A DNA stretch of 64,000 nucleotides, from NCBI RefSeq assembly GCF_003286415.2, contig NZ_CP043450.1, positions 2,108,001-2,172,000 on the forward strand, read 5' to 3'. The stretch comes from Mucilaginibacter rubeus (GTDB taxonomy: Bacteria; Bacteroidota; Bacteroidia; Sphingobacteriales; Sphingobacteriaceae). The notes below the pieces were generated by a model. It searched no databases. It was not told the origin of the DNA and saw nothing but the letters and a program-made list of their open reading frames with translations. Shown here piece by piece: positions 1 through 64,000 of this stretch (positions are counted from its first letter, which is position 1; each line of letters starts with the position of its first letter). The translations under genes and the position numbers were made by a program.

Positions 1-204
1 TACCAGGACGCGGATATCAACGAACTGATTGAACTTTGGGCATTGTTAAACTTGCAAATTATACGGGTTTTGAATAATTATCCTCCCGATAGGTTAAACG
101 CCCGTTGTGATAACAGCAAACAGGAGCCAAACCTGCAAACGGTTGAATGGCTTGCCGCCGATTACGTTGACCATATGTTACATCACCTGAAAGATATATT
201 GTAA
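1..204 (+). CDS. DinB-like family protein, C-terminal fragment
   Basis: An open frame runs in from the left edge and stops with TAA at 202-204, giving the last 67 residues. The tail has an aromatic-rich segment (TVEWLAADYVDHMLHHL) typical of the C-terminal helix of DinB_2 four-helix-bundle proteins, where clustered histidines help bind a divalent metal. Substrate is unknown; the family includes thiol-dependent transferases and many uncharacterised proteins. The stop overlaps the next start (TAATG), so the two genes are probably translationally coupled. The family call rests only on this short tail. Confidence 0.65.
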   Translation, partial: YQDADINELIELWALLNLQIIRVLNNYPPDRLNARCDNSKQEPNLQTVEWLAADYVDHMLHHLKDIL

Positions 205-620
205 TGGCTGGCTATTCGGGTACACCTTTGGCGAAAAAACTTGGCATAAAAGCAGGAGCAAGATTAATGCTGATCAACGCGCCCGAGCATTACATCGATT
301 TGTTTACCGATATGCCTCCTGATGTTTATTTTACTGCCGATGTTTCGCATGAAAATGATGTGATCCATTTCTTTAGCAAAAGCGCAGATGAATATCGTGC
401 TAAACTCCCGGAGTTCATGAAACAAATAAAGCAGGATGGCATGATCTGGGTTTCCTGGCCCAAAAAGGCATCAAAGGTAGTCACTGATCTTACCGAAGAT
501 TTGATCAGGAATTTTGCCCTGCAAATTGGCCTGGTTGATATTAAAGTTTGCGCAGTTGATGAGGTTTGGTCAGGTTTAAAGCTGGTTATACCTGTTAAAA
601 GCAGAAAATATATAACATAG
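204..620 (+). CDS. DUF3052 family protein
   Basis: This 138-residue soluble protein starts at the ATG overlapping the upstream stop. It begins MAGYSGTPLAKKLGIKAG and contains a central D-G-M-I-W-V-S-W-P-K-K segment, both characteristic of DUF3052. No signal peptide or membrane segment is visible, so it should be cytoplasmic. Members are small and often sit beside DinB-like genes, as here; no reaction has been assigned. The full family length appears present. An open frame on the opposite strand across the same bases is a shadow. Confidence 0.8.
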   Translation: MAGYSGTPLAKKLGIKAGARLMLINAPEHYIDLFTDMPPDVYFTADVSHENDVIHFFSKSADEYRAKLPEFMKQIKQDGMIWVSWPKKASKVVTDLTEDLIRNFALQIGLVDIKVCAVDEVWSGLKLVIPVKSRKYIT

Positions 621-660
621 GTCATTTTTTACTAAAACCGATTAAACAACAGTAGTGTGT

Positions 661-691
661 TTTAGCATAAGCACTTAATTATATAACTTAG
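661..691 (+). promoter_or_regulatory. possible Bacteroidota-type promoter of the OsmC gene
   Basis: TTTA at 661-664 and TAACTTAG at 684-691 are 19 bases apart, resembling TTTG-N19-TAnnTTTG with one mismatch in each box. It would give a leader of only about 13 bases before the ATG at 711. Weak, position-based evidence. Confidence 0.3.
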
Positions 692-710
692 CGCAATAAT
701 ACCAGATAAT

Positions 711-1139
711 ATGGCTCAGATTGAATTAAAACGTGTACATGGCGATTTTGGCTTCGAAGCTGTTGACGCTAATGGACACACAGTAAAAATGGACAGTAGT
801 CCGGAAAGTGGCGGCCAGGATTTTGGTATCCGCCCAATGCAGATGCTTTTAATGGGCCTTGCCGGTTGTTCTGCAATTGACGTGATTAGTATCCTAAAAA
901 AACAACGCCAGGAAATAACCGACTATAAAATGGTGGTTAATGGCGAGCGTGAGGCCGGTAAAGAGCCTTCACTATGGGAAGATGTGGATATTGAATTTCA
1001 TATCTATGGTAATGTTGATGAAGATAAAGCCGTACGTGCTGCCGAGCTTTCTATCAACAAATACTGTTCTGTTGCTGCAACGCTTTCAAAGGCTGGTGCG
1101 GCAATTAAATGGAAGGTGATTGTTCACCCGGCCCAATAA
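711..1139 (+). CDS. OsmC family peroxiredoxin-like protein
   Basis: This 142-residue protein has the OsmC/Ohr fold signature with two redox cysteines: Cys53 in GLAGCSAIDV and Cys119 in NKYCSVAATL. Family members reduce organic hydroperoxides through a Cys-Cys pair, while the YhfA-like branch often has no proven substrate. The sequence looks closer to the general OsmC branch than to Ohr. It is cytoplasmic and of normal length. The next gene follows about 30 bases downstream, so co-transcription is likely. Confidence 0.88.
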   Translation: MAQIELKRVHGDFGFEAVDANGHTVKMDSSPESGGQDFGIRPMQMLLMGLAGCSAIDVISILKKQRQEITDYKMVVNGEREAGKEPSLWEDVDIEFHIYGNVDEDKAVRAAELSINKYCSVAATLSKAGAAIKWKVIVHPAQ

Positions 1140-1168
1140 TAAAATTTATTACGAATAAAAAATACCAG

Positions 1169-2008
1169 ATGGCGGAACAGGAAGTCCCTATTAAAACAGT
1201 GCACCTGTTCCCCCTTTTGGATCAAAAGCTGATAGAACTGCTTAAGTCGCTATCGGCCGAAGAGTGGAATAAGCCAACATTGGCAAAGCTTTGGACGGTG
1301 AAGGATATTGCCGCCCATTTGCTTGATGGCAACATGCGTGTTATTTCCTTGTCGCAGCAATTTATCGGCGATCCCCCGTCAATCCCCATCAATAATTACA
1401 GCGATTTAGTTGATTTTTTGAATGGCTTAAATGCAACCTGGGTAAAAGCCATGAGGCGTGTGAGCCCGCAATTGTTAATCGAACTTTTAGAAGCGACGGG
1501 CCGGCAATACAGCGAAATAATGTCAAAAGCCGATCTGCTTGCACCCGCGCCATTTTCTGTAGCCTGGGCAGGAGAGGAGGAGTCTGTTAATTGGTTTCAC
1601 ATTGCCCGCGAATACACCGAAAAGTTTCATCATCAGCAACAAATTCGCGAAGCTGTTGGTAAGCAGGGTATTATTACAGCCGAGTTATTCTACCCCTGTA
1701 TTGATACATTTATGCGCGGGCTTCCGCATGCTTATCGTACTGTTATTGCCAATGCCGGTGCGGTAATCCAGGTTACCATAAGCGGTGAAGCCGGAGGCGA
1801 CTGGTTCCTGCTCAAAACTGCCGATGGCTGGATGCTTACCCAAAACACCGGTTCTGCGCCGGATACTAAGATTACACTGTCGCCCGATATTGCCTGGAAA
1901 GTATTTACAAAAGGTATCGATCCACAAACCGCGTTGGATTCATCTCATGTCAGCGGAAATATTAACCTGGGCGAAAATCTGTTCAATATGGTTGCCGTAA
2001 TGGCTTAA
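1169..2008 (+). CDS. maleylpyruvate isomerase N-terminal domain / DinB-like protein
   Basis: The protein begins MAEQEVPIKTVHLFP at the ATG at 1169 and is about 279 residues. An upstream in-frame ATG at 1109 would overlap the OsmC gene by 31 bases and add a non-conserved leader, so 1169 is preferred. Residues around 10-60 (LLDQKLIELL, then WNKPTLAKLWTVKDIAAHLLDGN) match the N-terminal four-helix bundle of the TIGR03083/MDMPI_N family. The spaced histidines (AAHLLDGN and EYTEKFHHQQQI) could ligate a metal. A C-terminal SCP2-like segment follows. In actinobacteria relatives use mycothiol; here the thiol cofactor and substrate are unknown. Confidence 0.7.
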   Translation: MAEQEVPIKTVHLFPLLDQKLIELLKSLSAEEWNKPTLAKLWTVKDIAAHLLDGNMRVISLSQQFIGDPPSIPINNYSDLVDFLNGLNATWVKAMRRVSPQLLIELLEATGRQYSEIMSKADLLAPAPFSVAWAGEEESVNWFHIAREYTEKFHHQQQIREAVGKQGIITAELFYPCIDTFMRGLPHAYRTVIANAGAVIQVTISGEAGGDWFLLKTADGWMLTQNTGSAPDTKITLSPDIAWKVFTKGIDPQTALDSSHVSGNINLGENLFNMVAVMA

Positions 2009-2318
2009 CAACTATTTTGTTTATTTACTCCTTATCTGTACAAAACTGTATTGTTTTTAACTCATTAACCATTTGGTACAAAAAGTTAAATAATAGATAC
2101 AAATTACGTATTTCAACTAATCTGAATTGTATCATAAAAGTATCGTTGTTTCGCTTAGTTAATCAACGGTTTATATTAAATTTTTACTTTATTTTTTCGA
2201 TTTGTTTTAGACTGATTTAAGGCCTAGTTTTCCGGTTGCCAAATGCTGATGGCATCAATGTTGGATTATCCAATGTACGTTTTTCTTAAATGTTAAACGG
2301 AGAATTAAAATTAGAAAT
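2009..2318. other. AT-rich intergenic region before ompA-like gene
   Basis: This 310-base gap is very AT-rich. A 67-codon open frame at 2017-2220 is dominated by Phe, Ile, Asn and Leu as expected from base composition, has no recognisable family and is not called a gene. The only supported signal is the promoter-like pair at 2201-2232. Confidence 0.5.
2201..2232 (+). promoter_or_regulatory. Bacteroidota-type promoter of the OmpA-family gene
   Basis: TTTG at 2201-2204 and TAGTTTTC at 2225-2232 are separated by 20 bases, close to the Bacteroidota housekeeping consensus TTTG-N19-TAnnTTTG (7 of 8 in the -7 box). Transcription would start near 2239, leaving a leader of about 80 bases. Confidence 0.5.
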
Positions 2319-3695
2319 ATGAAAACAAATTTAAAAAAAGCCTCACTGCTCTTTACAGGGGTACTGGTTGGCAGTAAATTATTCGCTCAATCACCAGATA
2401 CTTCAGCAGCAGCAAGAGATTATGTAAAACCGTTTTCAGGCGGTGATCAATTACGCACCTGGTCAATTGGTGTACATGGAGGATTGTTAACTCCTTACAC
2501 CATATTCGGCCGTAATAACCGACAGGATTTTACCAACCCAAGCGAACAGTTTGGATACGGTGCTTACATTAAGAAACAAATTTTACCATCATTTGGCTTA
2601 CAAGCCGATTTCCTTCGTGGCCAGGTGGCATCATCAAACAGCCACGTAACCACAGCCGGTACTTCTGCTTATGATTCGTACTCTACAAAACTAAACTGGT
2701 CGGCAGCCTTGAGCGCCAACTTTACATTGGCAAATATCAACTGGCGCCATGACCGGCCGTTCATTCAGCCCTACTTAACTGCTGGTGCTGGGTATATGAA
2801 CTACACGCCGAGGATTACACCGGCCGGTGGTCAGCAGGAAAACTTCAAGAAAACCGACAACGGTCACATTAACGAAGTATTCATTCCAATTGGCGCGGGT
2901 TTGAAATTCAACCTTGCTCCGGGTATCAATCTTGATTTGGGTTACCAGGTTAACTTTGTGCAGTCAGATAACTTTGATGGCTATAACTTTGGCGGCGGCG
3001 ATGACAGATTTTCATACGCTCACGTTGGTTTAGAGTTTGCATTGGGCAGCAAGAAAAAGCCGCAGATGGCCGTTCATAACCCGGTATCATCAATGCGTAC
3101 CGAGTACCAGTGGGAAAATCAACGCACACGTGCCGAGCTACAACAGCAAATTGATGCCGAGAAAGCTAAAAATGCTCAGCTTGCAAGCGACCTTGCTACA
3201 ACCAACGCTAACTTAGCTAAGTTAACTACCGATAGCGATGGTGATGGTGTTGTGGACGTAAACGATAAATGCCCTAACACGCCAGCAGGTCAAAAAGTTG
3301 ATGGTTCTGGTTGTCCTTTAGCTAAACCGGTGGTTTATGTAACCGAAGAAGATAAGAAAGTAGTTAAAGACGCTATCAAAAACCTTGAGTTTGATTTGGG
3401 TAAAGCAACTATCCGTGCTCACTCATACCCAAGTCTGGACAGGGTAGCACAGTTACTGGTTGATAAAAACTTCAGCCTGAAACTTGCCGGCCATACTGAT
3501 AACACAGGTTCTGCAGATTTAAACATGCGTTTATCAAAAGATCGCGCCGAGTCTGTTAAATCTTACCTGGCAAGCAAAGGTGCAAATCCATCACGTATCG
3601 AAGCAACCGGTTATGGTCAAACCCAGCCAATTGCTACAAACAAAACCGCTGCTGGTCGTCAGGCTAACCGCAGGGTTGAGTTTACCTTATATTAA
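2319..3695 (+). CDS. OmpA family outer membrane protein with TSP3 repeat
   Basis: This 458-residue protein has a signal peptide (cleavage probably after LFAQ, residue 24). A beta-barrel-like region spans about 45-245, a coiled coil about 262-303 (heptad-like, Gln/Ala/Glu rich), and one calcium-binding thrombospondin type 3 repeat about 304-335 (DSDGDGVVDVNDKCPNTPAG). An OmpA/MotB peptidoglycan-binding domain spans about 345-458, with the GHTDNTGS loop and the C-terminal NRRVEF motif. It should anchor the outer membrane to peptidoglycan. It has its own promoter-like site and a strong terminator, so it is probably monocistronic and highly expressed. Confidence 0.93.
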   Translation: MKTNLKKASLLFTGVLVGSKLFAQSPDTSAAARDYVKPFSGGDQLRTWSIGVHGGLLTPYTIFGRNNRQDFTNPSEQFGYGAYIKKQILPSFGLQADFLRGQVASSNSHVTTAGTSAYDSYSTKLNWSAALSANFTLANINWRHDRPFIQPYLTAGAGYMNYTPRITPAGGQQENFKKTDNGHINEVFIPIGAGLKFNLAPGINLDLGYQVNFVQSDNFDGYNFGGGDDRFSYAHVGLEFALGSKKKPQMAVHNPVSSMRTEYQWENQRTRAELQQQIDAEKAKNAQLASDLATTNANLAKLTTDSDGDGVVDVNDKCPNTPAGQKVDGSGCPLAKPVVYVTEEDKKVVKDAIKNLEFDLGKATIRAHSYPSLDRVAQLLVDKNFSLKLAGHTDNTGSADLNMRLSKDRAESVKSYLASKGANPSRIEATGYGQTQPIATNKTAAGRQANRRVEFTLY

Positions 3696-3717
3696 TAGAT
3701 ATTGTTAATATTCCATA

Positions 3718-3755
3718 AAAAGCAAAGGCCGCTCATTTGAGTGGCCTTTGCTTTT
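3718..3755 (+). terminator. rho-independent terminator after OmpA gene
   Basis: Left arm AAAAGCAAAGGCC (3718-3730) pairs with GGCCTTTGCTTTT (3743-3755), and the stem extends inward by a few pairs around a short loop. The T run lies inside the right arm. It lies 22 bases after the stop codon. Confidence 0.85.
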
Positions 3756-4068
3756 ATATAAGCTGACTTGTCAAGTATAATACACGCGTAAAATGGACTC
3801 TTTTCGTCTTCCTGCGACATCGTACCGTGCCCTTATTTAATATCAGTGTAATTTAAAATAAGTTATTTAAAAGAATGATCGATATGCGCGTTTATTGCAA
3901 CAAGTGGTAAAGAATGCGGGTCTTTTAGTTAAAGGTTAAGGTTTATAGCCTGCCGGTAATTAATGTCAATATTAAACTGACTTTTTTATGACTTTTTTAA
4001 TTACAAATTAAGAAACAGCTTCTTTTATCACTTGTTCACTGTTATACATCTCATATATCTATTTAGCT
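3756..4068. other. intergenic region with no recognised gene
   Basis: About 310 bases between the ompA-like terminator and the UspA-like gene. It is AT-rich, especially near 3960-4010. No convincing TTTG / TAnnTTTG pair, RNA gene or open frame with family resemblance was seen. Confidence 0.5.
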
Positions 4069-4836
4069 ATGAAAGCAATCTTAGTGATTCACAATCTTAA
4101 AAAGGAAAGTAATTACGCGCTCACTTACGCTGGTAATTTAGGCGCAAAACTAAAAACTAAAGTAATTGTCATGAACACGGTACCCGAACCGCTAAGCGTT
4201 CAGTTATCTGACGCCACAGCGCATGACATATTTGATAACGAAGACTTTGGCTTTAAAGACCAAAATAAAAACGCCGAGAATATAGTTTTCCTTAGCTATC
4301 TGGATACTTTAGGAATGTCGCTCCATGCTATTACAGCTAAATATGACGTTGGGTTAATTATTAAAGGTGTTTGTGGAACTACTAAAAAGATCAATGACCA
4401 GGTTCTGCCTATTTTAAATCACGCATGCTGCCCGCTGCTGGCTATTCCTGAAGACGCCTCTTTTAATATTAACAATATTGGTTACCTCGCCGATTTGCGT
4501 TATGCCAAAAAAGATATTGTAAGTTTTTTAAGTAAAATGAGCGAGGCTTTGGATGTAAAAGCTTCGCTTTTTAATATTACCGAATCGGGATTGCCGCACA
4601 TGAACGATAGTTATGCAGAAACCGTGTTCAGGCAGTTGTTTTGCAATTCGGGGCTTAACCTCGTAAATATTAAAGAGCGGGACATCATGAAAACCGTTGA
4701 CGTTTTGGCCAACGTAATGCAGGTAGACTTTTTTGTTTTGAGTAACCGTAGCTCGCAACTAAACGGCCTTTGGGATTGGGAAAATATGGAAAACGAAGAG
4801 CATGCGCATCTTCCGGCGTTGATCTTTCCTTGTTAA
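4069..4836 (+). CDS. universal stress protein (UspA-like)
   Basis: This 255-residue cytoplasmic protein begins with a beta strand followed by a conserved stretch (MKAILVIHNLKKESNYALTYAGNLGAKL), as in the Usp fold. Its length is consistent with two degenerate Usp domains; the second, about 140-255, includes INNIGYLADLRYAKKD and a Rossmann-like end (VDFFVLSNRSSQLNG). The ATP-binding G-2x-G-9x-G(S/T) motif is not clear, so it may not bind nucleotide. No operon partner is evident: it faces a convergent esterase gene across a shared hairpin. The stress role is inferred from family membership. Confidence 0.7.
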   Translation: MKAILVIHNLKKESNYALTYAGNLGAKLKTKVIVMNTVPEPLSVQLSDATAHDIFDNEDFGFKDQNKNAENIVFLSYLDTLGMSLHAITAKYDVGLIIKGVCGTTKKINDQVLPILNHACCPLLAIPEDASFNINNIGYLADLRYAKKDIVSFLSKMSEALDVKASLFNITESGLPHMNDSYAETVFRQLFCNSGLNLVNIKERDIMKTVDVLANVMQVDFFVLSNRSSQLNGLWDWENMENEEHAHLPALIFPC

Positions 4837-4848
4837 TGTTACGCGAAA

Positions 4849-4889
4849 AAGTATAAAGGGAAGGCTGACAATACCTTCCCTTTATACTT
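4849..4889. terminator. bidirectional terminator between UspA-like and esterase genes
   Basis: A perfect 16-bp stem (AAGTATAAAGGGAAGG at 4849-4864 with CCTTCCCTTTATACTT at 4874-4889) closes a 9-base loop. On the minus strand it is followed directly by TTTTT, so it best serves the esterase operon. It could also stop the plus-strand gene. Confidence 0.85.
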
Positions 4890-4896
4890 GTAGTCC

Positions 4897-5760
4897 TTAC
4901 AAAATATAAGTACCGTTCGCTTTTAAAACCTTGCTGAAGAATAACAAGTGCCCCGGTAAGGCATTTTGCCAAAATTCCCAGGTATGGCCTCCCGGTTGTT
5001 CTGAATAATCATGAGGGGTATGATTATAAACCAATCTTCTGTGCAATTCCCTATTTGGTTCAAGCAAAAAGTCATCAACTCCAATATTAATTGCCAGCGG
5101 TAAACCGTTTCTCCTCATCTGATCGGCCATGTTCACTACCGAGTAGGGCAGGAAAGAGTCCGGTGTCATCGGTCCCCAGATTTTATCAAGCATTTTGGTA
5201 AGCATCTCAAACCTGTCGGGAGGTAATTTCCAGGTGGTCATGTTTGGGTCGAGGGCGCCGCTCATGCTTCCGGCAGCCGCAAACAGTTCAGGGTGTCTTG
5301 TCGAGAGGTACAAAGAACCAAAGCCACCCATAGATAAACCGGTGATCAATCTGCCTTTTTTATCGGCAATGGTACGGTACTTACTATCTATGAATGGAAT
5401 TACTTCGTTTATGATATAGGTTTCAAACTTGCTGTTAGGATCAACCGGGCTGTCAACATAATAACTAAAGGTTTCACCTTCGGGCATTACAATAATGATA
5501 TTGTATTCATCGGCAAGGTCTTTTACCAGCGATTTATCGGGCGTTTTAAGCAGCCAATCGTCAAAATGCCCATAGCCACCATGTAACAGGTATAGCACCG
5601 GGAAATTGGCTTTGCCTTTTGCGTAAGCCTTTGGAAAAGCAATAGCCGCCTTATAAGTTTTGTTCATAGCAGCACTTGGAATCTGCACTGTATCAACCTT
5701 TGCAGCAAAAGCCCATATGCTGTAAAGTACCAGGGGGATAATTAAAGTTAGCCTTTTCAT
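4897..5760 (-). CDS. secreted alpha/beta-hydrolase, esterase D / feruloyl esterase-like (PF00756)
   Basis: This 287-residue protein has a signal peptide (residues 1-20, ending AFAA). The alpha/beta-hydrolase core carries the nucleophile elbow GLSMGG with Ser143, an oxyanion segment LLHGGYGHFDDW (59-69), likely acid Asp229 or Asp230 (GVDDF) and catalytic His259 (GGHTWEFW). PF00756 members include feruloyl and acetyl esterases, S-formylglutathione hydrolases and mycolyltransferases; the signal peptide favours a periplasmic ester hydrolase acting on plant-type or other esterified substrates. The stop of the upstream carboxylesterase lies only 4 bases before this start, so the pair is an operon. 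Confidence 0.85.
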   Translation of the reverse strand: MKRLTLIIPLVLYSIWAFAAKVDTVQIPSAAMNKTYKAAIAFPKAYAKGKANFPVLYLLHGGYGHFDDWLLKTPDKSLVKDLADEYNIIIVMPEGETFSYYVDSPVDPNSKFETYIINEVIPFIDSKYRTIADKKGRLITGLSMGGFGSLYLSTRHPELFAAAGSMSGALDPNMTTWKLPPDRFEMLTKMLDKIWGPMTPDSFLPYSVVNMADQMRRNGLPLAINIGVDDFLLEPNRELHRRLVYNHTPHDYSEQPGGHTWEFWQNALPGHLLFFSKVLKANGTYIL

Positions 5761-5764
5761 GTGC

Positions 5765-7381
5765 TTACGGTTTAGGTGCGGCTGCTACTATTTGCAATAA
5801 CTCGTCATCAGGGTGGTTTTTAACAACGCATTGGTTATCCAGTATCATAGTCGCGCCATTATCGGCTGTATATGCAGGCCACTTAGGTAATGAAGATGTG
5901 TTGGGGTTGCCGGTTTTAGCAAAGTTTATCCATGCGCTGCTTATTTTATCGGCAAGGGCATAGGCTTCTTTACCGCCGCCTGTCATTTCCTGGCAACGTG
6001 CTATGTTATTAAACTGGAAAGCGATATCCATACAGTGCATAGCCTTGTACATGCCGCCGTTTACAGGTGACTGCCAGGTAAATAGGTACATATAAACCGG
6101 TGCGGCACCGCTCACCGCTTTTTCATTGGCTTGTTTGATAGCTAATGAACGGAAGTTAAATTCGATATCAGTATATTCTGATGGCTTTGAAATGGTTGGA
6201 TAGGCCTTTTGAGCGGCAGCCATGAAAGCATCTGTTTTATCGCCATATTTTTTTTGCAGACTCGCCTTTAATTCATCCATTGTTTGGCTTTTGGGGCCGG
6301 GTACAAATGGTGCGAATTCGTTTTTGGTGGTGCCTACCAATAGCGGGACATTCTTAGACAGGTCTTTAGCTGCCTGATCGGATGGTTGATAAGGCAAGAA
6401 ATCCCCGTCTAAAGCCGGTCCCCAGCCATTTATGCCTTTTCCTTCTTTTCTTAAATCGGCAGATACCTTGCGCATAGCTTTTTTACCGGCTTCGTTTAAT
6501 ATATCATACGGTAATTTCTGAAGTGAATCAACTTGTGAAGGTTGCAGGTGAAGTTCTTCCAATAACGCCGCGGCAACTTTTTGGGTAACCGATTTTTCGT
6601 TGAAGTTAGTGATATAACTGCCACTTTCAACAATGGCGTTTTTAAACAAACCTTTTGCAGATGGTGCGTTCATTAGGGATGTAACCTTACCGCCACCGCC
6701 AGACTGACCAAAGATGGTTACGTTATCCGGATCGCCGCCAAACTGGGCTATGTTTTGTTTAACCCATTCCAGAGCCATTTTCAGATCAAGCAGCCCTGCA
6801 TTTGATGAACCTTTATATTTATCGCCATAGGCAGATAGGTCAAGAAAGCCAAGGATATTTAAACGGTGATTTACAGATACCAATACCACATCCCCCTTTT
6901 TTGCAAGGTTTTCACCATCGTATGACGGAAGCTCGATTGATGAGCCTGCGGTAAAACCACCGCCGTGCAGCCAAACCATTACCGGGCGTTTTTTACCATC
7001 GTTTAATTTCTGTGTCCATACATTGAGCGACTGGCAATGCTCGTTTGAGTAACCCAGATCATGCTGAAAGGCAAACTCAAATTCATCATTAACGGTTGTT
7101 GTAGGATCAGTAGGGCAAACCGGGCCGTAAGTTTTTGAACTGCGTACATCTGTCCATGGTGTAGGTTTCTCGGGAGCCATAAAACGGTCGGCTTTGGCAT
7201 AGGGGATACCTTTAAAGGTATAAATGCCATTGTGGATGTAGCCTTTTACTTTACCGCTTTCGGTTGATGTTACAGCCACATCATTACCGGCAACAACGGG
7301 TTCATTGCTGTTTTGGCAAAATACCGTTACGGGTAAAAAGCAAATAAATAAAAGCAGCATGAGGGTACTGTTTTTTTTCAT
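5765..7381 (-). CDS. secreted type B carboxylesterase (PF00135)
   Basis: This 538-residue protein has a signal peptide (cleavage near VFCQ, residue 23). It shows type-B carboxylesterase landmarks: an early GIPYAKADRF segment, the EHCQSLNVW motif (residues about 114-122), oxyanion HGGGF (139-143), nucleophile Ser227 in FGQSGGGG, acid Glu355 (TKNEF) and base His449 (MHCMDIAFQF). It should hydrolyse carboxylic esters in the periplasm or outside the cell. It is first gene of a two-gene operon with the PF00756 esterase. Its natural substrate cannot be deduced; pairing of two secreted esterases suggests deacylation of polysaccharide or plant-derived esters. Confidence 0.92.
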   Translation of the reverse strand: MKKNSTLMLLLFICFLPVTVFCQNSNEPVVAGNDVAVTSTESGKVKGYIHNGIYTFKGIPYAKADRFMAPEKPTPWTDVRSSKTYGPVCPTDPTTTVNDEFEFAFQHDLGYSNEHCQSLNVWTQKLNDGKKRPVMVWLHGGGFTAGSSIELPSYDGENLAKKGDVVLVSVNHRLNILGFLDLSAYGDKYKGSSNAGLLDLKMALEWVKQNIAQFGGDPDNVTIFGQSGGGGKVTSLMNAPSAKGLFKNAIVESGSYITNFNEKSVTQKVAAALLEELHLQPSQVDSLQKLPYDILNEAGKKAMRKVSADLRKEGKGINGWGPALDGDFLPYQPSDQAAKDLSKNVPLLVGTTKNEFAPFVPGPKSQTMDELKASLQKKYGDKTDAFMAAAQKAYPTISKPSEYTDIEFNFRSLAIKQANEKAVSGAAPVYMYLFTWQSPVNGGMYKAMHCMDIAFQFNNIARCQEMTGGGKEAYALADKISSAWINFAKTGNPNTSSLPKWPAYTADNGATMILDNQCVVKNHPDDELLQIVAAAPKP

Positions 7382-7479
7382 AATTGTATTTGGTTAAATT
7401 GGTTTAAAGCAATAGGTCCCTGCACGCTCGAGGGATCCTGGAAGAAGAAATATAACAATCAGCAATTAATTCTGATGTT

Positions 7480-7500
7480 ATTGTGTAAATATAACACAAT
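7480..7500. other. short inverted repeat upstream of esterase operon
   Basis: ATTGTGT (7480-7486) and ACACAAT (7494-7500) form a 7-bp dyad with a 7-base spacer about 100 bases upstream of the esterase operon start. It overlaps a TATATTTA sequence read on the minus strand that resembles a -7 box. It could be an operator; there is no supporting regulator in view. Confidence 0.3.
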
Positions 7501-7575
7501 GGTTTTGCCAAATACAATTTATATCATACTTTTTACTTTCAGAAATTTCTGTTTAAATATTGTGTTTCTGGGTTT

Positions 7576-8379
7576 TTATAAGCCGTAACTATCTTTATAT
7601 CGCTGCATCGAAGCTTCAAATATTTCCATAGCGTTGCCCTCAATATCCTGGTTTTCGAATGCGCCGTAAACCGTATCAAAATTAAGTTGAGCTGCTTTTT
7701 GATAAACTTTGGCAAATTCTGTTTTGGAGAGTAGTATAATATTAGGATAGCTGTACATGATAGCCATGTGCTGCTTGCTACGGGCTATATTAAAGGTATC
7801 GCCGCAAAGCATCATACCTTGAGGTGTTAATCCTTTTATATGTAACACGCAACTACCTGCAAAATGCCCGCCGATATGCACTATACTTATCCCGTCCCAA
7901 AGTTGGGTAGTGTTACCATCCCATAAGTAGATATATGGACTATCAAAAGGCACCCATTCGGCGTCGTTTTGGTGGATGTAGATTGGACATTCAAATTCGG
8001 CCGCCCAATCATTCATATTGCTATAATAATGCGGGTGCGAAAAGGCGATGGCTTTTAACCCACCTTTAGCCCGGATAAAATCTATTGTTGCTTTATCCAG
8101 ATATGGGATGCAATCCCACAAAATATTACCTTCCGGCGAGATCAATAGTAATGCCCTTTGGGCTATGGCAAAATCTGGTTGTATTTTGAGCGCGTACAGG
8201 TGCTCGTTTAGCTGTGTGATTTTAATTGTATGATGTTCTAATTCAGTAGAAAGCGTCCATTGCTGACCGCTTTCCGAAACATACTGACGGTCATCGGTAC
8301 AGATCGGGCAAATTGAGGGCGTCGTTGGTTCAGCCAAAAATTGTGTACCACAAGTGCCGCAGATGATGGTTTTGTTCAT
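7576..8379 (-). CDS. MBL-fold metallo-hydrolase with N-terminal zinc-ribbon-like motif
   Basis: This 267-residue cytoplasmic protein starts with two CxxC pairs (Cys7/Cys10 and Cys24/Cys27, TIICGTCG and SICPICTDD), which look like a small zinc ribbon or rubredoxin-like knuckle. A metallo-beta-lactamase fold follows. The usual HxHxDH metal motif is replaced by HPHYYSN (His115, His117), while later metal-type motifs GGHFAGS and CGDTF are kept, so metal content or chemistry may differ from standard hydrolases. It lies 29 bases downstream of the DoxX gene and is probably co-transcribed with it. The reaction is unknown. Confidence 0.75.
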   Translation of the reverse strand: MNKTIICGTCGTQFLAEPTTPSICPICTDDRQYVSESGQQWTLSTELEHHTIKITQLNEHLYALKIQPDFAIAQRALLLISPEGNILWDCIPYLDKATIDFIRAKGGLKAIAFSHPHYYSNMNDWAAEFECPIYIHQNDAEWVPFDSPYIYLWDGNTTQLWDGISIVHIGGHFAGSCVLHIKGLTPQGMMLCGDTFNIARSKQHMAIMYSYPNIILLSKTEFAKVYQKAAQLNFDTVYGAFENQDIEGNAMEIFEASMQRYKDSYGL

Positions 8380-8408
8380 GATTTTATAAACTTTGTCTAA
8401 GAGGTGTT

Positions 8409-8978
8409 TTATATGCGATAATCTATCTGAGCTAAAGCCCTGATCTGTTTTAGATCGATGACAGTGTGGTGAAGGTCCTGGTCATCAGCTTTCAATCCAT
8501 TTTGCTGGGATTGGTAGGCTGATAACTTCTTATTAACGAGCCGTGTGGCTAACCATTTATCCAAAGTCCACGAATATTGCGTTAATGATGCCAGCAGAAA
8601 GCTTGCTGCACTCAGTGTAAAAACCGAATAGCCCAAAGGTGATTCGATGCCGAAAGAGATTGCCATCGCGATAGCGAAACATAAACTCAGTATGCCGCTG
8701 CCAATAGCTGCCATACGGGTAAATAAGCCCAATATCAGCAATAGTCCAAATCCGCCCTCGCCGATAGTGGCGATAGTTGCGAGCGGGTTTACTATGCCTT
8801 CGGGCAGGAAACTCATTACTTGTTTGGCGTAGGCCACAAAATGTTTCCAGTCGCCCCAGCCAACGTGAGGATGCCCATTGGGGCCGAATAAACCAAGCCT
8901 GTCGGCTACTTCCCACAGGTAGCTTATGCCTATAGCTACCCTGAGGTATATGGATGAAAGTTTTTGATTGATATGCAT
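8409..8978 (-). CDS. DoxX family membrane protein
   Basis: This 189-residue integral membrane protein has about four hydrophobic segments, for example IATIGEGGFGLLLILGLF and AAIGSGILSLCFAIAMAISF, in the pattern of DoxX/DoxD-like proteins. DoxX was named for a thiosulfate:quinone oxidoreductase subunit, but most bacterial members have no demonstrated activity and are linked to redox stress. It is the first gene of a two-gene unit with the MBL protein and is divergent from a MocR-type regulator, which probably controls it. The start ATG at 8978 is 16 bases from a predicted transcription start. Confidence 0.8.
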   Translation of the reverse strand: MHINQKLSSIYLRVAIGISYLWEVADRLGLFGPNGHPHVGWGDWKHFVAYAKQVMSFLPEGIVNPLATIATIGEGGFGLLLILGLFTRMAAIGSGILSLCFAIAMAISFGIESPLGYSVFTLSAASFLLASLTQYSWTLDKWLATRLVNKKLSAYQSQQNGLKADDQDLHHTVIDLKQIRALAQIDYRI

Positions 8979-9000
8979 GGGTTTTATTTTTTTTGATGAT

Positions 9001-9008
9001 CAAAATTA
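9001..9008 (-). promoter_or_regulatory. -7 box of the doxX-MBL promoter
   Basis: Read on the minus strand this is TAATTTTG, an exact match to TAnnTTTG, placed about 23 bases before the doxX start codon. No TTTG -33 box is found at the right distance; the TGGAC dyad occupies that position instead, as expected for an activator-dependent promoter. Confidence 0.5.
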
Positions 9009-9017
9009 CCATGCTTT

Positions 9018-9060
9018 TGGACTATAATTGTAGTCCAGAATGTAGATTAAAGATAGTCCA
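9018..9060. promoter_or_regulatory. TGGAC-type operator, probable MocR regulator binding site
   Basis: TGGACTA (9018-9024) and TAGTCCA (9031-9037) form a 20-bp dyad, and a second TAGTCCA lies at 9054-9060. These half-sites resemble the TGGAC-type boxes bound by MocR/PdxR-like regulators. The dyad sits just upstream of the doxX -7 box, and the last repeat ends 2 bases before the regulator's start codon, which fits activation of doxX with autoregulation. This is inference from position and motif. Confidence 0.55.
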
Positions 9061-9062
9061 AT

Positions 9063-10556
9063 ATGATGCTTGTTGAAAGCTTATTAAGCGTGGATAAAAG
9101 CAGCCAGGTGCCTGTTTACCTGCAAATTAGTAATGGTATTATCCGTTATATCAGGCAGGGCACTTTGAAGCCCGGCTCCGCACTTCCTGCCAGTCGGGCC
9201 TTGTCGACAACTTTAAATGTCCATCGCAAAACGGTAGTGGCCGCTTATGACGAGCTTTATGCCCAAAGCTGGGTAGATGTGATACCCCGCAAAGGGATCT
9301 ACGTGGCTAAAAATCTGCCCGATGTTGCACCCCGGCCAATCGAAAAGGCCGTCATGAAGCATAGCCTGGCTAACAAAACATCATTCAAGGTGGATGACAA
9401 CAGGATCGGGCCGCAACGTATGTTCGTCGGTATCCCCGACGGCAACCTAACCTTTACCGAGGGCTTTCCCGACACCCGTATTGCGCCTGTTGACTTAATG
9501 GTACGCGAATACAGGCGAATGGCGGGCTATCATTTTACGCATAAATATCTGATGTATGGCCCGGAGCAGGGTTCGGAAAACTTAAGAAACGAACTTGCCC
9601 GTTTTTTGGGCGAAACCCGTGGCCTGCACGTAACTCCCGGAGATATTTTAATAACCAAAGGCGTTCAAATGGCGCTTTACCTGTGTGCCCAGGTACTGGT
9701 CAATAAAAACGATATCGTAATTGTTGGCGACCCGGGATACAACGGTGCCAATGAAGTGTTTGAGCAGGCTGGCGCTCAGTTGGCGTTTGTGCCGGTAGAT
9801 GAGCATGGCATAGATATTAATGCTGTCGAAGCTATCTGTAAGGTTAAAAAAGTGCGGATGTTATATGTTGTGCCGCATCACCACCAGCCTACTACGGTTA
9901 CACTCAGCTCCAAAAGGCGTATGCATTTACTGGAACTGGCTGCCAAATATCAGTTCGCCATCATTGAAGATGATTATGACTTTGATTTTCACTATACCAG
10001 CGGCCCGATATTGCCATTGGCCAGTGCAGATTATTACGGAAACGTAATATACGTTGGTTCATTTTGTAAAACAATTGCTCCGGGAATCCGCATTGGTTTT
10101 ATGATTGCGCCTCAAAACTTCATGGTTCAGGCTACGCGGTTACGAAGGCTGATTGACAGGCAGGGCGAGCATTTGCTCGAAGAGGCTATGGCAAGTTTGT
10201 TAAAGAATGGCGATATCGGCAGGCACCTTAAAAAAGCTAATAAGCTTTATCACGAACGGCGTGATATCCTTTGCCGGCTGCTACAGGAGCAATTGGGCGA
10301 ATATATTTCATTTAAAATACCCAGCGGTGGCTTTGCAATATGGGTAAAGTATCTTCATGACCTTGACACAGCAATAGTATCAAAAAAAGCTAACGAATTG
10401 GGCTTATCCATAGGGGCGGGGCTCGACTATTATTATGATAAGTCAGTTAGGCACAGCTTTGTGCGAATAGGTTTTGCCTCCTTAAATGAAAAAGAAATGC
10501 TTGAGGCGGTAAGTATCTGGAAAAAGGCCATCATGAAATGTCTGCACTTGGCTTAA
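9063..10556 (+). CDS. MocR-type (GntR/aminotransferase) transcriptional regulator
   Basis: This 497-residue protein joins a GntR winged-helix DNA-binding domain (about 15-80, PVYLQISNGIIRYIRQGTLK...LPASRALSTTLNVHRKT) to a fold-type I aminotransferase domain (about 120-495). PLP-site features are present: PHHHQPTTVT near 271-280, EDDYD at 302-306, and the Schiff-base lysine Lys336 in GSFCKTIAPG. MocR proteins use PLP or an amino compound as effector and rarely catalyse. Two ATG codons lie in tandem at 9063 and 9066. It is divergent from the DoxX/MBL unit; the TGGAC repeats between them are its likely target. PdxR, TauR and GabR are alternative relatives. Confidence 0.9.
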   Translation: MMLVESLLSVDKSSQVPVYLQISNGIIRYIRQGTLKPGSALPASRALSTTLNVHRKTVVAAYDELYAQSWVDVIPRKGIYVAKNLPDVAPRPIEKAVMKHSLANKTSFKVDDNRIGPQRMFVGIPDGNLTFTEGFPDTRIAPVDLMVREYRRMAGYHFTHKYLMYGPEQGSENLRNELARFLGETRGLHVTPGDILITKGVQMALYLCAQVLVNKNDIVIVGDPGYNGANEVFEQAGAQLAFVPVDEHGIDINAVEAICKVKKVRMLYVVPHHHQPTTVTLSSKRRMHLLELAAKYQFAIIEDDYDFDFHYTSGPILPLASADYYGNVIYVGSFCKTIAPGIRIGFMIAPQNFMVQATRLRRLIDRQGEHLLEEAMASLLKNGDIGRHLKKANKLYHERRDILCRLLQEQLGEYISFKIPSGGFAIWVKYLHDLDTAIVSKKANELGLSIGAGLDYYYDKSVRHSFVRIGFASLNEKEMLEAVSIWKKAIMKCLHLA

Positions 10557-11062
10557 AAGTTTGGCATAGGGGGTAAATACCGAATAATATCGCTTTGACT
10601 AATGCCCGTGTCATGTTTTGGCAGTTGTGTGTCAGGTTTTTAAGGAGTCAATTTTCTGCCAAAATTGGTATTTGTCATGCTTGTGACAAATTGTCGGTTA
10701 ATTTTTTTCAAATTGCTAAGGGGGGTGTTATTTAAAAATACGGTGCATTTTTTTTACAAAAAAATGTTTGATAGAGCATTTTTAACCTTGTAACGCAATG
10801 TGTGAAATTACGTAGCGAAATAAATTTCGCTAAAAATAAATTAATGCTGGTTTCACGGTTTTTGTAAAAATAATTCGGCAAAAAACGGCTTAATGATTTT
10901 TTCTAACCCGGTTTAGGCCTATTTTTTTGATACTTAACGTGAAAAGCAAATTTAAATTCAAAAAATCTGTGTTTTTAAAATTGAATTTATAGAAAAGCTG
11001 AATTTAAAAAATGATGTTTTTGGCCTAACATCTTGATTTTTAGGGGCGATTTTTTAATGGCA
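10557..11062. other. AT-rich intergenic region, no gene recognised
   Basis: About 500 bases of AT-rich sequence with long T and A runs. It contains one clear palindrome at 10813-10832 but no open frame with coding character and no RNA gene signature that I could recognise. Confidence 0.5.
10813..10832. repeat. 20-bp palindrome
   Basis: TAGCGAAAT and ATTTCGCTA flank a 2-base centre, a perfect 9-bp dyad (or an 8-bp hairpin with a 4-base loop) followed by AAAAATAAATTAA. It lies 256 bases past the MocR stop. It could be an operator or a weak hairpin; no partner is identified. Confidence 0.5.
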
Positions 11063-11070
11063 TATATTTA
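11063..11070 (+). promoter_or_regulatory. possible -7 box of a small transcript
   Basis: TATATTTA matches TAnnTTTG at 7 of 8 positions. It would place transcription initiation about 7 bases on, just before the structured leader starting at 11086. No TTTG sits at the standard distance. Confidence 0.35.
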
Positions 11071-11085
11071 GCTGAATGCCTGCCA

Positions 11086-11147
11086 GGAATGATACAATTG
11101 TTCTTGCATCCCTGCAACAGCATGCCTGTAGGAACGGTTGTAATTCC
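11086..11147 (+). ncRNA. candidate structured RNA leader (three-way junction)
   Basis: A basal stem pairs 11086-11103 (GGAATGATACAATTGTTC) with 11132-11147 (GAACGGTTGTAATTCC), with a few mismatches and a 2-base bulge. Inside it two hairpins can form: TTGCA/TGCAA (11104-11108 with 11113-11117) and ACAG/CTGT (11117-11120 with 11126-11129, sharing one base at the junction). It lies about 50 bases upstream of a 26-codon ORF that ends in a strong terminator. The pairing was worked out by eye; no known riboswitch class was recognised. Confidence 0.45.
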
Positions 11148-11196
11148 CTAAAACATTGTTAGTTCAGTAATTAAAACATTTTAAAAAATTAAAGTT

Positions 11197-11277
11197 ATGT
11201 TAACCGTATTAGAAGTTGCCCTTTTCTTAGCTGTTATTATTGTTCCGTTAACTCCTGCAAGAAAAACTGCAAAATAA
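11197..11277 (+). CDS. 26-residue hydrophobic peptide (candidate small membrane protein)
   Basis: The ATG opens a 26-codon frame: a hydrophobic stretch of about 17 residues (LTVLEVALFLAVIIVPL) followed by a basic tail (ARKTAK). This is the layout of a single-pass small membrane peptide or a type I toxin-like peptide. It is framed by a candidate structured leader upstream and a strong terminator 24 bases downstream, forming a self-contained unit of about 260 bases. No homolog is recognised; it may also be a leader peptide or a chance ORF inside a small RNA. Confidence 0.45.
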   Translation: MLTVLEVALFLAVIIVPLTPARKTAK

Positions 11278-11300
11278 TTGGACATTAAAACCAGTTAATG

Positions 11301-11335
11301 AATGGGCGGCCTTTGGCTGCCCATTTTCGTTTTAA
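11301..11335 (+). terminator. rho-independent terminator after the 26-codon ORF
   Basis: AATGGGC (11301-11307) pairs with GCCCATT (11319-11325); inner GCC/GGC pairs with one G-T pair extend the stem around a TTT loop. It is followed by TTTCGTTTT. The GC-rich stem stands out in the AT-rich gap. Confidence 0.8.
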
Positions 11336-11623
11336 AGGTATTTGTAAAAGCTCATGCAAATGCCTAAGTAATCCTTTTTCTATTTCTCTTCCCGGCGCAA
11401 AAACACCTCCCTTTGTTACCAATTTTCTTGTTTAGCGCTAATGTTACTTATGGTAGTGGTGATGTAGTGCCGTAATAATAGTATCAAACAGCACTATCAG
11501 ATAGATTTGTGCACCAACAATCCAGTATACGCCTATCAGCAATTTTACATAATCTGTTAAAAAGCACGGCTGATATATTGTGAACATTGGATACCGGTAC
11601 CATATAAACCATATTATAAAAAA
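11336..11623. other. intergenic region upstream of GH55-like gene
   Basis: No gene is recognised here. An exact TAnnTTTG match (TAGATTTG at 11502-11509) lies about 115 bases before the GTG start and may be the -7 box, but no TTTG was found at the usual -33 distance. Confidence 0.4.
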
Positions 11624-14620
11624 GTGAAAAAGGGAACCCTGTTAGTCACCGCGTTTATTTTTATTCAAACTTTTTGTTTCGGCAATAATATCTCAGCAAA
11701 GAATGATAATGGAGGTAAGTCAGTATACCAGGCCCGCCTGCAGGATTCGGACGCTGTTTATTTTACACCTGAAAATTTTAAGATCAAGGCCGATGGCAAA
11801 ACTGATGTTTCAGATGAACTGCAAGCTGCTGTTACCAAAGTAAAAACCGAGCATAACTTCGGCGTGCTTTTTATCCCCGAAGGAAAATACCTGATCTCCA
11901 AAACTATATTTATACCAACTGCTGTAAGGCTGATAGGTTATGGCAAAAACAGACCGCAGATTATCCTGGCTAAAAATTCGCCCGGCTTTCAAAGTGCTGA
12001 TGAAAATGATAAAGGCCACGCTAAGTACATGTTTTGGTTTGTAAGCAATCTTTCCAAACCTGGCGATGAGGTACATGATGCGGGCGCGTCAACTTTTTAT
12101 AGCTCAATATCAAACATTAACCTTAAAATAAATGATGGTAATCCTTACGCGGTTGCTATGCGCACCCATTTTGCCCAGCATAGCTTTATAGCTCATGTGG
12201 ATGTAAATATTGGCAAAGGACTGGCGGGTATGTTTGATGTAGGTAACGAAATGGAAGATATTCGCTTCTTTGGCGGCCAGTATGGCATCTATACCACCAA
12301 ACCATCACCTGGCTGGCAGTTTATGATGGTTGATACCTATTTTGAAGGGCAGCGAGAAGCTGCTATCCGCACACAGGAGGCAGGGCTTACCATTGTGCGG
12401 ATGAATGTTAAGCACGTGCCAACAGTAATCAGCATAAACCCAAACTACCATGAAAAATTATTTATGGAGGATTGCCGTTTTGATGGCGTAAGCGGACCTG
12501 CTATCATCATCAGTAATGAGGATAATGCTTTTAACCAGATCAACCTTCGCAATGTTGTTTGCCGTAATGTGCCTGTATTGGCCAGCTATCGTCGTAGCGG
12601 CAAAACAACACGTGGAACGGGGAATATCTACCGTGTAAAAAACTTTACTTACGGTTTGCAGATGGATGGTCTTGATGCCGATCCGCAATATAAAACCACC
12701 GATGAACAAGAACCTTTGACCGCGTTGCCGGAGGCCGCCAAAAAGGACATTCCCGATTTTCCGGCAATTGAAACCTGGGCAAACCTGAAAGCCCTCGGTG
12801 CTAAAGGCGATGGCGTTAATGATGATACACAAGCTATACAGGCAGCTATTGACAAATACGAAACCATATATGTGCCGCAAGGCTGGTATCGCGTTAGCCA
12901 AACTATTAAACTAAAGCCCGATACCAAATTGATTGGTTTAAACCCCATTGCTACACAGTTTTTAATTGCCGATAATACACCTGCTTTCGGAGGCTTTGGT
13001 GGGCCGGTAGCACTGCTGGAATCATCAAAAGGAGGGAGCAACATTTTAAGCGGTATTGGCCTTTGTACCAATGCCGATAATCCACGCGCTGTAGCCTGCA
13101 AATGGATGGCAGGCGCCGGTTCATATATGAATGATGTGAAATTTGTTGGTGGTCATGGCGGTATGCAACGTGTTGGCACGCCCAAAAGTACAGCTGGCGG
13201 TAGTGCCTACAATCGGGCACAAAATGGCATGGACCCCTCCTGGGATACACAATACTGGAGTCTTTGGGTAACAGATGGCGGTGGCGGTACTTTTAAGGAT
13301 ATCTGGAGTGCCAATACTTACGCCACGGCCGGTACTTATATTTCCAATACGCAAACTCCCGGTCGTATTTATGCCATGTCGATAGAGCATCACGTGCGTA
13401 ACGAGGTTCGGTTCAATAACGTTGCCAACTGGAAAGTATACGCCATGCAACTGGAAGAAGAAAGCAGGGAAAGTACCGAATGCCAGCCAATGGAATTGGA
13501 AAATTCAAGTAATATGGTGTTTGCCAACCTGTATATGTTCAGGGTGATCAGGGTTAACAAGCCCGCGCCGTATTCTATCAGGAAATGGGGCGGTAAAAAC
13601 ATCGAATTGCTGAATGTGCACAATTACAGCCAGATAAAATATACCACTACTTTGCCGCTATATGACATCAATACCGCTACCGAAGTAAGGCCATGGGAAT
13701 TTGCACGACTTTATATTGATGATAAAGCTAACACGGCCGAACAGCAAGGCGGCACTATCAATAAGCTTGCAACAGGTTTTGAATTTGCATCGGCGGTATG
13801 TGCCGATAGTAAAGGCAATATCTATTTCAGCGAGCAGCGCATGAAGCGGATCTATAAATGGTCGGCGGCGGATAAGCAGATTAGTTTGCTGGCTGATTAT
13901 CCATGGGAGCCGCTGTCCTTAGCTTGTGACAAAAATGATAACCTGCTTGTAGTTTTTAAATATGTGCCGAAGCCAGGCTATCTGGTAAACGGTAAGCCCG
14001 AGAAATTTGATAACCCTGCCGATGCTGCCGGCACCTCTTTCAGCGGATGGGGTAATTCGGGATTTGCAAGCTGGGCTTATAGTATCGACCCTAATAATCC
14101 CGATGAATCTATCCAAAAACTGAAAACCGTACCCATGGGGCAGGTAAACCCGGTTTATAAAGTGCTGTACCCGGCACACCGCTGGCGCGATTACCATGAT
14201 TTTAATATGGTAACAGTAAATAAGCCAACAGAGTGTTTTGTAGCGCCCGATGGGGTTACCATTATCCCGGCAGTGTATGATTTGGCCAGATCAACAGCAT
14301 TGGCAGCCGCATATCCCGGAAAGCCATTATACAGCAGTGATGAGTATGACAAACGTACCGTGAGCACAACGGTAACTAAGGATGGTTATCTTTCTGATTT
14401 GAAATATTTTGCCGAAAGGGGAGAGTTTGCCTCTGCAACCGATGATAAAGGAAATGTTTATATAGCCGACGGACAGATTTATGTATACGACAGCGCCGGT
14501 AAACAGATCAATGTGATAAAAGTACCCGAGCGGCCAACTGGGTTAGCGTTTGGTGGTTCGGACAATAATACTTTATATATTACGAGCCATAACTCATTGT
14601 TTTCCGTAAAAGTTAAATAG
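11624..14620 (+). CDS. secreted GH55-like double beta-helix protein with C-terminal propeller
   Basis: A GTG start gives 998 residues with a signal peptide (about 1-20). Two pectate_lyase_3-type beta-helix modules are visible: about 45-290, starting FTPENFKIKADGKTDVSDEL with LFIPEGKYLIS, and about 385-690, starting WANLKALGAKGDGVNDDTQA with IYVPQGWYRVS. Tandem helices are typical of GH55 (exo-)beta-1,3-glucanases. A third region about 715-998 (FASAVCADSKGNIYFSEQRM...) resembles an SMP-30/NHL beta-propeller. The protein should act outside the cytoplasm on a polysaccharide. It is followed after 22 bases by a membrane acyltransferase-like gene and then a chitinase. Catalytic residues could not be assigned with confidence. 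Confidence 0.7.
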   Translation: MKKGTLLVTAFIFIQTFCFGNNISAKNDNGGKSVYQARLQDSDAVYFTPENFKIKADGKTDVSDELQAAVTKVKTEHNFGVLFIPEGKYLISKTIFIPTAVRLIGYGKNRPQIILAKNSPGFQSADENDKGHAKYMFWFVSNLSKPGDEVHDAGASTFYSSISNINLKINDGNPYAVAMRTHFAQHSFIAHVDVNIGKGLAGMFDVGNEMEDIRFFGGQYGIYTTKPSPGWQFMMVDTYFEGQREAAIRTQEAGLTIVRMNVKHVPTVISINPNYHEKLFMEDCRFDGVSGPAIIISNEDNAFNQINLRNVVCRNVPVLASYRRSGKTTRGTGNIYRVKNFTYGLQMDGLDADPQYKTTDEQEPLTALPEAAKKDIPDFPAIETWANLKALGAKGDGVNDDTQAIQAAIDKYETIYVPQGWYRVSQTIKLKPDTKLIGLNPIATQFLIADNTPAFGGFGGPVALLESSKGGSNILSGIGLCTNADNPRAVACKWMAGAGSYMNDVKFVGGHGGMQRVGTPKSTAGGSAYNRAQNGMDPSWDTQYWSLWVTDGGGGTFKDIWSANTYATAGTYISNTQTPGRIYAMSIEHHVRNEVRFNNVANWKVYAMQLEEESRESTECQPMELENSSNMVFANLYMFRVIRVNKPAPYSIRKWGGKNIELLNVHNYSQIKYTTTLPLYDINTATEVRPWEFARLYIDDKANTAEQQGGTINKLATGFEFASAVCADSKGNIYFSEQRMKRIYKWSAADKQISLLADYPWEPLSLACDKNDNLLVVFKYVPKPGYLVNGKPEKFDNPADAAGTSFSGWGNSGFASWAYSIDPNNPDESIQKLKTVPMGQVNPVYKVLYPAHRWRDYHDFNMVTVNKPTECFVAPDGVTIIPAVYDLARSTALAAAYPGKPLYSSDEYDKRTVSTTVTKDGYLSDLKYFAERGEFASATDDKGNVYIADGQIYVYDSAGKQINVIKVPERPTGLAFGGSDNNTLYITSHNSLFSVKVK

Positions 14621-14642
14621 AACACCCCTAAATAAAAGCCAC

Positions 14643-15902
14643 ATGCAACAATTACCTAAGCGCCTGTTATCTATCGATGTATTGCGTGCCATCACCATGC
14701 TGCTGATGATATTTGTTAACGATGCCAGCGGTGTAAAGCATATTCCCGAATGGATAGACCATGCTAAGGGTTTTGAAGACAGGATGGGTTTTGCCGACAC
14801 TATTTTTCCAGCGTTTTTGTTCATTGTTGGCTTGTCGTTACCATTTGCCATCAATAACAGGATCAAAAAAGGTGATAGCGGCCGGCAGGTTTTGTTTTAC
14901 ATACTGATAAGGAGTGTCGCGTTGCTCATTATGGGTTTTTACCATGTAAACCTTGAAGATTATAATTCATCGGCTGCTATAATTCCGAAAGCAGCATGGG
15001 CACTGGTTATCACAACAGCGTTCTTCCTGATCTGGCTGGATTATCCCGAAACTATGGCAAAGGCTAAAAAGTATTCGTTGCAAATACTGGGGATCATTAT
15101 GCTGATAGCCATGGCCGTAATTTATAAAGGTGGCGAGGATGGTGAGGTACGGGGGATGGAACCATCCTGGTGGGGAATATTAGGTTTAATAGGCTGGGCC
15201 TACCTGGTTTGCGCGTTGATATTTTTCGCGGTTAAAGGCAAGTTAAACAGTCTTATCGTAGCATGGATAGTACTGATAGCCATTAATATTATCGCCCATT
15301 CGGTATTTAAGATAAAAGTAACACGTGATGAAGAAATGGTCACTATCGCTGGTAACGACGTCACCGGAAGTTTTCTTGGTAACGCGATTATCTTTTTAAA
15401 GCCACTCTGGATAATCCATGATGCCTCAACCATGAGCTTAACTATGGGGGGAGTGGTGATCTCTGGCATCTACGCCAGGCTGGTTGAACAAGGGAAAACA
15501 CAACGGATTTGGGCTACACTGGCTATTATTGGCGTTTTGTTCCTGATTGTCGGTTTTGCCTTACGACCTTATACCGAAGGGATTTCTAAAATTCGTTCAA
15601 CACCGGCATGGGTGCTCATTTGCTCGGGCATTACTACGCTGGCGTTTTTAATATTGATATATGTGGTTGATGTTAAAGGGAAAATAAGCGCCTTTAACTG
15701 GATCAAACCCGCCGGCACCAGTACGCTCACCTGTTACCTGATCCCGTATTTCCAGGTTTTTATACTGGAGTTATTTCATATTAATTATCCGAGTATTATT
15801 AACAATGGATTTCCGGGGTTACTGCGTTCATTCCTGACCGCCGTGGTTATTATTCTATTTGTCGGATTACTTGAAAAGAAAAGATTACGCCTGAAGATTT
15901 AA
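14643..15902 (+). CDS. DUF5009 / NagX-like membrane acyltransferase
   Basis: This 419-residue multi-pass membrane protein begins KRLLSIDVLRAITMLLMIFVND, the characteristic N-terminus of DUF5009/COG4299 proteins related to heparan-alpha-glucosaminide N-acetyltransferase. About ten hydrophobic segments follow. Eukaryotic relatives transfer acetyl groups across a membrane to glucosamine; bacterial NagX-like genes cluster with amino-sugar catabolism. Here it lies between a GH55-like protein and a GH18 chitinase, 22 and 23 bases away, and the nagB/PTS cluster is convergent nearby. Acetylation of a periplasmic amino sugar is an inference. Confidence 0.8.
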   Translation: MQQLPKRLLSIDVLRAITMLLMIFVNDASGVKHIPEWIDHAKGFEDRMGFADTIFPAFLFIVGLSLPFAINNRIKKGDSGRQVLFYILIRSVALLIMGFYHVNLEDYNSSAAIIPKAAWALVITTAFFLIWLDYPETMAKAKKYSLQILGIIMLIAMAVIYKGGEDGEVRGMEPSWWGILGLIGWAYLVCALIFFAVKGKLNSLIVAWIVLIAINIIAHSVFKIKVTRDEEMVTIAGNDVTGSFLGNAIIFLKPLWIIHDASTMSLTMGGVVISGIYARLVEQGKTQRIWATLAIIGVLFLIVGFALRPYTEGISKIRSTPAWVLICSGITTLAFLILIYVVDVKGKISAFNWIKPAGTSTLTCYLIPYFQVFILELFHINYPSIINNGFPGLLRSFLTAVVIILFVGLLEKKRLRLKI

Positions 15903-15925
15903 ATATTATACATACCTAAATTCTA

Positions 15926-17074
15926 ATGACAAACTTTGCATCATTATTGCGGCCGGGGCAATATAGAACCCGGCTGATGGCTTTCCTATGCCTTATACTT
16001 TCGGCAAACCTGGTTTATGCGCAGAAAAACCGGGCTAAAAATCATGTTATAATCGGTTATGTAAGTGGCTTTCGGGGGTTAATAGATACCAACATGGTTC
16101 ATCCGGCAAAGCTTACCCATATTAATTACGCGTTTGTAAATGTGATCGGGAACCGGGCTTTTCTTACCCACCCCCGAACAGATACCATCAACTTCAGGTA
16201 TTTGGTTGGATTAAAGAAAAAGAACACCGATTTGAAAGTTTTGATTTCGATAGGCGGGTGGCTGTGGAGCAAAAACTTTTCGGATATGGCGCTCACCGAT
16301 ACTTCGCGTAAGGCTTTTGCGGCAAGTGCTGTTGAATTGGTACGTAAGTTTAAAATGGATGGTATTGACATCGACTGGGAGTATCCCAATGAATCCGGCG
16401 CAGGTAACGTCCATCGCCCGGAGGATAAACAGAACTATACCAGTTTATTCCTGGAACTGAGGACTCAGTTGAACGCGCTTGAAAAAGAAACCGGTAAAAA
16501 ATTGTTGCTTACAGCAGCCGTAGGTGCCTTCAGGCATTTTGTGCAGAACACAGAAATGGATAAAGTAGGCGCTTGCCTGGATTATATCAACCTCATGACT
16601 TACGATTACGGTGCCGATGTAGCGGTACATCATACCGGCTTGTATGCTTCAAAGTATCTTAAGACAGAAAATAATTCGGATAATGGTACCCGGGTTTTTA
16701 TTGAAGCTGGTGTTCCGCGGAATAAGCTTGTTTTAGGGATGGCTTTTTACAGTCGTTCCACAAGAGTGTCGGACAGTACCAAAACCGGATTGGGTTCACG
16801 CAATCTTGAAAGGATGCGGGGCGGTGGTTATACTTTTATAAAAGATAGTCTGCTTACCAACAAAGCATTTAAATATTATCGGGATAAGAGTGCGAAAGCA
16901 CCGTATTTGTATAATCCCACAACCCGTCAGTTTTTATCATTTGACGATGAATGGTCAATTAAAAAGAAATGTCGGTACGTGAAAAAGAACGGCATGGCTG
17001 GGGTAATGTTCTGGGAATACGTAGATGATAGGAAAGAGTATTTGCTTGACGCCGCTAATAGTCATTTGAATTAA
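15926..17074 (+). CDS. secreted GH18 chitinase
   Basis: This 382-residue protein has a signal peptide (cleavage near VYAQ, residue 33). The GH18 TIM-barrel signature DGIDIDWEYP occupies residues 145-154, with catalytic acid Glu152 and supporting Asp148 and Asp150. The SIGGW motif (108-112) and the later MTYDYG segment and barrel-closing MFWEY motif are also present. It should hydrolyse chitin or chitooligosaccharides by substrate-assisted catalysis, in the periplasm or outside. It is the third gene of a GH55-like / DUF5009 / GH18 operon with gaps under 25 bases. No carbohydrate-binding module is visible. Confidence 0.93.
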   Translation: MTNFASLLRPGQYRTRLMAFLCLILSANLVYAQKNRAKNHVIIGYVSGFRGLIDTNMVHPAKLTHINYAFVNVIGNRAFLTHPRTDTINFRYLVGLKKKNTDLKVLISIGGWLWSKNFSDMALTDTSRKAFAASAVELVRKFKMDGIDIDWEYPNESGAGNVHRPEDKQNYTSLFLELRTQLNALEKETGKKLLLTAAVGAFRHFVQNTEMDKVGACLDYINLMTYDYGADVAVHHTGLYASKYLKTENNSDNGTRVFIEAGVPRNKLVLGMAFYSRSTRVSDSTKTGLGSRNLERMRGGGYTFIKDSLLTNKAFKYYRDKSAKAPYLYNPTTRQFLSFDDEWSIKKKCRYVKKNGMAGVMFWEYVDDRKEYLLDAANSHLN

Positions 17075-17097
17075 AAATGGTATAAACTCATTGCAAA

Positions 17098-17129
17098 AAG
17101 AACAGCGTTAATTTAACAAAGAACAGCGT
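17098..17129 (+). repeat. short direct repeat
   Basis: AAGAACAGCGT occurs at 17098-17108 and again at 17119-17129, a 21-base period, immediately after the chitinase stop. Function unknown. Confidence 0.5.
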
Positions 17130-17142
17130 GGGATTGTGCGAT

Positions 17143-17246
17143 TCCTCTCTTGAGAGGGGCGGAGGGGTGTGTTTCTGCTTCGATAAGCTTGCGGCAGAAC
17201 ACACCCCTGCTACCCTCGCCCCTCCGCGCCCCCTCTCAAGAGGGGA
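17143..17246. repeat. large GC-rich imperfect inverted repeat between convergent genes
   Basis: The left arm (17144-17178, core GAGGGGCGGAGGGGTGTGTT) pairs with the right arm (17194-17246, AACACACCCCT ... CCCCTCCGC ... CCCCTCTC) with a roughly 10-base bulge and a 15-base loop. The arm ends CCTCTCTTGAGAGG and CCCTCTCAAGAGGGG are themselves palindromic. Composition is very unlike the surroundings. It resembles mobile intergenic palindromes common in this phylum and could also act as a terminator for the convergent chitinase and nagB genes. Confidence 0.7.
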
Positions 17247-17340
17247 GTTTTAAAATCCTTTGTTTATTTGATTCCTTAAGCTGAGGGTTATATTGTACCC
17301 GGTGGCCTGCTTTATAAAGTTCAGGTTGATTATAAATAAA

Positions 17341-18099
17341 TTACCAATTATAACCACGTTCTTTAGCGTAATCGGCTATTAAAGCGCCCGCATCCGCATC
17401 TAACAATATCTCGCAATTTGAATGTAGTTGTACTACAGATGCCGGGATATCCGTGGTTACAGGGCCTAATATGGCTTGTTTAATGATTTCGGCCTTATGG
17501 CTGCCTTTTGCTATCAGGATAAGCTTGCGGGTATGCATAATGTTTTTAACGCCACGGGTTAGGCCACCAAGTTCGGTTTCTGGTGGGACTTGAGTTTCAC
17601 GGCGTACGCGTGCTTCAAAATCCGGATCCATTGGTGATACCCAGGTTTCACTTTCAAAGGGCGTTCCTGGCTGATTGATGCCAATATGTCCATTACTGCC
17701 GATACCCAGCATCTGCAAATCGGCTCCGCCTCGCTCGGCAAGGCGTTTTTCAAACAGGATACTCTCTGCCACAAAATCATTAGAAAGGGTAGGCGGCATA
17801 ATAAAGTTTTTTTCAGGAATCCCCAGCGGACCGGCAATCTGGTTCAGGATCATGGTATAGCAACTGCCTGTGTATTCGCGCTCCAGGTTAGTGAGTTCAT
17901 CTACATTAAACAGGGTAATGTTTGATACATCAAACGGGTATTGAGCGTGAATTTCCGAAACAATGCGGTGCATCCCAATGGTAGTTTGCCCGGTTGAAAG
18001 GCCAATTACCGATGTTCGTTTTTCAAGCATCTGCGCTATGATGCGCCATGCCGCGGTGATATCAAATTCCTGCTCGCTTTTGGTTATAGTTACTTTCAT
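17341..18099 (-). CDS. nagB: NagB-like glucosamine-6-phosphate deaminase
   Basis: This 252-residue cytoplasmic protein has the NagB/6-phosphogluconolactonase fold: phosphate loop GLSTGQTT (33-40), NVDEL with Asp67 (equivalent to the proton-abstracting Asp72 of E. coli NagB), and GIGSNGHIGINQPG (132-145) with His138. The Asp-to-Asn change at 136 is normal in B. subtilis-type NagB, but the usual Glu of NEPG is Gln143 here. The enzyme would convert glucosamine-6-P to fructose-6-P and ammonia. It is the last gene after the PTS genes, 167 bases below ptsH with a large palindrome between. A galactosamine-6-P or other amino-sugar-P deaminase is an alternative. Confidence 0.85.
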   Translation of the reverse strand: MKVTITKSEQEFDITAAWRIIAQMLEKRTSVIGLSTGQTTIGMHRIVSEIHAQYPFDVSNITLFNVDELTNLEREYTGSCYTMILNQIAGPLGIPEKNFIMPPTLSNDFVAESILFEKRLAERGGADLQMLGIGSNGHIGINQPGTPFESETWVSPMDPDFEARVRRETQVPPETELGGLTRGVKNIMHTRKLILIAKGSHKAEIIKQAILGPVTTDIPASVVQLHSNCEILLDADAGALIADYAKERGYNW

Positions 18100-18125
18100 G
18101 TATAATTTCTATGCTTTTTAATTCA

Positions 18126-18249
18126 TTGCCGTTGACTTTAGTCAACGGAATAGTGACAAATAATTTAATGGCTTTAGCCGAATTGTTGCTTGTATTTGGG
18201 CTAAAGCCCGCTTACTGTTGCCTTTACCGTTGACTAAAGTCAACGGCAA
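18126..18249. repeat. 124-bp nested palindromic (REP-like) element between ptsH and nagB
   Basis: Terminal 23-bp arms at 18126-18148 and 18227-18249 are exact reverse complements of each other, and each is also nearly self-palindromic (CCGTTGACT-2-AGTCAACGG). Between them GGCTTTAGCC (18170-18179) and GGGCTAAAGCCC (18198-18209) form a second complementary pair, each again self-palindromic. The element can fold as one long hairpin or as four small ones. It looks like a REP/BIME-type unit and lies inside the PTS-nagB transcription unit. Confidence 0.8.
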
Positions 18250-18266
18250 CGAATAGCTTAGTTGTT

Positions 18267-18533
18267 TTAAAGTTCTTTAAGCTGTTTGGTGAAAAAATCA
18301 TCGATAATAACTGCTGCGCTCACTTCATCCTCGCCATCCATAATTACCGAAACGGTTTCGCCGCCTTTAATGCTCAGCGATAGGATATTAAGCAAACTGT
18401 TCAGTTTAACGGTTTTGTCGCCTTTTTTTAAACTGGTGGCCGATTTAAAGCCTTTTACCAGTTTAACAAGCTGGGTTGCCGGTCGGGCATGCATTCCCTG
18501 CGCCGATGTGATGATATAATCTTTGGTTATCAT
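18267..18533 (-). CDS. ptsH: PTS phosphocarrier protein HPr
   Basis: This 88-residue protein of standard HPr length carries the active-site segment GMHARPATQ with phospho-acceptor His15 and conserved Arg17. Ser46 is also present in KLNSLLNILSL at the position of the regulatory serine used by HPr kinase in Firmicutes; no HPr kinase gene is in the window. HPr passes phosphate from Enzyme I to EIIA. Its start overlaps the end of ptsI by 4 bases, giving tight translational coupling. Confidence 0.95.
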   Translation of the reverse strand: MITKDYIITSAQGMHARPATQLVKLVKGFKSATSLKKGDKTVKLNSLLNILSLSIKGGETVSVIMDGEDEVSAAVIIDDFFTKQLKEL

Positions 18534-20242
18534 TGGGTTATCTCCTTTAAATAAGCAATAACGTTTTCTGAACTATCCATGGCCATTACCTGTTGGCATA
18601 CCTGCTTAGCTGTTGCTTCGCTATTATTAATGATGATGTTTTTAATTGCTGGAATGGAGGCAGCACTCATGGAAAACTCTTCAAGCCCCATGCCTAATAA
18701 TAACAGGGTTGCCAGCGGGTCGGAGGCCATCTCGCCGCACATGCCCACGTGTATGTTATGCGCACGGCCTTGTTCAATTACATTCAGAATGAGACGTAGT
18801 ACACCGGGATTAAACGGATCGTACAGGTGGGTGATCTTTTCATTCATCCTGTCTACAGCCAGGGTATACTGGCAAAGGTCGTTGGTGCCAATACTGAAAA
18901 AGTCCACTTCTTTAGCAAGGATATCCGCCGTAACAGCGGCTGACGGAATCTCGACCATGATCCCAACCTTCACATCATTGTTGAATGCGACACCAGCTTC
19001 AAACAGTTCGTTTTTTGCTTTATTCAGGATGAATTTCGCTTCGCGAATTTCTTTTACGTTAGAGATCATGGGGAACATGATACTAACCGATCCAAATGCG
19101 GAGGCCCTTAAAATGGCTTTAAGCTGCACAATAAATAAACCTTCCTGATCGAGCGAAATACGGATTGCACGATAGCCAAGAAAAGGATTAAGTTCGGTTG
19201 GTAAGTTGAAGTATGACAGGTGTTTATCGCCACCTATATCAATGGTTCGTATAACTGTAGGTTTGCCTTTTGCCTGTAATACTGCTTTTTTATAAAACTC
19301 AAATTGTTCCTCTTCATCCGGGAATGTATCTCGATCCATAAACAGCATTTCGGTACGGAAAAGGCCAACACCTTCGCCGCCGTTATCGTGCACCATAGCC
19401 AGGTCATCGGCATCCGAGATATTGGCCAATAGGGTTACCTGTTTACCATCGGCGGTAATGGCAGGCTTGTCTTTCACCGTTTTTAATACCTCGGCCTGTT
19501 GCCTGAAGGAGGCGGATTTAGCCGAGTATCTGCTAATAATATCCTCGCCTGGGTTAACATAAACCGAACCGCTGAGGCCGTCTAAAATGATAAAGTCGTT
19601 ATGGTTGATAGTCATTAACTCATCGCCGCAGGCTACAACCGCAGGCAGCCCTTTTGATTTGGCTATGATGGCCGCGTGCGAGGTGCGGCTACCCGCCTGT
19701 GTTGCAAACCCGGTGACAAGGTTCAGGTCTAAAGTGATCGTATCAGAAGGAGTGAGGTCATCGGCAATAACAATGGTATCCGGCTCAAAAGAGCGGTTAT
19801 TGGTATCGCCTGTACGGTTGATGTATTTGAGGATCCGGTTACCGATATCCTGAAAATCAGCCGAGCGGGCACGCATATACTCATCATCCATGCTTTCAAA
19901 CAGGGCGACAATGCCGGCGGTAACTTCTATCATAGCATCGTTCGCCGTCTTTTTCTCTTCTTCAATTTTAGCTACCACATCTTCACGAATCTGCGGATCA
20001 TTGATCAGCTCCACCTGTGTTTCCAGTATAGCTATGTCATCATCATTGAGCATCAGTTGCGAGTTGTTCTTGATGGCATCGATCTCGGCAAGCGCGTTGA
20101 CAACCGAAATGTCAAAGCGTTCAATTTCCGCTACTATCTCAACCTGGTTTTTTAAAACAATACCGTTGGTGGCAGGCGCGTTTTTTTTAATAACAAACGC
20201 CCTTCCTATAGCAATGCCCGGTGAAACTCCAATTCCCTTCAT
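18530..20242 (-). CDS. ptsI: PTS Enzyme I (phosphoenolpyruvate-protein phosphotransferase)
   Basis: This 570-residue protein is full length for Enzyme I. It begins KGIGVSPGIAIGRAF; the phosphohistidine domain has GSRTSHAAIIAKSKGLPAVV with His189 at the same number as in E. coli. The PEP-binding barrel has GLFRTEMLFMDR, a GxGxNDLCQYTLAVDR-like segment (FSIGTNDLCQ) and the CGEMASDP cysteine loop. It takes phosphate from PEP and passes it to HPr. It lies 12 bases downstream of the fused IIC-IID gene and overlaps ptsH. All key residues appear intact, so it should be active. Confidence 0.96.
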   Translation of the reverse strand: MKGIGVSPGIAIGRAFVIKKNAPATNGIVLKNQVEIVAEIERFDISVVNALAEIDAIKNNSQLMLNDDDIAILETQVELINDPQIREDVVAKIEEEKKTANDAMIEVTAGIVALFESMDDEYMRARSADFQDIGNRILKYINRTGDTNNRSFEPDTIVIADDLTPSDTITLDLNLVTGFATQAGSRTSHAAIIAKSKGLPAVVACGDELMTINHNDFIILDGLSGSVYVNPGEDIISRYSAKSASFRQQAEVLKTVKDKPAITADGKQVTLLANISDADDLAMVHDNGGEGVGLFRTEMLFMDRDTFPDEEEQFEFYKKAVLQAKGKPTVIRTIDIGGDKHLSYFNLPTELNPFLGYRAIRISLDQEGLFIVQLKAILRASAFGSVSIMFPMISNVKEIREAKFILNKAKNELFEAGVAFNNDVKVGIMVEIPSAAVTADILAKEVDFFSIGTNDLCQYTLAVDRMNEKITHLYDPFNPGVLRLILNVIEQGRAHNIHVGMCGEMASDPLATLLLLGMGLEEFSMSAASIPAIKNIIINNSEATAKQVCQQVMAMDSSENVIAYLKEITQ

Positions 20243-20254
20243 TTATGTTTTTCT

Positions 20255-21847
20255 TTATGCAAACAGGTGGATAATACTCCCTGCAAAACCAAGCAACAGC
20301 AGGCCTAATAACAGGTATGTGGTTTTAATATTCTTTTTAACAAAATAATACACTAAAAAAGTAAGTCCCAACGGTATCATGGCAGGCACTACCTGGTCTA
20401 AAATGCTTTGAACGCCCACTGCGGATTTTTCTGTGCCGATATGTAATGGTGTAGTGATGTTCATGAGCGTTACCGGCATAGCCCCAACAACCATCAGCCC
20501 TAAAATAGATGAGCCTTTAGTGAGTCTGTCCATTACATTATTTTTGGCCAGGTTTTGCAAAAAGCGGGTGCCTGCATCGTAGCCCACAAAGGTTAGTTTA
20601 TAACGTAGCAGTAGATGTGGAACATTAAATATGAGCAGGAACAACAATGGCCCCAGGATATTGCCTTTAATAGCCAGCGATGTTCCAACCCCGGCGGCAA
20701 TCACTTTAAATGTGCCCCAAAACAAAGAGTCGAATACTCCGGCCAGTGGTCCCATCAGGCCCAGTTTTACCGAGTTGATAGATTCTTCATCGAAATCTTC
20801 GTCATTACTGTTTTGCTCTTCCATGGCAGCCGTGATGCCCATTATTAATGTAGAACCGTATGGACTGGTATTAAAAAATTGCAGATGTCTTTTCAATGCC
20901 GCCGCCATGGCCTCTTTGGTATTGTAAAGCTTTTTAAGAACCGGGATAATGGAAAACGCGAAGCCGGTATTTTGCCAGGTTTCAAAATTGAAATTGGCTT
21001 CCAGCGCCAGCGAACGAAAGAACAGCATCCGGATATCACGTTTGCTAAGCTTTGGATTTGGTTTTATTTGCTTTGCCGGTTCTTCATCGAATCCAAAATC
21101 ATCATCATCATCTTCATCTGTGACAGGTTTAGAGGCAACCTGGGTTACCAATAAAGCAATAATAACGCCTAAGCCGCCAATGGCTATTACCGGTAATTTC
21201 AAGTAAGCCGCTAACATAAAACCCAGGAAAAAATAAGGGGCCATGTTTTTATTGAACATGAGGTTCATGAGCAGCGCGAAACCTAATGCGGGCAGCATAT
21301 TGCCTGCAACCTGTAAGCCTGTTTGTACCCACGCCGGTATCATGTCCAAAAATGTTTTCATAGCGCCGGCACCTAATTGCAGCGCAAGCATAATGATAAT
21401 GCCCATGAGCACCGGCCTCAATAGGCCTGAAATGATATGCAGGCGTTGAATGCCTTTAAATTCACCATCTTCGGCATATTGATTGAACTTTTTATTGAGC
21501 ATAGCCCGCAATACAAACAAACCACTGATCACCATTTCGGCCAGTATGGAAACAGGTACGGCTATGGCCAGTGCAATTGCGGGGCCTTTACCTGAGATGA
21601 TAGCAAACGCGGTACCCAGTACGCCACCCGTGATCACATCAGGAGGTATAGCTGCGCCAACCTTGATGTTTCCCATGAATATGAGTTCAAGCGTAGCACC
21701 GATGATCACGCCCTGGGTTACGTCGCCAAGCACCAGGCCAACCAGCGGGCCAAGCACCAGGGGGCGGCTAAGCAGGGTAGTGCCCAGAAAATCTTCCGAA
21801 TGTCCAAACATCGCTATCAGCGCGATGAGTAAGTATGATACTGACAA
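20255..21847 (-). CDS. fused PTS mannose-family EIIC-EIID permease
   Basis: This 530-residue membrane protein combines two subunits usually encoded separately. Residues about 1-240 are EIIC-like (multi-pass, with PLVLGPLVGLVLGD and GATLELIFMGNIKVGAAIPPD). An acidic linker follows (TDEDDDDDFGFDEEPAKQ, about 245-262). Residues about 265-530 are EIID-like (SKRDIRMLFFRSLALEANFNFE, HLQFFNTSPYG, GLMGPLAGVFDS, FVGYDAG). Together they form the sugar channel of a mannose/glucosamine/GalNAc/sorbose-family PTS. The reading frame is continuous through the linker, so this is a fusion and not two ORFs. IIB lies 42 bases upstream and ptsI 12 bases downstream. The exact sugar cannot be read from sequence; nagB points to an amino sugar. 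Confidence 0.93.
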   Translation of the reverse strand: MSVSYLLIALIAMFGHSEDFLGTTLLSRPLVLGPLVGLVLGDVTQGVIIGATLELIFMGNIKVGAAIPPDVITGGVLGTAFAIISGKGPAIALAIAVPVSILAEMVISGLFVLRAMLNKKFNQYAEDGEFKGIQRLHIISGLLRPVLMGIIIMLALQLGAGAMKTFLDMIPAWVQTGLQVAGNMLPALGFALLMNLMFNKNMAPYFFLGFMLAAYLKLPVIAIGGLGVIIALLVTQVASKPVTDEDDDDDFGFDEEPAKQIKPNPKLSKRDIRMLFFRSLALEANFNFETWQNTGFAFSIIPVLKKLYNTKEAMAAALKRHLQFFNTSPYGSTLIMGITAAMEEQNSNDEDFDEESINSVKLGLMGPLAGVFDSLFWGTFKVIAAGVGTSLAIKGNILGPLLFLLIFNVPHLLLRYKLTFVGYDAGTRFLQNLAKNNVMDRLTKGSSILGLMVVGAMPVTLMNITTPLHIGTEKSAVGVQSILDQVVPAMIPLGLTFLVYYFVKKNIKTTYLLLGLLLLGFAGSIIHLFA

Positions 21848-21889
21848 TTTTGTTAGGTTGTTGTTTGTTAGTTTGTTAGATATGTTTAT

Positions 21890-22360
21890 TTAAATCAGGT
21901 TTGCTACAAGTTGTTTGTTATCAGTAGGTACCTGCCTTACTTCAAGCTCAAGGCCTTTTGCCAGCATTTCGCGAATGATAGCTATATCATCGTCATTAAC
22001 TGCTATCGCTTTTGAGATCAGCTTTGAGCCGTCTTTTGACCGTAAGCCACCGAAGTTGATTGTTGTTATTTCGGGCACTTCCACTGCCAGTGCGGCTGCA
22101 TCCTTAACGCTATTGATCAGGATTAAAACTTTCGCGTTTTTGCTTTTCTCGTCATTTAAAAAAGCGGCCGCCTCTTTTATCGGTTTGATCAATAGCTTGG
22201 TGCCTGCCGGTTTTGCAAGGCCGAGGGTCATCTTCATAAACTCATCCTTGGCCACTTTGTCGTTGGCAATCAGCAGGCAATCGGCACCAAGCGCAGGCGT
22301 CCATGTAAAAGCTACCTGGCCATGTACCAACCTGTCATCAATACGGGTTAGCTTAATCAT
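21890..22360 (-). CDS. PTS mannose-family EIIB subunit
   Basis: This 156-residue cytoplasmic protein has the N-terminal motif RIDDRLVHGQV with phospho-acceptor His13, diagnostic of mannose-family IIB. The rest shows the alternating strand/helix pattern of the family, including TTINFGGLRSKDG, a variant of the usual NVGG loop. It receives phosphate from EIIA and gives it to the sugar entering through IIC-IID. Its start overlaps the end of the IIA gene by 8 bases. Confidence 0.93.
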   Translation of the reverse strand: MIKLTRIDDRLVHGQVAFTWTPALGADCLLIANDKVAKDEFMKMTLGLAKPAGTKLLIKPIKEAAAFLNDEKSKNAKVLILINSVKDAAALAVEVPEITTINFGGLRSKDGSKLISKAIAVNDDDIAIIREMLAKGLELEVRQVPTDNKQLVANLI

Positions 22361-22790
22361 TTTCTTCCTCTTGGTTTTGCGCGGTTAAAAGTTTATTTAC
22401 ATATACCATTTGTTGCTTAGCGTTTTCAATAGCTTCGGCAATTACTTTTTCTGCGGGAGTGTTCGCATCAGCCAATATAATTTCAATGACCAGCGGCAGA
22501 TTAAAGCCCGAAACCACATGTACGTTAGGCTGCAGGGCATATTGCAGGATTTGATTAGTAACACTGCCCCCCATGATATCCGAAAAAACAATCAATTCAT
22601 CATTGTCGCCAATTTGATCAACTACCGCTTTGATATCATCTTCTAATGAGCGGTTTTCATCAACATAAGCTTCAATCAAAAAAATGCTATCCGCAGTGCC
22701 GGTAATAATATCAAGCGACGATTTTATGCCACCTGCAAGCTTGCCATGCGTTGCTATTAGAAATTTTCTTGTGCTTCCGGTATTCTCCAT
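22353..22790 (-). CDS. PTS mannose-family EIIA subunit
   Basis: This 145-residue cytoplasmic protein has ATHGKLAGG with phospho-acceptor His15 near the N-terminus and the later SDIMGGSVTNQ motif, both typical of mannose-family IIA. It carries phosphate from HPr to IIB. It is the first gene of the operon IIA-IIB-IICD-ptsI-ptsH-(nagB). A good promoter match lies 64-94 bases upstream. The C-terminus ends in an acidic tail (QNQEEEND) without a fused IIB domain, unlike E. coli ManX. Confidence 0.93.
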   Translation of the reverse strand: MENTGSTRKFLIATHGKLAGGIKSSLDIITGTADSIFLIEAYVDENRSLEDDIKAVVDQIGDNDELIVFSDIMGGSVTNQILQYALQPNVHVVSGFNLPLVIEIILADANTPAEKVIAEAIENAKQQMVYVNKLLTAQNQEEEND

Positions 22791-23166
22791 CGATAATTAA
22801 GGTTTTTATATCCGCGTTTAAGGTCGCGGAGCTTTCATAATTGGTTTATATATGAAAATTAATCTTTTGCAATTATCAGTCAAACTTTATTCAATTGCTA
22901 TTTTGAAGGCACTACAACACCACTACTGTAATTTATTGTGCCGATTTCGGCTATTGAAGAAGTTTGAAGGCATATAATGAAGTTCGAGGTCATAAGTTCG
23001 GAGTTTTAAGTCAAAAGCCTTTTGACTTTGGACTTTGAACTATTGACTTATCAGTAGTGCTAATGTAGGGGCATGAAAATATCCATCAGCAACTTTATGT
23101 TTTAGCTTTGAAACGGGATACAAAACGCTTTCCTGCCAACCATTTTATAATTCCTTAACTTTATAT
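22791..23166. other. divergent intergenic region between PTS operon and GH9 gene
   Basis: This 376-base region holds the PTS promoter (22854-22884) and a run of short related words near 22978-23050 (GAAGTTCGAGGTCATAAGTT, GGACTTTGAACT), including the dyad AGTCAAAAG-C-CTTTTGACT at 23009-23027. No clear promoter for the GH9 gene was found, and no gene or RNA was recognised. Confidence 0.5.
22854..22884 (-). promoter_or_regulatory. Bacteroidota-type promoter of the PTS operon
   Basis: On the minus strand TTTG (22884-22881) and TAATTTTC (22861-22854) are exactly 19 bases apart, matching TTTG-N19-TAnnTTTG except for the last base. Transcription would start near 22847 with a leader of about 57 bases before the EIIA start. 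Confidence 0.6.
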
Positions 23167-25020
23167 ATGAACCTAAAAAAGCGTATCGATCTTCTTTCGG
23201 CTATATGCAAAAAGTGTTGCCTTGTTTTAGCAGGATTGCCATTTATTGTGCAGGCACAAAGTATTAAAGTGGTAACCAATCATGTAGGTTACGAGGATAA
23301 TAAGGCCAAACGCGCCATTATAGTTGCGGATAGTCATCTTGCCTTTACATCATTTAACCTTATTGATGCTGATAAAGGAAATACTGCATTTACCGGGCAA
23401 ATCAACTACAGCGGGCCCGTGAACAAATGGAAGAACTTTGAATTTTGGACGCTTGATTTTAGCGGTTTTACAAAACCGGGGGCTTATAAAATCCAATTTA
23501 ATTCACCTAAGGGTGTTATTTCATCTTACCCCTTTATTATTGGTAAAAACGTGCTTGAAAAAGCAACCATATCTGATGTGGTGTATTACTTTAAAGGACA
23601 GCGAAGCTCCGGCTTGTTAGATAAAGCCGATCATCATTTGGTATTATCAGGAACAACGGACACTGTTGACGCGCACGGCGGTTGGTATGATGCCACCGGC
23701 GATTATGGCAAACATCTTTCACACCTGTCATTCTCTAATTATTTTAATCCGCAGCAAATCTCATTAACGGCTTTTAGTCTGTTCAAAACCTATGAGTTGT
23801 TAAGCGCGCGCCCCGGAACTGATTTCAGACAGTTTAACAGGCGGATTTTAGATGAGGCTATGTATGGAGCCGATTACCTGGTAAGGATGCAGGCGAAAAA
23901 CGGCTCTTTTTACCGTTCTGTTTCTTCGCCCGGACCCGGTAAGTTACCTAAAGACCGCGTAATTCAGGCGAATGAAGGTAACTACCGGATCAAGCAAACC
24001 AAAGATCAATCGTTCACCAAAACCACAACCGGTAAAAACTGGCGCAGTTATCAAGCCAGTTATCGTTCGGGTGCAGGGATTTCTATCGCCGCGTTGGCAA
24101 TGGCATCAGCTTACCAAACGTCGGGAGAGTTTAGCAATGCAGATTACCTGAAGGCCGCTGAAAATGCCTTTGCCTTTTTGGAAAAGGAAAACCCGCAAAT
24201 GGATTATGATAAAAAGGAGAATATCCTTGATGATTATTGTGCTTTAAGCGCCGCGACTGAGCTTTACAAGGTAACTCATAAAGAGATATACAAAACAGCA
24301 GCCGAAAAACGGGCAAATAATCTGCTCAATCGCTTGAGCTCCTGGAATAAGTATCAAAACTTTTGGCGTGCCGATGATAAAGACCGGCCTTTCTTTCACC
24401 CTTCAGATGGAGGGCTGCCGGTTGTTAGTCTGCTGTATTACTACCCATATGCTGCTGCCGATCTGCAGGCAAGGATCAAATTGGCAGTAAGGAAGTCAAT
24501 GGAGTTTGAGTTAGCTATCACACATGAAGTAAATAATCCCTTTGGCTATAGCCGCGAATTGGTGCAGGATACTTTGGGCAACCGCCATAGTGCTTTCTTT
24601 TTCCCGCATGGCAGTGATGCTTCTCCCTGGTGGCAGGGAGAAAATGCAAGGCTTGGTTCAGTAGCTACAGCCGCGCGGATGGCTGCAAACCTGTTTAAGG
24701 ATGATAAAACTTTTCATGACCAGCTTTCAGGTTTCGCTATTGATCAGCTTAACTGGATTTTAGGATTGAACCCATTTGATGCCAGTATGCTGCAGGGTAC
24801 AGGGCATAACAATCCGGCGTATGGCTTTTTTGGCACGTTTGAATATACCAACGCGCCGGGCGGTATTGTAAATGGCATTACCTCGGGCTTTGATAATGAG
24901 GATGATATTGACTTTAATATTCCCTATGCTGTGTCGGGCAAAGACTCGGACTGGCGCTGGGCCGAGCAATGGTTGCCGCACACGGCCTGGTACCTACTGG
25001 CGGTTTCAACAAGCGATTAA
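23167..25020 (+). CDS. secreted GH9 family glucanase
   Basis: This 617-residue protein has a signal peptide (about 1-30, ending VQAQ). An N-terminal immunoglobulin-like CelD_N domain (about 33-125) is followed by the GH9 (alpha/alpha)6 barrel. GGWYDATGDYGKH (171-183) carries the paired catalytic aspartates Asp175 and Asp179, and the C-terminal segment WAEQWLPHTAWYL has the likely acid Glu600. The GLNPFDASMLQGTGHNNP segment is also typical. It should cleave beta-1,4-linked glucan or a related glycan outside the cytoplasm; chitobiose- or glucosamine-releasing GH9 enzymes exist, so a chitin-related role is possible. It begins a plus-strand run with redoxin and ThuA genes. Confidence 0.9.
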   Translation: MNLKKRIDLLSAICKKCCLVLAGLPFIVQAQSIKVVTNHVGYEDNKAKRAIIVADSHLAFTSFNLIDADKGNTAFTGQINYSGPVNKWKNFEFWTLDFSGFTKPGAYKIQFNSPKGVISSYPFIIGKNVLEKATISDVVYYFKGQRSSGLLDKADHHLVLSGTTDTVDAHGGWYDATGDYGKHLSHLSFSNYFNPQQISLTAFSLFKTYELLSARPGTDFRQFNRRILDEAMYGADYLVRMQAKNGSFYRSVSSPGPGKLPKDRVIQANEGNYRIKQTKDQSFTKTTTGKNWRSYQASYRSGAGISIAALAMASAYQTSGEFSNADYLKAAENAFAFLEKENPQMDYDKKENILDDYCALSAATELYKVTHKEIYKTAAEKRANNLLNRLSSWNKYQNFWRADDKDRPFFHPSDGGLPVVSLLYYYPYAAADLQARIKLAVRKSMEFELAITHEVNNPFGYSRELVQDTLGNRHSAFFFPHGSDASPWWQGENARLGSVATAARMAANLFKDDKTFHDQLSGFAIDQLNWILGLNPFDASMLQGTGHNNPAYGFFGTFEYTNAPGGIVNGITSGFDNEDDIDFNIPYAVSGKDSDWRWAEQWLPHTAWYLLAVSTSD

Positions 25021-25043
25021 TTGTAAACCATTATACCTAAGTT

Positions 25044-26177
25044 ATGAAGAACTGGAACTTTCATATAAGTTTTGCCCTCGCGTTGTTATTATGCATCCCG
25101 ATATTTTGCTTTGCGGCAGATGAGCACAAAACGCTGGCTATCGGCGCTCAGGCACCTGATTTTAGTTTGCCGGGTATTGATGGCAAAACCTACACCTTGC
25201 AATCATTTAAAAATGCCAAAGTGCTGGTTGTGGTTTTTATGTGTAACCATTGCCCAACATCACAGGCCTATGAAGATAGGGTGATTAAACTAACCAGTGA
25301 TTATGCATCAAAGGGTGTTAGTGTTGTGGCTATTAACCCCAATAATCCTTCCTCATTGCGTTATGATGAATTGGGATACAGTGATTTAGGCGATTCATTT
25401 GAAGAAATGAAAACACGGGCCAAAGATAAAGGCTTCAACTTCCCATACTTGTACGATGGCGAAACTGAAGTGGCCTCCAACAAATATGGTCCCGTTGCTA
25501 CTCCCCATATTTTCGTGTTTGATAAAGACAGGAAGCTTAGGTACAACGGCCGGATTGATAATATGGAAAATCCTGCCAAAACCCCAAAATCGCAGGATGC
25601 ACGTAATGCTATCGACGCTGTGCTTGCAGGTAAAGATATTGCAGTGCCTGTTACAAAGACTTTCGGTTGCTCGGTTAAATGGGCCGAGAAAAAGGATTGG
25701 ATAGATAAGGCTCAAATTCAATGGGCAAAGGAACCCGTAAAAATTGATACCATCAGCGCTGCCGGAATAGCGACTGTTGTGAAAAATCATTCGGACAGGC
25801 TAAGGATGATCAACCTTTGGGCCACCTGGTGCGGCCCTTGTGTAGCCGAGTTTGATGATCTGGTTACGTTAAACAGGCTGTACCGCGACAGGGGGCTTGA
25901 GTTTGTGAGTATCAGTGCCGATGATCCTGCTAATAAGGATAAAGCCTTGAAGTTTTTACAGCGCAAGCAATCGTCAGGAACTAATTACATCTACACCGGC
26001 GATGATAAATACAAAATGATTGAGGCGGTAGACCCTAAATGGGATGGGGCTTTGCCTTATACCATGCTGGTTGATCCGGATGGGAAAGTAGTATATAGTC
26101 ACCAGGGGGCCATCGATATCGAAGAACTAAAAAAAGTGATCTGGAATAACCCCATGATGGGCAGGATCTACAAATAA
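25044..26177 (+). CDS. secreted two-domain redoxin / TlpA-like thioredoxin
   Basis: This 377-residue protein has a signal peptide (about 1-25, ending CFAA). Residues about 33-195 form an AhpC/TSA-like redoxin domain (GAQAPDFSLPGIDGKTYTL, with Cys67 and Cys70 in FMCNHCPTS). Residues about 230-375 form a second, TlpA-like thioredoxin domain with WATWCGPC (Cys263, Cys266). It should act in the periplasm on disulfides or peroxides. It lies 23 bases after the GH9 stop and runs straight into the first ThuA gene. Two redox modules in one chain are unusual but seen in Bacteroidota. Confidence 0.85.
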   Translation: MKNWNFHISFALALLLCIPIFCFAADEHKTLAIGAQAPDFSLPGIDGKTYTLQSFKNAKVLVVVFMCNHCPTSQAYEDRVIKLTSDYASKGVSVVAINPNNPSSLRYDELGYSDLGDSFEEMKTRAKDKGFNFPYLYDGETEVASNKYGPVATPHIFVFDKDRKLRYNGRIDNMENPAKTPKSQDARNAIDAVLAGKDIAVPVTKTFGCSVKWAEKKDWIDKAQIQWAKEPVKIDTISAAGIATVVKNHSDRLRMINLWATWCGPCVAEFDDLVTLNRLYRDRGLEFVSISADDPANKDKALKFLQRKQSSGTNYIYTGDDKYKMIEAVDPKWDGALPYTMLVDPDGKVVYSHQGAIDIEELKKVIWNNPMMGRIYK

Positions 26178-26186
26178 TTGATATCG

Positions 26187-26939
26187 ATGAGCAAGCTGAA
26201 ATATTTTGTAAATACACTAATTCTGCTGTTATTGATAAATATTGCTGTTGCGCAGCAATATAAATTCAGAGCTTTGGTGGTGATTTCCCGGTCAGATGAT
26301 CACATTAAAATGATGACCGCCGCCAAACCGTTTTTCGAAAAGTTGGGTGAGGACAACCATTTTAAAGTTGATTATACCGACGATTCAAGCAAGATCAATG
26401 ACGAAAACCTAAAGAATTACCAGGTATTTGTGATGATGCAACTGGCGCCCTTTGATATTTCATACAGTCAGCAGGCCGCTTTGCAAAAGTTTGTTGAGCA
26501 AGGGAAAGGTTGGGTCGGGATTCATGGTGCGGGTTTAACCGGAACGGAGTTTTTGGCTAAAAATACCAAATACTGGAAATGGTTTGAGGATTTTATGGGA
26601 GGAGTAGTGTATTCGCCGCATCCGGCTTATCAAAAAGGAGCTGTTATTGTGGAAGACCGGCAACATCCGGCCACCAAAAATCTGCCTGCTAAATTTGAGA
26701 TTTCTGATGAATGGTACGAGTTTGATAAAAGCCCGCGGCCCAATGTGCGTGTTCTGGCTACCGCCGACGAATCAAGTTATAAACAAAACAAGCCAATGGG
26801 TGATCATCCCATTATCTGGACGAATGAAAAATACCGCCGCATGATCTATATCGGTATTGGACATGATCCATCGGTATTCACCAATCAAAGTTATATAACA
26901 CTGCTCAGGGATGCTATCCTTTGGGCGGGATCAAAATAA
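26187..26939 (+). CDS. ThuA domain-containing protein 1
   Basis: The ATG at 26187 (MSKLKYFVNTLI) gives 250 residues with a signal peptide ending VAQQ; an upstream in-frame TTG directly after the previous stop is less likely. The class I glutamine-amidotransferase-like ThuA fold shows KNYQVFVMMQL, GKGWVGIHGAG, DEWYEFDKSPRPNVRVLATADESSY (in part) and GDHPIIWTNEKYRRMIYIGIGH. ThuA was first linked to trehalose/sucrose utilisation in rhizobia, but the reaction is unproven. It is exported here. Three paralogs lie within 7 kb. Confidence 0.85.
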   Translation: MSKLKYFVNTLILLLLINIAVAQQYKFRALVVISRSDDHIKMMTAAKPFFEKLGEDNHFKVDYTDDSSKINDENLKNYQVFVMMQLAPFDISYSQQAALQKFVEQGKGWVGIHGAGLTGTEFLAKNTKYWKWFEDFMGGVVYSPHPAYQKGAVIVEDRQHPATKNLPAKFEISDEWYEFDKSPRPNVRVLATADESSYKQNKPMGDHPIIWTNEKYRRMIYIGIGHDPSVFTNQSYITLLRDAILWAGSK

Positions 26940-26964
26940 AATCATCAACCTGTAAACAATCACC

Positions 26965-27723
26965 ATGAAAAAAATAGTACTGATATTAAGTTTTTGCCTG
27001 TTAACCGTTGTAAGCGCCTGGGCGCAAAAAGCCCCGCGCTTTAAAGTGATTGCCCTTTATGAAAACGGCGGCCACCATATTGAGTATTCAAAAGCAGCTA
27101 AAGTATGGCTGGACAAGCTGGCTGCTGATAATAATTTTTCTATCGATTATATTCAAACTACTGATACAATTGATAGTGCGTTTCTTTCTAATTACCAATT
27201 GTTTATCCAGCTGGACTACCCGCCCTATGCCTGGAAAGAAAAAGCGGTTAAAGCATTTGAAAAATATATTGACGAAGGCAAGGGAGGCTGGATTGGTTTT
27301 CACCATGCAACCCTTTTGGGCGAGTTTGACGGTTACCCAATGTGGAACTGGTTCTGGAATTTTATGGGCGGTATCCGTTTTAAAAATTACATAGCGACCT
27401 TCGCCAAAGGCACCGTCAATGTCGAGGATAAAACCCACCCGGTAATGAAAGGCGTGTCACCATCCTTCCTGGTTCAGAAGGAAGAGTGGTATACTTATGA
27501 TAAAGATCCGCGGCCTAATGTGCATGTACTGGCATCGGTAGATGAATCAACTTATGAGCCTAAAGATGGCATTACCATGGGCGATCACCCGGTTGTATGG
27601 ACTAACCCTGCAAAAAAAGCCCGCAACGTTTATATTTTTATGGGCCATTCGCCGATACTTTTTGAGAGTAAGGATTATACCACGCTTTTCAGCAATGCTA
27701 TTTTCTGGGCAGCTGAAAAATAA
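26965..27723 (+). CDS. ThuA domain-containing protein 2
   Basis: This 252-residue exported protein (signal peptide ending AWAQ) has the same ThuA landmarks as its neighbours: NYQLFIQLDYPPYAW, GGWIGFHHATLLG, KEEWYTYDKDPRPNVHVLAS and GDHPVVWTNPAKKARNVYIF. It is closest by eye to the minus-strand ThuA gene at 32287-33084, sharing the LDYPPY, GFHH and PRPNVHVLAS segments, so that pair looks like a recent duplication. It lies 25 bases after ThuA 1. Activity is unknown; a sugar-related role is inferred from the setting. Confidence 0.85.
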   Translation: MKKIVLILSFCLLTVVSAWAQKAPRFKVIALYENGGHHIEYSKAAKVWLDKLAADNNFSIDYIQTTDTIDSAFLSNYQLFIQLDYPPYAWKEKAVKAFEKYIDEGKGGWIGFHHATLLGEFDGYPMWNWFWNFMGGIRFKNYIATFAKGTVNVEDKTHPVMKGVSPSFLVQKEEWYTYDKDPRPNVHVLASVDESTYEPKDGITMGDHPVVWTNPAKKARNVYIFMGHSPILFESKDYTTLFSNAIFWAAEK

Positions 27724-27753
27724 TATTCAACAAACCTAATTGTGTTCACAACC

Positions 27754-28275
27754 ATGATGAAAAAGCTATTGTTCTTGTGTCTTTTACTTATGCCTCTCAT
27801 GTCTATAGCACAGGGGAATACATCGCCTATTTTGCTGCAAATGCGTAATGGGAAAGTTTATTTTGACAATGTTTACGCTCTGAACCCAACTTTTAAAAAA
27901 GCTGATCTTTATACCAAAGCCTTGAATTGGTTTAAGGGCGATGAAAAGACAATAACTGTAGCTAATGAAAAGAAAGGCGAAGTCGTCGGTACTTATACCA
28001 CCAGGGTTAACATAGGTAATACCGGTAATTACTATTTTGTAAGGTTTGTGGTTGATGTGATAGTTTACGACGCTACTTATGAGGTCAAGGTTTTTGATAT
28101 ATATGAAAAGCCAATTGAAAAAGGCATCTCAAACGAATATTCAAAGATAGAATACCGCTGGTGGGATTTTAGGCGGGGCAAGCCGTGGTCGGCAGATGAT
28201 GAGCCATTGTTTAAAGGGGTGAGCTCCACTGTAAATAGCATAATGGATTCGCTTGGTAATGAAATGAATAAATAA
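27754..28275 (+). CDS. DUF4468-like exported protein (TBP-like fold)
   Basis: The start at 27754 (MMKKLLFLCLLLM) is preferred over a GTG at 27742 because it begins a clean signal peptide ending SIAQ. The mature part, about 155 residues, has a DUF4468-like pattern: YTKALNWFKG, then GEVVGTYTTRVN and strand-rich YYFVRFVVDVIVYDATYEVKVFDI (given in part). No catalytic motif is visible. It sits between two ThuA genes and is probably co-transcribed. Function is unknown and the family call is tentative. Confidence 0.6.
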   Translation: MMKKLLFLCLLLMPLMSIAQGNTSPILLQMRNGKVYFDNVYALNPTFKKADLYTKALNWFKGDEKTITVANEKKGEVVGTYTTRVNIGNTGNYYFVRFVVDVIVYDATYEVKVFDIYEKPIEKGISNEYSKIEYRWWDFRRGKPWSADDEPLFKGVSSTVNSIMDSLGNEMNK

Positions 28276-28294
28276 TCCAGTTGAAGTATTTGTA

Positions 28295-29053
28295 ATGAAG
28301 AAATTGATATATACTACCGTGTTTCTGTTGGTGATATTTTTGGCGGTTGACACTGCTTTTGCACAGCAATCTCAATTTAAAGTACTGGCCTTATACTCCA
28401 CCAATGTTGAAAGCGATCACGTTGATTTTGCCATGGACGCCATAAAGTTTTATGGCAAAATGGCTAAAGCAAAAGGCTTTGCATTTGACACCACAAGCAA
28501 CTGGGCCGACCTGAACGATAAAAAATTAAAAAATTACCAGGTAGTTATTTGGCTTAATGAGTTTCCGCATAATCAGGCGCAAAGAAGCGCGTTTGAAAAG
28601 TTTATGGGCAACGGCGGTTCTTGGTTGGGTTTCCATGTATCTGGCTATAACGATAAGTACACCAAATGGCCATGGTTTGTTGATTTTTTAGGAGCAACAT
28701 TTTATAATAATAACTGGCCACCGCTGCCCGCCAAAATGATTGTGGACGATAATACGCACCCGGTTACCAAAAGTCTCGGTAAAAGCTATGTTGCTCCTAT
28801 AAACGAGTGGTATGGTTGGAAGCCTAATCCGCGGGATAATAAAGATATTAAAGTACTGGTAACGCTTGATCCGGCTAATTACCCGTTGGGTAAAAAGGAT
28901 ATCATTCGTGATGGCGATATTCCTGTGGTATGGACTAATACCAAATACAAAATGCTATATATGAACATGGGGCATGGCGATCTGATATTTACCTCGCCCG
29001 AGCAAAATCAAATGTTTGAAGATGCTTTGCTATGGTTGGCCGGGAAAAAATAA
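28295..29053 (+). CDS. ThuA domain-containing protein 3
   Basis: This 252-residue exported protein (signal peptide ending AFAQ) is the most divergent ThuA paralog: NYQVVIWLNEFPHN, GGSWLGFHVSGYND, NEWYGWKPNPRDNKDIKVL and GDIPVVWTNTKYKMLYMNMGHGD. The overall layout matches the other copies but several histidines differ (GFHVSG against GFHHAT). It ends the plus-strand run and is followed by a perfect bidirectional terminator. Function unknown; a role in carbohydrate metabolism is inferred. Confidence 0.82.
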   Translation: MKKLIYTTVFLLVIFLAVDTAFAQQSQFKVLALYSTNVESDHVDFAMDAIKFYGKMAKAKGFAFDTTSNWADLNDKKLKNYQVVIWLNEFPHNQAQRSAFEKFMGNGGSWLGFHVSGYNDKYTKWPWFVDFLGATFYNNNWPPLPAKMIVDDNTHPVTKSLGKSYVAPINEWYGWKPNPRDNKDIKVLVTLDPANYPLGKKDIIRDGDIPVVWTNTKYKMLYMNMGHGDLIFTSPEQNQMFEDALLWLAGKK

Positions 29054-29070
29054 TGTCTTAATGTATTTCA

Positions 29071-29120
29071 GATAAATAAAAAGCCAGGTTTCATTAATGC
29101 AGCCTGGCTTTTTATTTATC
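29071..29120. terminator. bidirectional terminator, 18-bp perfect stem
   Basis: GATAAATAAAAAGCCAGG (29071-29088) and CCTGGCTTTTTATTTATC (29103-29120) are exact reverse complements with a 14-base loop. Each direction has a T-rich distal arm, so it can stop the ThuA run from the left and the regulator gene from the right. It overlaps the stop codon of the minus-strand gene. Confidence 0.9.
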
Positions 29121-32031
29121 ATTTGGTCACCTCTATCAAAAAATCATAAAGGTTTATTTCGGTAGAGAGCTGAAGCTTTTTACGTACGCGGTACCTGCTG
29201 ATTTCTACACCTTTTAACGAGATATTAAGCAACTGGGCAATCTCTTTTGATGACAGGTTTAACCGGAGGTATGCGCATAATTTCAGGTCGGTTGAGCTTA
29301 GTCCCGGAAACTTGGATTTCATGGTGGTTAAAAAGTTATTATGTACCTGGTCAAAATACAACGCGAAGTTGTCCCAATCGTCATCACTTTTTTCGGTATC
29401 GCTCAGTAGTTTAAAAACACTTCTGAATTGGTACGAAGCATCGGCAATGTTGTGCTTCTTGATAAGCGCCATTAACTCATCTTTGATATTGAGCAGCAAT
29501 TTTCCGCGATCAACCATTTGCATGGTTAGCGTAGCCAGCTCCTTGTTTTTATAGGTTAGTTCGGCCTCAAGTTTTTCGTTTTTAAGTGCTATGATCTCTT
29601 TGTCGTTACGATCAAGCTCAAGGCTGTGCAGGTAGCTTAACCTTTTCTGTTCTTCTTCATGGCGTTGCTGATGGAGTGCGAAACGTTTTTGCTGCGCTTT
29701 TACGCCCAAGTAAACTACGTAAACTACGATCAATAAATAAACGAGATATGCCCAGATAGTTTGATACCATGCAGGTTCTACAATAAAAGTGTAGTTTACC
29801 GGTGCCGATGCCGCACCCAGGTTATTACGTGCCTTTACCGAAAATGTGTATTTGCCATACGGAAGGTTGGTATAATCCTTCTCCGTTTTAACCGACCATT
29901 GCGACCAATCCTTGTCAAAGCCAACGAGCTTATAGCTAAACTCCTCGTTGCTTTTTTGGGCGAACAGGGTAGAGGTGTACTCAAAATGGAAGGAATTCCA
30001 GTGGTTGGATAACGATACCACCTGCTGTGTGTTTTGTGCCTGGGCAAGCCGGTTATTTTTAACAAAATACCCTCCAAAAATCAGACTATCTTTTTCGGCT
30101 ATGGCTTTTACTGTGGTCAGTAATACGTTCAGTTTGTTTTCTGACGATACATACTGGCGGTAGTTTAAATGGAATACACCGTTGTTTGAGCCCACAAAGA
30201 TATTTTCCATATCATGAGGATAGATATACTCAGCGCCTTTTACAGTTTGACCGGCCAACTCTGGAAAATAAATTACCTTATAAGGCAAATTGGTTGATCT
30301 TTTACCAAAGTCAATTACGCCAACGCGCTGGTTACTGATAAACCAGATATTGCCTTTGCCATCCTCGGTTAGGAATTCAACTTTATCTTTATTAAATATG
30401 GATTTGTAAAATGCAGACCGTATAAAGTCGCCCTCGGTAGTGTTGTATTCATAAACACCTCTTTCGGTGGCTGCTACTATTTTGTTTTTAATAAAATAAA
30501 TGTGATTGTTCAGTGCCGATGGCAGCCCACTTTTTTGGGTATACTGAGTATAACCGACTATTTTTTTTCTATCGGGCGATAGCTGTACTTTGAATACTCC
30601 GCGGTAAGGATGGGTTGCCCATACAAAGTTCCTGTTATCAAGCGCAAGATTTCCTAACGATTCATAAATGCCATCTAATCGGCCTTCAAAACTAAACCCA
30701 TCATTATTATATTTTAAAAGCTGAAAACCCGTATAGGTTCCGGCTATAATATCCTGCGACGGAGGGAAGGCTTTTACCATCCAGGCACCGGGGCCGGGAG
30801 TTATCAGTTTGGCCTCGTTATTATCTATTTGTAAAACGCCGTCCTGGTGGCCTGCTAACAGCCGACCATTGATCTGCGTAAGACTTAGCACCTGGCCTTT
30901 GGTGTTTGGTACTTCGGTAAAAGTACCTGTGGCAGTACTAATATCTTTTTGTTGTGCACCTATAGGCACCGCATATAAACCGTTTGACGTGCCGATGAAC
31001 AGTTTATTATTAAAAATGCTTACCGCATTGCTTTTTACAAGGTTTTCGCGATTGGGGTAAATGTTTTTAACTGAAGTGTTGTAGTTGATAAAGTCGAGCC
31101 CGTTATCCAGGCCGAGCCATAGATTGCGGTTATTGTCTAACAAAATGCCATGAACATTATTGTTTTGCAATCCCTGATTGTTTGAGAACTGCTCTACCAG
31201 CTTGCCTTTACCATCAATTATAATTAGACCCTTTGCCGATGTGCCTATAGCGTACCTGTCGGAGCCAATTTTCTGAACAAAGTTTACAAGATCGGTAAGC
31301 AGGGTTCCATCAGTCGGTGTGGCTTTTTTAATCAATGACGCACCCACCATGATGAAAAGGCCATTTTTACGTGTGGTTACCAGTAAGGTATCTTTGCTGA
31401 ACTCGGTAATGCCGGTTATTCTTAAGCCCGTTGTTGGCTGTTGTACACAGGCTTGCCAGCGGGAGTCTTTAAATGTAACCAGGCCAATATCTTTATCATG
31501 GGCAAATAGCTTACCGCCTGCCTGGCTTAGCAGCATCCAGCCACCTGGTGCATCGAAAGTGCGTATAGTATTGTTCTTCAGTTCAAAAATGCACTCTATC
31601 GTACGGAAAAATACCTCGTCATTATGAATTACAATATCCCAGATATCGGCGAATTGTCTTGCCTTCTGTGGTAACAATTGTTTAAGCGAGTGATATTTGA
31701 GGATCCCGGCATCATTCGGGAAAAAGTACCCAACCTCATCCTGCCCGCCAACATAAACGCGGCCTCTTTGATCAATAGCTACCGATTTTATAGCACTTTT
31801 ATTGGGCAACGGATAAATTTTCCAATAACTGCCGTCAAATGTGAGCAGGCCTTCGTCATTAGCAAAATAAAGGATGCCGTTCTTATCCTGTTTTATGTCC
31901 CAGATTTCGCTGCCGGCGTTGTATTCATTGTGCGTGTAGTTTTTAATGGCCGGAGTACCAAGTGTAGTTTGAGCGAAAGATGTGCACAGTAATGCACGCA
32001 GAACAATAACAAATAGGAGAATTTTCTTCAT
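29119..32031 (-). CDS. membrane-anchored propeller / Y_Y_Y sensor with LuxR-type HTH
   Basis: Starting at the ATG at 32031 (MKKILLFVIVLRALLC, a signal sequence) gives 970 residues; an upstream in-frame ATG at 32067 adds a non-signal leader. The periplasmic part is a two-component-regulator-type beta-propeller (about 30-640) plus a Y_Y_Y domain (about 700-770, ending YTFIVEPAWYQTIW). One membrane segment (AYLVYLLIVVYVVYLGV), a coiled coil (about 800-850) and a C-terminal LuxR/GerE HTH (LRLNLSSKEIAQLLNISLKG) follow. There is no histidine kinase or receiver, so it is a one-component sensor-regulator. It probably controls the neighbouring glycan genes. Confidence 0.85.
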   Translation of the reverse strand: MKKILLFVIVLRALLCTSFAQTTLGTPAIKNYTHNEYNAGSEIWDIKQDKNGILYFANDEGLLTFDGSYWKIYPLPNKSAIKSVAIDQRGRVYVGGQDEVGYFFPNDAGILKYHSLKQLLPQKARQFADIWDIVIHNDEVFFRTIECIFELKNNTIRTFDAPGGWMLLSQAGGKLFAHDKDIGLVTFKDSRWQACVQQPTTGLRITGITEFSKDTLLVTTRKNGLFIMVGASLIKKATPTDGTLLTDLVNFVQKIGSDRYAIGTSAKGLIIIDGKGKLVEQFSNNQGLQNNNVHGILLDNNRNLWLGLDNGLDFINYNTSVKNIYPNRENLVKSNAVSIFNNKLFIGTSNGLYAVPIGAQQKDISTATGTFTEVPNTKGQVLSLTQINGRLLAGHQDGVLQIDNNEAKLITPGPGAWMVKAFPPSQDIIAGTYTGFQLLKYNNDGFSFEGRLDGIYESLGNLALDNRNFVWATHPYRGVFKVQLSPDRKKIVGYTQYTQKSGLPSALNNHIYFIKNKIVAATERGVYEYNTTEGDFIRSAFYKSIFNKDKVEFLTEDGKGNIWFISNQRVGVIDFGKRSTNLPYKVIYFPELAGQTVKGAEYIYPHDMENIFVGSNNGVFHLNYRQYVSSENKLNVLLTTVKAIAEKDSLIFGGYFVKNNRLAQAQNTQQVVSLSNHWNSFHFEYTSTLFAQKSNEEFSYKLVGFDKDWSQWSVKTEKDYTNLPYGKYTFSVKARNNLGAASAPVNYTFIVEPAWYQTIWAYLVYLLIVVYVVYLGVKAQQKRFALHQQRHEEEQKRLSYLHSLELDRNDKEIIALKNEKLEAELTYKNKELATLTMQMVDRGKLLLNIKDELMALIKKHNIADASYQFRSVFKLLSDTEKSDDDWDNFALYFDQVHNNFLTTMKSKFPGLSSTDLKLCAYLRLNLSSKEIAQLLNISLKGVEISRYRVRKKLQLSTEINLYDFLIEVTK

Positions 32032-32286
32032 TAACGGTTTTCCTGCAAGGGGGATTAACCCTGTCAATAATTAGTATAGCCCGGCGAAAGCCCGAGCTGC
32101 TTAAGAGCCGTAATTTAATCAACATTTTACATATACGGCACAGTTAAATCTTTCAAAAAGGGCTAAAACAGTTTAGTTGCACACGTTTTAAACCTGCAAT
32201 GGATTGCTGTAGTAGTATTGTAGGGGCTGCGTAAATGTTGTTAAAATAACAATTATGAGGTTTAATTTAGGTTTCCGGCCAACAGA

Positions 32287-33084
32287 TTATTTGCTGATTG
32301 CCCAAAATATGGCGTTGCGAAAAAGGGTTGTAAACGCGACATCATCAAAAAGCTGAGGAAAATGTCCCATGGCTATGTAAACGTTTCGGGCTTTGAAATG
32401 CTCATTAGTCCAGATCACAGGATGGTCGCCCATTTTTACATCTTTACCGGGTAAATAAGTCGCCTCGTCAATGCTGGCCAGTACGTGTACATTAGGGCGT
32501 GGACTTTTATCATAGATATACCATTCGTCCTCTGTAATAAAAGTTGACGGCAGGTCTTTCATAACAGGGTGTTTCTGATCCTCTACATGAAGCATTGCTG
32601 CTGTGCCACCAGGAATGTGTAGTTTAAACTGTATCCCACCCATAAAGCCAGAATACCATTGCCACATTGGGTAGCCGTCAAATACGCCCAAAAGAGTAGG
32701 ATGATGAAAGCCGACCCAGCCTCCGCGGGCATTTTCAATATAATCTGTAAAGGCCTCCTGGGCTTCCTTTTCCCATGGATAGGGCGGATAATCCAGCTGA
32801 ATAAATAATTGATATTGTTTCAGAAATTCCCTGGTAATCTTTTTGGTATCGCTAATGTAGTCTATGGTAAAGTTGCTGTCAGCGGCAAGCTTATCAAGCC
32901 AGGGTTTAGCTGCCGCGTCAAATAAGGCATGCCCACCGCCAACCTCAGCAATGGCTATAACTTTAAAGCGTGGTTTTGTATTTTGTTGTGCCTGGGCAAC
33001 GTTGTTAAACATAGCCATGATAAATACGATTGTTAAAAAGGCTATGGTGTTAGATTTTGTTGCGATAGCGCGATCAGGAAGCAT
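32287..33084 (-). CDS. ThuA domain-containing protein 4
   Basis: This 265-residue exported protein carries ThuA signatures: LKQYQLFIQLDYPPYPW, GGWVGFHHPTLLG, DEWYIYDKSPRPNVHVLAS and GDHPVIWTNEHFKARNVYI. The ATG at 33084 gives a 10-residue polar leader before the hydrophobic signal segment (AFLTIVFIMAMFNNVAQAQ), which may mean a later start. It lies upstream of the membrane-anchored regulator on the same strand, 255 bases away, and resembles ThuA 2. Activity is unknown. Confidence 0.83.
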   Translation of the reverse strand: MLPDRAIATKSNTIAFLTIVFIMAMFNNVAQAQQNTKPRFKVIAIAEVGGGHALFDAAAKPWLDKLAADSNFTIDYISDTKKITREFLKQYQLFIQLDYPPYPWEKEAQEAFTDYIENARGGWVGFHHPTLLGVFDGYPMWQWYSGFMGGIQFKLHIPGGTAAMLHVEDQKHPVMKDLPSTFITEDEWYIYDKSPRPNVHVLASIDEATYLPGKDVKMGDHPVIWTNEHFKARNVYIAMGHFPQLFDDVAFTTLFRNAIFWAISK

Positions 33085-33226
33085 CGATTATATTTATTGT
33101 TAAGATTCAGATTCCTGCAATGATAAATTAAACTTTCTATTTGAGATCAATCGTGGCAAAAAGTAGAGGTAAAGTAGTGCAGATATATTAATTAAAAGAT
33201 GATCCGGCTTATAAAAGAGGGGCAAT

Positions 33227-33265
33227 AAAAAATCCCGGTAACAAAATTTATTACCGGGATTTTTT
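33227..33265 (-). terminator. terminator of the SDR gene
   Basis: AAAAAATCCCGGTAA (33227-33241) pairs perfectly with TTACCGGGATTTTTT (33251-33265) around a 9-base loop, giving a T run on either strand. It lies just past the SDR stop. Confidence 0.88.
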
Positions 33266-33287
33266 AAATGTATTTTTCGTGCAGCGG

Positions 33288-34145
33288 TTATTTTGCCTGT
33301 TTTACATCATCATGGTCGGTGCCAACTATTACATCGTACCAGGCTTCGATATCCTTTTCAAAGGCGGCTGTTTTTTCGCGGAAACGTTGCAGTGTATCAC
33401 TACCCAATGGTAAATGTACCGGAGGATTTTCTGCAGCTGCAAGTTTAATGAAAGCCTGTGCCAGTTTTTCCGGATCGCCGGGTTGTTTGTAGCTAAGCTC
33501 GGTTGCCAGTACGCGCATATTGCCTACGGTTTCATGATAATCGGCAATCTCATTTGAGGTGCGGATCAGCGAACTTTCATCAAGGAAGTTGGTACGGAAA
33601 AAGCCCGGAGCAACAACAGTTGCGTGAATGCCAAGCGGAGCAAGTTCCAATGCCATAGCTTCGGTAAGTCCTTCAACCGCGAATTTAGTTGAGCCATAAA
33701 CACCCCAGCCAAAATAAGCTGCCAGGCCCCCAACCGATGATATATTGATTACATGGCCGGCCCGTTCTTTACGCATATAAGGTAAAATGGCGCGGGCTAC
33801 ATTCAATAAACCAAATACATTGGTATCGTAATTCTTTTTTACCTCTTCGGCGGTAGCTTCTTCAACGGCTGATAGTAAGCCGAAACCGGCATTATTTACC
33901 AAAACATCAATGCGGCCAAAGTGCTCGATTGCTTTCGCGGCAGCTTCTTTTGCCTTTGCTTCATTGGTGATATCCAATGGTACAACAAGCAGGTTAGGAT
34001 TGTTATCAAACTGGGCGCTTAGTGTCTCGGGGTTTTTACGAACTGTGGCTACTAACTTATCGCCAGATGCTAAAACGGCTTTTGATATTTCTAAACCAAA
34101 ACCTCTTGAGGCTCCGGTTATAAACCATACTTTTTGAGTTTTCAT
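33288..34145 (-). CDS. SDR family NAD(P)-dependent oxidoreductase
   Basis: This 285-residue cytoplasmic protein is a classical short-chain dehydrogenase. The cofactor loop TGASRGFG is at residues 10-17, NNAG at 84-87, catalytic serine in INISSVGG (about 136-137), and Tyr150-x3-Lys154 in VYGSTKF. It reduces or oxidises a carbonyl/alcohol with NAD(P)H; the Arg after the first glycines (GASRG) suggests NADP preference. The substrate is unknown. An AraC-type regulator gene lies 111 bases upstream on the same strand and may regulate it. Confidence 0.93.
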   Translation of the reverse strand: MKTQKVWFITGASRGFGLEISKAVLASGDKLVATVRKNPETLSAQFDNNPNLLVVPLDITNEAKAKEAAAKAIEHFGRIDVLVNNAGFGLLSAVEEATAEEVKKNYDTNVFGLLNVARAILPYMRKERAGHVINISSVGGLAAYFGWGVYGSTKFAVEGLTEAMALELAPLGIHATVVAPGFFRTNFLDESSLIRTSNEIADYHETVGNMRVLATELSYKQPGDPEKLAQAFIKLAAAENPPVHLPLGSDTLQRFREKTAAFEKDIEAWYDVIVGTDHDDVKQAK

Positions 34146-34256
34146 TTTGTGTTGCTTTTATTTGTTTTTGTTTACACTACAAAGTTGGCAACAAAAGCAG
34201 CGGAGGCTTATAGCAAAAGCAAAGCGCTTATTATGAAAATCAAAGAAGTAGTTGAA

Positions 34257-35186
34257 TTATGTAGTAGCCTGGTATGATCTCCTGAATTCGGCAGGCGTTA
34301 TGCCTGTGTTTTTCTTGAAAAACAGGCTAAAGTTAGGCTGCTCGGCAAAGCCGATGCTGTAGCCAATATCTTGTAAAGTCCAGTCGGTTTGTACTAACAA
34401 GGCCTTGGTTTCTTCAAGCAGTCGGTTGCGGATATGCGTACTTACATTTTGCCCTGTGTATTTCTTTAACACCGCATTCAAATGGTTAGGGTGTACCGAA
34501 AGGTTGGCCGCGAACTCTTTGGCAGTTTTCATTTTTATGGGCGATGTATAATTAATGCCGGATGTTTCCTTCTCCAATAAATGAAAAAACTGGTGGATAT
34601 AATGGTATTCGTCTGATACATTATCTGGTTTAGGGAACTGGGCTACACGCATACTTTCAACCATTAGTAATTGAATATAAGCTTGCAAGGCGTCATCCTT
34701 TAAATGATTGTTGGACAGGTCTTCAACACCCATGCGTTCAAACAAACTATTAAGTATCGGCAGATCTGAGTTTTTTAAACGGATAACACTTTTGCCTTTT
34801 TCGGTAAATAGCCCGTATTTGTCAATTGTTGTTTTAAGCTGAGGATGATCATTAATAAAGCTCCGTTTGAAAAGCACATAATGTCCGCCCGATTTATCCG
34901 AAAGGTTCTTCCATGATATAATATCGTTTGGATGGATGAAAAGGATGGTGGGCTCCTCAATATAATAAGTATTAAGCCCCATGGTAAAAACTCCCGCGCC
35001 GTCGGTTATCATTAATACCTTATAAAAGTCTCGCCTGTTAGGTGACAAATAATTGCGGCACTCATGGTGCTTACGATCGAACACTTTTATAGTCCAGTTC
35101 TCGAATGATTCACGTAACACGGGAATCATATCCGGCAGATCGCGCAGGGTATCAATGGTCTTAGCGTCGAGTGTAGTTTGTTTCAT
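34257..35186 (-). CDS. AraC family transcriptional regulator
   Basis: The ATG at 35186 (MKQTTLDAKTIDTL) gives 309 residues; an ATG three codons earlier is also possible. The N-terminal half is a cupin-like sensing domain (about 20-180, with FYKVLMITDGAGVFTMG). The C-terminal 100 residues carry paired HTH motifs (TAKEFAANLSVHPNHLNAVLKKYTG and LQDIGYSIGFAEQPNFSLFFKK, given in part). It should bind DNA in response to a small molecule. It lies upstream of the SDR gene on the same strand; the effector is unknown. Confidence 0.92.
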   Translation of the reverse strand: MKQTTLDAKTIDTLRDLPDMIPVLRESFENWTIKVFDRKHHECRNYLSPNRRDFYKVLMITDGAGVFTMGLNTYYIEEPTILFIHPNDIISWKNLSDKSGGHYVLFKRSFINDHPQLKTTIDKYGLFTEKGKSVIRLKNSDLPILNSLFERMGVEDLSNNHLKDDALQAYIQLLMVESMRVAQFPKPDNVSDEYHYIHQFFHLLEKETSGINYTSPIKMKTAKEFAANLSVHPNHLNAVLKKYTGQNVSTHIRNRLLEETKALLVQTDWTLQDIGYSIGFAEQPNFSLFFKKNTGITPAEFRRSYQATT

Positions 35187-35245
35187 GGCGAACAAGTTTT
35201 CACAAATGTAAGCAGCAAATCAGCGTTTGAGATAGGTAGGGCGCT

Positions 35246-35284
35246 GCATCAGTATTTAATGACCCTGATATTAAATACTGATGC
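35246..35284. repeat. 15-bp perfect inverted repeat
   Basis: GCATCAGTATTTAAT (35246-35260) and ATTAAATACTGATGC (35270-35284) flank a 9-base loop, between the AraC start and the YeiH stop. It may end the YeiH transcript, though no T run follows, or act as an operator for the AraC gene. Confidence 0.7.
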
Positions 35285-35286
35285 GC

Positions 35287-36261
35287 TTATGCTAATTGCA
35301 TAACCGCATACAGTGCTGCACCAGATATGGCAATCCAAAGCGCTACGCCCTGTAAAAGTGGTTTCAGACCGACTGACGCTAATACCCTGCGTGAAAGTCC
35401 TGCGCCTATCAGAAACAAGGTTAGTGTTAGCCCAGCTTTTGCTATGTTGATTATATATGGGCTTATCAACCTTACAACAGGCAGGTAGGTGTTAGCTACC
35501 ATAGCCAGTATAAACAACCCGATAAAATAGGGGATACTTACTTTTTTTGATTTGTTCTTGAACAAGAATGTAGAAAGAAAAGCTACAGGGATGATCCATA
35601 ATGCCCTTGCCAGTTTTACAGTAGTTGCAACTTCAAGCGCGTGGGCGCCGTATTTGCTTGCTGCGCCAACTACTGAGCTGGTATCATGTATAGCGATGGC
35701 ACACCATAAACCAAACTGGGTTTGTGATAAATTAAGATAGTGACCAATAAGCGGGAAAATAAAGAGCGCTATAGAGTTTAATATAAACACGCAGCCTAAT
35801 GCCACAGAGATCTGTCTTTCTTCGGCTTTAATAACCGGTGATATGGCTGCGATGGCGCTCCCTCCGCAAATGGCTGTTCCTGATGAAATTAAATAAGAGG
35901 TCTTTTTCTCAATGTTTAACCACCTGCCCAGCAGGGTGCCGAATAGCAGCGTTCCGGTTATAGAGGCGATGGTAAACAGGATGCCTTCCTTACCTGCCTG
36001 CAGGGCGCTGTGCACATTCATGCCAAAGCCTAAACCAACTACCGATACCTGTAATAAAATGTGTGTGGCTTTATGGTTTAGATGCAAATAAGGATGACCA
36101 GAGCACTGCGCTACTACCAGGCCTAATAATAAAGCCACCGCCGGGCTCATAAAGGGCATAAGACATAGTACTATACAAATGGCAAATATAACCTTGCGGG
36201 CATTTTCATTGATGTTGAGTAACAGGCCGCCGGTATTGTTTAATTGATGTGGGGTATTCAT
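35287..36261 (-). CDS. YeiH/UPF0324 family putative sulfate exporter
   Basis: This 324-residue membrane protein has about nine or ten hydrophobic segments and the UPF0324 signatures SSGTAICGGSAIAAISPVI and CAIAIHDTSSVVGAASKYG. The family (TIGR00698) is annotated as putative sulfate exporter; experimental support is limited. It stands alone between the AraC gene and the pirin gene on the same strand, with an inverted repeat directly after its stop. Length is normal for the family. Confidence 0.9.
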   Translation of the reverse strand: MNTPHQLNNTGGLLLNINENARKVIFAICIVLCLMPFMSPAVALLLGLVVAQCSGHPYLHLNHKATHILLQVSVVGLGFGMNVHSALQAGKEGILFTIASITGTLLFGTLLGRWLNIEKKTSYLISSGTAICGGSAIAAISPVIKAEERQISVALGCVFILNSIALFIFPLIGHYLNLSQTQFGLWCAIAIHDTSSVVGAASKYGAHALEVATTVKLARALWIIPVAFLSTFLFKNKSKKVSIPYFIGLFILAMVANTYLPVVRLISPYIINIAKAGLTLTLFLIGAGLSRRVLASVGLKPLLQGVALWIAISGAALYAVMQLA

Positions 36262-36353
36262 TTTTCCTTTGTTAATGATACAAAGGTGTGTTGAATTACC
36301 GGTAGATTTTCATCATAAAATGCAATCTGTGATAACCAAAAGTTATTATGTAT

Positions 36354-37208
36354 TTAGTAATTCAGCGAGCCGAATACACCGTTTTGATAATCGGCGATTG
36401 CCTGTTCAATTTCTTCGGGTGTGTTCATCACAAAGTTATCTTTAGCGGATACCGGTTCATCAATAGGTTCGGCCGAAAGGAATAGTACTTGAGAATCCTC
36501 TTCAGCCAACACAGAAATTTCTTCGCTTTCCTTTTCAAACACAATAAGATTATGTTGACCGATGGTTTGCCCGTTTACATTAACGGTGCCATTTATAATA
36601 TAAAGTAATGCCCAGTAACCCGGTGTTGCTTTAAAATCGGCCTCTTGGCCTGATGCTATTTTACCAACTATTGAGATGACCGGTGTGAAGTTTTTGATTG
36701 GGCCGGTTTTGCCCTCATAGTCTCCACTGGCTAAACTAAAGTCGAGGCCATCACCGATAAGTACTTTAGGCAATTGGTTGGCTTTGGCCGATTGATAAAA
36801 GGGCTCGTCCCATTTTTTGCTTTTCGGCGCGTTGATCCAAAGCTGAATAAGCTCCTGTACACCACCTTGCTGCAATAATTCGGCTGTTGGGCCTTCACTG
36901 TGCATAATCCCCTTGCCTGCAAACATCCATTGCACATCACCTGCTTTAATGATTTCGTCATTGCCTGCGTTATCCTTATGATAACCTTCGCCCTGCAACA
37001 TAATAGTGTACGGACTGAAGCCGCGATGTGGATGCGGGTGAATCCGTAAGGCCTGACCAGGTGCTATTACTTCCGGCCCCATGTGGTGCAGTACTATGAA
37101 AGGGTTTGCAAACCTGAAATCTTTGTGGGGCAGGGGCTGGCGTACGGATTCTTCGGCAGTGATCTTTTTTTCGCGACCTGCAAGGATATGGGTGATGGCT
37201 TTTTTCAT
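36354..37208 (-). CDS. pirin family protein
   Basis: The ATG at 37208 (MKKAITHILAGREKK) matches the usual pirin start; an ATG 13 codons upstream is less likely. The 284-residue bicupin shows metal-binding histidines in RIHPHPHRGFSPYTIM and MFAGKGIMHSEGP. Pirins bind iron; some act as quercetin 2,3-dioxygenase, others as redox-sensitive partners of transcription factors. The activity here is unknown. It stands as a single gene with short flanking gaps. Confidence 0.9.
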   Translation of the reverse strand: MKKAITHILAGREKKITAEESVRQPLPHKDFRFANPFIVLHHMGPEVIAPGQALRIHPHPHRGFSPYTIMLQGEGYHKDNAGNDEIIKAGDVQWMFAGKGIMHSEGPTAELLQQGGVQELIQLWINAPKSKKWDEPFYQSAKANQLPKVLIGDGLDFSLASGDYEGKTGPIKNFTPVISIVGKIASGQEADFKATPGYWALLYIINGTVNVNGQTIGQHNLIVFEKESEEISVLAEEDSQVLFLSAEPIDEPVSAKDNFVMNTPEEIEQAIADYQNGVFGSLNY

Positions 37209-37307
37209 GGGATGATATTGTTGGAATAAAAATAGTTTATTCTGCATTCAAAAAGGAACAACCCTAATAACAATTACAATTTAAAAACGATAAAGTTAAG
37301 GGATGTG

Positions 37308-37997
37308 TTAATTTGTCGTAAATTGATAAATGTCAGAAACCGAAGTGTTTCCATTTGAATCTCTGGTTACTACTTTCCAATAATATGTTTTAGCTGCCGA
37401 AACGGCCACATCTTTTAAATTACTATCTGAAACTTTAGCTTGTAATAAAATTGGAGATGCCGAATCGCTCAAATAGACATCATAATTAACAATGTCATTA
37501 TCCACATCGCTTCCGTTCCATGATAGTGTGATCTTTCCATTCGTAGCTTTTATTACCTGGTTCATTGTGGGTGCTAAAATCTCGGCAGGAAATGGCGCGT
37601 AGTTTATAACTGAAGGGCCTGAATTATAAAACTTCCACGTATCACTTTGTGGCGTTATTGTGCTACTTGCGGCCTTTGATGTAACCCACCATGAATAAGG
37701 TGTGTTTCTTTTTAACGTGGCGTCAAATTGTGTATTGGCTGTGGTTTGAGTTGCGCTTGTACCATCTGAAAGGTTTTTAATGTTTACTTCATAACTGGTT
37801 GCATTTGCAGCGGCAGACCACTTTAGCGTTACCGTACTTTGAGAAGTGGAAATAACGCTCCCCTGGGTACAAACCTCGTTTTGAGCTGGTGTTAGCAGCA
37901 CTGGTTTGCCTAAAGTAGGGGCAATCGGATCGTTTTTCTTTGAGCCACACGCCGCCAAGATAACTATGCTTAGTATGATAAATATCCTCTGTTTCAT
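37308..37997 (-). CDS. FnIII-like lipoprotein coupled to the giant TIG protein
   Basis: This 229-residue lipoprotein has a lipobox (ILAACGSKK, Cys17 becoming the lipidated residue). Two fibronectin type III-like modules follow (about 28-125, VTLKWSAAANATSYEVNI, and about 135-229, ITLSWNGSDVDNDIVNYDVY). Its ATG overlaps the stop codon of the upstream giant gene (TAATG), implying translational coupling and a shared function. It is expected at the outer membrane. A partner, anchor or surface-display role for the giant protein is inference. Confidence 0.8.
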   Translation of the reverse strand: MKQRIFIILSIVILAACGSKKNDPIAPTLGKPVLLTPAQNEVCTQGSVISTSQSTVTLKWSAAANATSYEVNIKNLSDGTSATQTTANTQFDATLKRNTPYSWWVTSKAASSTITPQSDTWKFYNSGPSVINYAPFPAEILAPTMNQVIKATNGKITLSWNGSDVDNDIVNYDVYLSDSASPILLQAKVSDSNLKDVAVSAAKTYYWKVVTRDSNGNTSVSDIYQFTTN

Positions 37998-40900
37998 TAT
38001 TTTATAATTTTATAAACCGTTTCTTTTCCATCAACAACTACGTTAAGGGAATAAACGCCTTTGTCTAAACTGGATACATCCATGCTGATCACTTCTGATT
38101 GGTTGGTGTAATCCTTGGTTAGTTTAAGCAGCCCTGTATTTAAGCTATAAATCTTAAGTGTTGCTTTTGCGGCAACGCGCTTTCCAATATTAATATGTAA
38201 AATGTTTTGGAAAGGATTAGGGTAAGGAAGAGAGCCGGAAATATTAAGTATCTTTTCTATTATCCCCTGGCAAAGTTTGTCTGTACTCACTGTTAAAGTA
38301 TTACTTCCCTTATTTAACGGTAATGAGATCGTGTTATCACTTGTTTTATAGCTGACACCGTTAAGTTTGATATCATAAGATGCACCTCCATCCATCGTTA
38401 TGTTCACCATTTCTGTAGCTTCATTTACTGAAGTAAATACGGACAGGTCTTTTGGTTCGGTAATAACCAGGTCAAAGCATTGTTGGGTGTTTGCCAATGC
38501 TGCGTCTGTAACGCAAACGTTATAAGTACCCGGCGACAGGTTACTAATGTTGGTTTCCGTATTAAAAGTATAGGTTTTATTTAAGCTGTTACCAGTAATT
38601 GCTGCTGTGTAATTTGCAGATTGCGCAGCTGAAATTGTTATTGAACCGTTGTTTTGGCCTTTGCAGGTTACGCTATTGGCGGCAATTTTCAAATTAGTTA
38701 CCGAAGGGGTAATGGTTAGCCTACCGCTAATGTAATTGAAATCATAATTATCGGAAACAGCCCCGTTAACCACTATGTCATAAATGCCGGCCGGCGATTG
38801 CTGGGTTGCTATCGTACTAATTACCGGCTGTACGGATAGCTTACTTTGATCTTCCCCGGAGATAAAGCCGGTGTACTCAAACGTAAGATTAGGGTTTGCC
38901 GTTCCAAACACACGAGTTTGGTCGTTTGCTTTCACCTGTAGTGCCTTTTTATTGATGACCAGTAGCTGCTTAACTTCTACGGCAGAGTTATGCAAGGCGT
39001 CGCCGGTTTGTGATGCAGTAATGGTTATTGTCCCTGCTTTGATGATATGTAGTTTGCCATTTACTATAGTAATGGCATCAGGTTTATCTACCTTATAAGT
39101 TACAGGAATAGCAGTGTTATTGCTAACTACAGGTAAAAGAAAATCACCATCTCCATAGGTATGGTTGGCAAGGGCCGGAAAATTGATCACAAGATTTGTT
39201 TTAACTGTTACCCCTGCCAGCGTTGCTGTACCGCCTGCAGTGGTTACCGTAAGGTCTCCGCTGATACCGGCAAAGGTGGCTGTAATTTTAGTGTCGGAAT
39301 TTACAGTAAATGCTGAGGCTGGAACACCGGCTATAGTTACGTTGGTAGCTTTTGTTAAGTTACTACCATTAATGATAAGTGTGCCGCTGCCGTCTGTTAA
39401 TGCGTTTGCCGAAGTTATTATCGGTGCCGGTATAAAAACAAACCCCGGGAAAGAAGCCGGGCCATTGGGAGTTTGAATTGAAATTGCTCCTGTTTCGCCA
39501 TCACCCACAATAGCTGTGATGGTTTGAGTTGAATCAACTTTAAATGATTGTGCTACTTTATTGCCAAATTTCACAACAGTTGTTTCATCAAAGTGCTCGC
39601 CAGTGATGGTTATTTTTGTCCCCGCTTTAGCTGTTAACGGCGAAACTGATGTAATTTTTGGCGTCACGGCTGGCCCATTATGGTTAATTGACAATGTTGT
39701 GCCATTGCTGATTAGTATTAAATCCATTCTGCCATCGCCATCCATGTCATTAAATCTTACGCCACCCGCCGAACTATTGTTGGTTCCGGGGAGGAGCGGC
39801 GCAGGCAAAGCAAGTGAGATATTACCTGGTGAGGATTGATTGCGAGAATAGTAAACCCCGGTGTTTGATCCAACTACGTCTATCTTTCCGTCTCCGTCCA
39901 CATCCGCAGCCATAGGATTATCCGTTAAGAGATAATTGGCAAAAGCCTTTGCAGGTTCAAATGATGAGGCATCTATTGTTCCTTTCGTTGCTTTGTTCCT
40001 CGAAATAAGTAATACGCCATTTGAAAAGTCGTCTTCGAGAAGATCTACTTTTCCATCTCCGTCAAAATCGCCGGTGGTCATATCCCATGCCATGTAATAA
40101 TACCCCGGATGTGAAAAGTAAGTTGGCGGAAAATCTGAAGATGAAAGATCGCCCGGTACCGAATTATTTTTAAATACGGATATGCCTGTGTAAGAACTCC
40201 CACCAATAGGATCAGGCTTATTGTCTCCGTCAATATCTGTAAGCGTGAAAGAAATTGTACCGCTCGACGATGTATTTTGAAGGCCCATTAAGGGGCCGAA
40301 CGAAATGCTTGATCCGTTAGAGGTGTTAGGATAGCAATAGATATTGAAGTCATAAAGTACCAGATCGGGTTTGCCATCCAAATTCATATCTCTAAGTATC
40401 ATGGTCCCCAGGGTAGCTCCATTCAAATTTTCTAATGTTTTCGCTTCAAAGGAAATATTTCCTTTAGTGGATGTGTTGTGTAAAAGAACTACGCTGGGAT
40501 TAGTGCTAAACAAAATATCCATTTTACCGTCACCATCCACATCGCCAACAACCGAAGAAAGTACCTGCCTTTCAGTTTGAAGTAGAACTTTTTGCATAAA
40601 TGATGACTTGGATAACATCGGATCGGCACCATGCCTGAGAATATAAAGAGAATCATCTTTGGGTATCAGCAAATCGGGATTGCCATCTCCGTCAAAATCG
40701 GCAATCTGATAAAGTCCAAGTCCTGTTTTAAATTTGATATCCAGCTTGTTCGAATAAGTGGGTCCTCCGTTATTATTGGTTACGTGGAATGGTAGATTTG
40801 AAGTTGCAGACAATTTCTTATCGGTATTAATTACCGTTATTGAGTTGTTAGCACCTGCGGGCACAAAAACTTCAAGATGGGTCTTTGTTGCGCTTTTGAC

Positions 40901-43900
40901 CCTGGCTTTAACCGGGCCAAAAAACACAACATTGTTTTGGGACGTTGTACTAAAATTATCCCCTTCTATGGCTACCGTTGTTCCTATAGGCCCTGAAGCT
41001 GGTGAAAAAGAAGCTATTGAGGGAGGCGTGTCATATAAATAGCCGAGTAGCGTACCCGTACCGCCAGCCGCTGTTACCGAAATAGCACCTGTAGCACCGG
41101 CACCAGGTTTAGCCGAAATACTTGTAGGCGATAAAACAGTAAACGATGTTGCCGTTACACCACCAAATTTAACTTCGGTAACATCCTGAAAGTTATTTCC
41201 GGTAATGGTAACCACCGCGTTTGAGGCGTCGCCACTTTTTGTGTAAGAGCTTACCACCGGCACCGGTATAAAAGTAAACCCGGGAAATACCACCGAGCCA
41301 CCAGGCCCCGTAATCGTAATATCCCCCGATTCGCCGTATACCGGCTCTGCCGTAATTTGAGTTGGTGAAACTATTTTGAAGTTGCCATAGTTAGCTCCAA
41401 ACTGGAGTTGGGTTATACCTGTAAAGTTTGTACCATTAATGGTTACTGTTGTTTGCGCATTGGCCTTTAACGGATTTACAGAGGTTATAGTAGGGGCAGG
41501 ATACCAGGTAAAACCATCCAATTCAGTTGTGCCGGCTATGGTTTTAACCGAAATTTTACCGGAAGCGCCGGCGCCTACTTTGACTGTAATTAAATTGTCG
41601 GTAACAGAAGTGATGGTTGCAGGTACTCCACCAATTTTTACTTCGGATGTGCTGGCGAGGTATGAACCATTAATATTCATTATTGTACCCGAACCGCCCG
41701 AAGTTGGTGTAAAAGAGTATATATAAGGTGGATAAACAAAGTTGAAACCATCTTTATTAGCGGTGCCAGTTGGCGCTGTAACGCTAACTGTACCACTTGT
41801 ACCATTGCCAACCACAGCATCAATTTCTTTAGAAGAAACAATTTTAAAAGACGCTGCATCGGTATTGCCAAATTTTACAGATTGCACAGCATCTAAATTT
41901 TCACCCATTATAATAACTGTTTGACCTATAGCTGCCATTGAGGGGGTGAGGGTTGTAATTGTTGGCGATGAATATTTAAATCCGGTTAAGGCAGCTGTGC
42001 CTCCTACTGTAGATACTGTTATATCTCCGGAAGCTCCATTGCCTACTGCTGCAGTTACAGTTGTAGGAGACGACACATACGCGTACAATGCCGGAACACC
42101 TCCGAATTTTACGGTTATATTTCCGTAAAAATTAGAGCCTGTAATGGTTACCACACCACCGTTTTTTTGCGAAGCGGGGGTAAAAGAAGTAATGGCAGGC
42201 GCCTGCACCCAGGTGAAGCCTGAAATTTTGTCGCTACCCTGCGGAGTTGTTACTACTACATTACCCGACATACTTGTAGCAGCCGGGGTGGCTGTAATAC
42301 TATTTGCCGAAGTTACGGTAAAAGATGCAGCCGGCACACCACCGAAACTCACAGAGGTAGCCCCGGTGAAATTAATGCCCGTTATAGTTATTGGTGTGGC
42401 AGATAAAGATCCGGCATAATTAGGAGTGAGGTAGTTAATGACCGGGCCGGGATGTGCAAAGCCTGCTACTGAAGCTTTGCCTAAAGGCGTTGTTACTGTT
42501 ATGTTTCCTGTTTTTCCTGTGCCAACTATAGCTGTGATTTGCGTAGGAGAGTTGACTGTAAAAGAAGTAGCAGGTACTCCCCCAAATTCAACTGCCGAAG
42601 TATTAGTAAAATTGCTACCTTTAATAATAACAGATTCGCCAATACCTGCGCTGGCCGGCGAAAATGATGTAATAACAGGCCCCGTATGTACAAAGCCTTG
42701 TAAACTTGCGTAACCGCCCTCTGAAGAAACCGTAACTGCACCTGATGTTCCGTAGCCTACAGTTGCTTCTATAGTGGTTGGGGACAAAACCTTAAAAGCA
42801 GCGCTTATCCCACCGAACGAAACGTTATCGACTTCATCAAGATTAGTACCAGTGATGATTACTTTATCCCCAGCAGCAGCTGTTTGCGGGGTAAATGATG
42901 TAATAGTTGGTGCAGGTACCAAAACAAAGCCCGGATAGGTAACGGTTCCCCCTGTTGTCGTAATCGTAATGTCGCCGGACGAAGCTCCATAGCCAACATT
43001 AACGTATAATTGACTTTCATAATTAAAGCTGATATTGGCAGGTACCCCGCCTATAGTTACCCGCGCGCCACTTAGGCCCGAGCCATAAATAATAATGGTT
43101 GAGTTATACCCTGCCTTAGTTGGGTAAACTTGTGTTATTACAGGCGGAGGCATAAAGGTAAAGTCATAATAGGATCCTGAAGTGCCTGCTGGCGTAGTGA
43201 CAGTAATGCCATTTGATGATCCTGCGGCTACAACAGCGGTGATTTGCGTTGGCGAAACAACTTTAAATGAAGTAGCGTTGGTATTACCGAACTTAATTGC
43301 AGTAGTGTTATTAAAGTTACTCCCGTTGATTGTTATTGTTGTACCTGCGCCGCCGCTGGCGGGTGAAATTGACGAGACCGAAGGAGGATAAATATAAGTG
43401 AACCCCGGGAATGTACCATACCCACTTGGCGCCGATATACTCACATCACCAGATGCCCCTTCCTGTAGCGTAGCCTCTATTTGAGTTGGAGAAACTATTT
43501 TAAATGCTGCATAATAACTTCCAAAATAAACCTGGCTAACATCCGAAAAACCAGTGCCGTTAATAGTTATTTTACTGCCTTTCCATCCGCTTAATGGCGA
43601 AACGGAAGATATCGTAGGAGGCGGAATAAAACTGAAGCCGGAAAGGCGGGCTGTTCCCCTTGGCGTAGTAACTGTTACCTCACCCGAGGTGGCGCCTGCA
43701 GGTACATAAGTAGTGATGCTGGTAGGGGTTACATCAAAATAATCAACCTTTTTACCGCCAATGGTTACCGCTGTAGCTTCTGTAAAAAAATTGCCGGTTA
43801 TAATTATCCGGGTATCGAAGTGCCCGGCCGTGGGGCTAAAAGAATTGATGACCGGAGGATCTGAGGATAGCACAACCTTCAAGTTGATTGTGGTTGAAGC

Positions 43901-45085
43901 CATGCCTGAGGCATTAGAAGCTATAATTTTATAATTTGCAGCGTCAGCCAAAACCGATGGGGTGCCGCTGATTGTCCCATCCTGACTCAGAACCAATCCG
44001 GCTGGTAATGCCGGCGATATATTATAGCCTGTCGTATTTATTTTGTAAAAGCCGTCGCTAAAGAAAATTCCCCCGCAGGTCATAACATTATCGTTTTCAT
44101 CAAGCGCTATCTTAGGTGAAATCGGCTGATAAATAACCTGGCCATTGCTATCATAATATGGTGCCGAGATGGTAAATACTTCGCCTGCAGGAGTGATTTT
44201 TCGTAATAAACCAGTATGCTCCGTAATGATTATGTAGCCCTTTGAATCAACTTTTATATTTTCGGGAACATTAAATGTGGCAGCAGCTCCAATCCCGTCG
44301 TCATCTCCATTTTTTCCAGAACCTGCAATAGTAGTTACCAATCCTGTAGGTGTAATTTTCCTGATCATGCTATTGTTGTAATCGGCAACATATAAATTGC
44401 CTGCTTTGTCAATAGCTAAACCATCAGGGTTATTGAACGATGCACTGGCGCCAACACCATTGCTAAATCCGTTTCCAATCTGTCCTGCAAATACCGAAGT
44501 TGTGCCATCTTTGGTGATTTTCATGATCCTTCCGGCGCTCTCTGCTACATAAACTATCCCATTGGCATCTACTACAATTCCGCGCGGCGCTCTAAAGCCC
44601 TGTGCATATGTTGTGACCACACCGGCAGGCGTGATTTTCCTAACCCTGGAATTTAACCCGTCGCGATAGTTGTCTTCAGTTACATACAAGTTGCCTTCCG
44701 CATCGTTTGCGATGTTATTTATTTCTCCAAAAAGAGCGTCAGTACCAGTTCCGTCAACATAGCCAGCCTGGTTGCCTCCGGCAAGAGTTGAATATGTGCC
44801 ATCGGGCTTTATATGCAAAATGCTCCGGTATAGTTGACCATAAATATCCCCTGAAGGAAATCGCACAAAATTAGTAACAACGGCAGTTGAGCTCAGGATT
44901 TTGCTGAACTGGGGATAAATTAAATTAGGGATCGCACCTCCTGTACTATTTATCTTAATAGGGGTTATGCTTTTTCCGAGGAAAAGGGTTTGTGGACCGG
45001 GATAGCTGATATTAGGCTTTTGGGCGCTGAGTTGTGCAGAAATAAACAGGCCGATTATCAAAGCAAGTAAAGATAGCTTATGCAT
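37997..45085 (-). CDS. giant T9SS-secreted protein: NHL, 15 IPT/TIG, FG-GAP, MBG domains
   Basis: This 2362-residue protein has a signal peptide (cleavage near LSAQ, residue 21). Domains in order: NHL propeller repeats about 50-345 (GNLYVADYNNSMIRKITPTG); a putative Ig-like segment about 350-405; thirteen IPT/TIG repeats of about 78 residues from about 412 to 1440; FG-GAP/VCBS repeats about 1440-1800 (DFDGDGNPDLL, DVDGDGKMDIL); two more TIG repeats about 1805-1960; an MBG domain about 1965-2125; a SprB-like repeat about 2126-2210; and a type A T9SS sorting domain about 2287-2362 (PYPNPFQNILHINIGK). It should be exported and displayed on or released from the surface, for adhesion or glycan binding. 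It overlaps the start of the small lipoprotein. Confidence 0.92.
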   Translation of the reverse strand: MHKLSLLALIIGLFISAQLSAQKPNISYPGPQTLFLGKSITPIKINSTGGAIPNLIYPQFSKILSSTAVVTNFVRFPSGDIYGQLYRSILHIKPDGTYSTLAGGNQAGYVDGTGTDALFGEINNIANDAEGNLYVTEDNYRDGLNSRVRKITPAGVVTTYAQGFRAPRGIVVDANGIVYVAESAGRIMKITKDGTTSVFAGQIGNGFSNGVGASASFNNPDGLAIDKAGNLYVADYNNSMIRKITPTGLVTTIAGSGKNGDDDGIGAAATFNVPENIKVDSKGYIIITEHTGLLRKITPAGEVFTISAPYYDSNGQVIYQPISPKIALDENDNVMTCGGIFFSDGFYKINTTGYNISPALPAGLVLSQDGTISGTPSVLADAANYKIIASNASGMASTTINLKVVLSSDPPVINSFSPTAGHFDTRIIITGNFFTEATAVTIGGKKVDYFDVTPTSITTYVPAGATSGEVTVTTPRGTARLSGFSFIPPPTISSVSPLSGWKGSKITINGTGFSDVSQVYFGSYYAAFKIVSPTQIEATLQEGASGDVSISAPSGYGTFPGFTYIYPPSVSSISPASGGAGTTITINGSNFNNTTAIKFGNTNATSFKVVSPTQITAVVAAGSSNGITVTTPAGTSGSYYDFTFMPPPVITQVYPTKAGYNSTIIIYGSGLSGARVTIGGVPANISFNYESQLYVNVGYGASSGDITITTTGGTVTYPGFVLVPAPTITSFTPQTAAAGDKVIITGTNLDEVDNVSFGGISAAFKVLSPTTIEATVGYGTSGAVTVSSEGGYASLQGFVHTGPVITSFSPASAGIGESVIIKGSNFTNTSAVEFGGVPATSFTVNSPTQITAIVGTGKTGNITVTTPLGKASVAGFAHPGPVINYLTPNYAGSLSATPITITGINFTGATSVSFGGVPAASFTVTSANSITATPAATSMSGNVVVTTPQGSDKISGFTWVQAPAITSFTPASQKNGGVVTITGSNFYGNITVKFGGVPALYAYVSSPTTVTAAVGNGASGDITVSTVGGTAALTGFKYSSPTITTLTPSMAAIGQTVIIMGENLDAVQSVKFGNTDAASFKIVSSKEIDAVVGNGTSGTVSVTAPTGTANKDGFNFVYPPYIYSFTPTSGGSGTIMNINGSYLASTSEVKIGGVPATITSVTDNLITVKVGAGASGKISVKTIAGTTELDGFTWYPAPTITSVNPLKANAQTTVTINGTNFTGITQLQFGANYGNFKIVSPTQITAEPVYGESGDITITGPGGSVVFPGFTFIPVPVVSSYTKSGDASNAVVTITGNNFQDVTEVKFGGVTATSFTVLSPTSISAKPGAGATGAISVTAAGGTGTLLGYLYDTPPSIASFSPASGPIGTTVAIEGDNFSTTSQNNVVFFGPVKARVKSATKTHLEVFVPAGANNSITVINTDKKLSATSNLPFHVTNNNGGPTYSNKLDIKFKTGLGLYQIADFDGDGNPDLLIPKDDSLYILRHGADPMLSKSSFMQKVLLQTERQVLSSVVGDVDGDGKMDILFSTNPSVVLLHNTSTKGNISFEAKTLENLNGATLGTMILRDMNLDGKPDLVLYDFNIYCYPNTSNGSSISFGPLMGLQNTSSSGTISFTLTDIDGDNKPDPIGGSSYTGISVFKNNSVPGDLSSSDFPPTYFSHPGYYYMAWDMTTGDFDGDGKVDLLEDDFSNGVLLISRNKATKGTIDASSFEPAKAFANYLLTDNPMAADVDGDGKIDVVGSNTGVYYSRNQSSPGNISLALPAPLLPGTNNSSAGGVRFNDMDGDGRMDLILISNGTTLSINHNGPAVTPKITSVSPLTAKAGTKITITGEHFDETTVVKFGNKVAQSFKVDSTQTITAIVGDGETGAISIQTPNGPASFPGFVFIPAPIITSANALTDGSGTLIINGSNLTKATNVTIAGVPASAFTVNSDTKITATFAGISGDLTVTTAGGTATLAGVTVKTNLVINFPALANHTYGDGDFLLPVVSNNTAIPVTYKVDKPDAITIVNGKLHIIKAGTITITASQTGDALHNSAVEVKQLLVINKKALQVKANDQTRVFGTANPNLTFEYTGFISGEDQSKLSVQPVISTIATQQSPAGIYDIVVNGAVSDNYDFNYISGRLTITPSVTNLKIAANSVTCKGQNNGSITISAAQSANYTAAITGNSLNKTYTFNTETNISNLSPGTYNVCVTDAALANTQQCFDLVITEPKDLSVFTSVNEATEMVNITMDGGASYDIKLNGVSYKTSDNTISLPLNKGSNTLTVSTDKLCQGIIEKILNISGSLPYPNPFQNILHINIGKRVAAKATLKIYSLNTGLLKLTKDYTNQSEVISMDVSSLDKGVYSLNVVVDGKETVYKIIK

Positions 45086-45124
45086 AGAATTGTGAAAAGT
45101 TTGGTTTGGTGCAAGGAGAATATT

Positions 45125-45148
45125 GAAGATCTGTTTATTTAGATCTTC
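45125..45148. other. short inverted repeat upstream of giant gene
   Basis: GAAGATCT (45125-45132) and AGATCTTC (45141-45148) flank 8 bases, about 40-63 bases upstream of the giant gene start. It may be an operator or a 5' leader hairpin. Weak evidence. Confidence 0.35.
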
Positions 45149-45334
45149 GGGGAGATAGTTTTTGAGTTAACGTGATAAGTTTTAAATTTTACCCTAAATG
45201 TACTGCTAAAGAATAATAACTAAGTAAAATTATAACAAATAATTTCGTAAGCGATGTGTTATAAGTAGGGTAAATAGTTAAATATCCTCTACTTGTTGGA
45301 AATAGGTATAGTGAGTTGAAAATATTTCGCTGTT

Positions 45335-46021
45335 TTACTTTAGCGTTAACCGCACCAGGTATTGTTTAAACTCATCTTCCAGCAACACCTCCATGTCAAA
45401 GCCCATTTCATTAACAATGGGTTCAAGTGTTTTTTCATCAACATATAGCCAGTGGAACCAGTCAGTTTTTTGGCGGTTATATTGATATTGATAAAGTAAT
45501 TCACCGTAATAGCCTTTTTCGGGCAGGCCATCTTCGTAGAGATACGAAATATCTGATGAGTCGAAAAGAATCTGACCGCCGGGATTAAGCAGCAGTTTGA
45601 TATGCTGTAAAAATACTTTGAGATTTTCGAGCGTTCCGGTAAGGCCTATGCCGTTCATAAGCAGTAGCAGGGTATCGTATTTTTGCTCATCGTAAACGAA
45701 AATATCGCCTTTAACTACTTTTGTCACGCCCCGCTCTTTCATTACTTCGCAGGCTAAAGTTGATATGTCAAGCGCAACACAATCAAAGCCGCGCGCCTGT
45801 AATACCAAAGCATGGCTGCCTGCTCCGGCGCCGATATCCAGTACTGTTCCGCGGCATTCGTTCATGGCCAGCCATTCAATATCAGGCATATCGTCCTCAT
45901 CCCGGAAATAAACATCAATTGGCATTTCTTCCTTCGGGCCATATTGATTATTGATCCACAGCTTGTGATTTGCTAATTTATGGTAATGATCATGTATGGC
46001 CTGGCCCAGTATATCTTTCAT
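45335..46021 (-). CDS. class I SAM-dependent methyltransferase
   Basis: This 228-residue cytoplasmic protein has the SAM-binding motif I VLDIGAGAGSHAL (about 76-88), acidic motif II (VALDIS) and motif IV-like LLLLMNGIGLTG, followed by GGQILFDSSDISYL. It should transfer a methyl group from S-adenosylmethionine; the acceptor is unknown. It is divergent from the DUF92 gene across 59 bases. Confidence 0.88.
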   Translation of the reverse strand: MKDILGQAIHDHYHKLANHKLWINNQYGPKEEMPIDVYFRDEDDMPDIEWLAMNECRGTVLDIGAGAGSHALVLQARGFDCVALDISTLACEVMKERGVTKVVKGDIFVYDEQKYDTLLLLMNGIGLTGTLENLKVFLQHIKLLLNPGGQILFDSSDISYLYEDGLPEKGYYGELLYQYQYNRQKTDWFHWLYVDEKTLEPIVNEMGFDMEVLLEDEFKQYLVRLTLK

Positions 46022-46080
46022 GTGCCCAAAAGTATGAATTGAAAGTTTAATTTAGCGGCAATAAATCCTTTCGATAGGCT

Positions 46081-46788
46081 ATGTGGTTAAGCTATGGTTT
46101 GTTAACGCTTATTTTGGCGGCTGGTATGGTATATAGCATATCTGCCCGCAAGCTAACAGTTATAGCCGCGGTGACCGGTGCCGCCGTCGCCATATTGGTA
46201 TTTGCCGGAGCCGGTTTTACAGGCTTAGCCATGATGACCACTTTTTTCATTTTAGGCTCGGCAGCTACGTCGGTACAAAGTAAAACTAAAGAGGATATCA
46301 ATGCCGCTGAAAAAGGTGGAAGAACCGCCGCACAGGTTTTAGCTAATGCCGGCACAGCTGCTTTATGCGGAATTATGATCCTCGCATTACCTGCATATGC
46401 ACCTGTTTTACAATTGATGATAGCTGCCGGTTTTGCTTCTGCAACGGCAGACACGCTTTCATCGGAATTGGGGATGGTTTATGGCAAGCGTTTCTTTAAT
46501 ATTATAACCCTTAAGCCGGATACACGGGGGCTTGATGGGGTAATCAGTGTTGAGGGTACTTTAATTGGCGTAATTGGTTCTGTTGTTATTGCTACTGTTT
46601 ATGCGATAGGAATGGGATGGACAGTAAACCTCATCTGGATAGTGGCAGCCGGGACGCTTGGTAATCTCACAGATTCCGTTTTGGGGGCTATATTGGAAAG
46701 AAAAGGTTTAATCAATAACAATACCGTTAACTTTTTAAATACCCTCGTAGCCGCATTGTTTATGTTGCTGTTTTACCTTGTTTTATAA
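46081..46788 (+). CDS. DUF92 family membrane protein
   Basis: This 235-residue membrane protein has about six hydrophobic segments. The DUF92 hallmarks ATADTLSSELG and DTRGLDGVISVEGTLIG are present. Relatives include plant VTE6/phytyl-phosphate kinase-like proteins and cytidylyltransferase-related membrane proteins; the bacterial function is unproven, though prenyl-phosphate phosphorylation is a possibility. The next gene (MtfA-like) begins 16 bases after its stop. Confidence 0.88.
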   Translation: MWLSYGLLTLILAAGMVYSISARKLTVIAAVTGAAVAILVFAGAGFTGLAMMTTFFILGSAATSVQSKTKEDINAAEKGGRTAAQVLANAGTAALCGIMILALPAYAPVLQLMIAAGFASATADTLSSELGMVYGKRFFNIITLKPDTRGLDGVISVEGTLIGVIGSVVIATVYAIGMGWTVNLIWIVAAGTLGNLTDSVLGAILERKGLINNNTVNFLNTLVAALFMLLFYLVL

Positions 46789-46804
46789 TTTAATCTATAT
46801 ATAA

Positions 46805-47587
46805 ATGTTCCCTGTTATATTCCTTATCATAATTGCGCTGGCTGTTTTCTTTTTTCTGAATAAAAAGAAAGTAGTGAATGAAGTACCCGTTGCTGGGATT
46901 AATTATAAGCTGCTTTTGGAACAACATATTCCTTATTATCAACACCTCGACAATACCCAAAAAGCGCTGTTTGAACAGAAAATTATCGGTTTTTTATCGG
47001 ATATAACTATTGAAGGGATTGGCACAACCGTAAGCGATGCTGATAAAGTAATGATAGCTGCAAGTGCTGTGATCCCGATATTTGGTTTTAATGATTGGAA
47101 ATATCGCAACCTCACTAACGTGATCCTGTATCCCGATACTTTTGATAATGAGTTTCAATTTGAGGGTGAAAACCGGAGCATTTTAGGAATGGTGGGATCC
47201 GGGTACATGAACGGGCAGATGATCCTGTCGAGAGCCGCCTTAACCAAAGGTTTCAGTAAATCGGCAGGGAAGGAGAACACCGCTATCCACGAGTTTGTGC
47301 ACCTGCTTGATAAATCTGACGGTGCTACAGATGGCGTACCGGAAAATCTTTTGGCTCACGAATATGTGATGCCTTGGCTAAAGATGATCCACCAGGAAAT
47401 TCACAAAATTGAAGCCGGCCGCTCCGATATTAATCCTTATGCTATCACCAATGAGGCTGAGTTTTTAGCGGTTGTTGCTGAATACTTTTTTCAAAAGCCC
47501 AACGAATTAAAGCATAAACATCCTGAGCTTTATGAAATGTTGAGTACGATGTTCTCGCAGGACCTGGCGGATGATAATGTTGCCTGA
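46805..47587 (+). CDS. mtfA: MtfA-type zinc-dependent peptidase (M90)
   Basis: This 260-residue protein has one N-terminal membrane segment (VIFLIIIALAVFFFL, residues 4-18). The M90 zinc-binding motif HEFVH has His162, Glu163 and His166 inside ENTAIHEFVHLLDKSDG; a downstream acidic/His region (NPYAITNEAEFLAVVAEYFF) likely supplies the third ligand. E. coli MtfA is an aminopeptidase that also titrates the Mlc repressor and so affects glucose PTS genes; here no Mlc homolog is visible. The membrane anchor is a difference from E. coli MtfA. It converges with the MBL gene, with no gap between the stops. Confidence 0.85.
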   Translation: MFPVIFLIIIALAVFFFLNKKKVVNEVPVAGINYKLLLEQHIPYYQHLDNTQKALFEQKIIGFLSDITIEGIGTTVSDADKVMIAASAVIPIFGFNDWKYRNLTNVILYPDTFDNEFQFEGENRSILGMVGSGYMNGQMILSRAALTKGFSKSAGKENTAIHEFVHLLDKSDGATDGVPENLLAHEYVMPWLKMIHQEIHKIEAGRSDINPYAITNEAEFLAVVAEYFFQKPNELKHKHPELYEMLSTMFSQDLADDNVA

Positions 47588-48397
47588 TTAAAAGTTAAGG
47601 CCAAGCTGGCCCAATGGTTCATGCTGCACAACCGAGTTACTAATGTAGTAAACAGGTGTTTCCTCATGCCTTGAAGCCACGATAATATTGATCCCATCGG
47701 CGCAGTTGGTAAACAGGTCTTCCACCAGTTTGGGGTCGTTATTGTTTTTGGAGAGGTGTGAAAGCAGCAGGTGGGTCATGTGCGGTGGACGGTGTGTTGT
47801 AAATAAGCCCAGCGCCTGTTTATTTGATAAATGGCCTTTTCCACCACGGATACGCTGTTTTAGATAATAAGGATATCCTCCTTTATCCAGCATATCGTCA
47901 TCATAATTGGCTTCCAGGAAAGCTGCGTGGCATTGGCTGAAATAGCGGATCAACTGATCGCACACAATCCCAAGATCGGTAAATACACCAACTTTAACAT
48001 CGTTGCAACTTACGATAAAACTATGAGGCTCGGACGCGTCATGTATTTTGGGAAAAGACGTTACTTCCAGGCTTCCGATATTAACAATTTCAAATCCCTT
48101 GAGATGATGAATCAGGCGGTCATCAATACCGTTAAGGTGCATTAATGTTCCAGGGGTAATATAAACTGGTAACTGGTATTTTTTTGCCAGTACCGGGATA
48201 CCACGGATATGATCTGAATGTTCATGCGATACAAAAATGGCTTTTACCTTTTGCATGGATAGCCCAAGCCTAACCATGCGTTTTTCAGTTTCGCGGCATG
48301 AAATGCCTACATCAACCAATATCGCCTCCTGATCGTTCCCCACGTAATAGCAGTTGCCATTACTTCCCGAATTTAATGATGTAATGAATAAAGACAT
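47588..48397 (-). CDS. MBL-fold hydrolase, YycJ/WalJ-like
   Basis: This 269-residue cytoplasmic protein has the full metallo-beta-lactamase motif HEHSDH (His58, His60, Asp62, His63) after the N-terminal SLNSGSNGNCYYVG that is typical of the WalJ/YycJ branch. Downstream, TDLGIVCDQL and LLSHLSKNN supply further ligands. WalJ-like proteins are proposed exonucleases linked to DNA replication or cell-wall signalling. It stands alone, convergent with the peptidase gene and divergent from the YceH gene. Confidence 0.88.
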   Translation of the reverse strand: MSLFITSLNSGSNGNCYYVGNDQEAILVDVGISCRETEKRMVRLGLSMQKVKAIFVSHEHSDHIRGIPVLAKKYQLPVYITPGTLMHLNGIDDRLIHHLKGFEIVNIGSLEVTSFPKIHDASEPHSFIVSCNDVKVGVFTDLGIVCDQLIRYFSQCHAAFLEANYDDDMLDKGGYPYYLKQRIRGGKGHLSNKQALGLFTTHRPPHMTHLLLSHLSKNNNDPKLVEDLFTNCADGINIIVASRHEETPVYYISNSVVQHEPLGQLGLNF

Positions 48398-48508
48398 TAG
48401 AAGTGCAAAGTAAACTATTTTGATGTTATTATTTTAATCCTAATGATTTTAGCATTCAGAAAATTAGCAATTTTTTTTGACGCTATAAAAACCTGCTTAT
48501 ATTTAGCC

Positions 48509-49168
48509 ATGGATTCACCGCAAACTTTACCCATACTTGATGCAGAAGAGCTACGTGTACTTGGTACTTTAATGGAAAAAGCCAAAACCACGCCTGATTA
48601 TTATCCCATGACCCTCAATGGTCTGGTGGCTGCCTGCAACCAGAAGACATCGCGTAAGCCGGTTACTAATTATGATGACGACACCGTTATTAATGCACTA
48701 AATTCATTGAAAAGACGTGGTTTGATGTCAACCGCAACCGGTGGCTCAATCCGCAACATAAAATATAAACACAATTTTGCCATTGTTTTTCCGGTGATAC
48801 CTTCAGAAGTAGCGCTGATCTGCCTGCTAATCCTTCGCGGACCTCAAACACCTGGTGAGCTGAATACAAACAGCGGCCGTATGTACGAGTTTGATTCGAT
48901 AGAGGAGGTACAGGAAGTATTAGATAGATTGGCCGGAGGAGAAATACCATATGTTGTGCAATTACCTAAGCGCCCCGGTCAAAAGGAAGTTAGATATGCT
49001 CATTTATTAGGCGGTACGCCTGAATTTAGCGATGATGACTTTGCTGATGAACCAACCGGTCGTGTATCCTCATCGGCGCTTGAAGCCCGTTTGGCAAAAG
49101 CTGAACAGGAAATTGCTGAATTGAAAGAGACAGTGGGCAGGCTGATGAAGGAGTTAGGAGTGGAGTAA
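48509..49168 (+). CDS. YceH (DUF480) family protein
   Basis: The ATG at 48509 (MDSPQTLPILDAEELRVLG) gives 219 residues and matches the usual DUF480 N-terminus; an in-frame ATG at 48443 would add 22 residues that look non-conserved. Two winged-helix-like modules contain EKAKTTPDYYPMTLNGLVAACNQKTSR (given for position, residues about 22-48) and LRGPQTPGELNTNSGRMY. A C-terminal coiled coil (ALEARLAKAEQEIAELKETV) ends it. It is a probable DNA-binding protein of unknown role. Confidence 0.88.
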   Translation: MDSPQTLPILDAEELRVLGTLMEKAKTTPDYYPMTLNGLVAACNQKTSRKPVTNYDDDTVINALNSLKRRGLMSTATGGSIRNIKYKHNFAIVFPVIPSEVALICLLILRGPQTPGELNTNSGRMYEFDSIEEVQEVLDRLAGGEIPYVVQLPKRPGQKEVRYAHLLGGTPEFSDDDFADEPTGRVSSSALEARLAKAEQEIAELKETVGRLMKELGVE

Positions 49169-49185
49169 GAGAAAATTATAAAATT

Positions 49186-49270
49186 GTCATGCTGAGGAAC
49201 GAAGCATATTCTTCAATAAGTATGGCCGTTATATAGCGCGGGAAGAAGATGCTTCGTTCCTCAGCATGAC
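49186..49270. repeat. 85-bp intergenic inverted repeat
   Basis: GTCATGCTGAGGAACGAAGC (left arm 49186-49207) has an exact reverse complement at 49249-49270 (22 bp). Pairing extends inward to about 49214/49242 with one mismatch. The loop is about 27 bases. The arms look like a mobile intergenic palindrome common in Bacteroidota genomes. It separates the convergent YceH and FMN-reductase genes and may also terminate transcription. Confidence 0.75.
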
Positions 49271-49319
49271 ATAACTTTTTTAATGCTTTGTTTATCAATT
49301 CGGCATTGAGTTTCATATT

Positions 49320-49850
49320 TCATAATTCCGCCAAAAAAGTATCCATTACATTCCGCAACGCGTTTTCGGTTTCCAGATCTGTAATATTTCCGCTTGCGTC
49401 AATTTTACTCCTGATAAACGGAATAAGTAAAATAGCTCCGTCAATTACTTTCGCAGAAAGCGCTCCGAGTGTCAGGAGCAAAGCGGCATGTGCATGACTG
49501 CCAACTGATGACGCAGTAATCAATGCTACGGGCTTATCAACCAGCGAGCTGCTCGAAACCATCCAGTCCAGCATGTTTTTAAGCTGCCCCGGAACGCCAA
49601 ACGCATACTCAGGCGTACAAATAATAATACCTGATGCGTTTTTCATAGAACTTCGCAGTTCCGAAACCGCTTCCGGCGCGTGTTCATGGTCGAGTCCGGG
49701 ATCAAAAGGTGGGATGTCTGATAATCTATCGTATATGGAATAATTGATATCAGCAGGAGCTAATCCACCTAAAAACCTCAAAATATTATGGTTGGATGAG
49801 CCTGACCTTAAGCTGCCGGAAATAGTGAGAATATTGCCTTTATAATTCAT
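49320..49850 (-). CDS. NADPH-dependent FMN reductase family protein
   Basis: The ATG at 49850 (MNYKGNILTISGSLRSGSS) gives 176 residues; an ATG seven codons upstream is less likely. The flavodoxin-like fold has the phosphate-binding SGSLRSGSSN loop (13-22) and CTPEYAFGVPGQLKNMLDW (flavin contact). It should use NAD(P)H to reduce FMN, quinones, azo compounds or chromate. It converges with the YceH gene and lies downstream of the histidine kinase on the same strand, separated by a hairpin. Confidence 0.9.
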   Translation of the reverse strand: MNYKGNILTISGSLRSGSSNHNILRFLGGLAPADINYSIYDRLSDIPPFDPGLDHEHAPEAVSELRSSMKNASGIIICTPEYAFGVPGQLKNMLDWMVSSSSLVDKPVALITASSVGSHAHAALLLTLGALSAKVIDGAILLIPFIRSKIDASGNITDLETENALRNVMDTFLAEL

Positions 49851-49869
49851 GCGTAGACGTTGCTGAACC

Positions 49870-49902
49870 AAACTTACGAAGTTTCCAAAACTTCGTAAGT
49901 TT
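49870..49902. repeat. 15-bp hairpin between FMN reductase and kinase genes
   Basis: AAACTTACGAAGTTT (49870-49884) and AAACTTCGTAAGTTT (49888-49902) flank only 3 bases. On the plus strand TT follows. It may be a repeat or a terminator for the histidine-kinase transcript. Confidence 0.6.
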
Positions 49903-49955
49903 TTGCAAAGTCATAAAGATAGTATGCTTGGCAACTCCCCATTCAGGAAGCCCGG

Positions 49956-51302
49956 CTATACAAAAGAGAGAATAAATGCTGATCCTTTGCCTTCGGTTGA
50001 TTGTACCTGGATATTGCCCTTATGCAACAGCATGATCTGTTTACACAGGCTTAAGCCAATACCGCTGCCGGTTTTACGGGTACTAAAGAAAGGAATAAAG
50101 ATCTTATCAAGCAATTCGGGAGGCATGCCCAATCCGTTATCAATAACTTTCACAAAGGTTTTACCGCCCTGAATTTCGGCAGTGAGGGTAATGCGTGGTT
50201 CTTCACGGTCTTTTACCGCTTCAATGGCGTTAACCAGCAGGTTGATCATTACCTGTTCAATCAGGTTAATATCTGCCTCGATAGAAAGTGTCGGATCGCG
50301 CAGGATGATCTCCAGTTCAATCTTCTTTTTCTCCAACGTAGGCGTCATTAAACTATTCAGGTTCTCGAATATATTACGAACCATGATCTTGTTCAGATCA
50401 AGTTTGGTGATCTTGTTCAGACTACGGTAGCTTTCGGTAAACTTGAGCAGGCCTTCGCTGCGGCGTTTGATGGTATCGATGCCAAGTTCAATATCTTCCA
50501 GGTCGCTGTGTGGCAGGCTTTCTGTAATATCGGGGCTTTGCAGGCGGTTCTTGAGTGTATCGGCCAAAGAAGAAATTGGGGCTACCGAGTTCATGATCTC
50601 GTGCGTCATTACGTTCAGCAGCTTTGACCATGCTTTTGACTCGGTTTCGTCTAAAGCCTCGTTAACGTTTTGAAAAGCTATGAGTTTGTACAGTTTCTCA
50701 TCGCTGCGCATCAGGCTGGCATTTACCAGTATTTTAACCTGCTGCTGGTTGCGGGTAACGGTGATGATCTTGCTGTCGCCGGGTTTAAGTTTGATGAGCT
50801 CGGCATATAATGACGGCTCTCGTTTCTCGAGCGAGTGTACTGTTTTTAAATAAGGTACGCCAATAATGGTTTTAAAAGCTTCATTGATCCAGCCGGTTTC
50901 GCCGGTTTCTTCTTCGTATGATAAAATACCGGTATCAACCAGTTCAAGGATCTTTTGGAGATAATGGTATTGAGTTTCGCGTTCGCGGCTTATGAGTTTA
51001 AATGTGGTGTTGATATCGTTAAAACCTTTACGCAGGGGCTTAAGCTCATTAGGCGCTTTACGTACGTCAAAATGGCGGGAAAAATCGCGGTAATGGATAG
51101 ATTCTACAAATTGATTTACCTCGTCCTGCGCTTTTTTCTGAAAACGGATCATATCTACAACCGAGTAGGCTACCAATGGCAATAGGATCACGAGATACAA
51201 CAGTTGGCCAAGGTTTACAATAACAAAGGCCGTAACGGTAAGTACAAGCAGTAATAGAAATACACGCAGCAAAAGCCGCCATTCGTAACGGTTAAATATC
51301 AT
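49956..51302 (-). CDS. NtrB-like sensor histidine kinase
   Basis: This 448-residue protein has two membrane segments (about 11-29 and 33-48) with almost no periplasmic loop, so it probably senses within or near the membrane. A cytoplasmic PAS-like domain follows (about 110-210, ILELVDTGILSYEEE), then a HisKA domain with phospho-acceptor His234 in VMTHEIMNSVAP and a HATPase with N box NLLVNAIEA, DNGLGMP and GSGIGLSL. It should phosphorylate the NtrC-type regulator whose gene overlaps its start by 11 bases. Confidence 0.93.
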   Translation of the reverse strand: MIFNRYEWRLLLRVFLLLLVLTVTAFVIVNLGQLLYLVILLPLVAYSVVDMIRFQKKAQDEVNQFVESIHYRDFSRHFDVRKAPNELKPLRKGFNDINTTFKLISRERETQYHYLQKILELVDTGILSYEEETGETGWINEAFKTIIGVPYLKTVHSLEKREPSLYAELIKLKPGDSKIITVTRNQQQVKILVNASLMRSDEKLYKLIAFQNVNEALDETESKAWSKLLNVMTHEIMNSVAPISSLADTLKNRLQSPDITESLPHSDLEDIELGIDTIKRRSEGLLKFTESYRSLNKITKLDLNKIMVRNIFENLNSLMTPTLEKKKIELEIILRDPTLSIEADINLIEQVMINLLVNAIEAVKDREEPRITLTAEIQGGKTFVKVIDNGLGMPPELLDKIFIPFFSTRKTGSGIGLSLCKQIMLLHKGNIQVQSTEGKGSAFILSFV

Positions 51303-52650
51303 ATTTGCTTAATCTTCGGTATAAGGCGGTGCGGGTAAGGCCAAGCTCTTTAGCGGCACGGGTAATGTTGCCGTTATGCTTCTCAATCACACGCAATATA
51401 GCGTTCTTTTCCAGCGCACTCAGCGGAATGTTGTCAGCGTCAACCACGCTTTCTGTAGATGTTTCCAATATCGAAAAGATCAGATCATCAGGCCTCAAGG
51501 TACTATCATCAGCCATAATCACGGCACGTTCAATGGTATATTGCAACTCACGCACATTGCCAGGGAAATTGTATGACTTTAGCTTGTTAATAGCCGCTGC
51601 ATCAAAATCCATTGACGGTTTGAGGTATTTGCTGGCATACAACTTTGCAAAGTGACGCGCCAGGATCACGATATCTTCATTACGACGACGCAACGGCGGC
51701 ATATTGATCTCTACGGTATTAATTCGATATATCAAATCCTTACGGAATTTGTTTTCGTTAGCAAGCTCGCTCAACGGCACGTTGGTAGCACAAATCAGCC
51801 TGATATCCACATCAACAGGTTTGTTGGTCCCCAAACGGGTTACCTGGCGGTTTTGCAAAATAGTAAGCAGCTTAGCTTGCTGTTGCAGGCTGATGTTACC
51901 AATCTCATCCAAAAACAAAGTGCCACCCTGAGCTTCCTCAAAACGGCCCATGCGGTCTTCACGGGCATCGGTAAAAGCACCTTTTTTATGACCGAATAGT
52001 TCGCTTTCAAATAAGGTATCCGTCAAAGCGCCCACATCTACCTTAACAAAAGGTTTATCGGCACGTAACGACCGCTCATGGATAGCTTTCGCCATCAGGT
52101 CTTTACCTGTACCATTCTCTCCAAGGATCAGGATATTGGCATCGGTAGGAGCTATCTTATTAACCTTATAAAAAATATCCTGCATCACATCCGATTCGCC
52201 AAGTATCGAGGTGTCGCCTGCTGTACTTTTAACCGGTGTTTTGGTTGTTTTTGCGCCGCCTTCTTTTTTATCAAGCAGGTCTTTAATGGTATTTATCAGC
52301 TTTTCGTTATGCCATGGTTTTACAACAAAATCATTAGCGCCTTCTTTAAGCGAACGCACAGCTAAATCAATATCGCCGTAAGCCGTTATCATAATCACGC
52401 AAACATCCGGCTTCCACTCTTTTACCTTACGCAGCCAGTATAGCCCCTCATTACCGGTGTTAATGGCGCTGTTAAAGTTCATATCAAGCAAAATCAGGTC
52501 AACCTCGTTGCGTTGCAGCAGCCAGTTTAGGTTTTCCGGATTCTTTTCGGTGATGATTTCCCGGGCTTCGGGTTTAAGCAAAAGTTTAACCGCGGTAAGT
52601 ACGTCCGGATCGTCGTCAACAATTAAAACGGTAGCTTTTTTAAGTATCAT
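51292..52650 (-). CDS. NtrC-type sigma-54-dependent response regulator
   Basis: This 452-residue protein has a receiver domain (acidic pocket 12-14, phospho-acceptor Asp56 in LLDMN), an AAA+ domain (about 150-380) with Walker A GENGTGKD, and the sigma-54 contact loop as GAFTDA instead of GAFTGA. Walker B-like GGTLFLDEIG is present. A Fis-type HTH (NITRAAKELGLTRTALYRRL) ends the chain. It should activate sigma-54 promoters once phosphorylated by the adjacent kinase. It is divergent from the MacA/MacB-like operon, its likely target. The D in the loop is common in this phylum, so activity is not excluded. Confidence 0.93.
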   Translation of the reverse strand: MILKKATVLIVDDDPDVLTAVKLLLKPEAREIITEKNPENLNWLLQRNEVDLILLDMNFNSAINTGNEGLYWLRKVKEWKPDVCVIMITAYGDIDLAVRSLKEGANDFVVKPWHNEKLINTIKDLLDKKEGGAKTTKTPVKSTAGDTSILGESDVMQDIFYKVNKIAPTDANILILGENGTGKDLMAKAIHERSLRADKPFVKVDVGALTDTLFESELFGHKKGAFTDAREDRMGRFEEAQGGTLFLDEIGNISLQQQAKLLTILQNRQVTRLGTNKPVDVDIRLICATNVPLSELANENKFRKDLIYRINTVEINMPPLRRRNEDIVILARHFAKLYASKYLKPSMDFDAAAINKLKSYNFPGNVRELQYTIERAVIMADDSTLRPDDLIFSILETSTESVVDADNIPLSALEKNAILRVIEKHNGNITRAAKELGLTRTALYRRLSKYDI

Positions 52651-53123
52651 TTATTTTTGGTTAATAGTTCGTAGATGTTTGTTTATGGTGCCTCAAAATA
52701 ATAACATATAGTTATTAAGGTGTCAATTTAATAAAAGTTATAAATTTAAATTAAATTGTATCTCATTATCGAAACTACCTGAATAAACTTTTGGCATTGT
52801 TGCCATGAACTATACGCTAACAAACCATCTAATATGAACGATAAATCAAAGACTCGCTAATGTTATCATCTGTTACAATTTTTATGCTAAATCCGCGCAT
52901 TTTATGCAGCATATCATATAAATGCTTCACAATGAAGTGCTAATCTGTATTTGTATATAAAAGGCCATTATTATATGAAAAAACACTGTATCAATACCGT
53001 ACACCTGATGTAACAGAAGCGTACGCTTAAATACTATGTTTTGTGTTTAAATGATTGAAAAACAGTATTTTAATTTGTGGCATATCTTTTTGTTATAACA
53101 TTTCAAAATATTATAAAAATACA
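52651..53123. other. 473-bp divergent regulatory region between ntrC-like and macA-like genes
   Basis: The region is AT-rich. It contains a 12-bp palindrome AAGCGTACGCTT at 53017-53028 and a TGGCA-TTGT-TGCCA dyad at 52792-52805, both candidate upstream activator sites. A sequence near 53079 (TGGCATATCTTTTTGTT) resembles a -24/-12 sigma-54 promoter but its spacing is one base too long and the -12 GC is GT. No gene is recognised. Confidence 0.45.
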
Positions 53124-54380
53124 GTGGACAGAAAAATTGAGAAAAAGACCTGGAACAGCAAGAAGATACTTACCATTGCAGGTATTACAGGCATTATTTT
53201 ACTAATTGGCGGCAGTATTTATCTTACATCTGGTAAAAGTAAACTTGATGTTGATACTGAACGCTTAACTATAAGTACTATTACTAAAGGCCCTTTCCAG
53301 GAGTTTATACCGGTTAATGGCGTAGTTATGCCGCTGACCACCATATTTCTTGACGCGTCAGAAGGTGGTGTTGTTGAAGAAAAATATGTTGAAGACGGAG
53401 CCAACCTTAAAAAAGGCGACCGGATATTAAGAATGTCTAACACCGATCTTGAGCTTACCTTAGCTAACCAGGAAACCGCGGTTTACGCTGAGCAAACCCA
53501 GATGCAGATCTCTCACAATAACGCCCAGCAAAATACCATTAGCAAGCTAAATACAATGGCCGATGTAGAGAATGCTTTTAAAGAAGCCGAAAGGATCTAC
53601 AAACTGGATAAACACCTTTATGATCAAAAGGCTATCGGTCAGCAGGAATATCAGTCGGCAAAAAATACTTATGATTACCAGTTGAACCGTTATAAACTGG
53701 CTAAACAAATCCTTTCGCAGGATACAGCGTTGGTTAAGCAACAGGCTTCACAATCGCAGGAGCAATATGCCCACATGAAAACCACGCTTGAACTGATGCG
53801 CAAAAAAGTGGCCGGTTTAGTGTTGGTTGCTCCAACAGATGGTCAGTTAACTTCAATGGATGCCGAAGTAGGACAGAGCAAAAACAAAGGTGAGCACTTA
53901 GGGCAGATAGACGTACAATCGGGCTTTAAAGTTAGGGTTGATATTGACGAGCATTACCTGTCACGTATTTATGCCGGCCTGAAAGGCGATTTTCAATTTG
54001 CCGAACAAACCTATAACCTGGTTATTAAAAAGGTATATACCCAGGTAAAAGCCACAGGTAGTTTCCAGGTAGATATGCAATTTGTAGGTAAAGTGCCAAC
54101 TGGCATCCGTAAAGGACAAACCCTACAGGTAAGATTGGCGCTGAGCGATCAGATGCAGGCTGTGTTGGTACCTAAAGGTGGTTTCTTCCAGCAAACCGGT
54201 GGTAACTGGATCTTTAAGGTAAGTGAAGATGGCACAAAGGCATATAAGGTAAATATCCAACTTGGACGCCAGAGCCCTGATTATTTCGTGGTAACTGAAG
54301 GCTTAAATCCGGGCGATAAGGTTATTACTTCAAGCTATGAAACTTATGGTGATATTCAGGAGCTTGTGCTGAAAAAATAA
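53124..54380 (+). CDS. MacA-like periplasmic adaptor (HlyD family)
   Basis: A GTG at 53124 (MDRKIEKKTWNSKK) gives 418 residues and places the membrane anchor (ILTIAGITGIILLIGGSIYL) right after a basic start; an in-frame ATG at 53055 adds an unlikely 23-residue leader. The adaptor pattern is complete: lipoyl half-motifs around GGVVEEKYVEDGANLKKGD and LVAPTDGQLTSMDAEVGQ, a long coiled coil between, then a beta-barrel and membrane-proximal end. It should link an inner-membrane MacB-type pump to an outer-membrane channel. It starts the efflux operon. Confidence 0.9.
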   Translation: MDRKIEKKTWNSKKILTIAGITGIILLIGGSIYLTSGKSKLDVDTERLTISTITKGPFQEFIPVNGVVMPLTTIFLDASEGGVVEEKYVEDGANLKKGDRILRMSNTDLELTLANQETAVYAEQTQMQISHNNAQQNTISKLNTMADVENAFKEAERIYKLDKHLYDQKAIGQQEYQSAKNTYDYQLNRYKLAKQILSQDTALVKQQASQSQEQYAHMKTTLELMRKKVAGLVLVAPTDGQLTSMDAEVGQSKNKGEHLGQIDVQSGFKVRVDIDEHYLSRIYAGLKGDFQFAEQTYNLVIKKVYTQVKATGSFQVDMQFVGKVPTGIRKGQTLQVRLALSDQMQAVLVPKGGFFQQTGGNWIFKVSEDGTKAYKVNIQLGRQSPDYFVVTEGLNPGDKVITSSYETYGDIQELVLKK

Positions 54381-54385
54381 CTTAA

Positions 54386-54403
54386 CCCGGCTGCAACGCC
54401 GGG
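54386..54403 (+). other. short GC hairpin between adaptor and ATPase genes
   Basis: CCCGGC (54386-54391) pairs with GCCGGG (54398-54403) around a 6-base loop, a few bases after the adaptor stop. Without a T run it is more likely an attenuator or processing site than a terminator. Confidence 0.4.
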
Positions 54404-54500
54404 CTCTGTTCAAGCGTCATTATAATATAAACCGAACTAATTAATAAATTAAGATAAACAAAAAATAAGATCAGGCCGCCATACAGGTGGCATGAATAAC

Positions 54501-54505
54501 GGAGG
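54501..54505 (+). promoter_or_regulatory. strong Shine-Dalgarno of the ABC ATPase gene
   Basis: GGAGG lies 5 bases before the ATG at 54511. Most genes in this window have no such motif, so this gene may be translated more strongly than its neighbours. Confidence 0.6.
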
Positions 54506-54510
54506 CACCA

Positions 54511-55188
54511 ATGATAAAAATTTCCAATCTTGAGAAATTCTACCGTACCGAAGAGGTAGAGACCATCGCGTTAAACAAGTTATCGATGGAAGTAGCAACG
54601 GGCGAGTTTGTGGCCATTATGGGCCCGTCAGGTTGTGGTAAGTCAACCTTGCTTAACATCCTGGGCATGCTTGACGATCCGGATGCCGGCAGCTATGTTT
54701 TTAACGAAATTGAGGTAGCTCATTTTAACGAACGTAAACGCGCCGATCTGCGTAAGCATAATATCGGTTTCGTGTTCCAGAGCTTTAACCTTATTGATGA
54801 GCTTACAGTATTTGAAAACGTTGAACTTCCTTTGATTTACACCGGTGTAGCCGCTTCAGAGCGTGTTAAAAGGGTAGAAGAGGTGTTAGACAAAATGCAG
54901 ATCATGCACCGTCGTAACCACTATCCGCAACAACTATCAGGTGGTCAGCAACAGCGTGTGGCTATAGCCCGTGCGGTTGTTAACAAACCAAAACTGATCC
55001 TTGCGGATGAGCCCACCGGTAACCTGGACAGCAGCAACGGTAACGACGTGATGGAACTGCTTACCGATTTGAACGAACAGGGAACAACCATTATCATGGT
55101 TACCCACTCTGAGCATGACGCCCGTTACAGTCACCGTATTATACGCCTGCTTGACGGACAAACCGTTATGGAAAATATCATGGTGTAG
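54511..55188 (+). CDS. MacB/LolD-type ABC transporter ATP-binding protein
   Basis: This 225-residue cytoplasmic protein is a complete ABC nucleotide-binding domain. Walker A GPSGCGKST is at 38-46, Q-loop FVFQSFNL about 87-94, signature LSGGQQQR at 142-149, Walker B LILADEP at 162-168, and H-loop His199 (MVTHS). The LDSSNG D-loop is standard. It would power the FtsX-family permeases that follow. It is preceded by the adaptor gene and followed, after 194 bases, by the first permease. It is the only ATPase in the part of the operon seen. Confidence 0.96.
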   Translation: MIKISNLEKFYRTEEVETIALNKLSMEVATGEFVAIMGPSGCGKSTLLNILGMLDDPDAGSYVFNEIEVAHFNERKRADLRKHNIGFVFQSFNLIDELTVFENVELPLIYTGVAASERVKRVEEVLDKMQIMHRRNHYPQQLSGGQQQRVAIARAVVNKPKLILADEPTGNLDSSNGNDVMELLTDLNEQGTTIIMVTHSEHDARYSHRIIRLLDGQTVMENIMV

Positions 55189-55318
55189 CTTATTTGAGTT
55201 CATTGTTGATAGTTTATAGTTCATGGGAGAAGAAGAACTTCCGACTTAAAACTTTCGACTTCGGACTTAGACCACCGCCCCCGAAATCAGTTTATAATAA
55301 GTTAATAATTGCCTCTGC

Positions 55319-55348
55319 TGCCCTTCCCCGCATTTGCGGAGAAGGGCA
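55319..55348 (+). terminator. hairpin between ATPase and first permease
   Basis: TGCCCTTC (55319-55326) pairs with GAAGGGCA (55341-55348), with an inner CCGCA/TGCGG stem across one mismatch. It is followed by TTTGGAGTGTTTTTG. It may partly terminate transcription and set the ATPase level above that of the permeases. Confidence 0.5.
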
Positions 55349-55382
55349 TTTGGAGTGTTTTTGTTATTAAACCGCTACTCCT

Positions 55383-57752
55383 ATGTTTAAAAATTACCTG
55401 AAAACCGCATGGCGAAACTTAATTAACACTAAGTTTTACAGTGCCTTAAACATTGTTGGCCTCACCATTGGCCTGGCTGTTGGTATGCTTATTTTGATTT
55501 GGGTGCAGGACGAGCTAAGTTATGATCGTTTCCATAGCAAAGTCGAAAGCATTTATAAAGTTAACGCTTCCATAGGTACTGGCGCAAGTAAACAGGTTTG
55601 GGGTGGTGTACCGGGGCCGGTAGCAGCATTTGCGTTAAAAGAGGTACCGGGCGTGGTGAGCGCGGTGCGGGTTGTAACCTCCTATGATTATTCGGTTTTT
55701 AGGTATAAAGACAAATTGCTGAAAGAGGATTTTGGTAAAGCATCATATGTTGATGATGCCTTTTTTACCATGTTCGATTTTAAATTATTGAAAGGGAATG
55801 TCGAAGCTCCTTTCCCTAATGATCAGTCAATAGTTATTACCGAAAGTACCGCCAAACGTTATTTTGGTAATGAAGATCCAATAGGCAAAATACTCACCGG
55901 CGATAGTAAGGATCCATATACAGTTTCGGGCGTATTGGCAGATTTTCCGGCCAACTCAAGTATTGGTGGAGATATCTTATTCTCCATGAATGTAAAAAAG
56001 AAACAATATACCGGTAAGGATTTCTGGAAATCAATGGATCAGGATTGGGGCAATTACTATACTACTACCTTTTTGCAAGTAAGACCAGATGTTTCTACCA
56101 AAGCCATCGCCGATAAACTTACCGACATCCATATGAAAAACCAGCCGGGTATAAAACCTACCGATGGTGTTTTTCAATTACAAGCTTTAAAAGATATTCA
56201 CTTGTATAACCCCGATGGCACATCTGCGGGGATACAAATAGTTAAAATATTTTCGATTGTTGCAGTGCTGATATTGCTCATTGCCTGCATCAATTACATC
56301 AATCTTTCAACTGCCCGCTCCATGCTTCGTTCAAAAGAAGTGAGCGTGCGCAAGATCATCGGAGCCGAAAGGAGCCAGCTTTTTATGCAGTTCATTATCG
56401 AAACTGTATTGTGCTTCTCAATAGCCCTGGTGCTGGCTTTCTTGCTTATATATGCCGTAATGCCTGTTTATAATAGCATTTCGGGCAAACAAATGCACTT
56501 CGACCTGTTCAACGCCAACGTATGGCAGGTTATTGTTTTGACCATTATTGCAACGCTTGTTGCATCAAGTATATATCCGGCATTATTGCTTTCATCTTTC
56601 AAGCCTATCAACGCGCTTAAAGGAAAGATAGCTGGTGCAGGAAACGCTACCTTCAGAAAGGTTCTCGTAGTGTGCCAGTTCGCGTTTTCCGTTGGGTTGA
56701 TCATCGGTACATTGATTATCAATAAACAGCTTCAATACATCCACTCCATACAATTGGGTTACGATAAAGAGCATGTGTTTTCACTGCCTATGCGGGCCAT
56801 GCAAGATCATTACGAAGCTATTAAAGCCGAGTTGTTAAGCCATACCGAAATAAAAGGCGTAAGTACAGGTAATACCAGTGTAATAATTGGGAACGGAAGC
56901 ACCAGTGATACTGATTGGGACGGGAAAGCATCGGATGTAAGCCTGTTAATCAGTCCTTTTGATATGGATAAGGATTTCATTGGAATGTTCAAGCTAAAGT
57001 TTGCGGCAGGCACAGGCTTTACCGGTGTAAAGTCAGATTCGGCGCACTATATCCTTAACGAAACTGCTGTAAAACTTGCAGGGATTAAAGATCCTATTGG
57101 CAAACGCTTTAAACTTCATAACGTTGACGGAACGATTATTGGGGTTGTAAAAGATTTCCATTTCGCTTCGTTAAAACAAACCATCGAACCGGCTATATTC
57201 TCCTACAGGCCGAGCTCATGGCAAATGTTCGTAAAAACTACCGGTAAAGACGCGCCGGCGGCTATTAAGCTGGTAGAAAAATATTGGAAGCAGTACAACG
57301 CTAATTTCCCGTACGAGTATAGCTTTTTGGATGACGCTTATAACGAAATGTATAAGTCTGAGCAGCACACCAGTACATTGTTCAACATATTCGCAGGTAT
57401 AGCCATATTTATTTCATGCCTGGGCCTTTTTGGTTTGGCTACTTATACCGCGCAAATTAAAGTTAAAGAAATTGGCATTCGTAAGGTGTTGGGTGCCAGT
57501 GTTGGTGATATCACTACCATGTTGTCACGGGATTTTCTGTTGTTGGTTCTTCTTGCTATTGTAATTGCGTCGCCAATAGCATGGTACGCCATGAATAAGT
57601 GGCTGATGGATTATGCTTACCGTGCCGAAATTCATTGGTGGCTTATTGCTGTTGCGGGTGGTGGTGCAGTAATAATAGCTTTTGCAACCATTAGTTTCCA
57701 GGCTGTGAGGGCGGCTTTGGCTAACCCGGTTAAGAGTTTAAGATCAGAATAA
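55383..57752 (+). CDS. MacB/FtsX-type ABC permease 1
   Basis: This 789-residue inner-membrane protein begins MFKNYLKTAWRNLINTKFYSA, typical of this family, with the first membrane segment at about 20-42. A MacB_PCD periplasmic domain spans about 45-260, FtsX repeat 1 about 285-410 (ACINYINLSTARSMLRSKEVSVRKIIGA in part), a second periplasmic domain about 430-660, and FtsX repeat 2 about 670-780 ending AALANPVKSLRSE. It should form a mechanotransmitting pump with the ATPase and adaptor. All expected parts are intact. Confidence 0.94.
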   Translation: MFKNYLKTAWRNLINTKFYSALNIVGLTIGLAVGMLILIWVQDELSYDRFHSKVESIYKVNASIGTGASKQVWGGVPGPVAAFALKEVPGVVSAVRVVTSYDYSVFRYKDKLLKEDFGKASYVDDAFFTMFDFKLLKGNVEAPFPNDQSIVITESTAKRYFGNEDPIGKILTGDSKDPYTVSGVLADFPANSSIGGDILFSMNVKKKQYTGKDFWKSMDQDWGNYYTTTFLQVRPDVSTKAIADKLTDIHMKNQPGIKPTDGVFQLQALKDIHLYNPDGTSAGIQIVKIFSIVAVLILLIACINYINLSTARSMLRSKEVSVRKIIGAERSQLFMQFIIETVLCFSIALVLAFLLIYAVMPVYNSISGKQMHFDLFNANVWQVIVLTIIATLVASSIYPALLLSSFKPINALKGKIAGAGNATFRKVLVVCQFAFSVGLIIGTLIINKQLQYIHSIQLGYDKEHVFSLPMRAMQDHYEAIKAELLSHTEIKGVSTGNTSVIIGNGSTSDTDWDGKASDVSLLISPFDMDKDFIGMFKLKFAAGTGFTGVKSDSAHYILNETAVKLAGIKDPIGKRFKLHNVDGTIIGVVKDFHFASLKQTIEPAIFSYRPSSWQMFVKTTGKDAPAAIKLVEKYWKQYNANFPYEYSFLDDAYNEMYKSEQHTSTLFNIFAGIAIFISCLGLFGLATYTAQIKVKEIGIRKVLGASVGDITTMLSRDFLLLVLLAIVIASPIAWYAMNKWLMDYAYRAEIHWWLIAVAGGGAVIIAFATISFQAVRAALANPVKSLRSE

Positions 57753-57813
57753 GTGTTGATAGAGATGTAGCGCAGTAGGAGAAAACTAATATCAATTATA
57801 TCAGTAACCCAGG

Positions 57814-60206
57814 ATGCTTAAAATTTATTTAAAAACGGCTTATCGAAATTTACTCAAAAACAAAGCCTACGCTTTTGTAAACATTTTGGGTCTTGCTGTT
57901 GGCATCGCGGCCTGTGTACTCATTGGGTTATTTGTTAGTAACGAAAGAAGCTTTGATAACTTTGTACCGAATGCGGATAAGGTTTATCGTCTTACTGAAT
58001 ATATGCATTACGATGGTACGGCACCATCCACAGCTGCAATTGTTGGCCCGCCCGTTGCGCCGTTTCTGAAGGCTAATAATAACGAAATAGATAGCTATAC
58101 ACGCGTTTTTCCTGCAGTACCACTTGTTTATCCATCGGTGACTATGGAATACAAGGGTAAAAAGATAAAGGCTGAAAAGCTGGTTTGTACCGACACCACC
58201 TTTGCCAGCATGTTTAACCCGCTTATGATTGAGGGTGAAAGAAATAAGTTCACCCGCGATCAAAATACCATTGTGCTTACCGCCAGTCTCGCACATAAGC
58301 TTTTTGGCGATAGCCCTGCATTGAACAAAACTATTCAATTACATACTGCTGATACATCAGTAACTAATTTTACAGTAAGCAATGTAATTGCCGATATGCC
58401 TAAAAACTCCCATTTGCAGATTGAGGCAATGGTGCCTTTCCCTAAAGAGTTTTTAAATAGCTTTTTGGGTACAAATTATAATGTTTTAATGGGGGCAACG
58501 TATTTGAAAATATCCAATAACAAAAATATAGGCTTACTTGAAAACAGGCTGACAAAAACTATTCATTCCAAAAGCAAATTTATTGATTTTACCTTACAAC
58601 CTTTAAACCGTATCCATACCGGCTCTGTCAATATTAGCTACGATCAGCTCAACTATAAAAAGATTGATGGTAAATACCTCAATATATTTATAGTAATAGC
58701 CATTGCCGTTTTTTTAATTGCTTGTGTAAACTTTGTTAATCTTACTACAGCCATTGCGGGATACCGAGGTAAAGAAGTGGCCATCAAAAAAATTGTAGGC
58801 GCAAGGCGTTTTCATGTAGTTTTCCAGGTACTTATTGAAACCTTCTTTTCGGTATTATTATCATTGATATCAGCGCTGTTGCTTATCACTATCTTTTTGC
58901 CATTGTTAAATAAACTGCTTGACAGGGAGCTTACTTCAGGAAGTATTTATCACGGCGCTATGCCTGTTGTTTTTGTAGGTATACTGATAGGAACTACATT
59001 ACTGGCTGGTATTTATCCGGCTGGTTTATCTCAAGAGCCAACACTGGTGAAGCTTTAAAAACAAAGCTGTTATTGGGCGGTTCAAAATCATCATTGCGTA
59101 ATGTTCTGGTTACCGGCCAGTTTGCAATAGCCGTTATATTCATGATCAGTTTAATGGTGATACTTAAGCAGCTAAAATATATGCAGCAACGCGATCTTGG
59201 CTATTCTTATAATCAGGTTATAAAATTGCCAATGGATTTGCGGCTGGCAAAAAAAATGCAGGTACTTAAAGCAGAGATTACTAAAGTAAAGGGGGTTAAA
59301 GATATCACCAATGGCTTTATGGAAATGGGCGGCAATGGCTCATTATTTGGCATCGACTTTATTGCACCAAACGGCGAGGCGAAAAAGATCACCGTAAACA
59401 TGGAGAATGCTGGTATAAATTATATCAGTTTTTTTGACATGAAGATAATGGCTGGCCATGCCTTTAGTAAGGATCAGCAAAACGAATATATTATCAACGA
59501 AACCCTGGCAAAGCAAATAGGCTATCCCAATCCTGTTGGTAAGCCTATCAACATAACTTCGTTACCTCCCGGCAGGATTATTGGCGTTGTAAAGGATTTC
59601 AATTACAGTAGTTTACATAAAACCATCGAGCCACTTATTATTGGTAGCATGGATTATATACCTTATTGGCAAACCAACTTATACGTTAAAGTTTCGGGTA
59701 CCAATGTTAGCCAAACATTAAAGGATATACAGCAAGCGTTTAACGCCATAAGTGGCGACAATACTTTTGAATATCAGTTTATTGACGATCATTTTAACGA
59801 AGTATATCATTCCGAAAGACAGGCAGGAAGCATGATTGCCATCATTGGCGGCTTGGCTATGCTTATTTCGTGCCTTGGTTTGTTAAGCCTTGCAGCTTTT
59901 GTAGTATTGAGGCGCAAAAAGGAGATTGGGATTCGTAAAGTGCTTGGTGCTTCAGTTGCCAATATCACCACTTTGTTATCAAAAGAGTTTTTAATACTGG
60001 TATTCATTGCCTTTGTAGTTGCATCACCAATAGCTTATTATTTTATGAATAAGTGGCTGCAAGGTTTTGCCTACAGGATAAACATACAATGGTGGGTTAT
60101 TGCCGGGGCTGGTGCAGCGGCGATAATGATTGCTTTTATAACAGTCAGCTTTCAGTCGATTAAAGCGGCTTTGGCTAACCCGGTTAAGAGTTTACGTTCT
60201 GAATAA
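57814..60206 (+). pseudogene. MacB/FtsX-type ABC permease 2, split by a one-base frameshift
   Basis: Two frames together make one permease. The first (57814-59058) starts MLKIYLKTAYRNLLKNKAYAF and stops after QEPTLVKL. The second covers 59034-60206, with an in-frame ATG only at 59073. Shifting frame near 59029-59033 joins GIYPAGLS to RANTGEALKTKLLLGG, restoring the family motif between FtsX repeat 1 and the second periplasmic domain, and the sum (about 797 codons) equals a full permease. One base appears to be missing. The end ALANPVKSLRSE is intact. Sequencing error, real inactivation or programmed frameshift cannot be told apart here. Confidence 0.85.
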
Positions 60207-60326
60207 TATAGTAGTCATTGGCTCATTTGCTTCGCGTCATTATGTCATTTTTAATGATTGCAAATATTTGGCTCAAACGCAGGGCAAAAAATGACTTAAT
60301 GACCAAATGATTTAAAATGAATCGTC

Positions 60327-62693
60327 ATGTTAAAGAGTTATGTAGTTATTGCTTTCAGGAATATCCGTCGTAACCTGAGTTACGCCTTTCTGAATATTTT
60401 CGGACTTACTTTGGGTGTAGCGGCTTGCCTGGTAATTTTCCTGATTGTAAGAAATGAGCTTGGTTACGATAGTTACAACAGCAAAGCCGACCGCACATAC
60501 CGGGTAACCCTACATGCACTTGATTTTAACTCTAATGTATCCCTGGCAATTATACCGGCCATGCGGATTGATTTTCCTGAACTGGAACAAGCCACACAGT
60601 TTTTTTACCAGGGCGATGCCATGATTAAGATCGGCGAAAGCCGGTATAATGAGCATAATGTAGCCTTTGGCGATAACCAGATTGATAAGGTTTTCGATTA
60701 CCAGTGGCTGGCCGGCGACCCGAACACGGCCCTTAAAAAGCCAAATAGTGTTGTGCTCACCGAGAGTATCGCTAAAAAATATTTTGGCAGTAGCAACGCT
60801 GTCGGCAAACTGATCAACTTTGAAAATCGATTGGATGTAAAGGTAACAGGCATTATTAAAGATCTGCCGGCAAATACCAGTGTACCATTCTCTTTCCTGA
60901 TTTCATTAAGCAGTATCGAAAATAACTTAAAAGGAATGATGGGCAACTTTTGGGCTATTCCCGGAGGTAGCTATGCTTATATTGTTTTGCCAAAAAACTA
61001 TTCCATCCAACAACTGAATAGCAAAATGCCAGCCTTTATCAAAAAGAATTGGGGCGCTGATGTAGCAAAAGCGGCTGTTTTACCTTTTCAGCCTTTGAAG
61101 GATATTCACTTTGATCAGCGTTATATCAACAACATCATTACACCGACTTCGAAAGATACATACTACGCATTAATAGGCGTGGCGTTGCTCATCATTATTA
61201 CAGCGTGTATCAATTTTATCAACCTTGCTACAGCCCAAGCTATCAAACGGGCTAAAGAGGTAGGTATGCGTAAAGTGCTGGGCGCAAGTCGCCCGCAGCT
61301 TATTAAACAGTTTTTGGGCGAAACTACCGTGCTGGTTTTATTTTCGGTGTTGCTGGGTGTTGGTTTATGCGCTTTGTTCCTGTCAAAAGCAGCGGCATGG
61401 ATGTCTATCAATGTCGATGCTTCGCAACTGACACAAGCTACGGTGATAGGCTGGATAGCTACCATTACCGTAGCTGTGATCCTACTTGCGGGTTTATATC
61501 CATCGTTTGTACAATCAGCATTTCAGCCGGTTGATAGTTTTAAGAATAAGAACGCGGGTGCCAGCGGGAAGCTTACTTTGCGCAAGGGCCTGGTGATAGG
61601 GCAATTTGCGATATCGCAAATCATGATCATAGGCACATTGATTGTAGCCCGGCAGATGGACTTTTTTAAAAATCAGGATCTTGGTTTTGATAAGGAAGCC
61701 GTAGTATCTGTAGGGCTGCCCGACATGAAAAAGCGGGACGTGTTAAATCAGCAATTGGCAGGGTATCCTGGCATAAAAGAGATTAGTTTTTCATCAGGCG
61801 CGCCGGCATTCAACAGCAACTTTACCAGCTTTTCATCTGTAGAGCTGGGATTCCCTAAAGACGATGTTACCGAGTACAAAGCCATAGATGAAAAGTTTAC
61901 AGATATGTTCGGGCTGCAAATGCTGGCCGGACAAAAGATTTGGAAAAAGAACGAAAAGGATACTGTTCATAAAGTTGTCATCAACGAAACGATGATGCAG
62001 AAATTGGGTATCCAAAATCCGCAGCTGGCTATAAATAAGCACATAACGATTAATGGTGATCAAAAAGCGACCATCGTCGGCGTTGTGAAGGATTTTCAAA
62101 GCGAATCGAAACATAAAAAACGCCGCTCATGTGTATTGGAATATAACCCGGACCGGTTTTTCATGGCGAGTATCAAAATGCAACCGGCCAATATGAGTGA
62201 AACTATCAGTTACATCGGTAAAAAATGGTCGGCACTGTATCCCGATAATGTTTTCCAGTTTCAGTTTGTTGATGAGCACATAGCCAATTTTTACAAACAG
62301 GAGCAAAAGGTATACGTGGCGTTCCAACTTTTCTCATACATCGCAATTTTTATAGGTTGTTTGGGTCTATATGGTTTGATAGCCTTCGCTGCGTCACAAC
62401 GTACCAAGGAGGTTGGTATACGTAAAGTATTAGGGGCACCAGTTTCAAGTATTGTGGCCCTGTTTACCAAAGAGTTTATTTACCTGATTGCAATAGCGTT
62501 CGCCGTAGCGGCACCGCTTGGTTATTATGTAATGCATAGCTGGTTGCAAAATTTTGCATATCATATCAATATAGGGCCCGGGATATTTATGGTGGCGATA
62601 GTGTCGTCATTTATTATAGCAGCCGTTACCATATCATACCAGGCCATAAAAGCCGCCATGATAAACCCGATAAAGAGTTTGAGGGACGAGTGA
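60327..62693 (+). CDS. MacB/FtsX-type ABC permease 3
   Basis: This 788-residue inner-membrane protein starts MLKSYVVIAFRNIRRNLSYAF, with the first membrane segment at about 20-42. FtsX repeat 1 (about 280-400) has INFINLATAQAIKRAKEVGMRKVLGAS (in part). Repeat 2 (about 665-780) has IGCLGLYGLIAFAASQRTKEVGIRKVLGAP (in part) and ends AAMINPIKSLRDE. It is intact and about 30-40% like its neighbours by eye. It lies 120 bases after permease 2 in the same direction. Confidence 0.94.
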   Translation: MLKSYVVIAFRNIRRNLSYAFLNIFGLTLGVAACLVIFLIVRNELGYDSYNSKADRTYRVTLHALDFNSNVSLAIIPAMRIDFPELEQATQFFYQGDAMIKIGESRYNEHNVAFGDNQIDKVFDYQWLAGDPNTALKKPNSVVLTESIAKKYFGSSNAVGKLINFENRLDVKVTGIIKDLPANTSVPFSFLISLSSIENNLKGMMGNFWAIPGGSYAYIVLPKNYSIQQLNSKMPAFIKKNWGADVAKAAVLPFQPLKDIHFDQRYINNIITPTSKDTYYALIGVALLIIITACINFINLATAQAIKRAKEVGMRKVLGASRPQLIKQFLGETTVLVLFSVLLGVGLCALFLSKAAAWMSINVDASQLTQATVIGWIATITVAVILLAGLYPSFVQSAFQPVDSFKNKNAGASGKLTLRKGLVIGQFAISQIMIIGTLIVARQMDFFKNQDLGFDKEAVVSVGLPDMKKRDVLNQQLAGYPGIKEISFSSGAPAFNSNFTSFSSVELGFPKDDVTEYKAIDEKFTDMFGLQMLAGQKIWKKNEKDTVHKVVINETMMQKLGIQNPQLAINKHITINGDQKATIVGVVKDFQSESKHKKRRSCVLEYNPDRFFMASIKMQPANMSETISYIGKKWSALYPDNVFQFQFVDEHIANFYKQEQKVYVAFQLFSYIAIFIGCLGLYGLIAFAASQRTKEVGIRKVLGAPVSSIVALFTKEFIYLIAIAFAVAAPLGYYVMHSWLQNFAYHINIGPGIFMVAIVSSFIIAAVTISYQAIKAAMINPIKSLRDE

Positions 62694-62771
62694 TTCAGTT
62701 TGCAGTGGCTGTGGGCAGCTTGCAGTTGAGCCATGCAAACCAATGAACTAATGAACAAGTGAACCAATATC

Positions 62772-64000
62772 ATGATAAAGAATTACATTAAAATAGCGTT
62801 CAGGAACCTTTGGCGACACAAGGGTTTCTCGATAATTAATATTATCGGGCTGGCTGTTGGGATGACGGCTGCTTTCCTGATTTTTATGTACGTAAAATTT
62901 GAGCTGAGTTATGACAATTTTAATGAAAAATCTGATCAGATCTATCGTGTGGTATCGGATATCAAAACACCTACCGAAACCTTAAACTGGTCGTCGTCAA
63001 TAGCGCCTATTGGTCCGGCTTTGCAACAGGATTATCCGGAAATAGAGGCTAACACCCGCATTTTTGGCGCGGGTTTCCTTGTACAACGCGGTGATTTAAA
63101 ACTACAGGAAAATAACGCGCTTTTTGCTGAACCTTCGTTGTTTAAAATGTTCACTTTTCCGGTTGTGAAAGGTGATGTTGGTAAGGCCTTTTCGTTGCCA
63201 TATACTATTGTTTTGACTGAAAAGGCCGCGAAAAAATATTTTGGTACCGAAGATCCGATCGGTAAGCCATTAATCCTTGATGGTAAAAATCCTGCAAGCG
63301 TTGTTGCCGTGGTAAAAGATGTACCATCTAATGCTCACTTTAAGTTTGATATGCTCGTGTCTATTGCAACCATAGCAAAACAAAGTAAAGACAGGTTAAA
63401 CCAGTGGGGCAACTTTGGCAATTTTACTTATATCATGTTGCCAAAGGGATACGATGTCAACAAACTGCAATCGCGGATGAAAGCCTTTGTTAACAGGCAT
63501 TATACCGAAGCTGATAAAAAGCAAGGTATGGATTATGCCTACTTTTTGGAACCATTAAAAGATGTTTACATGGTATCCAAACGCGGCGCGCCCGAATCAG
63601 GCAACATGTACAACGTTCGCATCTTTTCTATTATAGCCGTATTCATTTTATTGATAGCCTGCATTAATTTCATAAACCTTACAACGGCCCGGGCAACTGA
63701 AAGGGCTAAGGAAGTAGGTATCCGCAAGGTAATTGGAGCAATGAAACAGCAGCTTACTATTCAATTTCTGAGCGAATCGGTCATTCTTTGTTTAATCTCG
63801 TTCCTGTTTTCGGCCTTGTTTAGCTTTTTGTTATTGTCGTTGTTTAATCAGTTGGCTGGTAAAGTGATAAGTGACAGTATCTTTCACAATGGCTACCTGT
63901 TTCAGCTGTTTTTAATCGCTTGTGTTATAGGGCTATGTGCTGGTTTGTACCCGGCACTGGTGTTGTCAAATTTTAAACCTGTTACCATATTAAAAGGTAG
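62772..64000 (+). CDS. MacB/FtsX-type ABC permease 4, N-terminal part (runs off window)
   Basis: An open frame from the ATG at 62772 continues to the window edge (about 409 codons). It begins MIKNYIKIAFRNLWRHKGFS and has the first membrane segment (IINIIGLAVGMTAAFLIFMY), the MacB_PCD domain and the first FtsX repeat (IACINFINLTTARATERAKE, then VGIRKVIGAM). It ends at LVLSNFKPVTILKG. The rest of the gene, roughly half, lies outside. It is the fourth permease of the array. Confidence 0.93.
   Translation, partial: MIKNYIKIAFRNLWRHKGFSIINIIGLAVGMTAAFLIFMYVKFELSYDNFNEKSDQIYRVVSDIKTPTETLNWSSSIAPIGPALQQDYPEIEANTRIFGAGFLVQRGDLKLQENNALFAEPSLFKMFTFPVVKGDVGKAFSLPYTIVLTEKAAKKYFGTEDPIGKPLILDGKNPASVVAVVKDVPSNAHFKFDMLVSIATIAKQSKDRLNQWGNFGNFTYIMLPKGYDVNKLQSRMKAFVNRHYTEADKKQGMDYAYFLEPLKDVYMVSKRGAPESGNMYNVRIFSIIAVFILLIACINFINLTTARATERAKEVGIRKVIGAMKQQLTIQFLSESVILCLISFLFSALFSFLLLSLFNQLAGKVISDSIFHNGYLFQLFLIACVIGLCAGLYPALVLSNFKPVTILKG

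Follow-up and report, generated by a model that had tools for sequence, protein, structure and literature searches.

Which sugar would a complete PTS import in a member of Bacteroidota, and how has such a system spread within the phylum? A 2008 survey reported that the PTS was absent from Bacteroidetes (PMC2405797), a statement contradicted by the locus described here. It lies in the window, the whole stretch of 64,000 nucleotides analyzed, from a soil Mucilaginibacter with a 7.63-Mb genome. No description of this PTS operon was found in the open-licence literature.

Operon structure and components

The operon occupies positions 17341–22790 of the minus strand and encodes IIA, IIB, a IIC–IID fusion, Enzyme I (EI), HPr, and a NagB-like protein (Table 1). 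All six proteins score above the curated Pfam cut-offs, with all four domains of the mannose class present, and the phospho-histidines, His15 of IIA, His13 of IIB, His189 of EI, and His15 of HPr, are invariant among 40–41 orthologues (40 out of 40 for both IIA and IIB). The preliminary description of the locus as a complete mannose-family PTS in one operon, with its open reading frames on a single strand, is thus confirmed. It had also proposed that the system is self-contained; in agreement with this, genome profile searches found IIA-Man, IID, EI, and HPr each as the only copy in the source genome.

Table 1. Features of the operon and its surroundings (positions within the window).
Feature	Coordinates	Strand	Basis
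GH18 chitinase-like neighbour	15926..17074	+	PF00704, E 3e-76
NagB-like protein, distinct subfamily, Gln143 replacing the usual active-site Glu	17341..18099	-	PF01182, NagB fold
Inverted-repeat element between the HPr and NagB-like genes	18121..18254		33-nt arms, 91% complementary
HPr, phospho-His15	18267..18533	-	PF00381, E 7e-22
Enzyme I, phospho-His189	18530..20242	-	TIGR01417, E 2e-196; PF05524, PF00391, PF02896 all present
Fused EIIC–EIID permease, 530 aa, one ORF	20255..21847	-	PF03609, residues 4–232; PF03613, residues 266–529
EIIB, mannose/sorbose class, phospho-His13	21890..22360	-	PF03830, E 6e-46
EIIA, mannose class, phospho-His15	22353..22790	-	PF03610, E 3e-16
Intergenic region between the GH9 gene and the operon, divergent	22791..23166		Geometry; divergent layout kept in most relatives
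GH9, secretion-type N-terminus, exo-glucosidase/glucosaminidase subgroup	23167..25020	+	PF00759/PF02927

The genes of IIA and IIB overlap by 8 nt, IIB and IIC–IID are separated by 42 nt, IIC–IID and EI by 12 nt, and EI and HPr overlap by 4 nt. Gaps of less than 45 bases, initially ascribed to the whole operon, are therefore characteristic of the five PTS genes, but not of the NagB-like gene, which in the source genome follows HPr after 167 nt containing a long inverted repeat. In most relatives this gap is shorter than 40 nt, which supports the assignment of the NagB-like gene to the operon. The order IIA–IIB–IICD–EI–HPr–NagB is identical in 39 out of 39 complete loci identified by the genome search, and hence the arrangement is not accidental. 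The two halves of the permease are joined by an acidic linker at approximately residues 240–262, and residues 239–262 have low confidence in the structure model, which is poor as a whole (mean pLDDT 65.5). The intergenic region upstream of the operon presumably holds the promoters of both the operon and the GH9 gene; no full match to the Bacteroidetes consensus promoter was found in it.

Distribution and apparent transfer within Bacteroidota

The IID component of the operon was observed in 42 out of 150 genomes of the genus, eight out of 251 genomes of the family, and none of 394 other genomes evenly sampled across the phylum, so that the suggested rarity of sugar PTS in Bacteroidota holds. 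The scan of 84,980 species genomes yielded 72 loci, 71 of them titled Bacteroidota, with nearly invariant gene order, and this rules out a system restricted to the genus. The contig L128, labelled “Beijerinckiaceae,” bears SusC and SusD, and thus is probably not a true alphaproteobacterial copy, but a misbinned Bacteroidota contig, although its long branch leaves some doubt. Genomes of Dyadobacter and Flagellimonas have only one EI and one IIB each; the L122 lineage has retained the IIC–IID fusion and the NagB-like gene, while IIB and EI were not found in its assembly.

Two Chryseolinea species are placed far apart in the trees, and this incongruence suggests that the operon has been transferred between lineages within Bacteroidota. 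At the same time, recent acquisition by the source genome is ruled out by the flat GC content across the operon and the conservation of its neighbours in close relatives. The earlier idea of gain by transfer thus apparently holds within the phylum, but not as a recent arrival in this genome, and we see a whole sugar PTS packed in one operon and apparently mobile between Bacteroidota lineages. Import by the PTS, initially contrasted with SusC/D import, is not simply an alternative to it: among the loci checked by Pfam, SusC adjoins the PTS in two, one of them also containing SusD.

The NagB-like protein, linked glycosidases, and the likely substrate

Our preferred reading, with a probability of roughly 0.6, is that the six genes constitute a self-contained PEP:amino-sugar PTS for glucosamine or a close N-substituted relative, which the NagB-like enzyme would deaminate inside the cell. 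GH9, acting outside the cytoplasm (along with GH18 in some species), would release monomers by trimming glycans derived from chitin/chitosan, or similar glycans; PEP would phosphorylate EI, with subsequent transfer to HPr, IIA, and IIB; the fused IIC–IID would carry the amino sugar, most likely glucosamine, across the inner membrane, so that it arrives as a 6-phosphate; and the NagB-like enzyme would remove the amine, yielding fructose 6-phosphate. Its own EI and HPr would allow the operon to function even where the genome encodes no further PTS. The complete set of intact components in nearly invariant order, the sole EI and HPr, the co-occurrence of the NagB-like protein with IID, the linkage to GH9 and its best structure matches, the presence of GH18 and GH20 in some loci, and the cargo of Gfr speak for this reading; the loss of Glu in the NagB-like protein, the C2-contacting residues of GH9, the L122 lineage, and the loci with no nearby GH9 speak against it.

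Of the operon's components, the NagB-like protein shows the strongest conservation, and its subfamily and IID are shared by 41 genomes of the genus, with one exception each way. It had been described as a NagB-like deaminase, and the structure model indeed has the NagB fold (mean pLDDT 78, with low-confidence active-site loops); by its sequence, however, it is a distinct subfamily rather than an ordinary NagB. It scores below every curated NagB cut-off (128.7 bits for TIGR00502 nagB, with the cut-off at 236.9), and, although Asp67 and His138 in the active site are retained, the usual Glu is replaced by Gln143 in 65 out of 65 orthologues, all of which also share the signature Thr40, Leu69–Thr70–Asn71, and Trp153. 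Since a Giardia NagB is listed as not conserving Glu148 (PMC4281351), the loss of Glu alone does not exclude activity. Thus, the amino-sugar substrate initially suggested by the deaminase is plausible.

The operon is also linked to a probable glycan-trimming enzyme. GH9 is present in 41 out of 52 full-length loci (18 out of 23 outside Mucilaginibacter) and has no nearby copy in 11 out of 52; the whole source genome contains four GH9 genes. GH18 is found in 14 out of 52 loci, its linkage being seen in close relatives as well as in some other genomes, and GH20 in some loci. For both types of linked GH9, the best solved-structure matches are the Vibrionaceae exo-acting enzymes, one of which (PMC6096475) acts on beta-glucosides as well as on chitosan oligosaccharides. 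The linked GH9s mostly do not retain the residues located around sugar C2 in the Vibrio enzyme (Tyr148, Trp220, and Tyr232), and hence their glucosaminidase activity cannot be assumed.

The closest permeases outside Bacteroidota are of the Gfr type, with 45–47% identity in IIC and 49–54% in IID, compared to about 27–39% for Aga and Man; these were sought in a plasmid collection only, so that closer chromosomal relatives may exist. The Bacteroidota permeases form a separate clade on a long branch, and among the other permeases included in the tree, the Gfr-like ones are nearest to it. Gfr, the nearest characterized type, has amino-sugar-like cargo, fructoselysine/glucoselysine (PMC12675984), and the operon could be a PTS of the Gfr kind that imports glycated amines (Amadori/Heyns compounds, e.g., glucoselysine), its NagB-like protein serving as a deglycase in place of GfrE/GfrF, but we regard this as rather unlikely. 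The closest outside loci sampled mostly adjoin SIS proteins, while searches with Klebsiella GfrE/GfrF-like proteins and AgaS produced no match to SIS deglycases in 112 Bacteroidota loci and the window, where the NagB-like gene occupies their place after the PTS genes; the invariant alteration of its active site points in the same direction. However, permease identity of about 50% does not fix the substrate, and the regular linkage to GH9, with GH18 and GH20 in some loci, suggests glycan breakdown instead. A further possibility, also rather unlikely, is a phylum-specific PTS branch whose NagB-fold enzyme, its active site rewired, would serve as a deglycase of N-substituted glucosamine 6-phosphates (whether from glycated amines or from chitosan units in modified form) in place of the unrelated Gfr SIS deglycases.

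It seems still less probable that GH9 releases glucose or a different neutral hexose, which the PTS then imports, with the NagB-like protein having an accessory or regulatory role. The Vibrio GH9 cleaves beta-glucosides as well (PMC6096475), and the differing C2-contacting residues fit this possibility, but the strong conservation of the NagB-like protein and its tracking of IID argue against it, and no neutral-sugar enzyme was seen to recur as the NagB-like gene does. A mainly regulatory phosphorelay, which would sense PEP and phosphorylate its targets while transporting little sugar, is highly improbable: Ser46 of HPr is invariant among the 40–41 aligned orthologues, as in regulatory HPr, but the permease domains are complete and strongly conserved, and regulation based on HprK was rejected, as no Hpr_kinase_C match was found in the source genome.

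Comparison with known systems

The operon, preferred here as an amino-sugar PTS, closely resembles GfrABCDEF of Salmonella, with Gfr-like operons in Enterococcus and Klebsiella: both encode mannose-class IIA, IIB, IIC, and IID in this sequence and, after them, enzymes that act (putatively, in the case of the operon) on the imported phospho-amino-sugar, and the permeases of Gfr are the closest outside Bacteroidota in the collection searched. In contrast, Gfr has separate IIC and IID, SIS deglycases, and a sigma-54 regulator upstream, and its operon contains neither EI nor HPr. The enterobacterial AgaVWEF and AgaBCD–AgaI systems for (N-acetyl)galactosamine also belong to the mannose class, AgaBCD being followed by the NagB-family AgaI, and the best NCBIfam match of the operon's IIA is AgaF-like; they differ in permease sequence (27–35% identity), separate IIC and IID, operons with no EI/HPr, and AgaI retaining Glu. 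ManXYZ of E. coli shares the permease family, and the solved ManY and ManZ chains align to both halves of IIC–IID, but identity is 29–39%, IIA and IIB are fused instead of IIC and IID, and the general enzymes are encoded elsewhere. The IIC–IID fusion is not unique, as a separate one, placed away from the Bacteroidota clade, is carried by a plasmid of Ligilactobacillus acidipiscis.

The linked GH9 is homologous over its full length to the Vibrionaceae exo-acting enzymes (PBPRA0520, VC0615, VP2484), with 41% identity to VC0615 and the equivalents of catalytic D140/D144/E546 kept, and departs from them in the sugar-C2 residues. Finally, the NagB-like protein shares with glucosamine-6-phosphate deaminase NagB the fold and conserved equivalents of Asp72, His143, and Lys208, and differs from it in the subfamily signature and in scores below the curated cut-offs. 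The operon thus exposes a branch of the NagB family in which the active site is unusual yet invariant.

Composition and spacing of the operon

The preliminary description reported a complete sugar PTS, and this observation holds: all components exceed the Pfam cut-offs, and the phospho-histidines named there are all intact and invariant among the compared orthologues. Judged from sequence, the operon is a mannose-class PTS by its testable features. The host genome (7,632,803 bases, one contig) carries a single copy each of IIA-Man, IID, HPr, and Enzyme I (EI), every one of them in this operon. Ser46 of HPr is invariant, yet a search of the genome revealed no HPr kinase.

Features of the operon and the divergent GH9 gene (window coordinates)
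Feature	Position	Strand	Remark
IIA	22353-22790	minus	Pfam match over curated cut-off
IIB	21890-22360	minus	Pfam match over curated cut-off
IIC-IID fusion, 530 aa	20255-21847	minus	Pfam match over curated cut-off
Enzyme I	18530-20242	minus	Pfam match over curated cut-off
HPr	18267-18533	minus	Pfam match over curated cut-off
NagB-like protein	17341-18099	minus	Pfam match over curated cut-off
GH9	23167-25020	divergent from operon	full-length kinship to Vibrionaceae exo-acting enzymes

The proposed spacing of under 45 bases fits the five PTS genes, two junctions of which are overlaps (8 and 4 nt) and two are short gaps (42 and 12 nt). It does not extend to the NagB-like gene, found 167 nt past HPr; this gap, short in most relatives, is occupied by an inverted-repeat element. 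Two such long elements (17131-17258 and 18121-18254) lie on either side of the NagB-like gene, and may be mobile repeats, since a few close relatives likewise have 180-200 nt between HPr and NagB.

The order IIA-IIB-IICD-EI-HPr-NagB is seen in 39/39 complete loci from the genome search, and again in the complete loci examined outside Mucilaginibacter. One exception to this order is a locus of MAG SZAS LIN-48 with the gene row GH9, redoxin gene, IIC-IID, NagB-like gene, where IIC-IID adjoins the NagB-like gene (8995-11318) without IIA, IIB, EI, and HPr; neither IIB nor EI was found in its 4.8-Mb assembly. It is either a permease working without phosphorylation, or a decaying system, or an incomplete assembly. 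The Dyadobacter and Flagellimonas genomes each have one IIB and one EI, inside the operon.

Distribution and history

A 2008 survey described the PTS as absent from Bacteroidetes (PMC2405797), and the claimed rarity is borne out: IID is present in 42/150 genomes of the genus (29/118 among good ones) and 8/251 of the family, across 3/25 genera, and exceeds the cut-off in none of 394 other genomes sampled evenly from the phylum. Scanning 84,980 species genomes with two short peptide patterns yielded 72 loci, a lower bound, mainly from Mucilaginibacter, but also from Pedobacter, Daejeonella, Hufsiella, Chitinophaga, Puia, Ferruginibacter, Dyadobacter, Chryseolinea, Flagellimonas, Allomuricauda, and various MAGs. 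Compared over IIC-IID, the nearest named loci (96-97%) belong to Mucilaginibacter gossypiicola, M. kameinonensis, and M. endophyticus, which places the host in this genus. A contig titled Beijerinckiaceae carries the operon alongside SusC, SusD, and GH9, and is probably a misbinned Bacteroidota contig, given SusC and SusD.

The tree of IIB, IICD, EI, and NagB pairs Chryseolinea serpens and a Ferruginibacter MAG, and sets C. lacunae near Flavobacteriaceae. With groups picked after the tree was seen, joining both Chryseolinea was rejected (AU p 4e-15), as was a Mucilaginibacter-only clade (p 0.0067), the latter because Pedobacter miscanthi nests inside. The split Chryseolinea and the nested P. 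miscanthi suggest transfer within the phylum, loss and paralogy being outside the model. Recent arrival in this genome is ruled out by flat GC across the operon and by flanking genes shared with close relatives.

The NagB-like protein and GH9

The modeled NagB-like protein has the NagB fold (mean pLDDT 78.1; active-site loops weak), and scores far under the nagB equivalog cut-off. In E. coli NagB, Glu148 contacts the catalytic His143 (PMC4008608); its equivalent is Gln in 65/65 NagB-like orthologues, and Glu in AgaI, a Subdoligranulum homologue, and two solved NagBs. The genome's remaining five NagB-family proteins have Glu in four cases and Phe in the fifth, which is lactonase-like. As the Giardia enzyme is reported not to conserve Glu148 (PMC4281351), the Gln alone is no proof of a new reaction. 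Additional signature positions are Thr40, Leu69-Thr70-Asn71, and Trp153. Within the genus, IID and the NagB-like protein co-occur per genome with one exception each way, both in fragmented assemblies.

The window's GH9, one of four in the genome, has its best structural matches in the Vibrionaceae exo-acting enzymes (PDB 3h7l, 5dgq, and 6gdt; E about 1e-130). A GH9 gene is found within 41/52 full-length loci (18/23 with Mucilaginibacter set aside); its orientation varies, and its sequences fall into two distinct types; no probability is put on this linkage, as related species are not independent. The linked enzymes retain the catalytic residues. Of the three amino-acid residues near the sugar C2, the window's type keeps none and the other type only the Tyr148 equivalent, so homology does not fix the substrate. 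ThuA-family genes recur alongside GH9: several are grouped next to it, and in some other species ThuA and GH9 are fused (window, 26178-29053 and 32287-33084; compared loci L112, 4691-7312, and L105, 14328-16919).

Predicted pathway and relation to known systems

Based on gene content and families, GH9 (plus GH18 or GH20 in some species) would release monomers outside the inner membrane, phosphate would be relayed from PEP via EI, HPr, IIA, and IIB, IIC-IID would import an amino sugar as its 6-phosphate, and the NagB-like enzyme would take off the amine. Glucosamine is the leading candidate cargo by the same reasoning; the main rival is an N-substituted glucosamine or a glycated amine. The preliminary interpretation as a whole is supported in part. 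No description of this system was found in the open-licence papers searched, and the arrangement appears new, combining an IIC-IID fusion, its own EI and HPr, a divergent NagB-like enzyme, and a GH9 link in a phylum where PTS are rare.

Among permeases outside the phylum, drawn from a plasmid collection, the closest belong to Gfr-type operons of Enterococcus raffinosus, E. faecium, and Klebsiella (45-54% identity, versus roughly 27-39% to Aga and Man types); the Bacteroidota permeases form a separate clade on a long branch. A Ligilactobacillus acidipiscis plasmid carries an independent IIC-IID fusion (3875-5557) of a mannose-class PTS, adjoining a transaldolase and falling outside this clade. 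In the Gfr system, fructoselysine and glucoselysine are taken up and phosphorylated, after which two deglycases cleave them (PMC12675984). No SIS deglycase was matched in 112 Bacteroidota loci (two sets, species overlapping) or in the window; unlike in Gfr, the place of the SIS deglycases is occupied in the Bacteroidota operon by the NagB-like gene.
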